Origin: a virus
Reading direction: 5' to 3' (one strand)
DNA: 28,059 nucleotides
Virus record (IMG/VR): IMGVR_UViG_3300030382_001896
Location: 1 to 28,059 of that record
Under the pieces are notes generated by a model that searched no databases, was not told where the DNA came from, and saw nothing but the letters and a program-made list of their open reading frames with translations. Shown one piece after another: positions 1-28,059 of this stretch. Numbering within the stretch: the first letter of the stretch is position 1; every line of letters begins with the position of its first letter. A program made the position numbers and the translations under genes.

Positions 1-106
1 AATCTTCGTAAATTTCGCCCCAACCATTTGTTGCATTTGTAGAACCTTGTCCAAATCCTATCGTGTTGTTAATTGCTGCTTGTCCCCATCCGTTTGTTAC
101 TGCCAT
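1..106 (-). CDS. Tail-fibre-like protein, N-terminal fragment
   Basis: The 5' end of a gene that runs off the left edge; about 35 residues are visible, starting at the ATG at 106-104. The peptide contains a repeated NGWG motif (residues 5-8 and 28-31) with the Gly/Asn/Thr-rich stretch INNTIGFGQGSTNAT between them. Such short NGWG modules are, as I recall, typical of tail-fibre or appendage proteins of Bacteroidota phages. It starts 10 nt after the stop of the upstream structural gene, so it belongs to the late operon. The assignment rests on composition and position only. Confidence 0.5.
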   Translation of the reverse strand, partial: MAVTNGWGQAAINNTIGFGQGSTNATNGWGEIYED

Positions 107-115
107 TTTAATTTT

Positions 116-556
116 TTAAGTTGTTATGTCGCCTTTTAAATACCATTCGTCAGTACCCCTTTTTATTAAAGTACCCATTGCATATTGTGCAGCTAGTTTC
201 GTCTTTGCGCCACTTGAACGTAAAGTTACACCAACACCAGCTACAACCGTAGTTTGTCCAGCGCCTAATTGACTAATCAAAATTTGTGTGCCTACTGGAA
301 AAGCCACAGAACTATTTGGTGGTATCGTCAAATTATTTGCACTTCCGTTTTCCATTTCAACAAGTCTATTTGCATCAGCTAAAACCAAAACATAACTTGC
401 ACCCTCTTTGTTAAGTTCTATTTGTCTTAATTCCGTTCCAGTTAAATACTTTGAATCGTAACCACCAGCACCGTCAGATTTACTTATCATAAATAAATCC
501 GTGTCTTCTACAAATGTTCCTTTAGCTGTTAGCTGTGATATTTTCTTTTCTGCCAT
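116..556 (-). CDS. Virion structural protein, probably tail-fibre/appendage associated
   Basis: A 146-aa protein. The N-terminus (MAEKKISQLTAKGTF) resembles the opening of many small phage structural proteins that anchor appendages. The second half is Gly/Ser/Thr/Val-rich and predicted all-beta, with IPPNSSVAFPVGTQILI around residues 78-94 and a C-terminal GTLIKRGTDEWYLKGDI pattern. Proteins of this shape (a beta-rich module ending in a W-x-L-x-G motif) are common at the tips of phage tails. It lies between a connector-like gene and an NGWG-repeat gene at the end of the structural cluster. No catalytic motif is visible. Confidence 0.5.
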   Translation of the reverse strand: MAEKKISQLTAKGTFVEDTDLFMISKSDGAGGYDSKYLTGTELRQIELNKEGASYVLVLADANRLVEMENGSANNLTIPPNSSVAFPVGTQILISQLGAGQTTVVAGVGVTLRSSGAKTKLAAQYAMGTLIKRGTDEWYLKGDITT

Positions 557-631
557 TTTGCTTTAAGTATTTTTTTAACTTTATTATGTTTGTTAGTTTT
601 GGTTTGTAGTTTTTTAAGTTTCGTGTTTTTC

Positions 632-1132
632 TCATATATACCAATTCGTGTTATTTACGTCTGAACTAGGTGAAAAATCACTCCCAGTATTCGAAGTGTA
701 TTCAGGAAATAAAGACGAATTATTACATAAATAATCCACACATCTACTTGCATAATGTTCAGCTATTTTTCGTTCTGCTGCTATAAGCTTTTCTAGTTCG
801 TCTTGATCTATAATAGAACTATTTTCGGAATTATGTTTATATATTCCATTGTTTGAAATTGTTACACCACTAAACGGTAAATATTCCACCATACTAAAAT
901 GCACTAACATAGGTTTTACGTAAGTTTCTACTAGTGTTTGATAGTTGCCAGTTAATGAACCACCAGCAATGTCACTTTTTACCTTTTCTAGTAAGTCCGT
1001 ACCTAAGTAATTAAGTACGTGGATTTGTTGTGCAATATATATAAATTGTATAAACTTATCTACGTCTAAATTTCCATTTAAAGCCGTGTACTTTACTATG
1101 TCATTTCGTGATATTAATAAAACATTTGCCAT
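632..1132 (-). CDS. Head-tail connector-like structural protein (DUF6712-like)
   Basis: A 166-aa, mostly helical protein. Its N-terminus (LLISRNDIVKYTALNGNLD, residues 5-23) followed by DKFIQFIYIAQQIHVLNYLGTDLLEK matches my memory of the DUF6712 family of Bacteroidota phages, which sits beside the portal and is thought to act as a head-tail connector or adaptor. The gene starts one base after the portal gene's stop, as expected for that role. The C-terminus is Ser/Asn-rich and ends NNTNWYI. The family match is from recall, not a search. Confidence 0.55.
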   Translation of the reverse strand: MANVLLISRNDIVKYTALNGNLDVDKFIQFIYIAQQIHVLNYLGTDLLEKVKSDIAGGSLTGNYQTLVETYVKPMLVHFSMVEYLPFSGVTISNNGIYKHNSENSSIIDQDELEKLIAAERKIAEHYASRCVDYLCNNSSLFPEYTSNTGSDFSPSSDVNNTNWYI

Positions 1133-1133
1133 T

Positions 1134-2948
1134 TTAATTTTCGTTTACTGGTGTAGTGAAGTTCTTAGGTTCTAAGAATCCACGATTTCGCATTTCCCTT
1201 GTTCTTTTAGCTACTTTATTACTATTTTTTAAAACTCCTTTCTTAGGGTCATAACCGTATTTTAGTATTCGTCTTTGTGCTATTTTTTTTGTTGTTTTTT
1301 TGTCGTAAATATCAAACTCTGTTCCTTCATAAGAAACATATACTTGTCTATTCCATCTATGCCTACAAGAACCACCACCTTTGTAAATCCAAATTGAATA
1401 AGTGTCTGCCCCTTTAGCACCCCATCCTGGATTAACTGGTGACGATTTCATTCTTTGTATGTCTTCTTTTCTATATATTTTTTCTGCTGCTATCATTTCA
1501 CGACAAAATTCCCTTGTATTATCGTCAACCGTTCCAGCGTATACATATCTAGTGTAAAACTTAAAATCTCCATCTTTTCCAACTATGTCTTGTCTACTTT
1601 TTGCGTTAGGGAAAGCCATTCCACTTGTAACAAAACTATAAGCTTTAGATAACACACTTTTTGGCTTGTTAGCTTTTTCGATAATAGCGTCTAGTGCTTC
1701 TTCGTTGTCGTAGTCTACTTCGCTTTCGTCTATTAGAATCCAATTGTCAGGAACATCTTCGCCAAATTCCGATAGTTTTTCTACTAGTTCTTTATCGCTT
1801 TCTTCTTGTTCTTTACTAAAACTATATCCAGTTTCTTCTTCTACTATTTCGTCTTTATAACCGTCTAAGTCTTTAAATTCTAACGGTTGTAACGTCTTAA
1901 AATAAAGTTTTAATGTTATACCATTAAATGCAAGTATTTTGTCAATAGCGTCTATTAAAACACCTTGTATTGGTTTGACAACCATATTTTCAAATAGTAT
2001 AGAACTATTTTTAAGTTCATCGGCATTTGAACTAAAGCCATTTGCATTTGCAATTCCAAATAATAATGGTGATACTACGTTATGCGAACACATTAATTTT
2101 TCTCTGCACATTGTCGCAAGTGCGTTATAATGGTCTGGGGCGTCATTTAGTTGTATATCGTCTATTGTAGTCTTACTTGTTTCGTCAGCATTGAACGCTA
2201 CTATAACTTTTTGTCCTTGACTTCCAGTAAGCTTTGACATTACCTTATTAGCTATTATACTTTGTTGTTCTTCCGTCGGAATACCATTTGAAAAGTTAAC
2301 TACCTTTGTGCCACTAAAACCGTTTTGAACTTCGTTAATTAAGTAGTCTGCAATTTCTTCTTCTAGTGTTGCGTAAGCTATACCACCTTGATAGTCTACA
2401 CAACCGAAGTATTTCATTCCTACCGTGTAGTTTTTGAAACATAATATTTCGACTTTTTCGGTTGAACTACCAAAAGACGGAATACGTTTTGGAACAAACT
2501 TCTTTGTATCTTGCCAGTTATCACTATAATAGTAAGCTTCTATTCTGCCTTCAGAATTACACTTTTCAGGTGCAATTAATTGTATAGGCATATGATAAAC
2601 TTTAATAATTTTTTTATGATCTTTAGAATAGTGAACTTGAAAAGCTGCTTGTCCTAGCATTTTAAAGTCTAGTATTACTTTTTTTAGTTCGTCTTTTTCT
2701 AATAAAGTAATTAGCTGTGCGTATTCATTTGGCTTTTTAGATGCGTCTAATGCACTTATTCCTTTTCCGTAAACAAACTTGCTAATATTGTTTATTATTG
2801 CGTTATTGGTTGCGCTATTCTTATACCTATCTATTAGAAAATCATAATAAGAATTATTCTCACCGTAAGTAACGTAATTTTTTCTATTACTTTCGACTAT
2901 TTCTGGCGCTTCGTAAGCTGCTAAATTTAAAACGTGTAAATTACTCAT
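1134..2948 (-). CDS. Portal protein with a Cys/His-containing C-terminal domain
   Basis: A 604-aa protein. Residues 1 to about 370 have portal character: an early YDFLIDRYKNSATNNAIINNISKF helix region, FKMLGQAAFQVHY, a PIQLIAPEKC segment, and a helical stretch near SPLLFGIANANGFSSNADE that resembles the clip/stem region. Residues about 460-540 carry a second domain with YAGTVDDNTREFCREM, NPGWGAKGADTYSIWIYKG and GGSCRHRWNR, resembling the MuF-type minor head domain often fused to Bacteroidota portals. It forms the 12-subunit ring for DNA entry and exit at the capsid vertex (family knowledge). It overlaps the upstream 110-aa gene by 8 nt. An acidic stretch at residues 375-425 may be a linker. 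Confidence 0.75.
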   Translation of the reverse strand: MSNLHVLNLAAYEAPEIVESNRKNYVTYGENNSYYDFLIDRYKNSATNNAIINNISKFVYGKGISALDASKKPNEYAQLITLLEKDELKKVILDFKMLGQAAFQVHYSKDHKKIIKVYHMPIQLIAPEKCNSEGRIEAYYYSDNWQDTKKFVPKRIPSFGSSTEKVEILCFKNYTVGMKYFGCVDYQGGIAYATLEEEIADYLINEVQNGFSGTKVVNFSNGIPTEEQQSIIANKVMSKLTGSQGQKVIVAFNADETSKTTIDDIQLNDAPDHYNALATMCREKLMCSHNVVSPLLFGIANANGFSSNADELKNSSILFENMVVKPIQGVLIDAIDKILAFNGITLKLYFKTLQPLEFKDLDGYKDEIVEEETGYSFSKEQEESDKELVEKLSEFGEDVPDNWILIDESEVDYDNEEALDAIIEKANKPKSVLSKAYSFVTSGMAFPNAKSRQDIVGKDGDFKFYTRYVYAGTVDDNTREFCREMIAAEKIYRKEDIQRMKSSPVNPGWGAKGADTYSIWIYKGGGSCRHRWNRQVYVSYEGTEFDIYDKKTTKKIAQRRILKYGYDPKKGVLKNSNKVAKRTREMRNRGFLEPKNFTTPVNEN

Positions 2949-3273
2949 ACATTATAAAATCGTTAGTTGTTGTGTGTTGCGTGTAATTATTATTATTAAC
3001 GCTATATGTGCTTACCGTTTGGTCAGTACAAAATATTTTTCCTTTAAATACTACGTCACTTCCATTTCTAACTTCAAAAGTGTAAAATCTTCCTTCTATT
3101 AAAGTAAAACTAGCCGTGATAGTTTCGTAGTAGTCGTTAGAAGCTGAAGAAGTTATAGAAATAGTTGAAGTCGTGTTTGTGCTTTCATCGGTAACATATA
3201 ATCCATCGTAAGTTAAAGAACGTGGAATAAACGAAAAAGTTTGTGCTGAAGTTGACGTTGTTAATATTACCAT
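2941..3273 (-). CDS. Small beta-rich virion protein of unknown role
   Basis: A 110-aa protein rich in Ser, Thr and Asn, with alternating hydrophobic residues that predict beta strands (SLTYDGLYVTD, ITASFTLIEGRFYTFEVRNG). No signal peptide, cysteine cluster or catalytic motif is seen. It heads the portal sub-cluster: its ATG lies 3 nt downstream of the TAGTTATATA element and about 58 nt beyond an intrinsic terminator, and its 3' end overlaps the portal start by 8 nt. Its place and composition suggest a small head or tail decoration protein; I do not recognise a named family. Confidence 0.55.
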   Translation of the reverse strand: MVILTTSTSAQTFSFIPRSLTYDGLYVTDESTNTTSTISITSSASNDYYETITASFTLIEGRFYTFEVRNGSDVVFKGKIFCTDQTVSTYSVNNNNYTQHTTTNDFIMYE

Positions 3274-3276
3274 ACT

Positions 3277-3311
3277 TATATAACTATTTTTCGTGTTTTT
3301 GTTTCGTATTG
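3277..3311 (-). promoter_or_regulatory. Late-promoter-like element (ACAA-N12-TAGTTATATA)
   Basis: On the minus strand, CAATACGAAACAA (3311-3299) is followed by 12 nt and TAGTTATATA (3286-3277), then AGT and the ATG at 3273. The upstream box matches 10 of 13 bases of the identical box found at 6100-6088 and 7214-7202. The element sits just downstream of a terminator, where a promoter would be needed. An AAACACGAA motif lies inside the spacer. Promoter function is inferred. Confidence 0.55.
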
Positions 3312-3330
3312 TAAAATACTTATTTTAAAT

Positions 3331-3358
3331 AAAAAAAGTGGTTACCGAAATAACCACC
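3331..3358 (-). terminator. Intrinsic terminator after the tube-like gene
   Basis: On the minus strand a perfect 7-bp stem, TAACCAC paired with GTGGTTA (plus-strand arms 3338-3344 and 3351-3357, 6-nt loop), is followed directly by seven Ts (3337-3331). It lies between the stop at 3409 and the start at 3273, so it should end or attenuate transcription after the capsid/tube genes. Confidence 0.85.
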
Positions 3359-3408
3359 TTAAAACACAAGTATAGAAAGAAAGATAAAATTCTATTTTGT
3401 TGTAATCA

Positions 3409-3969
3409 CTAAGATTCTACTATCGTTATTGAACCACCCATTAAAGTATCTAATTCTGAAACGGTAGTGCAATTAATAAAGTTAGCTGGAAGTTCTTCTT
3501 GCGCTGTAAATGTTAATCCGTAACCATTGAAGTCCCCAAGGGCACTCCCAGAACTGATATTTCCAGCCGTTAAATCACATCCGTTGTCTAATCCTAACAA
3601 GAACCATTGGTCACCTCGACAATGAACAATTATACGTGGTCTTCCATAAGAAATCAGCTTCACATTCTTCGTAGTTTTAACATCTTGTCTTTTAAGCTGA
3701 ACGGTTAACGTCTGCTCGAACCACGTTGTTCCGTTTTCACGTGAACTATTAATCGTTTGTTCAAAGCTGTTATTTCCTTTTAATTCAAATTTATAAAGAT
3801 CGATAGCACCAGCAGCGATTGCTGTTATTTGGTCGGTGTTTTCACTCGTGCCGTATGTCGTTACTGCTGGAAAATCTAAATCTCCGTAATTGATTAAATA
3901 AATTGCGTGGATTCCTGAAACGGCATCTTTACATTGTTCCGTTCTTCCTCCTATAATATCACAAGCCAT
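3409..3969 (-). CDS. Putative major tail (tube) protein
   Basis: A 186-aa protein. It opens MACDIIGGRTEQCKDAVSGIHAIYLINYGD, contains NNSFEQTINSSRENGTTWFEQTL (residues about 66-88) and later DQWFLLGLDNGCDLTAGN and GYGLTFTAQEE. This order of motifs is what I remember for abundant tail-tube-like proteins of Bacteroidota siphophages. It lies directly downstream of the major capsid gene, flanked on both sides by hairpins, which suits a highly expressed unit with its own transcript boundaries. Four cysteines are present but with no metal-site spacing. The tube role is an inference. Confidence 0.55.
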   Translation of the reverse strand: MACDIIGGRTEQCKDAVSGIHAIYLINYGDLDFPAVTTYGTSENTDQITAIAAGAIDLYKFELKGNNSFEQTINSSRENGTTWFEQTLTVQLKRQDVKTTKNVKLISYGRPRIIVHCRGDQWFLLGLDNGCDLTAGNISSGSALGDFNGYGLTFTAQEELPANFINCTTVSELDTLMGGSITIVES

Positions 3970-3997
3970 TATTTAAGTTTTTTTTGTTTAACAATAA

Positions 3998-4017
3998 GTG
4001 GGGTTTTTACACCCCAC
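3998..4017 (-). terminator. GC-rich hairpin, probable attenuator after the capsid gene
   Basis: A 7-bp perfect stem (GTGGGGT with ACCCCAC, 6-nt loop) lies in the 59-nt gap between the capsid gene stop (4029) and the next start (3969). On the minus strand it is followed by TTATTGTT, a broken U-tract, so termination is probably partial, or the hairpin may stabilise the capsid mRNA 3' end. It is the most GC-rich hairpin I noticed. Confidence 0.55.
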
Positions 4018-4028
4018 CACTAATTATC

Positions 4029-4949
4029 TTATGCGTAAATAACTACGTCGGAATTAACTCCCATAGCTACTGCTGCTGTAAATCTCATAATTACACGAAC
4101 ATTTTGTGAACCGTCAAGGTCACTCATATCTAGTAATTTAACTTCGTTAGCGTCATTTAGCAAACCAGTTCCAAAGAACATATTTGACTTCTGCGCTGCC
4201 ATCATTGAATTAGCTGGAAGACCTTGCGCTACGGCTATTTTAATACCGTCAAAGCTAAGTTCACCACCATTGAACCAAGATGTTCCTTTGTTGTCAACAC
4301 CAGCACCACCGATAGTTGCTACGAAACCACCTAAAGCACGGATGTAATGTCTTGCCACTCCTGGCGCTACATAGATAACTAAATCTTCTTTTCCGTAAAC
4401 TGCTGCTGGTATTGCGTCTACTACTTTTCCTAGTTCGTCAATAACGTTAGTTGCAGTTACTGTTGTTCCAGTTACAGCTACACAACCTGAACCACCTGCC
4501 GTTGCTAATGTGTAAAATCCGTCAAATTCTCCAGCCGTTGCATTAACACCATTCCAAATAGTATTTTCTATTTGTTCAGCTACTTTCGCTGCCGTGTGTG
4601 CAATGATGAAATCTGACAAGCTTGGTGCAAGATGATCAAACGCACTAAAACCCATTTGTTCAGCTTCCCAAGAATTTACTAAGTCTTTTTTACAAACTTC
4701 GTAATTTACTTGGAACTCCTCTGGTTGGATAATTTTCTCACTCAAAGTTAATGTTCCACTTGCTGTGTAGTCGCAAGTTGCATCTGCTACGATGCTTCCT
4801 AATGCACCTACTTGTAAAACACTTTTATATTTTACGTTTGGTAATACTGTGATTAGACCTTTGTCTAAAGTTGATGCTGAAAGTAAAGCCGCAGACAAAT
4901 ATTTACCTGAAAACTCACCAGCATACGTTGAAGTTAATGATACGCTCAT
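4029..4949 (-). CDS. Major capsid protein
   Basis: A 306-aa protein of the length and character of HK97-fold capsid proteins from Bacteroidota phages. Visible are an N-arm rich in Ser and Ala, a strand region with ATCDYTASGTLTLSEK, the E-loop-like IIQPEEFQVNYEVCKKDLV (residues about 94-112), an A-domain helix around AAKVAEQIENTIWNG, FDGFYTLATAGG, and a C-terminal beta segment (SQNVRVIMRFTAAVAMGVNSDVVIYA). It follows a Glu-rich scaffold-like gene and an XkdF-like protease lies upstream, which is the usual capsid-assembly order. A strong hairpin follows the stop. It assembles the icosahedral shell. Confidence 0.8.
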   Translation of the reverse strand: MSVSLTSTYAGEFSGKYLSAALLSASTLDKGLITVLPNVKYKSVLQVGALGSIVADATCDYTASGTLTLSEKIIQPEEFQVNYEVCKKDLVNSWEAEQMGFSAFDHLAPSLSDFIIAHTAAKVAEQIENTIWNGVNATAGEFDGFYTLATAGGSGCVAVTGTTVTATNVIDELGKVVDAIPAAVYGKEDLVIYVAPGVARHYIRALGGFVATIGGAGVDNKGTSWFNGGELSFDGIKIAVAQGLPANSMMAAQKSNMFFGTGLLNDANEVKLLDMSDLDGSQNVRVIMRFTAAVAMGVNSDVVIYA

Positions 4950-4973
4950 TTTTTTTTATTTTTAATTAATAAT

Positions 4974-5597
4974 TTATTTACTTAATTTTTTCATTACCCT
5001 ATCTAAAGTTGTTTCACTTCTATTTTGTGAATACTTAAACCCGTCAATTACTTTTGAATTTTCAGGATTGTGAACTATTGGATTTGTTTCTTCTATTTCT
5101 TTTAGTTCTACTTCGGAAGTTACTTCTTTAATTTCTTCTTCTTTATTCGTGTTTTCAACTGCTTTTAGTTTTAGATCTTCCATTTCTTTTTTCAAAGATT
5201 CGTTTTCTTTTTGAAGCTTTTCGATTTCAGAAAAATAAGATTCTTTAGTAACGGATTCAACAACTTTTTTAGGTGTTGTTGTTTCTTCTTTAGCTTCTAC
5301 TTCTTCTTCAGGTTCTACAACTTCTTCTACTTCTTCTTCTTTCTTTTCTTCTTTTACTTCAGCAATAATCCCTTCTTCTGAAACTACTAAAACACGTTTA
5401 TCTTCTAACGTGTATTCACCTACTGGAAGTGCTACTTTTCCGTCTTCCGTTATAATTACGATTTCATCACCAGCAGCAAAGTCTTCACTTTCTACGATTG
5501 TTAAACCGTCTTCAAGTTTCATTTGTGCAAGTCTTACTTCTTCGCTTTCAACACCTAAAAGTGTTTTTATCTTTGTCAAAATTTCAGTTGTATTCAT
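4974..5597 (-). CDS. Scaffold-like capsid assembly protein
   Basis: A 207-aa protein directly upstream of the capsid gene. Residues 28-80 form a small beta module (LTIVESEDFAAGDEIVII, LPVGEYTLEDKRVLVV). Residues 80-125 are an almost continuous Glu/Lys/Val tract, 120-170 a predicted coiled coil (EKLQKENESLKKEMEDLKLKA), and the C-terminus ends YSQNRSETTLDRVMKKLSK. A disordered acidic middle, coiled coil and basic C-terminal tail are typical of phage scaffolding proteins, whose C-terminus binds capsid subunits. It could instead be a decoration-protein precursor. A run of TTC/TTCTTC repeats on the plus strand (about 5280-5350) encodes the Glu tract. Confidence 0.6.
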   Translation of the reverse strand: MNTTEILTKIKTLLGVESEEVRLAQMKLEDGLTIVESEDFAAGDEIVIITEDGKVALPVGEYTLEDKRVLVVSEEGIIAEVKEEKKEEEVEEVVEPEEEVEAKEETTTPKKVVESVTKESYFSEIEKLQKENESLKKEMEDLKLKAVENTNKEEEIKEVTSEVELKEIEETNPIVHNPENSKVIDGFKYSQNRSETTLDRVMKKLSK

Positions 5598-5621
5598 TTT
5601 TTTATTTTTTTAATAATAATT

Positions 5622-6062
5622 TTATCCATATTTTTCATCATACCTATCTTCAATTTCATTTGTGATAGTTATTAACCTGGTGTAAGACTTGTCCCATTCT
5701 TTATAGTTTTTTATATCGCTTACATTTAGTCCTAATTCTTTGACTGCTTTTTCTATTTTTTCAGAAGTAGTGTCCATTTCACGCTTTAGTTTATCTGCAC
5801 TTTTAGATTCTCTTAAAAGCTTGTCGTATTTTTTTTCAACACGTTTTTTTGTTTCTTCTAATTCCGTTTGTAATTTATATAATTTTAGTTCTTCACCACC
5901 AGCATCGTCTATTCCAGAATTAATAGATTTAATTAAATCTTGCGCTTTACTTTTTTGAGCATTTAAATCATCTACTAAACCTAACTCAATTTTTTGACTT
6001 TCTAAATTCGTTTTTTCTTCTTTAGAAAATAAACGATTGTAAACAGATTTTTGTGTGTTCAT
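5622..6062 (-). CDS. Coiled-coil head-assembly protein, paralogue of 6263..6598
   Basis: A 146-aa helical protein with coiled coil from about residue 45 to 110. Its N-terminus, M-x-T-x-K-x-VYN-x-LFSK followed by T-x-LE-x-x-KIELGL, is clearly shared with the 111-aa product at 6263-6598, as is a DAGG motif (about residues 52-55), so the two are paralogues. It has its own late-promoter-like element 3 nt upstream of the ATG. Its place between protease and scaffold genes suggests a role in prohead assembly. No enzyme motif is present. Confidence 0.65.
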   Translation of the reverse strand: MNTQKSVYNRLFSKEEKTNLESQKIELGLVDDLNAQKSKAQDLIKSINSGIDDAGGEELKLYKLQTELEETKKRVEKKYDKLLRESKSADKLKREMDTTSEKIEKAVKELGLNVSDIKNYKEWDKSYTRLITITNEIEDRYDEKYG

Positions 6063-6065
6063 AAC

Positions 6066-6100
6066 TATATAACTATTTAATTTTTGTTTGTTGCGTTTTC
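6066..6100 (-). promoter_or_regulatory. Late-promoter-like element (ACAA-N12-TAGTTATATA)
   Basis: GAAAACGCAACAA (6100-6088), a 12-nt spacer, then TAGTTATATA (6075-6066), GTT and the ATG at 6062. The 13-base upstream box and the spacing are identical to the copy at 7180-7214, although the flanking DNA differs. Confidence 0.6.
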
Positions 6101-6103
6101 AAA

Positions 6104-6259
6104 TTATACTTTGCCTATTCCTTGTGCGTGTATTGTGCCATCGCAGCAGTCTACGTGATAAGTATTGTCTTCACATAAACAACCACGTCTACTTCCTTTT
6201 GGTGAAGTTCTACTTGGTGTTGTGTTCTTCCTTGTTCGTGTTTTTTTAGCTTTTGGCAT
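6104..6259 (-). CDS. Small Cys-rich conserved phage protein
   Basis: A 51-aa protein. The first 25 residues are very basic (KAKKTRTRKN, KGSRRG); the second half is GCLCEDNTYHVDCCDGTIHAQGIG, with CxC at residues 27-29 and a CC pair at 38-39. The C-terminal CCDG-x-x-x-AQGIG pattern is one I recall from small proteins in the structural regions of flavobacterial phages; its role is unknown. Four cysteines plus a histidine could bind a metal. The gene sits between the two coiled-coil paralogues, starting 4 nt after the upstream stop. Confidence 0.7.
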   Translation of the reverse strand: MPKAKKTRTRKNTTPSRTSPKGSRRGCLCEDNTYHVDCCDGTIHAQGIGKV

Positions 6260-6262
6260 TTA

Positions 6263-6598
6263 TTATAAACTTTCTAATTTTTGTAATTGTGTTTTAAATT
6301 CTTTTAATGCTTGTTCAGATTTATTTTCTAATTGCATTAACGCTTTATCTGTAATGCCTAAATCTTGTGCTTTTTTAATAGTGTCTTTTATTTTTTTATT
6401 TACTTTTTCAAGTAAAGAAACATTTTTAGAAAGTGATTGTTTTGCTTTTAGAATAAAACCACCAGCATCGGAAGCCTTACTGTTGTATTCTCTAAACTCA
6501 GCTTGTAACACTTGAATTAAACCAAGTTCAATTTTATGCGTTTCTAATTCCGTCTTTTTACTGAATAGTCCGTTATAAACTGCTTTCTTTGTAATCAT
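6263..6598 (-). CDS. Coiled-coil head-assembly protein, paralogue of 5622..6062
   Basis: A 111-aa helical protein (MITKKAVYNGLFSK, then TELETHKIELGL) with a heptad-rich middle (residues about 50-110). It shares its N-terminal motif and the DAGG motif (residues 44-47) with the 146-aa protein two genes downstream. The ATG overlaps the stop of the protease-like gene (ATGA), which implies coupled translation. It is probably a virion or scaffold component; no catalytic residues are seen. Confidence 0.65.
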   Translation of the reverse strand: MITKKAVYNGLFSKKTELETHKIELGLIQVLQAEFREYNSKASDAGGFILKAKQSLSKNVSLLEKVNKKIKDTIKKAQDLGITDKALMQLENKSEQALKEFKTQLQKLESL

Positions 6599-7176
6599 AT
6601 TTTTTTAATTAAGTCTTTTATTTCTTCTATTATTTCTTCGTTAGTAAGTTGTTTATTAGCTTCAACTTTTTCTGCAAAATATCCTTCTATACTAAATCCT
6701 TTAATTTCTTTTTCTTTAACCTTGTTCCAAACTTCTTCGTTGTCTACCTTCATAGTAATAAACCACGTTCCTACTTCAGCATTAAAGCCGTATAAAGCAC
6801 TTTTGTCTTTTTTAGTGTCTTCGACTATCCAGCTTTCAACTACCGTCATACCTTCAATTTTTTTAGTGTGTTCGATAGTAGCGTTATTTTGATTTGAACT
6901 TTTTAAGAATAGTTGCGAAGCTTTTCTAATAGTATCTTTGCTAAAAAATATGTAATATTCTTCATTCGTCTTTTCGTTACGTCTATAAATTTGTTTCTTA
7001 GGAACTAAAGCTGCACCCATTAATAAACGTTTTTCTTCGTCTATTGTTTTAAGTTCAATTTCGTGTTTTTTTAGTGCTACCCAGTTTTCTTCGATTGCTG
7101 GATTTTCAACTACGCTTACGGCATCTATTCCAGCGTTATCATCGTCTTCGTTCAATACTAGTTCAACTATTCTCAT
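6595..7176 (-). CDS. XkdF-like prohead protease / phage serine protease
   Basis: A 193-aa protein. Key stretches are LLMGAALVPKKQIYRR (residues 51-66), ATIEHTKK (His103) and GFSIEGYF (Ser162), the His and Ser expected for the catalytic pair of the herpes/HK97-like prohead protease fold used by XkdF-type proteins. The N-terminal VENPAIEENW motif is also typical of the family. It would trim scaffold or capsid during maturation. It has its own late-promoter-like element 3 nt upstream of the ATG and starts 21 nt after the tape-measure stop. Confidence 0.7.
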   Translation of the reverse strand: MRIVELVLNEDDDNAGIDAVSVVENPAIEENWVALKKHEIELKTIDEEKRLLMGAALVPKKQIYRRNEKTNEEYYIFFSKDTIRKASQLFLKSSNQNNATIEHTKKIEGMTVVESWIVEDTKKDKSALYGFNAEVGTWFITMKVDNEEVWNKVKEKEIKGFSIEGYFAEKVEANKQLTNEEIIEEIKDLIKKI

Positions 7177-7179
7177 ACC

Positions 7180-7214
7180 TATATAACTAAATAAAATTAA
7201 ATTGTTGCGTTTTC
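7180..7214 (-). promoter_or_regulatory. Late-promoter-like element (ACAA-N12-TAGTTATATA)
   Basis: GAAAACGCAACAA (7214-7202) lies inside the last codons of the tape-measure gene. A 12-nt spacer is followed by TAGTTATATA (7189-7180), GGT and the ATG at 7176. The box and spacing are the same as at 6066-6100. Confidence 0.6.
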
Positions 7215-9233
7215 GATTTTATTACGATCTAAACTTTGTGCTGTTGTTATGTCACCACTTACTACATAAGCTTGTGTCGGTTGCATTTGTAATTGTGCAA
7301 GTTGATTCATTCCACTATCACCGACCACATTAAAACTTGGCGCTGAAGTTGCACCACCACCACCACCATCACCACTTGGTGCATCTGCTAAGTCACTTGG
7401 TGCTTGTCCACTTTCAAATTTAGCACTTGCTATTTTTGCTATTTGAACGGCACTAAATGCACCAGCTATTCCAGCTTGTATTGCTTTTAATGCAAGACCA
7501 CCGGGTGCATTCGCAAACGTTGTTATAACTGCCTTGTAACCACTCATTGTAGCTTCGGCAATATCTGCTGCTTTCTTAATATTAAAAGCACGTTTTTGTT
7601 TTCGTTTATCGCCTTTAGCCATTAAGTCTGCTATGTCTGAAACTAATCTTAAACCATCAATAGCAATATTTGCCATTGCTTGTGCTGTTTCTTTTGCTTG
7701 TTCTTTACGTTTTGAATCTCTTGCTACAGCACGTAGATAAAATTGATGTTCAAGGTTATCTTTATGCTCTAATAATTCTTTTGTCATTGAAATTTCTGTG
7801 GCGTTTCTTGTTTCCATCTTTGTAAACTCAACTTCGCCACGCCTATCACCTAAAGCAATTAATTTTCCTTGTCTTATTTCCTCTTGTTCTACAAGTAAAT
7901 CTGTCTTTTGTTGTTCCGTTAATTTTACATTCGCTAAAGTATCTTCACGGATTCTTTTGTGCTGCGTATTTATTAAAATAACTTCTTTGTCGTATCCGTC
8001 TTTTAATTGTGCTATTTTTAAGTCTTCAAGTTCACGTTCAATTTGTAAATTAAATGCACGACGTTCTGCACGTTTTGCTCGTCTTGCTTCAGCTTCAGCT
8101 TCGTTTTTTTCTCGTTGGTCTTCTAGTTTTTGTTCTTCTTCAGCAAGTGCAATAATATCCATTCTTGCTAACTCTTGCTCTTTTCTAAATCTCTCACCTT
8201 CTAATGCAACTCTTTGTTGTGCAGTCATATATTTTTTTGCGCTGCCTTCTAATCTCATAAGATTAGATATCTCCATTTTTAAATTTTCTTTTCTTAGCTT
8301 GTTTATTTTTAGTTCATTGCCTATGCCTTCTGCTTGTAAATCTTTTATTTTTTCTTCATTTTTTATAATATTTTTTTTACGATTTATAACAGTTACGCTT
8401 TCGCTATCTAACTTCATAATATGTGCTAAATCTCTTTCATTTTGAGTATTTAGTTTTTCTTGTGCTTCTGCAGCGTCTTCTACTTCAGAAGTGTATTTAC
8501 TTACAAGCGCAGTTATTTCGTCCCAATATGCAGCTACTGCACCCAAAGCGATTAAAAGCACTCCTATTCCAGTTGCAGCAACACCAGTTTTAATTCCAGC
8601 TAAAGCTTTTTGTGCTGCCAAGCCCATAGTTTGAAAAGACTTTGCCCCTTCTCTTAGTCCTTGTATACCTTGACTAATTGCCATTGCAGCGTTTAACTTA
8701 ATAAGTGTTTCTTCTAGTTCTTCGCTTTCCGTTCCGAACAATGCCATCGTTCCTTGTGCTACGGCAAATCCACTTGCTGCACCTTGTATCGCACCACCTA
8801 ATTTTTGACTCATAGTTGTAGCAGCAGCATCCGTAACCATATCCGTGTCCATTTGGATTTTACGATACTTTCCTACTTCAGTTAATAAGTCGTGATATTC
8901 TTTCGTTGCCGTATCTCCAGCCAAACTCATTTGGTATAATCTGTCTTCCATCTCACCCATTTGTGCCGTCAATGGTTTTACTTCACCGTAAACATCTTCA
9001 AACGTAGCTCCTAAGTCCGTGCTGGATTTGTTTAAATCCTTATAACTTTGTTCTAATTGTTCAAGTTGTAATGCAGCATCTCTTGCTTCTCTTGTATTAG
9101 AAACATTTGCATCTTCAAACGCTTGTACTTCGTCTTTTGCACGTTTTATTTGTTCACGTAAACTATCGAACTTTTTTTGTGCGTCTTGTGCGTTAGTGTC
9201 TACTTCTAATTGGATTGTTTTTTTAGTTGCCAT
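7197..9233 (-). CDS. Tail tape measure protein
   Basis: A 678-aa protein, the second longest in the window. The N-terminus (residues 1-75) is coiled coil (DAQKKFDSLREQIKRAKDEVQAFED). Residues about 140-250 are Ala/Gly-rich with a likely membrane-inserting segment (GVAATGIGVLLIALGAVAAY). Residues about 340-470 are a long charged helix (EEQKLEDQREKNEAEAEARR). The C-terminal third has another hydrophobic part and a glycine run before the end. Long helix, hydrophobic segments and position in the tail cluster fit a tape measure, which sets tail length and is ejected with DNA. At this length the tail would be of the order of 100 nm (rule of thumb). Its ATG overlaps the previous stop (TAATG). Confidence 0.8.
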   Translation of the reverse strand: MATKKTIQLEVDTNAQDAQKKFDSLREQIKRAKDEVQAFEDANVSNTREARDAALQLEQLEQSYKDLNKSSTDLGATFEDVYGEVKPLTAQMGEMEDRLYQMSLAGDTATKEYHDLLTEVGKYRKIQMDTDMVTDAAATTMSQKLGGAIQGAASGFAVAQGTMALFGTESEELEETLIKLNAAMAISQGIQGLREGAKSFQTMGLAAQKALAGIKTGVAATGIGVLLIALGAVAAYWDEITALVSKYTSEVEDAAEAQEKLNTQNERDLAHIMKLDSESVTVINRKKNIIKNEEKIKDLQAEGIGNELKINKLRKENLKMEISNLMRLEGSAKKYMTAQQRVALEGERFRKEQELARMDIIALAEEEQKLEDQREKNEAEAEARRAKRAERRAFNLQIERELEDLKIAQLKDGYDKEVILINTQHKRIREDTLANVKLTEQQKTDLLVEQEEIRQGKLIALGDRRGEVEFTKMETRNATEISMTKELLEHKDNLEHQFYLRAVARDSKRKEQAKETAQAMANIAIDGLRLVSDIADLMAKGDKRKQKRAFNIKKAADIAEATMSGYKAVITTFANAPGGLALKAIQAGIAGAFSAVQIAKIASAKFESGQAPSDLADAPSGDGGGGGATSAPSFNVVGDSGMNQLAQLQMQPTQAYVVSGDITTAQSLDRNKIENATI

Positions 9234-9385
9234 TATTTCTTTTTAAAGTACAGTTTTCTTTTTTCGTGTTTATATATTTTTTTTATATTGCTTTCTAACT
9301 TGTACTTTCCTTTTGCTATTTCTATGTTTTCACTTATTCCGAAGTGATCATCTAGTTTTAACATTTCTATTATGTTCTTTATCAT
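9233..9385 (-). CDS. Small basic protein between tail genes
   Basis: A 50-aa Lys/Ile-rich protein (MIKNIIEMLKLDDHFGISEN..., ending YFKKK). Both ends are coupled: its ATG overlaps the upstream stop and its own stop overlaps the tape-measure ATG, each as TAATG. Double coupling supports a real gene. Its pI should be high. An AAACACGAA motif lies inside, read as Lys-His-Glu. Function is unknown; in this slot it may help tape-measure or tail assembly. Confidence 0.6.
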   Translation of the reverse strand: MIKNIIEMLKLDDHFGISENIEIAKGKYKLESNIKKIYKHEKRKLYFKKK

Positions 9386-11805
9386 TACGGTTGTTGTATT
9401 AAAACACTTGTATCGTTTACACTTCCATTTGCGTATGTGTGTGTTATGGTTAATAATATGTCTTGTGTTTGACTGTCTTCAGTTACTATTTGATTGTAGT
9501 CTTCCGTGTTTATGTTAGCTGTCGCAGCTTCGTTAATTATGTAAGTTGTTGGATTCGGATTTACTGGAACACATACAACTATTACTTGACTACTAGTTAT
9601 TGTACTTGGTGTGATAGTAACACCAGCAGTTGTTGTTGTTATCGTTGCACTTACAACACCATTTAATAAGTTTATTGGAACGTCTACACAATTAGCACCA
9701 GCATTTGTGTTTACTGCTATTGACGGTCTTACTGGTCTGAAGTCTAAAAGTAAAGTAAAGTTTACTTCGCCAGTTGTTAAGTTCGACTTCATTTCGTTAA
9801 TAATATATCGCTTGTCTGAAATTACTAAACGGTCATTTAATTGTAATTCTGTAAGAACGGAAATAGGAAGCTGCGTTTTTACTTTTACAAGTCTATTTTG
9901 TAGTCTATATAAGTTAGCTAAATAATTAAAATAATAAGTTGCAAACAAACTATTGTTAATAGGATATAAAAGAAACGTTGATATGTCAGCATTGAAATTT
10001 AAACTATAATCTTCAACACCATTTATTTGTACGTCTTGACCAAATGGTAAATAATTTGTTATCGTTTGCTCAGAACTACCATCGTAAAATTTAACGCTTG
10101 TAGTTTGGTTATCATACATATAAAACAAACAAGGCTTTGGAATATAAGGTGCAAGATTTTCGTCTAACGCATAAGCTACTTGTAAATCTGTTCCAGTAAA
10201 TTTTTCACCCATTAAATTTTCGAAAGGCAACTCAACAGTAAATTCGCCACCGTCATAGTCGTATTCTTCCGTAGCATCACCGTATTGTTTTAAGTAAAGC
10301 TTATCAAATTGTTTGTTTAATATACTTTGTCCTTCTTGATATTTAAAAGCTATTTTTTTATATAATGGTACACGGTCAACGTCAATGCTTGTTATGTCCG
10401 TGTAAGTTGTTATGTCGTAAACATCGCCAGTATTATAAAACGTTTCTAATGTTTCAATTTGATATATGTCTACTTCCGTTCCAAATAAAGTAAGATTAAA
10501 CATTTTTAATATTCCACTAAAGAAGTCTGCTACTTTCATTTCAGGTACTAACGCTGCAAGATTTGTTATTCCAGTTAAACTTTGTGTTGCTCCTAATCCT
10601 ACTACTTGAAAAGAATCTGTTCCGATTTGTGGTGTTGCTGTTGAATCTGTCCACCAAAAACCTTGTGTATAAGAAATGTCGGCTTTAAAAGTTATAGCTT
10701 CGGTTGCCCTAACATTGAAATAAAATTCGTGTGGTAAATTATCATTGTAAGCTGTGTACATATTAAATGTTTGGTTCGTGTTTCCACTACCTGAAGCCGT
10801 ATTATATAGCACCCCATTTTCATATGCATCAATATAATAAGTTACCGTTGCACTACTAATTGCACTCATTGTAACCTTAATAATATTGTTTTTTAAAGTT
10901 AAGCTTCTATTTGGATATGTAGTATTGTAATTCGGATTCATCATTTCCGAAATATTGGAATAATCAAAATTCAATGTTCCAGCACTTAGATCAAAAGGAC
11001 TAACCGTAGCCCCAAAATTATAACTTACAGAAGTAGTGTTAACTTTTAATGGTTGCGTGATAAATGTATTTGCTTTCGATTTCTTGCCCCATAAGAATAG
11101 TTTTTTAAAAACATCTAAACCAAAAAAAGTGCTATTAAAAGTAACACCGTATTTAGCTTCTATTGCATCAAAAAGTTTAGTTGCTTTGATAGCTGGAAAT
11201 AATTCCGTGTATACTATCCTTCCGTTTGTGTGCGTTATGTCATCCGAACCACTTCCACTATTAGTCCAATTTCGTTCACTACTTATTAAAGGATAACGAA
11301 TATCGTAGTCGGTTGAATGATCCGTGATTCTATTGTAAACTTCCGTTCCAGTATATGAATGATTTAAAGAATCTAAATCTAAGTCGCTTAACATATCTTC
11401 GCCAAACTTATCTTTTAAACTTGTTAATTCACCGTAGAAAGTTAAAGTGTAGCTTTCAGGTTTTCCGTTTTTTAGATTCGCTTTTTCTAGTTGTATTTTT
11501 CCAGTTCGAAAAGGTGTTAAGTTAATTTCAATACTTGCACTTTTTCTTACGTTTACATTAAATGTAAATGAAGTTGAAGCACTTGGTGTTACGTCATTAG
11601 GATTATATTCAAAGACTTCCGAATTATAAAAGTGTTGAAATATTTTATTATTGTTTACGGTTGCTGGAACGGTAAAGCTTTGACTGAAGTCCGTATAAAC
11701 TTTTGAGATGTCAGCAATATTTTGAATCGTAGAACTAACGTTAATTTGTTCATCATTAAACAAGTCAAGTTGAACACCTTCAATATATATTTGAACCTTT
11801 CTCAT
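9385..11805 (-). CDS. Large tail / baseplate-associated structural protein
   Basis: An 806-aa protein, the largest here. The N-terminus (MRKVQIYIEGVQLDLFNDEQ) and the region with SKVYTDFSQSFTVPATVNN are patterns I associate with a large tail protein of Bacteroidota phages and prophages. The rest is Asn/Thr/Tyr-rich and predicted beta, with no Walker, lytic or protease motif. The last 100 residues (ATITTTTAGVTITPSTITSS) look like a beta-sandwich module. It lies between another tail gene and the tape measure, consistent with a tail-tip or baseplate component. It overlaps the upstream gene by ATGA. Confidence 0.6.
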   Translation of the reverse strand: MRKVQIYIEGVQLDLFNDEQINVSSTIQNIADISKVYTDFSQSFTVPATVNNNKIFQHFYNSEVFEYNPNDVTPSASTSFTFNVNVRKSASIEINLTPFRTGKIQLEKANLKNGKPESYTLTFYGELTSLKDKFGEDMLSDLDLDSLNHSYTGTEVYNRITDHSTDYDIRYPLISSERNWTNSGSGSDDITHTNGRIVYTELFPAIKATKLFDAIEAKYGVTFNSTFFGLDVFKKLFLWGKKSKANTFITQPLKVNTTSVSYNFGATVSPFDLSAGTLNFDYSNISEMMNPNYNTTYPNRSLTLKNNIIKVTMSAISSATVTYYIDAYENGVLYNTASGSGNTNQTFNMYTAYNDNLPHEFYFNVRATEAITFKADISYTQGFWWTDSTATPQIGTDSFQVVGLGATQSLTGITNLAALVPEMKVADFFSGILKMFNLTLFGTEVDIYQIETLETFYNTGDVYDITTYTDITSIDVDRVPLYKKIAFKYQEGQSILNKQFDKLYLKQYGDATEEYDYDGGEFTVELPFENLMGEKFTGTDLQVAYALDENLAPYIPKPCLFYMYDNQTTSVKFYDGSSEQTITNYLPFGQDVQINGVEDYSLNFNADISTFLLYPINNSLFATYYFNYLANLYRLQNRLVKVKTQLPISVLTELQLNDRLVISDKRYIINEMKSNLTTGEVNFTLLLDFRPVRPSIAVNTNAGANCVDVPINLLNGVVSATITTTTAGVTITPSTITSSQVIVVCVPVNPNPTTYIINEAATANINTEDYNQIVTEDSQTQDILLTITHTYANGSVNDTSVLIQQP

Positions 11806-12914
11806 ATAACAGAATTAATAGCATCAAATGCATATTTAAAAGTTAATGTATAATTCATAGGTTTGTCAGCATTTACGCCTTTAATCTTTTCAACGCTTTT
11901 AGTGTTTACTATTACTGGCAAACTATCGACTAGGATTCTTTCGCTAAGTAAAATTTGTTGTATAGTTTCAGAATATCCTTCAGCTACATTTCCAGTATTA
12001 CAAGTTATTGTTTCTTCGCCATTATTATTAAAAGCTTTTCTTTGTCCTTCTAAAGTGCTATATGCATTGCTACTTGTTTGCATTAAATTATAAACACTTT
12101 CTTTCGTGTTTATGTTGTTTTTTGAAGCTTTGTAAAACCATTCACGCTGCCAACATCCATACTTATTTACGAAGTCAATCATTATAGGTGTGTACTTAGG
12201 TTCGCACTTAGGCTTAAAAGTCCACGTTCCTAAAAGTGTAGGTGAACCACCACCAAGGTTGTCCCAAATTTCCATTGTATTTCCGTCAGCATAGTAGTCG
12301 TACCATACAGTAGGAACATCATATAAATCGTTAGTTGCAAATGGATTGCTAACTATATTTGTTGCCCCACTAACTAAATTAGTATATTTAATGTCTGCTA
12401 CTGCACCTTCTAGTAATACACCCATAAGTCCAGCACGGTCAGCTTCTAAACTTGTTGGATTACTCGCAGCCGAATACTTATAATAATAAGTGCTTTGTGG
12501 CAATGACCATTTTCCTAAATCTATATTTGCCCCTTCAGAATAGTAACCGTATCCATCCATACAATAATATGTAGTCGTGTCTAATAAAGTAAAATTTCCA
12601 GCCGTTGTTTCTTTGTATCTTTTAACTTGTAAAAGCACCATTTGGTTGTTGTTGTTAGCAGCAACACCAGTCGAAATTGCTGAACCAATAACGGTTTGTC
12701 TTGTAGTGAACTTTAAATATTCCCTTGTGTACGGACTTACATCGTAATACATCTTCAAGTTAGAAGAATTAGGAACTGGTTTTTTTAGTGTGTATTGTGG
12801 ATTCGTAGGAACAGAAGTACCACTATAATAATATCTTAATTCAAGCTTTGAACCCACTACGCTGGATTCGTCTACTTCTATAATGTAAGGTGAACGTGCA
12901 AATAGTTTAGCCAT
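11802..12914 (-). CDS. Tail structural protein of unknown role
   Basis: A 370-aa protein rich in Tyr, Asn and Thr with predicted beta structure. It begins MAKLFARSPYIIEV; near residue 250 it carries FVNKYGCWQREWFYKASK, followed by a helical QGRKAF-like part, and ends MNYTLTFKYAFDAINSVI. I recall proteins with the GCWQREWFYKASK pattern beside the 800-aa tail protein in flavobacterial phages. No enzymatic motif is seen. It directly follows the HK97-gp10-like gene (1-nt overlap) and probably belongs to the tail tip. Confidence 0.55.
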   Translation of the reverse strand: MAKLFARSPYIIEVDESSVVGSKLELRYYYSGTSVPTNPQYTLKKPVPNSSNLKMYYDVSPYTREYLKFTTRQTVIGSAISTGVAANNNNQMVLLQVKRYKETTAGNFTLLDTTTYYCMDGYGYYSEGANIDLGKWSLPQSTYYYKYSAASNPTSLEADRAGLMGVLLEGAVADIKYTNLVSGATNIVSNPFATNDLYDVPTVWYDYYADGNTMEIWDNLGGGSPTLLGTWTFKPKCEPKYTPIMIDFVNKYGCWQREWFYKASKNNINTKESVYNLMQTSSNAYSTLEGQRKAFNNNGEETITCNTGNVAEGYSETIQQILLSERILVDSLPVIVNTKSVEKIKGVNADKPMNYTLTFKYAFDAINSVI

Positions 12915-13468
12915 TATTTATTTTTTAATGATTCGTCAATAATTGATACTAATAAATTTTCCATATCTAATCCGTATTTTTCTATAAGTTCTTCAGGAAG
13001 TTGTTTAAATTGTTTTTCAAATGGTTTAGTGAAAAACATACTTGCTTTTATTCCGTGATGAAATACACTTCTCGCAATTAAAAAGTTAATTGATTTTCTT
13101 TTTAAGAACTTACCAGTTTTTTTATCTCTTATTCCTTTAATCGGTTTTCTTATACCCCACTTATCAAATGCACTTGGTGGTGGCATACCTTTTAAACCAC
13201 GTTTACCACCTTTACTTTTATAACTAAAGTTTGAAAGTGAAGAACCACTTTTAACCCCTTTCACTCCTTGGTCTTGAAACCATCCGTAATTGTCCATCTC
13301 AAAGAATACACGAATAGAATTGGGCATTACTTTAACTTCTCCTTTTATGGAATCTTTTAGTTTACCACTTACATTTTTATTCTTTTTTTGCAAATTAGAC
13401 TTTGCAGCTTCAACAACTTTGCGTTCGAATTCTTGTAGTGCTTCCAGTAAAAAGTTAGAATCAGACAT
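12914..13468 (-). CDS. Tail-completion / neck protein (HK97 gp10-like)
   Basis: A 184-aa basic protein. It has an N-terminal helix with FERKVVEAAKSNLQKKNKNVSGKLKDSI (residues 14-41), then a YGWFQDQGVKG motif (about 61-71), a Gly/Lys/Ser-rich loop, and FDKWGIRKPIKGIRDKKTGKF. The early 'S-G-x-L-x-x-S-I' and the 'Y...QD-x-G' motif match gp10-like neck and tail-completion proteins. It overlaps the previous gene by 8 nt. Its place after a tail-terminator-like gene supports this. Confidence 0.55.
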   Translation of the reverse strand: MSDSNFLLEALQEFERKVVEAAKSNLQKKNKNVSGKLKDSIKGEVKVMPNSIRVFFEMDNYGWFQDQGVKGVKSGSSLSNFSYKSKGGKRGLKGMPPPSAFDKWGIRKPIKGIRDKKTGKFLKRKSINFLIARSVFHHGIKASMFFTKPFEKQFKQLPEELIEKYGLDMENLLVSIIDESLKNK

Positions 13469-13916
13469 CGCAAACGGACATTGTGTTGGGTGTGTTAATA
13501 TTTATCGTCATTGTCCATCCAGCTAATTTGTTTTCAAACCTATCTACAAAGATTTCTAAATTAGGTGTTCCGTCAACTTGGAAATTGTCATCGTATAAGT
13601 TACCACGTCTTAGCTTTTCGTATAGTCTATTAAGAACGCTTATTTGTGTGTTTAGTACATCTTGTTCGTTGTTGTTTCCTCTGAACTTGTTAGTAGTTTC
13701 GTCTTTTGATATGTCGACAATGTCCATACTTAAAATACTAATATTGTATTGGATAACATTATCTACAAACGTTGCGCTATTAACTATTATATGACATAGT
13801 GGAAATATAGTTTGTTTCGATAAATCCACGTCAAAGATGTCCCCACTTCCGACGGTTGAAACTAAAGGGTCGTTGTTTAGTTCGGTTTGTAGCTTGGTTA
13901 GAATTTCGTAATACAT
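13461..13916 (-). CDS. Tail terminator-like protein
   Basis: A 151-aa protein starting MYYEILTKLQTELNNDPLVSTVGSGDIFDVDLSKQTIFPLCHI. The pattern (an N-terminal helix, a strand with a D-x-x-K-x-x-x-P-L motif, then FVDNVIQYNISILSMDIVD and a C-terminal beta strand LAGWTMTININTP) resembles small tail terminator or minor tail proteins that cap the tube. The ATG directly abuts the stop of the -1-frame tail-chaperone extension (TAAATG), which supports that frame as the real upstream gene end. Confidence 0.5.
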   Translation of the reverse strand: MYYEILTKLQTELNNDPLVSTVGSGDIFDVDLSKQTIFPLCHIIVNSATFVDNVIQYNISILSMDIVDISKDETTNKFRGNNNEQDVLNTQISVLNRLYEKLRRGNLYDDNFQVDGTPNLEIFVDRFENKLAGWTMTININTPNTMSVCDV

Positions 13917-14195
13917 TTATTTAATTTTATTTAATTGTCGCTGCATCTCACTATCTTCAATATCTCGCTTTTGCTTTTCAAAAGTAAGCCAGGTAAGGCA
14001 GTCGTGTAATGGTAGCTTTGTGACATTCCTAAATCTTTCAAGCTGTCCTTCAGCGATTGCATATAAACTTTGATACCATCCCCATTGCTTGGCAAATTGA
14101 GTTCTTTGAGAAAAGTCGCTTTCATTTCCTTCGTCGTCATCTGTGCTTCTAAATATTGAAGTGTAGCTTTTAACAAGTCGTTTGTTAAATTCCAA
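13917..14195 (-). CDS. -1-frame extension of the tail-assembly chaperone (T-like)
   Basis: A 92-codon open frame that begins exactly at the slippery site and has no ATG there (first codon TTG). Read after a -1 shift it continues the upstream protein from residue 163 as LEFNKRLVKSYTSIF, giving a 255-aa fusion. The sequence is convincingly protein-like (DFSQRTQFAKQWGWYQSLYA, LPLHDCLTWLTFEKQKRDIED), and the next gene's ATG abuts its stop. It is therefore probably not a separate gene but the C-terminal half of the frameshift product. A one-base homopolymer sequencing error would give the same picture. Confidence 0.65.
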   Translation of the reverse strand: MEFNKRLVKSYTSIFRSTDDDEGNESDFSQRTQFAKQWGWYQSLYAIAEGQLERFRNVTKLPLHDCLTWLTFEKQKRDIEDSEMQRQLNKIK

Positions 14196-14683
14196 AAAAA
14201 AACCTTCGCTGCTAGTGATATTCCTAAAGGTGCGTACTTCATTACCTCAGCATAGTTAGCCGTTCCGTTGTATTCTTGTATAGTATATTTGTCACCTTTC
14301 TTTTCAGTTATTGGTCTATACATTACAGCCATTGCTTTGTGTAGTTGGTCAATGCTTTTTAAGTTAGTGTCTAAGTCTATGTATTCGCCAAAGCTTATTT
14401 CTTCTAAGTTAGGAACGAAACCAAATTCAACTTTGTTTAGTGTAAACGTTCTTTGAAATTTAGGTTGTTCTTTAAAGATGTTAGAAAGATGTATTGTTAT
14501 ATCTTGTACGTCAGTCCACTTAACTTTTAATACTTCACGAAGTCTTAGACCACAAAATATTTCAGTCATCTTTTGGCATAGAAATTCTTCGTCGTTCGTG
14601 TTTTCGTAGGTATGCATAAACTTTTGGTAGCTTCCTAATGGTATTTCGTTAATGTCCGTTGGTAGTAAAATTTCTGCTTCCAT
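13931..14683 (-). CDS. Tail-assembly-chaperone-like protein, zero frame (G-like)
   Basis: A 250-aa product of the zero frame. Residues 1-163 look natural (ILLPTDINEIPLGSYQKFMHTYEN; a long alpha/beta middle; APLGISLAAKVFF). The last 87 residues share DNA with a second open frame. A slippery U UUU UUU at codons 162-163 would shift some ribosomes to the -1 frame (next entry). This copies the lambda G/GT arrangement, where short and frameshifted forms guide tail-tube assembly around the tape measure. Unlike lambda, the zero frame stays open for a long way here; its last 30 residues (QSYHYTTALPGLLLKSKSEI) look less natural and may be a by-product. The ATG is 3 nt after a TAGTTATATA element. Confidence 0.65.
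   Translation of the reverse strand: MEAEILLPTDINEIPLGSYQKFMHTYENTNDEEFLCQKMTEIFCGLRLREVLKVKWTDVQDITIHLSNIFKEQPKFQRTFTLNKVEFGFVPNLEEISFGEYIDLDTNLKSIDQLHKAMAVMYRPITEKKGDKYTIQEYNGTANYAEVMKYAPLGISLAAKVFFWNLTNDLLKATLQYLEAQMTTKEMKATFLKELNLPSNGDGIKVYMQSLKDSLKDLGMSQSYHYTTALPGLLLKSKSEILKIVRCSDN
14169..14203 (-). promoter_or_regulatory. Programmed -1 ribosomal frameshift signal
   Basis: Zero-frame codons GTT TTT TTT TGG contain the heptamer T TTT TTT (14201-14195). After a 5-nt spacer (14194-14190) comes a perfect 8-bp stem-loop, TTTAACAA and TTGTTAAA (arms 14189-14182 and 14176-14169) with a 5-nt loop. Heptamer, spacer and stem-loop have the layout known to drive -1 frameshifting in bacterial and phage mRNAs. 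The stem is AU-rich and so fairly weak. Confidence 0.65.
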
Positions 14684-14686
14684 ATC

Positions 14687-14714
14687 TATATAACTAATTT
14701 TTTTGTTTTTGTAT
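14687..14714 (-). promoter_or_regulatory. Late-promoter-like element (ACAA-N12-TAGTTATATA)
   Basis: ATACAA (14714-14709), a 12-nt spacer, TAGTTATATA (14696-14687), then GAT and the ATG at 14683. The upstream box keeps only the ACAA core of the 13-base box seen at 6100 and 7214. It lies just downstream of the large-terminase stop, where a tail-gene transcript could start. Confidence 0.5.
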
Positions 14715-15871
14715 TACCTAATGTGATAAGTTCCATAATTCTTGTTGCTTAAATTTTCCATTTCGTGATAACGTAGTGCATCTATTAAATGATCATTCCC
14801 ATTACTTCTTGGCTTGTTTAGTTGTTTGCCAGTCTTGTCACTATCCCAAACATAACCACGTAGTTCTTTTATTAAATTAAGACTTGAAGAAGTAATTAAG
14901 TATTCTTGGTTTTGCATAAGCTGGATTCCAAATAGTATGCTATCTTTTCCTTTAGTACAACCTTTAATCATATATCCTAACCTTCTTATTTCTTCTATAC
15001 TTTTAGGTTCTGCGCTGTCGGCTATAACTAGTTCGTGTTTTGGTAGCTTCTTCGCTATTTCTTCATTGACTAATTTCGTTTGATAACATACTTCGTTAAC
15101 TATTCTTTTGCCGTTCCATAAGTGAATAGAACAAATTGCTGTGGGGTCTGCTGAGTACCCAAAGTCAAGCCCATATCCAATTAGCTTTGCATCTTCAGGA
15201 ACTTCGTCTATTTGTGTCCAGTTTTCTAATACTACACCTTGTAAGTTTCCTATTTCACCAAGACCGTAAACCATCCACCAGTTCTTCCAGTAAGCTGAAG
15301 TCTTTGCTTTTTCCTTTGCCTTTTCTATTTCAAATATTATGTTTTTATCTAGTGCTTCGTTGTCTAAATAATTAAGCTTTAAAAATTGTGCGTTACTATC
15401 TTGCTTTAGTTCGTGTGCCCAAAATTCGTTAGATGGATTGAAGTCTAAATAAACTTCGTCTTTTGTTCGTATAGCTAATTCGTTATACATTTCAAAAGTT
15501 ATGTTGTTACATTCGTTAATATATAATATATCACGTCTTGCCCCACGAAGTCTTGAACTATCGTCAGCACTAAAAAATTCTATAAAACTTCCATTTGTAA
15601 ATTGATACTTTAACAAGCTACGGTTAAAAAGTTGTTCACGGTATCGGTTTAAACCTTTAAGTAACTTTATGCAGTCACGTATGCAACCACGTCTTAAATG
15701 TGGAATAGATTCACTTACTACGCTTATTTCTAAGTTAGGTATTTTAATAGCTTTGTCAATTAACAATATTAAAATAGAAATAGTCTTACCAGCAGAAGTT
15801 CCGCCTTGAATAATTTTTATTCGTTTTTCTAACCTACTTATCTTGTTGACTGCTGTCGTTCTTCGAAACAT
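14714..15871 (-). CDS. terL: Terminase large subunit
   Basis: A 385-aa DNA-packaging motor. The ATPase half shows Walker A GGTSAGKT (residues 23-30), a hydrophobic strand before the acidic pair ILYINE (115-120, Walker B with catalytic Glu120) and a probable coupling motif DFNPSN (143-148). The nuclease half shows Asp236 in GYGLDFGYSADPTA, Asp285 in VIADSAEP and a third acidic cluster NDHLIDALRY (359-368), giving the RNase-H-like metal site. Length and motif order fit the Terminase_3 type. It overlaps the small-subunit gene by 38 nt. Packaging mode cannot be told from the sequence alone. Confidence 0.9.
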   Translation of the reverse strand: MFRRTTAVNKISRLEKRIKIIQGGTSAGKTISILILLIDKAIKIPNLEISVVSESIPHLRRGCIRDCIKLLKGLNRYREQLFNRSLLKYQFTNGSFIEFFSADDSSRLRGARRDILYINECNNITFEMYNELAIRTKDEVYLDFNPSNEFWAHELKQDSNAQFLKLNYLDNEALDKNIIFEIEKAKEKAKTSAYWKNWWMVYGLGEIGNLQGVVLENWTQIDEVPEDAKLIGYGLDFGYSADPTAICSIHLWNGKRIVNEVCYQTKLVNEEIAKKLPKHELVIADSAEPKSIEEIRRLGYMIKGCTKGKDSILFGIQLMQNQEYLITSSSLNLIKELRGYVWDSDKTGKQLNKPRSNGNDHLIDALRYHEMENLSNKNYGTYHIR

Positions 15872-16184
15872 CTATATCAGGGAAAATTGGTTGTTCAAAT
15901 ATTGTTTGATCTATTTGTTGGATTGGCGCACCGTAACCACTATCCATTAAAGCTTTGTATGCGTTTACATCACCAGTACGTGCCTTTTTAATTAGTGCTA
16001 ATGTCATTGCATCTTCTTGACTTAAAGCTTCTTCATTTCCAGTAATTGGATTCTTAAACTTTTGATTAGTTTCTAACCATTTCTTAGCGATAGTGCTTCG
16101 GTTCTTGCTTCCTTTCTTCCTTCCTTTTGGGTTTCCTGATTCGCCTTTTTGCCACGCTGGTCTTAAGTTTTCTTCGTTTGCCAT
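15834..16184 (-). CDS. Terminase small subunit-like protein (DUF5681-like)
   Basis: A 116-aa basic protein. Its N-terminus has the W-x-KGESGNPKGRKKGSKNRST motif (residues 11-30) of DUF5681, a module repeatedly found next to phage large terminases, then a helical part (AMTLALIKKARTGDVNAYKALMDSGYGAP) and an acidic C-terminus. It would bind the packaging-start DNA and load the large subunit. Its ATG is 28 nt downstream of a TAGTTATATA element, the only copy with a leader of this length. Confidence 0.65.
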   Translation of the reverse strand: MANEENLRPAWQKGESGNPKGRKKGSKNRSTIAKKWLETNQKFKNPITGNEEALSQEDAMTLALIKKARTGDVNAYKALMDSGYGAPIQQIDQTIFEQPIFPDIDVSKNDSSQQDK

Positions 16185-16211
16185 TTTATTTCGGTGTTAG
16201 TTCGGTACACT

Positions 16212-16240
16212 TATATAACTACTTTTCTTCGTTTTTGTAT
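16212..16240 (-). promoter_or_regulatory. Late-promoter-like element upstream of the terminase genes
   Basis: ATACAA (16240-16235), a 13-nt spacer and TAGTTATATA (16221-16212). The TAG is also the stop codon of the ParB/methyltransferase gene. Unlike the other four copies it is not 3 nt before a start codon; the terminase small-subunit ATG is 28 nt further on. This copy argues for a DNA-level promoter rather than a ribosome-binding sequence. Confidence 0.5.
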
Positions 16241-17310
16241 CCTACGCCATTTATTTTTACTTCTAAATTTTCATCAAGTTTTAACATTCTATCTATTATT
16301 ACTTGGCAATATTTTTCGTCAAGTTCCATTCCGTAACATTTTCTTTTTAGTTGGTGTGCTGCTACCATTGTTGAACCACTACCAAGAAATAAATCGAGTA
16401 TTGTATTTTTATCTAACATATTTATACACCATTCTACAACTTTAATTGGTTTCATTGTTGGGTGTAGTTTTTTTTCTTTACCCCAATGGTGAGAAAATAA
16501 TCTACAATTATTTCCTAAATTTGACCAAGCAAGTTCAAACTCACTAAAACTTAAACCATCATTTTTTTTGTGCCAACAAAGCCAATCGTTAGTAGTGTTT
16601 AATTTATCAGTAAAATAATTGCCTCCCCAAATAATTGCTTTATTTACAAATTCTAAAACATAAAAAAAGTTAGGTATTTCATTGTCCCAATCTCCTCCTC
16701 TATAAAATTGTTTTTTGCCAGTTCCTAAAGTTTGACTATTTGCATTGATTCCATAAGGTGGGTCAGTTAATAAATTGCAAGTTTGTCCATTCATTAATTT
16801 AGCTACTTGGTCTGAATCCGTACTATCGCCACACATTAATCTATGTTCTCCTATTTCTATTATATCACCTTTAACTATATTCGTGTTTATTTCGTCAGGT
16901 ATTACGTAATTATCTTCTTCAGCTTCAGGTTCAATTTCCATATCAAAAGGCAAATCTAAACCCCAATCGTCTAATTGGTCTATGTCCCATTCGTTAGCTA
17001 AGTCATCCCATTGCCATTCACCAAAGCCAACGTTGTCTTTTATAATAAATTCGTTTTTTTGTTCTTCAGTCCAGTCGTCAGCTAGTATTATAGGTAATTC
17101 CTTCAGTCCAGCTTGTTTAGACGCTTTTAAGCGCATATTACCACCAAGCACTACGTATTTGTTATCTACGTCAGTAAAGCACACTAATGGACGTTTTTCT
17201 AACATTTCAGGAAAGCTTGTTATGCTATTAACAAGTTTGTTGAATTTTCCGTCTTTTATTAGTCGTGGATTCTTAGGATTCGATTTTATCTTATTTATTT
17301 TTACTCTCAT
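16219..17310 (-). CDS. ParB-like nuclease domain fused to DNA methyltransferase
   Basis: A 363-aa fusion. Residues 1-95 are ParB/sulfiredoxin-like (SNPKNPRLIKDGKFNKLVNSI; GGNMRLKASKQAG). Residues 140-363 are an N6-adenine/N4-cytosine methyltransferase of beta order: catalytic DPPYG (183-187) precedes the AdoMet motif LDLFLGSGST (about 305-314), with HPTMKP between. This fusion is common in phages and usually lies near the terminase, as here. It would methylate phage DNA, perhaps against host restriction. A small acidic linker (residues 124-134) joins the domains. It overlaps the upstream 128-aa gene by 20 nt. Confidence 0.85.
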   Translation of the reverse strand: MRVKINKIKSNPKNPRLIKDGKFNKLVNSITSFPEMLEKRPLVCFTDVDNKYVVLGGNMRLKASKQAGLKELPIILADDWTEEQKNEFIIKDNVGFGEWQWDDLANEWDIDQLDDWGLDLPFDMEIEPEAEEDNYVIPDEINTNIVKGDIIEIGEHRLMCGDSTDSDQVAKLMNGQTCNLLTDPPYGINANSQTLGTGKKQFYRGGDWDNEIPNFFYVLEFVNKAIIWGGNYFTDKLNTTNDWLCWHKKNDGLSFSEFELAWSNLGNNCRLFSHHWGKEKKLHPTMKPIKVVEWCINMLDKNTILDLFLGSGSTMVAAHQLKRKCYGMELDEKYCQVIIDRMLKLDENLEVKINGVGYKNEEK

Positions 17311-17677
17311 ATTCTTTATATACGGTTCTAAGTCTGTCTACCATATCTCTTACACAACTTGAACAGCTACTTGGTGAACTTCTTTTATTGAATACACGGT
17401 TATATATTTTTCTTAGTTTTTGTTGTTCGCTTGGTGTTACGGTGTGGCGTTCTTTTTCGAACCAATTTTTTAATGTTTTGTATTCGTCTTCTTGTAGGCA
17501 TTCAATGTTTTTATTGTAAGAAAATAGTTTGTTTAATTTCTTTCGTCTTTCTTCACATCCACAGTCGTCACCAGCTACAAATTTTACTAGCTTATCAATC
17601 TTAGTTGCCTTAGTTACTTTTGCGATAGTATCGCCTAACCCTTCACTTTTCTTTTTTGTTGTTTTCTTTTTTGCCAT
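17291..17677 (-). CDS. Conserved Lys-rich phage protein with cysteine pairs
   Basis: A 128-aa protein with a Lys-rich N-terminus (MAKKKTTKKKSEG), a CGCEERRKKLNKLF motif (Cys39, Cys41) and CSSC near residue 106-109. The two cysteine pairs and helices between them suggest a small zinc- or disulphide-stabilised nucleic-acid-binding protein. I recall similar CGCxxRRxxLN proteins just upstream of phage terminase regions in Bacteroidota, without a known function. It overlaps the next gene by 20 nt and starts 5 nt after a 52-aa gene. Confidence 0.6.
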   Translation of the reverse strand: MAKKKTTKKKSEGLGDTIAKVTKATKIDKLVKFVAGDDCGCEERRKKLNKLFSYNKNIECLQEDEYKTLKNWFEKERHTVTPSEQQKLRKIYNRVFNKRSSPSSCSSCVRDMVDRLRTVYKEYESKNK

Positions 17678-17682
17678 TTTAT

Positions 17683-17841
17683 TTAATTTAATTCAACTTC
17701 AAATAATTCTAAAAAGTCTTCTTCTTCTAATTGCTTTTGGAAACAAAACATTTTTATTGCTTCATTTTTATTTTTCGCTTTTACCATTGTTATAGCTTCT
17801 TGGTTTATATCGCCTTTAATATAAAAGTAGTATGTTTTCAT
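17683..17841 (-). CDS. Small unknown protein coupled to the sigma-like gene
   Basis: A 52-aa acidic protein: MKTYYFYIKGDINQEAITMV, then KAKNKNEAIKMF and a C-terminal helix ending EEEDFLELFEVELN. The beginning (a Y/F-rich strand, then a Val-Lys-Ala-Lys-Asn-x-x-Glu-Ala helix) resembles small beta-alpha phage proteins. Its ATG overlaps the sigma-like gene's stop (ATGA), so it is in the same transcript. Function unknown. Confidence 0.6.
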   Translation of the reverse strand: MKTYYFYIKGDINQEAITMVKAKNKNEAIKMFCFQKQLEEEDFLELFEVELN

Positions 17842-18362
17842 TCTTCTATTTTTATTCGTTCATAGTCCGTGTTTCTGAAGTCTTGCCAGTCTTCACCTAC
17901 TGCTTCTTTAATTCGTGTTTTGCAATGTTTTAAAGTTTGCCATATAGACTTAACACTTATCTTGCTTTCTTTAGATAGCTGTCGAATGCTTTTGCCGCTT
18001 CCAGTATATACATCAAATAACATTTTGTCGTACCAGTGCCAGGAATCAATTTCTTGTTGTATCTTTTTGTATAGTCTTCCGTATGCTATTTCTTTTTCCA
18101 TTTCGTCTTTGTATTCTAAATTTAAATCTTCCGTGTTTAGTTTGTTTTTTTCTTTGTGTAGTAAGTATGTATTCCTTATTGCCCAGTATATATATATTTT
18201 GTTTACTTTTCCGTCTTTTATTAGCTTTTGCAAGTTAGCGTGATTTATAAGTCGTAAATACATTTCTTGAACTATGTCTTCAGCAAATGAACCAGCACCA
18301 AGTTTTTTTGCTATTGCTACGTGTTTTTTGTGGTCTTTTGTTATTTGCTTTAACCATTCCAT
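17838..18362 (-). CDS. Sigma-70-family-like transcription factor
   Basis: A 174-aa protein when started at the ATG 18362-18360 (MEWLKQITKDHKKHV). A start 30 nt further upstream is open, but it would add MCCFFFNFTK and place the terminator stem in the coding region, so I reject it. Residues 20-50 contain AEDIVQEMYLRLINH, the sigma region 2 signature. The C-terminal part SIRQLSKESKISVKSIWQTLKHCKTRIKEAV is a region-4-like helix-turn-helix. It is short, like ECF or phage late sigma factors. As first gene of the late block it is the natural candidate to recognise the TAGTTATATA elements downstream; that link is inferred. Confidence 0.7.
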   Translation of the reverse strand: MEWLKQITKDHKKHVAIAKKLGAGSFAEDIVQEMYLRLINHANLQKLIKDGKVNKIYIYWAIRNTYLLHKEKNKLNTEDLNLEYKDEMEKEIAYGRLYKKIQQEIDSWHWYDKMLFDVYTGSGKSIRQLSKESKISVKSIWQTLKHCKTRIKEAVGEDWQDFRNTDYERIKIEE

Positions 18363-18374
18363 TTTTGTAAAGTT

Positions 18375-18405
18375 AAAAAAAAAGCAGCACAAATTAATGC
18401 GCTGC
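18375..18405 (-). terminator. Intrinsic terminator between the early and late blocks
   Basis: On the minus strand GCAGCGC pairs with GTGCTGC (7 bp with one G-U pair; plus-strand arms 18384-18390 and 18399-18405; 8-nt loop), followed by nine Ts (18383-18375). It comes 32 nt after the SSB-like gene's stop and only 12 nt before the sigma-like gene's ATG. No promoter fits in the 12 nt, so late expression probably depends on read-through or antitermination here. Confidence 0.85.
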
Positions 18406-18436
18406 CGTTTTCCTTTTAATTGAACACAATAAACAA

Positions 18437-18682
18437 TTAGAAAGGTAAGTCGTCATCTTGTCCTTGTGTTGGTTGCAAGTCTTGGTGTTCCATCGGTTGT
18501 GGTTTGTAAGGTTCACTTATTGCCATACTAAAAAACTTTTCACCGTTCTTTGTTTCACGTACCCAAAGTGCTACTTCTTTGTCTTTTCCATCTACGTTCA
18601 TTTTGCCTTTGTAGTCAGGATGCGTGTCAGCTTTCTTATAATTGTTTTTAAAGATTGCACCGCTGTTTTCTTTTTGTTCCAT
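18437..18682 (-). CDS. SSB-like / DUF736-like protein with acidic tip
   Basis: An 81-aa protein: SGAIFKNNYKKADTHPDYKG (residues 7-26), GKDKEVALWVRETKNGEKFFSMAISEPY, a Gln/Pro-rich linker, and the terminus DDDLPF. The body resembles the DUF736 family of small beta proteins. The DDDLPF end matches the acidic tip (DDDIPF in E. coli SSB) that recruits replication and repair partners. With ERF, exonuclease, NinG and helicase genes around it, a single-stranded-DNA-binding role is likely, though the body is shorter than a full OB-fold SSB. Confidence 0.65.
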   Translation of the reverse strand: MEQKENSGAIFKNNYKKADTHPDYKGKMNVDGKDKEVALWVRETKNGEKFFSMAISEPYKPQPMEHQDLQPTQGQDDDLPF

Positions 18683-18687
18683 ATTGA

Positions 18688-19164
18688 TTAATTATATTTA
18701 TAAATATTACCATTATTCTTTTTTATATCTTCAAATTTAATTCCTATAAATTGTGTTCCGTCATTGTTTTTATGTTGTGTAAAAATTCTTTTTTCTATTA
18801 ATTTTCTTATAACATCAACTCTTGCCATTCTTACTTTTATTAAAGTATCTTCTTCTTTATTCATATAAGCATAAAAATATATTTGTGCTTTACCTTCTTT
18901 TATTTTATCTATTTCGCATTTATAACCGTTTTTGCTTTTTGACCTTATTGTTAAATCTTTAAAATTTATATACTTGTTTTTTCTTATTCTAATAGAAACT
19001 GTAAAATTTAAATTTATAACTAAATCAAACGAAAGTTCGCTATCTTCTTGTTTTGTTGCTGGTCTGAAATTTATTGTTTCATTCGATAATATAGGCAAAG
19101 CATTTTTAATATGGTGTTTAATTTCATTACTAAACTTGTATTCTAAAACCCTACAATTATCCAT
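18688..19164 (-). CDS. Unknown protein, possibly nuclease-like
   Basis: A 158-aa, very Lys/Ile/Asn-rich protein. It contains SFDLVINLNFTVSIRIRKNKYI (residues about 45-66), LTIRSKSKNGYKCEIDKIKEG (about 71-91) and IYFYAY. The order D...IRIR...TIRS...G...EIDKI...YFY is one I associate with a phage protein family suspected to have a PD-(D/E)xK-like fold, but no canonical motif is clear. It overlaps the methyltransferase gene by 8 nt, so a functional pair is possible. It is more AT-rich than its neighbours. Confidence 0.5.
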   Translation of the reverse strand: MDNCRVLEYKFSNEIKHHIKNALPILSNETINFRPATKQEDSELSFDLVINLNFTVSIRIRKNKYINFKDLTIRSKSKNGYKCEIDKIKEGKAQIYFYAYMNKEEDTLIKVRMARVDVIRKLIEKRIFTQHKNNDGTQFIGIKFEDIKKNNGNIYKYN

Positions 19165-20290
19165 TTATGAAATTATTAGCAATATTAAACATTTCTTTAT
19201 CTAATTCAATACCTAAAGATTTTAAGCGCATTTCATTACAAACTTTTATAGTGCTGCCACTACCCATAAATGGATCTACTACAAAATCACCTTCACAACC
19301 TGAAACGTCTAAAATTTCTTTTATAAGTTGATTCGGCTTTTGTGTTGGATGTATCATTTTTGAAGTGTGTAAACGTGGAACATTTATAACATTACCACGC
19401 CTATTGTTTACAAGTTTTTTTCCTTTTACGCAATAGATAATTATTTCAGTTTGATTTCCCCAGTCATTTACTAAATCGCCACTTCCTTTGTTTCCTTTAT
19501 CCCAAATAATTGGTGTTTTAATTGTAAAGTATTTAGATATAATTAAGCTAAAAGCACTAAAAATATTCCAGTTACAAAAGAAATATAAATGAGAATTTTC
19601 AGCCGTTTTTCGTTTTAAAATTTCACAAGTTTTATCTAATAAATCAAAAGCTTCTATTTTGTTGTCGTTTAATAAACCACGCTTTGTTATTATGTCATCA
19701 AACATAGAACGGTTAGATTTATAATCTATACCATAAGGTGAGTCAGTTAAAACAATATCTATACATCCGTCTTCTAATGTTTCTAAAATTTCTAAACAAT
19801 TTCCGTTTTTAATGTTTTCGTTTTGTTTTGTTTTGATTCGTGTTTTTAAAACATTTTCTTTTAAACTTTCTTGTTTTAAAGTTCGTCTTACTTCTTTAGT
19901 TACTTTGTTAGGTGTTATAACTTCGCCACGTTCTTCAATTTCATTCATTACTTTATCAGCAAGTTCCTTTTGCCTATTTAAAAGTCTTGCATTTGAAGAT
20001 TCGTCTTTTGATACTGGCATATTTAGGAAGGTCGAACAGTTCGACCTTCCTACTTTTGTATATTTATTAATACTTCCGTGCTTAAAAGTTTCATCTAACC
20101 ATTGACCTTTTTTATCTTCTATGTCAATTCTAAAACGACCTATTTCATTTTGCTTGTCAAGTGCTACACCTTGCCGTCTTGCAAATTCTGCTGCTGCAGA
20201 AGCTGCTGAATCGTGTACTTTTATTTCTTCAAAAGTTTCTGCAAGTGCAAGTTCTTTTTTCCAAGTTTCTAACTTTTGTAATTGATTCAT
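19157..20290 (-). CDS. DNA adenine/N4-cytosine methyltransferase with extra N-terminal domain
   Basis: A 377-aa protein. Residues 1-145 are a helical domain (AAAEFARRQGVALDKQNEIGRF; VSKDESSNARLL) often found before phage methyltransferases. Residues 155-377 carry catalytic DSPYG (183-187), HPTQKP (314-319) and the AdoMet motif DPFMGSGST (339-347), in beta-class order. The catalytic motif is DSPY instead of the usual DPPY. A perfect 13-bp inverted repeat lies inside codons 80-89. The gene overlaps both neighbours and so is expressed with the recombination genes. It is probably an anti-restriction or epigenetic methylase. Confidence 0.85.
   Translation of the reverse strand: MNQLQKLETWKKELALAETFEEIKVHDSAASAAAEFARRQGVALDKQNEIGRFRIDIEDKKGQWLDETFKHGSINKYTKVGRSNCSTFLNMPVSKDESSNARLLNRQKELADKVMNEIEERGEVITPNKVTKEVRRTLKQESLKENVLKTRIKTKQNENIKNGNCLEILETLEDGCIDIVLTDSPYGIDYKSNRSMFDDIITKRGLLNDNKIEAFDLLDKTCEILKRKTAENSHLYFFCNWNIFSAFSLIISKYFTIKTPIIWDKGNKGSGDLVNDWGNQTEIIIYCVKGKKLVNNRRGNVINVPRLHTSKMIHPTQKPNQLIKEILDVSGCEGDFVVDPFMGSGSTIKVCNEMRLKSLGIELDKEMFNIANNFING
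20024..20052. repeat. Perfect 13-bp inverted repeat inside the methyltransferase gene
   Basis: TAGGAAGGTCGAA (20024-20036) and TTCGACCTTCCTA (20040-20052) are perfect reverse complements separated by CAG. The arms are richer in G and C than the surrounding DNA. The repeat is in frame and encodes VGRSNCSTFL or nearby residues. Both strands would form a very stable hairpin, but no T-run follows on either strand, so it is not an ordinary terminator. Confidence 0.9.
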
Positions 20291-20484
20291 TTTTGCTTTT
20301 CTACTTCTTTTGCGATTTCCGATAACATTCCATTAAATGGATTGTCTTTAGCTAACCGTGTAATTAAACTTCTTATGTTTCTTCCTAGTTCTTTGTCGTT
20401 TGGATATTTTATAACTAATTGATAAATCATAGCTTCGTTGTACTTCATTCCACGTTCAAAGTCCGTTGGTTCTTTTTTTGTCAT
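20287..20484 (-). CDS. Small helical protein of unknown function
   Basis: A 65-aa protein, mostly helical and charged: MTKKEPTDFERGMKYNEAMI, then NDKELGRNIRSLITRLAKDNPFNG and EIAKEVEKQK. It overlaps both neighbours by ATGA, between the exonuclease and methyltransferase genes, so it is translationally coupled. No motif is recognised; it may be an accessory to the exonuclease. Confidence 0.55.
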   Translation of the reverse strand: MTKKEPTDFERGMKYNEAMIYQLVIKYPNDKELGRNIRSLITRLAKDNPFNGMLSEIAKEVEKQK

Positions 20485-21167
20485 TGTTCTACGTTTAAAG
20501 TTAACTTTTCTTTTAGTTCTTCGTAGTATTCACGACAAGCTTCTATTCGTGTTTTTATAGCTTGGATGACTTCTTTGTCATAGTCTACACGAAACAACTT
20601 AACACGGTGTTCCTTAGGAATATGACTAAACTGGTGTTTGCTTTGTACAAAATCACGAATTTCTAAACATTCATCAATCTTTTGTTGCTTCCAATGTTCC
20701 CTTCTTATTTCATCTTCTACAATTTGTTGTGGCGTATCGACAAGACAATAAGCTACATAAGATTTGCGCTTTCCAGTTAGCCACATATAACCTTGTAGCT
20801 GAAAAAAGTAGTCCTTTGTAGGAAGCTTTTCTTCAAACAATGGAAACGTAGATGCATCCCAACTAGACTTAACATCTACTATCACGTCAGTTATAATGTC
20901 AGGTTCTCCAGTAATATATTTGTTAGTAAAACGTTCTTCGTTTTTATACATAAATCCAAAGTCCAAAGTATCGTTGCAAAGTTGAATAGAATTTAATTCT
21001 ACTTCATTTCCTTTGTCCGTATATCGTGACCAAAATTCGTTTTTTATTCCGTATTCGTCTTCCAGTAGTGTTTGCTTAACATAGCTTTTTGCAGTTTGAC
21101 TTAACACTTCTTTTTTAGATCGTGCGTTAGTCATTATTTTTCCAAGTGCTGAACATCTAACTATCAT
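20481..21167 (-). CDS. YqaJ/lambda-Exo-like recombination exonuclease
   Basis: A 228-aa PD-(D/E)xK nuclease. The core is seen as an N-terminal S-x-x-G-x-I-M-T pattern (CSALGKIMTNARSKK), an acidic helix KGNEVE (52-57), TGEPDII (86-92, catalytic Asp90), VDVKSSW (97-103, catalytic Asp98 and Lys100) and QLQGYMWLTG (123-132). These are the standard metal-site residues of lambda exonuclease relatives. It would digest one strand of linear DNA so that the neighbouring ERF protein can anneal the rest. Its ATG overlaps the ERF stop by one base, confirming the pair. Confidence 0.85.
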   Translation of the reverse strand: MIVRCSALGKIMTNARSKKEVLSQTAKSYVKQTLLEDEYGIKNEFWSRYTDKGNEVELNSIQLCNDTLDFGFMYKNEERFTNKYITGEPDIITDVIVDVKSSWDASTFPLFEEKLPTKDYFFQLQGYMWLTGKRKSYVAYCLVDTPQQIVEDEIRREHWKQQKIDECLEIRDFVQSKHQFSHIPKEHRVKLFRVDYDKEVIQAIKTRIEACREYYEELKEKLTLNVEQ

Positions 21168-21736
21168 TATACTTGTTTTAGTTGTTCGTTAGTTAATGAA
21201 AAATTTGCTTTTAATTTTGCAATAGTATAAGATTTTGCATCAATAGCTTGTAAAGCTTTCTTAAAAGTTTCTTCGTCTATACTTGGTTTAACTTGTTCGC
21301 CACCAGCATCCGTGTCTTTGTCGGTTATAATACCTAACAATGAAGAAAGTGCATAACGTCTAAAATATGTTATTGCTGAACCATAAACTTGGAATGCATT
21401 CATTCCTTTTAATTGAACGTCTTGTGGAATAGCTGCGCAACTTTCGATAGTATCACCACTTTTTGTATGGAATAAAATTGTTCGTAATTCCGTTCCGTCT
21501 AATAATTGTGTAAATCCTAAATTATGTTTTTTTAATAACGGATTAATTACACCTAAAATTGTTGGCAAGTCGGCATAAGAATAGCCGTAGCCTTTCGTTC
21601 CTTTGTGAATTACTGGGCATTCTTGTTGGAACGCTGCTAAACTTTTATAGATGTTTTCTTTTGGAAGCTTGCCGTTTACGGATGCAGCTAAATCCATCTC
21701 TTTCAGGTCTATGACCTTGTCTGTTGTTTTACTCAT
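21167..21736 (-). CDS. erf: ERF-family single-strand annealing protein
   Basis: A 189-aa protein with the ERF signature: IYKSLAAFQQECPVIHKGTKGYGYSYADLPTIL (residues 29-61), then NPLLKKHNLGFTQ and the conserved AFQVYGSAITYFRRYALSSLLGI (about 114-136), followed by DTDAGGEQ. It binds single strands and anneals homologous DNA during phage recombination and replication. It is coupled to the exonuclease downstream. The upstream gap (21737-21775) is AT-rich and contains one copy of an 18-nt repeat. Confidence 0.85.
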   Translation of the reverse strand: MSKTTDKVIDLKEMDLAASVNGKLPKENIYKSLAAFQQECPVIHKGTKGYGYSYADLPTILGVINPLLKKHNLGFTQLLDGTELRTILFHTKSGDTIESCAAIPQDVQLKGMNAFQVYGSAITYFRRYALSSLLGIITDKDTDAGGEQVKPSIDEETFKKALQAIDAKSYTIAKLKANFSLTNEQLKQV

Positions 21737-21743
21737 TTTTCTT

Positions 21744-21761
21744 GTGTTTTTAAAATTAATA
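21744..21761 (-). repeat. 18-nt repeat, copy 1
   Basis: TATTAATTTTAAAAACAC on the minus strand, 8 nt before the ERF start codon. An identical copy lies at 24473-24490. Both are in gaps between genes of the replication block, so a shared regulatory role is possible; AT-rich composition makes chance less unlikely than for a mixed sequence. Confidence 0.6.
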
Positions 21762-21775
21762 GTTAAAGTTAATAA

Positions 21776-22297
21776 TTATTTTTCTATTTCTTTACATTTT
21801 TGTTTGTAAACTTTTATAATTTCTTTTAGTTCGTCTTTTTCCCATTTCTTTGTTTTATAACTTTGCTTCTCTAAATCGTCAAATTCTTTTAAACCTATCT
21901 TTGAAATTAGTTTCAAATGATATTGATATAAGTTTCCGTGTTCCCATTGATTACAATAAACACATTGTGCATTTATATTTCTCAAATCAAAACGAACTGA
22001 ACCGTGACCACCAGCACTAAAGAAGTGTCCAGCGTCATATTTTCCAGTAAACGCATCACCACAACTAATGCAACCTTTTTTCTCATCTCTTAACCTTACA
22101 AACTTGTTTACCCATTTTTGTGCTTCTTTAATAAAATCGCTAGTTGTTTTTAGTTCAGCTTTCATTCGTCTTTTTTTAACTTTCCATTGTTTTTGTTTAG
22201 CTTTTTCAATCCATACTTTTTTGCATTCGTCTTTAAAACAATACTTTTGATTGAAGTGTATTGCATCGAACTTTTCTTTGCAATTTTTACACCTCAT
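21776..22297 (-). CDS. ninG: NinG/Rap recombination protein
   Basis: A 173-aa protein. The N-terminal zinc site is CKNC (Cys3, Cys6) with Cys20 and Cys25. After a basic helical linker comes the NinG core: VNKFVRLRDEKKGCISCG (Cys76, Cys79), YDAGHFFSAGGHGSVRFDLRNINAQC, CVYCNQ (Cys112, Cys115) and HGNLYQYH. NinG proteins are thought to act on branched (Holliday-type) intermediates of phage recombination and contain an HNH-like metal core. It overlaps the upstream coiled-coil gene and precedes ERF, so annealing, resection and branch processing are encoded together. Confidence 0.9.
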   Translation of the reverse strand: MRCKNCKEKFDAIHFNQKYCFKDECKKVWIEKAKQKQWKVKKRRMKAELKTTSDFIKEAQKWVNKFVRLRDEKKGCISCGDAFTGKYDAGHFFSAGGHGSVRFDLRNINAQCVYCNQWEHGNLYQYHLKLISKIGLKEFDDLEKQSYKTKKWEKDELKEIIKVYKQKCKEIEK

Positions 22298-22601
22298 CTT
22301 CTTTTAAAATTTCGTTATCGTCTTCTAATAAGTTTTTAATTGTCGTATGTAGTTTCGTGTTTTCTTCCTTTAGTTCTAAATTTATAGTATTTATGGAATG
22401 TAATTGTCTTGTCATAGCCATATAGTTTAAATCTAAGCGATGCAAAACTAATTTTGTATAGTCTAGTTCCATTAAGCTATCTTTTTGCGTTCTAATCAAT
22501 TCTTTTTTGTGAGGTGTTTTTTCTTCTAAGTCTTCTAAAGCTTGTGTTGCTCTTAAAATTACTTTCATTAAACCTACTTTTGCGTTTATTACTTCTATCA
22601 T
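22287..22601 (-). CDS. Small coiled-coil protein of unknown function
   Basis: A 104-aa helical protein with heptad-like leucines (LEDLEEKTPHKKELIRTQKD, then LHSINTINLELKEENTKLHT) and an acidic tail (EDDNEILKEDEV). It overlaps the helicase stop by ATGA and the NinG start by 11 nt. It could be a helicase-loader or partner, but nothing in the sequence proves this. Confidence 0.55.
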   Translation of the reverse strand: MIEVINAKVGLMKVILRATQALEDLEEKTPHKKELIRTQKDSLMELDYTKLVLHRLDLNYMAMTRQLHSINTINLELKEENTKLHTTIKNLLEDDNEILKEDEV

Positions 22602-23482
22602 TTTATTCGTGTTTGAGATGTTTTCATTCTATAATCTTTTAAATTGTCGATTCCTTGTGTTGTAAATCCTAAACCATTATTGAAATTAAATAATAAAGGT
22701 GTGTTAAGTTCGGTTATTTGTCCACCAGTTTCACGGTCTTTTATCTTTTCAACACTTAACATTGTTTCGTATTTCATTGTAGGATGGCTACACAAACGGT
22801 GAAGAATAAATAAATCGTCTGACCTATTCAAAAAACTTTTTCCACCTTCACAATGCGCTTTTAACGGTGCTTTTAAGTGTCCGTTCCATTCGTGTTTTTC
22901 AGGATATAAATTCCCAGCACGACCACTTTCACTTGTTGGATGTGTAGAAATATACAAAGTCTTTTTTGTAGTGTTACAAAATTGTCTTGCATTATTTAAA
23001 AATTCGTAGTTTCCTTCGTAAGTCATTTTCCTATCTAAACCAGTATATGGATCAATTAAACAAACGTCAGCGTTTTCACTTTCAAAAATTAAAAATAAAT
23101 CTTCAGGCTTATACAATTTTGTGTTGTCTACGAAAGTAAAGCTTTGTGATAAAAAATTATGCGCACTTCTTATTTGTTCAATTGCAAGTTTTTTGAAATA
23201 GTTCCCACAATACATTTGTATTAAATCACGCATTATTTGACCACTTGTATTTTCACCTGACCATATACAAAACTTTTTATCATTTATTAATGCGTGTGAT
23301 AACATATAGTAACTAAAGAAGTAACTTTTTCCAACATTGTCGTGTCCAAGTATAATATTTAATTGTGCTTGTTTTAAACGTAAGTAATTATCTAAGTCGT
23401 TTCCTATTCCAAGTCCAGGTTTAATATTTCCTTTTCTATAATTTTCTAAGTATGTTATTTCACTTCCTTTTTTTACTAGCAT
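22598..23482 (-). CDS. RecA/DnaB-type replicative helicase-like ATPase
   Basis: A 294-aa P-loop ATPase. Walker A is GHDNVGKS (residues 46-53) after a hydrophobic strand. A conserved glutamate appears in WSGENTS (74-80), Walker B is DVCLID (139-144), and a sensor-like ISTHPTSES lies near residue 178. The N-terminal DnaB domain is missing, so it is a core-only helicase like those of several phages. It would unwind the phage origin or fork. A replication-organiser-like gene overlaps its start by 23 nt. Confidence 0.75.
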
Positions 23483-24041
23483 TTAATTGTGTTTTTACGT
23501 GTTTTAATAGTGCGTCATCTGCTGAAGTGTTAGAACTTACACTTGTGTTTTCTTTAGATAACCAATTTCTAGCCGTTAAATATAATGATTTGTATTTTTT
23601 ATTATTTGCAAAGTTTTCAATAGCATCTAAAACATTATCAATTTGTTCAGTTGAATAAAGTTTATTTAATTTATTAAATTCTTCTTTTGAAATACTTAAA
23701 TGATTAAAACTCCTATATATATTTATTACATTATCATTTACATTAACATTTACAGCTAAGTTTGCTAGCCTTTGCTTAGCGTTGCTAGCTTTTGCTAGAC
23801 CACCTTTACGACCAGCTTCTGATCTTTGTACTTTTATTTCTTCCCACTTATTTAAATCACGTTTTAAAGTGTGTTTAATGTTAGCAAAAACGGCATTGAT
23901 TAACATATCGTCACTTGTAGGATTTTCATCGTTGACGTAAGCTAAAATGTGTTTTATTAGTTCACCAGCTTTTTCGTTTGTAAGTGCTTCAAATGTTTCT
24001 TTTAAGTCGGTGTATAGTAGAAACGATTTTTTATTCTTCAT
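23460..24041 (-). CDS. DUF6291-like replication-initiation protein
   Basis: A 193-aa protein. The N-terminal half, [38 protein letters not shown] followed by a helix ending [13 protein letters not shown] (residues 76-84), resembles DUF6291/replication-organiser proteins of phages that precede the helicase gene. The C-terminal part is DnaD-like in feel ([31 protein letters not shown]). It would recognise the origin and load the helicase. It overlaps the upstream DnaA-like gene by ATGA, forming an initiation triplet with the helicase. Confidence 0.65.
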
Positions 24042-24418
24042 ATCGTTTTTTCGTTAAATGCGTTAATTTTATTTATTAATACATCTAACTTGTCTTGGAC
24101 AGCTTGAACGTTTTTAATAGCTTCTAGTCGTTTTAAATCCGTGTTTTTGTTGTTCAGGTGATACCGTAGTTTTTTCGTGTTTTTAACGTAGCTAGACTTG
24201 TTTAAAATACTATCTTGTTTAGACTTACGCACTCCATACAATACGTTAGGATGTGTTGTGTCAAATAGTTCTGCAATTTGTTTTAAAGTGTATCCGTGTT
24301 CGTTTAAGTATCTAAAAAATAAAAAACGGTTGTCGGTTGTTATTGGTTTTCTTGACTTCTTATTTAAGTCAAAAAGACGAATTATTTCTTCAGCTTGTTT
24401 TTGTTTTATCTTTTCCAT
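24038..24418 (-). CDS. DnaA-domain-IV-like DNA-binding protein
   Basis: A 126-aa protein. Residues about 52-77 ([20 protein letters not shown], then GVRKSK) match the helix-turn-helix of DnaA domain IV (the L-x-x-I-x-x-x-F...H-x-x-V-x-x-x-x-R-K pattern), the part that reads DnaA boxes. The AAA+ ATPase domain of DnaA is absent. The last 45 residues are coiled coil. It is followed by the DUF6291-like and helicase genes, so a role in origin recognition or control is likely. A DnaA-box-like site is found about 1.5 kb upstream. Confidence 0.65.
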
Positions 24419-24472
24419 ATTAAGTGTTTACTTGTATTTGTTTTTAAGTTAATAAATGTATTTTCTTTTTTC

Positions 24473-24490
24473 GTGTTTTTAAAATTAATA
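24473..24490 (-). repeat. 18-nt repeat, copy 2
   Basis: Identical to 21744-21761 (TATTAATTTTAAAAACAC on the minus strand). It lies in the 83-nt gap before the DnaA-like gene and runs into an AAACACGAA motif. This gap is AT-rich; no clear promoter boxes are seen, although TACATTTA downstream is one base from the Bacteroidota -7 pattern. Confidence 0.6.
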
Positions 24491-24501
24491 ATATAAAATA
24501 A

Positions 24502-24780
24502 CTATTTCTTTTTTTTGCGTAATGATGCGCATTTTAAATCATAAATTCCAAATCTTATTTCGGCTTTTTCGGCTTTCTTTTTATCGTTCCAACAATTCCA
24601 ATATTGTGCATAAGTATCTTTTTTTTGAACTCCTAAAAATTCTATTTTTTTAATTAAACTTTTGTGACGATCTAACTTTTTTATTGCATCTTCTCTCGTA
24701 AGTGCTGGTACAATACTATAAACTGTTCTCCAAGTTTTACTATGGTCACGTTCTTTATGTGTTATCTTGTATACTATCAT
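24502..24780 (-). CDS. Small basic protein of unknown function
   Basis: A 92-aa protein (MIVYKITHKERDHSKTWRTV, then REDAIKKLDRHKS, YAQYWNCWNDKKKAE) ending in CASLRKKKK. It is highly basic with an alpha-beta feel and a conserved-looking WNCWND motif. The ATG overlaps the upstream methyltransferase stop (ATGA). It may bind nucleic acid; no family is recognised. Confidence 0.55.
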   Translation of the reverse strand: MIVYKITHKERDHSKTWRTVYSIVPALTREDAIKKLDRHKSLIKKIEFLGVQKKDTYAQYWNCWNDKKKAEKAEIRFGIYDLKCASLRKKKK

Positions 24781-25430
24781 AAATCAAAAATATTTAATTG
24801 TTTTAAAAATTTTCCTTTTGTCCATTGTTCAGCCATTGCTTTTGCAATTCCTAAAAAGGTTTTACTTCTTAAAGTGCTTCGTTCTTCTGGTGTTTTAGCT
24901 TTTTGTAATGCTTCATAATACCATAAAGGCATTCTTTTTTTTTCACCTTTTTTACTTGTAAACTCAAAAAACTCTCCTTTTTCAACAATGTTAGTTGGTT
25001 TTAATTTTGGTAAATTCTTTAACCATAAACAAGTTGACTTTTGTGCTTTATCACCAAACTGCCAAGGTTGTATTATTTGGTCTGGTTTTCTAAATTTACT
25101 GCTCATAATTCCTATTGGATTTTCTACTGCAATGCGTTCTATTGGTGCGTTAATCATTTCCATAAAAAAATCTATTCCTTGTTGCTGTCTTCCATCTTTT
25201 ATTTTTTGTGCAAAATGTCTTGCTCCACTTGTTGCTAAATGCGTACAAGGTGGAAAAGCTATAAGCATATCCCAGTTTTCTTTTAAAATTGGAATTATAT
25301 TTTCTTTTATATGCCATTCAGGATAACCACCACTACAAGGTAAAATATCACAACTAAACGCTTCGTGTCCAAGTTTTCTTAGTTCTTTCGTTACTGCTTG
25401 GCTTTCTTCACAACCTACTAAAATTCTCAT
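24777..25430 (-). CDS. Cytosine-5 methyltransferase-like protein
   Basis: A 217-aa protein. MRILVGCEESQAVTKELRKLGHEAFSCDI is an AdoMet-type N-terminus with a conserved glutamate; FPPCTHLA (59-66) carries the Pro-Cys of C5-methyltransferase motif IV, and AVENPIG (101-107) the ENP of motif VI. It is far shorter than a full Dcm enzyme and lacks an evident target-recognition domain, as in many phage relatives. It may act on DNA as cytosine methylase or base-modifying enzyme. It is the third methyltransferase-like gene in the window and is coupled to both neighbours by ATGA overlaps. Confidence 0.7.
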   Translation of the reverse strand: MRILVGCEESQAVTKELRKLGHEAFSCDILPCSGGYPEWHIKENIIPILKENWDMLIAFPPCTHLATSGARHFAQKIKDGRQQQGIDFFMEMINAPIERIAVENPIGIMSSKFRKPDQIIQPWQFGDKAQKSTCLWLKNLPKLKPTNIVEKGEFFEFTSKKGEKKRMPLWYYEALQKAKTPEERSTLRSKTFLGIAKAMAEQWTKGKFLKQLNIFDL

Positions 25431-25627
25431 AGTTCTTTTTGTATAGCTTGTAATCGTCTTATTGATTCTTTAATTTCCGTTTCAAAAATTTCTAACATAT
25501 ACGATTCTAAGACGGATTTATCTAAATCTTTTTTTCTTAAATCTTCTTTTGTTTGGATTACTCTTTGTAAGTTGTTTAATATATACTTTAAGTCTACTCC
25601 TAAAAGTATTTCTTTGTTACTTTTCAT
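25427..25627 (-). CDS. Small helical protein of unknown function
   Basis: A 66-aa helical protein: LGVDLKYILNNLQRVIQTKE, then DLDKSVLESYMLEIFETEIKESIRRLQ. It resembles small coiled-coil proteins seen at the start of phage early operons. The ATG overlaps the upstream 53-aa gene by 11 nt and its stop overlaps the methyltransferase start (ATGA). No motif suggests a function. Confidence 0.55.
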   Translation of the reverse strand: MKSNKEILLGVDLKYILNNLQRVIQTKEDLRKKDLDKSVLESYMLEIFETEIKESIRRLQAIQKEL

Positions 25628-25778
25628 AATTCGTGTTTTTTAAGTATTCTAAATATTTAATGTAGTGCTTCTTGTTGAAGTTTCTTTTTTCTTCTTTTGT
25701 TTTTCTTGACCAGTAAAACTCATATTTAAAAATATTGTTTAAGCTTTCTATGTGGTCGGTTAAAGTTCGTGTAGGCAT
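25617..25778 (-). CDS. Very small unknown protein
   Basis: A 53-aa basic protein, MPTRTLTDHIESLNNIFKYE then FYWSRKTKEEKRNFNKKHYI, ending KNTNYEK. It lies between a 41-aa gene (9-nt gap) and a 66-aa gene (11-nt overlap), which supports translation. AAACACGAA occurs in the last codons (Asn-Thr-Asn). Function unknown. Confidence 0.5.
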   Translation of the reverse strand: MPTRTLTDHIESLNNIFKYEFYWSRKTKEEKRNFNKKHYIKYLEYLKNTNYEK

Positions 25779-25787
25779 TATTTTAAT

Positions 25788-25913
25788 TTAATCGTTAAAC
25801 ATATCAAATGCGTATTCTTTATAGCATTCTTCGCTGCAAAATCTTCCGTCATCTTCACTAATGTATTCTTTACATTGAACGCATTTAGGTTCTTCTTCTT
25901 CGTGTTCTTCCAT
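25788..25913 (-). CDS. Small zinc-ribbon-like protein, first early gene
   Basis: A 41-aa acidic protein: MEEHEEEEPK, then CVQC (Cys11, Cys14), RFCSEEC (Cys26, Cys30) and a short helix. Two cysteine pairs spaced by 11 residues look like a treble-clef or zinc-ribbon knuckle, as in small phage-encoded zinc proteins. It is the first open frame after the early promoter (its ATG is about 36 nt from the -7 box). Such tiny first genes in early operons often target host proteins, but this is inference. Confidence 0.6.
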   Translation of the reverse strand: MEEHEEEEPKCVQCKEYISEDDGRFCSEECYKEYAFDMFND

Positions 25914-25941
25914 AATCTATTTTTTTAATTGTTTTTAATTG

Positions 25942-25950
25942 TTATACACA
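25942..25950 (+). other. DnaA-box-like site
   Basis: TTATACACA fits the DnaA-box consensus TTATNCACA. A near match, TTATACAAA, lies at 26013-26021 in the same orientation. The 181-bp gap (25914-26094) that holds them is AT-rich and is the longest gene-free stretch in the window. A single box can occur by chance, so origin function is only a suggestion. Confidence 0.4.
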
Positions 25951-25972
25951 AATATAAGTAAAAAGTTACAAA
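25949..25972 (-). promoter_or_regulatory. Probable early promoter (Bacteroidota type)
   Basis: On the minus strand TATATTTG (25956-25949) fits the Bacteroidota -7 consensus TAnnTTTG exactly. TTTG (25972-25969) lies 12 nt upstream; the usual distance for the -33 box is longer, so it may not be the true -33. The position after the terminator at 26022 and 36 nt before the first early gene supports a promoter. Confidence 0.55.
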
Positions 25973-26021
25973 CTATTTACATTTTATTAAAAAAAAGTTT
26001 AAAACTATATGTTTATACAAA

Positions 26022-26050
26022 GAAAAAAGCCGCTATTTCTAACGGCTTAA
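26022..26050 (-). terminator. Intrinsic terminator after the metallophosphoesterase gene
   Basis: Minus-strand AAGCCG and CGGCTT (plus-strand arms 26027-26032 and 26043-26048, 10-nt loop) are followed by TTTTTTC. It lies 45 nt after the stop at 26095 and ends the right-hand operon before the early promoter. Confidence 0.8.
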
Positions 26051-26094
26051 TCTATAACAATTATGAAAAAATAAACTATGTTCGTATAAAGATA

Positions 26095-26967
26095 CTAAAT
26101 TATAGGAAACTGACAAGAATCTATTAAACAATGTGACTTTTTTATTTTGTTAACCATATTTCTAGTAAATTTAAAACTTAATATACGACCACCAAGAACT
26201 TTAACTGGCGCTCCACGTTCAATATGCCAACCACCGAATCCATCAATATATTCGTCTTTATATGTTCCAGTTATCATTGAATGTATGTATTTATGTTTAA
26301 CTTCAGCAGCGTTATTCATTGTCGATAAAATTTCTTTTGCATCGGTTCTTGCACTATTTTCGTGTATATGTCCCATAGTAAAAACGTCAGCTTCGTACAT
26401 TTGCAAAGCTCTTGTTAAATTTATAGCCCCTTTAGTTACTACACCCCCACCCCCTGAACCGTGAAAGTATTTTAATTTAATAGTCTTTTTATTATTAAAA
26501 CGACTATATGCAAACCAAATCCAACCACCATAACCACCAGTTAAGATGTTACTTTTAGTCTTATAATTAAGAAGGTCTACAAAACGGCTTAAAATATCCG
26601 TTTCTTGGTGTTTAATGATAGCAGTTTCGTGATTTCCGTAAGCTATTAATTTAATAATATGTGCATACGGTTCAAACCATTCGACTGCTGTTTCAACAAT
26701 ACTATCAAAATAATTATTAAATGCGTGTTCTGACCTTACATCGCTTTTGTTTCCTCTCCTATCTCCTTTACCTTGCATTAAGCAAAACATATCACCGTTT
26801 ATAAAAACTGGAATATCGTGCTTTAAACAATAGTCTAAATGACTTTTTAAAAGTTCTCTATTACACTTAGGATTGTCCCAATGTAAATCGCTTAAAACGG
26901 CTATTTGGAAATTACTTTCTTCAAAATCAAACCGTGTTATGTTTCGGTTTATTCTTGAAATTTTCAT
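26095..26967 (-). CDS. Calcineurin-like metallophosphoesterase
   Basis: A 290-aa protein with the full metal-binding set: SDLHWD (Asp27, His29), NGDM (Asp59), YGNHE (Asn112, His113), FHGSGGG (His169) and MGHIH (His200, His202). These define the two-metal phosphoesterase fold that includes Mre11/SbcD nucleases and nucleotide phosphodiesterases. It lacks the capping region of SbcD. The gene is coupled to the basic 108-aa gene upstream (ATGA) and is the last before the terminator. It might process phage or host nucleic acid or a signalling nucleotide; the sequence does not say which. Confidence 0.8.
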   Translation of the reverse strand: MKISRINRNITRFDFEESNFQIAVLSDLHWDNPKCNRELLKSHLDYCLKHDIPVFINGDMFCLMQGKGDRRGNKSDVRSEHAFNNYFDSIVETAVEWFEPYAHIIKLIAYGNHETAIIKHQETDILSRFVDLLNYKTKSNILTGGYGGWIWFAYSRFNNKKTIKLKYFHGSGGGGVVTKGAINLTRALQMYEADVFTMGHIHENSARTDAKEILSTMNNAAEVKHKYIHSMITGTYKDEYIDGFGGWHIERGAPVKVLGGRILSFKFTRNMVNKIKKSHCLIDSCQFPII

Positions 26968-27290
26968 TTTCTATTTGCTCTCCGTCTTGCACGTCTAGCT
27001 TTACCATTTAAACACCAAGCTGCAAACCTTCCTATTAAATTGTATTTACTTGTAACATCAATAGTTGTTCCGTGTTCATCTCTGCGGATCTCAAAGTCTA
27101 GAACATCGCTTTCAGTATCGAATTTAAAGACGGAAATATTTCCTGATTTTTCGTAGATAATATCAATTTTATCCGTGTCTATTTCGATGTAAGTTTTTTT
27201 CTTATCCTTATCTCTGATAAATTTAACATCAAAGTTCTTTCCATCAATATCTATATTGATCGGTTTTTTTGCATTTTTCATTTTATACAT
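26964..27290 (-). CDS. Basic-tailed unknown protein
   Basis: A 108-aa protein. Residues 1-80 have alternating charged and hydrophobic residues that predict beta strands (INIDIDGKNFDVKFI; TYIEIDTDKIDIIYE). The C-terminus, FAAWCLNGKARRARRRANRK, is very Arg-rich, suggesting nucleic-acid binding. Its stop overlaps the metallophosphoesterase start by ATGA, so the two may work together. A second ATG nine bases downstream (27281) is an equally good start. Confidence 0.55.
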   Translation of the reverse strand: MYKMKNAKKPINIDIDGKNFDVKFIRDKDKKKTYIEIDTDKIDIIYEKSGNISVFKFDTESDVLDFEIRRDEHGTTIDVTSKYNLIGRFAAWCLNGKARRARRRANRK

Positions 27291-27301
27291 TTTTTTTATT
27301 T

Positions 27302-27484
27302 TTAAATTTTTTCTAATAAATAATGAACGGAATTAATGTTAAAACTTGTTTCATATAATGGTACTTGCCAAGATACTGGAAAAATTAAGTTCATTATAAT
27401 AGTGTCTTTTTTTATTTCCTTTACTATATAAGTAAACATACCGTTAAGTTCGTTAAAATTCTTGTATTTGTCTCCTATCTTCAT
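27302..27484 (-). CDS. Small unknown protein
   Basis: A 60-aa protein, MKIGDKYKNFNELNGMFTYI, ending VHYLLEKI. The start chosen (27484-27482) overlaps the upstream stop as TAATG; an ATG seven codons earlier is also open but lies inside the previous gene. The sequence suggests a small beta barrel-like fold (IGDKYKN...YIVKEIKKDTIIMNLIFP), like short phage proteins that bind nucleic acid, but I recognise no family. Confidence 0.5.
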   Translation of the reverse strand: MKIGDKYKNFNELNGMFTYIVKEIKKDTIIMNLIFPVSWQVPLYETSFNINSVHYLLEKI

Positions 27485-28059
27485 TAAAATTCTTTTATTA
27501 AACAAAGACTAAAATACTTTTGTTCACTTTTTTTAAATCTTTTAATTATTGATTCGTAAGCTTCATTCTTATTACAAACTAAACAACCAGCACTCCAACC
27601 GTTTATTTTATCTCTTACTATAAGCGAACCTTTGTTATAAGTTGAACCGTGAAAATTAGTATAAATAACACCACTTCTTACTTTTCCTAGTTCTTCGCTT
27701 TTTCCGTCCATATCACCGTCTCTAAAATACTTAATTGGTTTACTGCTTCTTTGTCTTAAAGCACCCATTCGACCACGATGCAAACCATACTTGTAAATAT
27801 AATAATACCATTCGTTTGATTTAACGATAGCAGCACCATACTTATTATAACGTTTAAAACCACCTTTTAAAATGCTTTTACCTGGATTAGTAGTGCCAGT
27901 TGTTACAGTAATAAATTCCGTTCCTTTATATATATAGAACTTATCATCAAATTCGTTAGGAATATCGTCTTTACTTCTTACGGCAAGTATCCAATATCCT
28001 TTAGGATAGTCTTCAAAACTTTCTAAACTTTTAACTCTATCTAGTAACTGTTTATCTGT
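27484..28059 (-). CDS. L,D-transpeptidase-like (YkuD) protein, 5' end missing
   Basis: The open frame runs to the right edge, so the N-terminus is outside the window; 191 residues are visible. An apparent TTG start at 27783 is internal and should be ignored. Early residues (GYWILAVRSKDDIPNEFDDK, IYKG) look like a strand-rich domain. The C-terminal third holds FHGST (His137 of the fragment) and GWSAGCLV (Ser156, Cys159), matching the HG...S-x-GC catalytic pattern of L,D-transpeptidases. Phages use such proteins on peptidoglycan, for lysis or wall remodelling. The W-rich YYYIYKYG segment and Arg-rich RGRMGALRQR precede the core. Confidence is limited by the unseen N-terminus. Confidence 0.6.
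   Translation of the reverse strand, partial: TDKQLLDRVKSLESFEDYPKGYWILAVRSKDDIPNEFDDKFYIYKGTEFITVTTGTTNPGKSILKGGFKRYNKYGAAIVKSNEWYYYIYKYGLHRGRMGALRQRSSKPIKYFRDGDMDGKSEELGKVRSGVIYTNFHGSTYNKGSLIVRDKINGWSAGCLVCNKNEAYESIIKRFKKSEQKYFSLCLIKEF

Follow-up and report, generated by a model that had tools for sequence, protein, structure and literature searches.

Phages that encode a sigma factor of their own give the nearest described parallels to the locus considered here. In phiEco32, SU10 and 7-11, a phage-encoded sigma factor serves middle and late promoters (PMC4281155, PMC4331800); this factor (annotated as ECF in SU10) guides the polymerase of the host to a brief motif that is specific to the phage and repeated ahead of structural genes; early genes rely on host promoters. 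ECF-type promoters themselves, as for RpoE1 of T. tengcongensis (PMC3397946) or SM6 of F. psychrophilum (PMC9723704), pair an AAC-like -35 element with a (C)GT-containing -10 element and go with a small two-domain sigma factor; the CGTC of one such promoter type is mapped at -13 to -10 (PMC3397946). The flavobacterial housekeeping type has instead a -7 box, TAnnTTTG, lying at -12 to -5 from mapped starts (PMC6847099, PMC9723704). Leaderless mRNAs, with the 5' end at the AUG, are rare in these bacteria: they make up 5.5% in F. psychrophilum (PMC9723704), and in B. thetaiotaomicron about 3.7% of leaders are shorter than 10 nt.

The stretch analysed here (the window) is a virus record of 28,059 bases with a G+C content of about 32% and nearly all its genes on the minus strand. 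Genes for packaging, head and tail occupy roughly 0.1-17.7 kb, and other genes lie behind them. When 50,697 phage records were compared, the window's portal found its sole matches in the Nonlabens phages P12024S and P12024L, and the relatives of its large terminase in bacterial genomes fall within Bacteroidota. A set of IMG/VR relatives (G001-G024) has gene order and proteins in common with the window.

The 10-mer TAGTTATATA occurs in the window exactly five times, always on the minus (coding) strand, at 3277, 6066, 7180, 14687 and 16212. An earlier note on this DNA had described it as half of a bipartite element with ACAA upstream, and that element is real: a search for ACAA-N11..14-TAGTTATATA returns the same five sites, with a gap of 12 nt in four copies and 13 at 16212, where 100 dinucleotide shuffles yield a mean of 0.02 matches and a maximum of one. 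Checking positions against open reading frames bears out the further observation that four copies sit 3 nt ahead of an ATG, in each case one that opens a long ORF; the fifth, at 16212, lies 27 nt ahead of the small-terminase ATG. The copies at 6066 and 7180 do share the 13-mer GAAAACGCAACAA, which the 3277 copy matches at 10 of 13 positions, and the genes behind the copies agree with the proposed terminase, chaperone, protease, head-assembly and portal units (Table 1). Two copies reach into neighbouring genes, as GCAACAAT (7208-7201) falls inside the 3' end of the 7197-9233 ORF and the terminase-copy box (16220-16209) overlaps the TAG stop of a methyltransferase gene.

Table 1. Genes, putative promoters and associated signals in the window. 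Rank is the place in a whole-window scan with the relatives-trained model; +1 positions are predicted.
Feature	Position	Strand	Details
Pre-portal gene (110 aa, ahead of portal)	2941-3273	-	Behind the 3277 copy
Gene of unknown function ahead of scaffold and capsid	5622-6062	-	Behind the 6066 copy
Prohead protease	6595-7176	-	Behind the 7180 copy
Tail chaperone	13931-14683	-	Behind the 14687 copy
Small terminase	15834-16184	-	Assigned by position and packaging-type relatives
ECF-like sigma factor gene, likely promoter reader	17838-18362	-	Pfam, PHROG and AlphaFold2 fold matches
Putative late promoter, pre-portal copy	3273..3305	-	GAAACAAA 3305-3298; box AGTTATATAAGT 3285-3274; +1 = A of ATG, 3273; rank 1; kept in relatives
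Putative late promoter before 5622-6062	6062..6094	-	GCAACAAA 6094-6087; box AGTTATATAGTT 6074-6063; +1 6062; rank 3; kept in G001-G004, drifted in G009
Putative late promoter before protease gene	7176..7208	-	GCAACAAT 7208-7201; box AGTTATATAGGT 7188-7177; +1 7176; rank 2; kept in about 70 relatives
Putative late promoter before tail-chaperone gene	14683..14715	-	AATACAAA 14715-14708; box AGTTATATAGAT 14695-14684; +1 14683; rank 5; kept in relatives
Putative late promoter before small-terminase gene	16208..16241	-	GATACAAA 16241-16234; box AGTTATATAAGT 16220-16209; +1 = G 16208; 24-nt leader; rank 11
Possible sixth, weaker promoter	568..600	-	AAAACTAA, box AGTTAAAAAAAT; +1 568; 12-nt leader to 116-556 gene; rank 4
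Predicted intrinsic terminator directly upstream of pre-portal promoter	3335..3360	-	Fold z = -5.0; kept in 43/47 relatives
Host-type -7 box before sigma gene	18368..18375	-	TAACTTTA, one base off TAnnTTTG; TAACTTTG in G001-G003

Conservation in relatives, on which the earlier note had staked its reading, is found at the pre-portal, protease and chaperone genes, where box, spacing and place are all kept at about 40-70% protein identity. All five positions recur with near-identical spacing in the two relatives G001 and G002. In the distant relatives the three persisting copies have drifted to (A/G)NAACAA-N12/13-(A/C)GTTA(N6)T followed by ATG; their flanks diverge while the element stays at the same starts, and other late genes of the same genomes have no such box. 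The terminase copy is restricted to the close group. Aligned sites read (A/G)NAACAA(A/T), 12-13 nt, (A/C)GTTA and an AT-rich tail with T at -1 in 98%, the AC of the -35 element being invariant and the A before it present in 83-100%. A looser pattern ending in TATG gives 70 coding-strand matches in 23 genomes against one on the opposite strand (shuffles: mean 11.7, maximum 21), and the exact pattern is found in at least 119 stretches, the reversed pattern in 21 in all. P12024S and some relatives have CGTT as the core of the box, the window and others have AGTT or AATT there, and the distance from AC to box is 14-15 nt in the window clade and 15-17 in P12024S. Within a genome, the core letters of different promoters are alike beyond chance (p ~4e-4; 2e-4 for the first two letters) in a test on eight hand-picked representative genomes, and such concerted evolution is what is expected if one trans-acting factor reads all of them.

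The candidate for that factor is the 174-residue product of the gene at 17838-18362. It matches Pfam Sigma70_r2 at E=4e-4, below the curated cut-off, and the PHROG RNA polymerase sigma factor family at E=6e-5, and its sequence profile draws weak PDB matches only, the first of them a sigma factor (E = 0.016). The AlphaFold2 model has the ECF fold, with regions 2 and 4 only, and finds its best PDB fold matches in SigL, SigH and SigmaE; its region 4 fits that of the SigmaE region 4:-35 DNA complex to 1.5 A, although how the two domains sit with respect to each other is uncertain (pTM 0.47). The protein has no match in the phage collection searched, and gp33 of P12024S, annotated with sigma region 2, is a remote homologue. 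The sigma gene is present in 14 of 19 contigs of at least about 17 kb that were selected solely for the DNA pattern, against one of 17 selected for the reversed pattern (and that one, L203, was already known to belong to the family); kinship among the contigs can account for some of this co-occurrence. A host search with the large terminase led to two Bacteroidota genomes, neither of which has the sigma gene within the sequence stretch examined. Host-type TAnnTTTG boxes stand ahead of the sigma gene in four relatives (G001, G002, G006, G018); over the whole window this pattern occurs 8 times on the coding and 26 times on the non-coding strand, and only the site before the sigma gene is informative.

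Where transcription would start is a matter of register, which the aligned sites alone cannot prove, as the search for them was bounded to the neighbourhood of start codons. A scan model built from the pre-portal sites of relatives that are not close, and run over both strands in full, ranks the five copies 1, 2, 3, 5 and 11. In a stripped version, with the positions from -1 on removed and the tested group kept out of training, 44 of the 88 strong matches have the ATG precisely at +1, and no other offset between -1 and +20 accounts for more than nine. In four flavobacterial phages that lack the sigma gene, the stripped model makes six strong matches, one of them abutting an ATG, so that a single match is no proof. 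Match numbers in a low-threshold scan are little above those of shuffles, and only the exact coincidence of +1 and ATG separates the family from controls.

Placing +1 on the A of the ATG puts the (A/C)GTTA box at -12 to -8, in agreement with the ECF and flavobacterial registers. The earlier note had drawn the boxes as CAACAA and TATATA; relatives conserve AAC(A/G)A and (A/C)GTTA plus T at -1 instead, and TATATA as a -10 box, which would put the start inside the gene, was rejected. With the boxes redrawn, the usual register places the predicted start at the first base of the ATG. The substance of that note, a late promoter linked with a sigma-like factor of the phage and yielding leaderless mRNAs, is supported comparatively, by conservation and by the ECF-like sigma gene.

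Sites where the ATG is displaced bear on whether the start follows box or codon. In the close group, 22-24 nt separate the predicted start of the terminase copies from the ATG that follows, and T at -1 followed by A or G is retained in all examples seen. Several relatives with leaders of 2-5 nt, and two with leaders of 19 and 25 nt, have a T/A pair after the box, and some weaker predicted sites lack T(-1), as in a 15-nt group in G014-G017. Since T(-1) and the purine at +1 usually stay with the box where the ATG is displaced, we take the start point to go with the box rather than with the codon.

The five copies very likely form a family of ECF-type late promoters specific to the phage, and it is likely that the phage sigma factor reads them. 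Probably, too, the mRNAs made from four of the five copies are leaderless. The combined account, which we favour and judge probable as a whole, would run as follows. The phage sigma gene would be transcribed earlier, by the host polymerase, from its TAnnTTTG-type promoter. Host RNA polymerase carrying the phage sigma would then bind an AAC-containing -35 element (GAAACAA, GCAACAA, ATACAA) and the (A/C)GTTA element at -12 to -8, and would begin transcription at the purine after the conserved T(-1). At four copies that purine would be the A of the ATG, giving leaderless chaperone, protease, head-assembly and portal mRNAs, and by the same rule the small-terminase copy would give a 24-nt leader. 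We infer promoter activity, the pairing of sigma and promoter, the exact start and late timing from sequence comparisons.

Set against the known systems, this scheme shares with phiEco32, SU10 and 7-11 the proposed direction of host polymerase by a phage sigma factor to a repeated motif at structural genes, and the proposed use of host promoters for early genes. Their motif, however, consists of one tAATGTATA-type block that precedes the start by 6-8 nt, whereas the window has separate -35 and -10 elements with the box abutting the start codon; their hosts belong to a different phylum. ECF-type promoters have the same register and differ in that the window clade has a -10 core of AGTTA, a spacer of 14-15 nt and promoters fused to start codons; the AGTT of the window clade in place of the ECF CGT counts against the ECF-type reading. 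The housekeeping TAnnTTTG also has the same register, but as a late box it was rejected, there being no TTTG in any of the five copies; in relatives it is seen instead before the phage sigma gene. Compared with other bacterial leaderless mRNAs, these would be the rule for phage late units and tied to one promoter family.

The same promoters might start transcription a few nucleotides elsewhere, or the 5' end might be processed, leaving a short leader and no strictly leaderless mRNA. We think this rather unlikely, even though the start chosen can shift by a few bases, the same rule gives leaders of 2-5 nt in a few relatives, and flavobacterial mRNAs mostly carry leaders, leaderless ones in relatives of the likely hosts amounting to a few percent, a rarity that counts against the strictly leaderless reading. 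The box falls at -12 to -8 only when +1 is the ATG, and the T(-1) of the aligned sites stays with the box. Room is short as well: of 47 distinct relatives, 43 have a terminator-like hairpin just ahead of the pre-portal gene, as none of 154 in-gene controls does, and the median distance from the end of its stem to the ATG is 40 nt (36-43 with two exceptions), a space that appears to hold the promoter and little else. A host sigma, ECF or housekeeping, could read these promoters in place of the phage factor, flavobacteria owning several ECF sigma factors, and yet this is improbable: the housekeeping box is missing from the copies, within any one phage genome the core letters change together, and the sigma gene goes with the element, with a single abutting match among the six strong ones in the four sigma-less flavobacterial phages. 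AATT boxes (G007, G009, G010 and G012) moreover accompany an R-to-K change in sigma region 2.3-2.4, a link of residue and box letter that is suggestive only, with few independent lineages and with G006 not fitting. Among the subset of ORFs searched, none of a size suitable for a phage RNA polymerase stood out, and E. coli-type sigma-70 promoters (TTGACA, TATAAT) were rejected, their 45 matches falling short of the 57 that shuffles give; at the copies the sole match is a weak one that overlaps at 3315-3286 and leaves the box unused.

That the element acts in the mRNA, as start-codon context or operator, is very improbable. Most copies do abut the ATG, and in Bacteroidota the context of the start codon serves in place of Shine-Dalgarno pairing (PMC6847099). 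Against this, the element extends to about -32, directly behind the terminator, the terminase copies are complete though 22-24 nt from the ATG, and other late genes of the same genomes do without the box; the known positive host context is an A at -3, whereas in this element either A or G stands at -3 and T(-1) is the base that does not vary. An AT-rich repeat without function, due to chance or shared descent alone, would suit the low G+C content and the lack of any striking excess of TAGTTATATA with two mismatches (104 matches, 88 in shuffles), but it has next to no probability given that the exact bipartite form is far above chance and that retention at the same starts while flanks diverge already refutes it.

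The favoured account, of ECF-type late promoters read by the phage sigma with starts at the ATG, provides a testable late-transcription scheme for the large environmental phage group that shares the exact pattern. A literature search, with most subscription papers and all preprints outside its scope, found no earlier description of this promoter family, nor of any late promoter for this phage group. Leaderless late mRNAs, if true, bear on start choice by Bacteroidota ribosomes, which do without Shine-Dalgarno pairing. It is conceivable, if doubtful, that throughout this Bacteroidota phage lineage leaderless mRNAs are the templates for the late head and tail proteins, with ECF-type promoters set against the start codon and the sigma factor setting both transcription and a leader-independent translation rarely used by host mRNAs. 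A cultured test case exists in the Nonlabens phages P12024S and P12024L; in P12024S, 8 of the 14 best matches to the relatives-trained model abut the ATG of a long ORF.

The DNA directly 5' of the small-terminase (terS) ATG, 16185-16207 in the window, contains a direct repeat whose unit is 6 nt or longer, and all 38 distinct relatives (terS loci L328-L407) have one there as well. Its period is exactly 11 nt in 37 of these 38, against 2.9% in shuffles, while its letters drift from relative to relative (ACACCGA, AACAACG, ACAATGA). In the window the repeat takes up the leader of the predicted fifth late promoter. A packaging (pac/cos) site, a binding site for TerS, or an operator are each possible roles.

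The ECF-like sigma factor presumed to read the late promoters may vary together with their box. In four relatives (G007, G009, G010 and G012), K replaces the R of other genomes in sigma region 2.3-2.4 (ALKN for LRN), and the promoter boxes read AATT instead of AGTT; the remote homologue in the cultured Nonlabens phage P12024S has DELR, and the box there is CGTT. This pattern may reveal which residue reads which base, but the lineages are few and relative G006 is an exception.

Other features of the window
Feature	Position	Remark
-1 frame ORF in tail-chaperone gene	13917-14203	opens near run of nine T
ParB-like domain/DNA methyltransferase fusion	16219-17310	directly ahead of packaging genes
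Terminator-like hairpin, second	3997-4018	between capsid gene (4029-4949) and next gene (3409-3969)
Terminator-like hairpin	18383-18406	immediately 5' of sigma gene

The tail-chaperone gene probably undergoes a -1 programmed frameshift: its -1 frame ORF is conserved in 19 relatives, with 42-81% identity at the protein level. The ParB-like/methyltransferase fusion shares anything from 25% to 67% identity with its relatives, a spread that would suit a gene subject to frequent exchange. No late element lies behind the hairpin that follows the capsid gene; the next gene may be transcribed by read-through or from another promoter. The hairpin upstream of the sigma gene is common to the window and relatives G001-G003.
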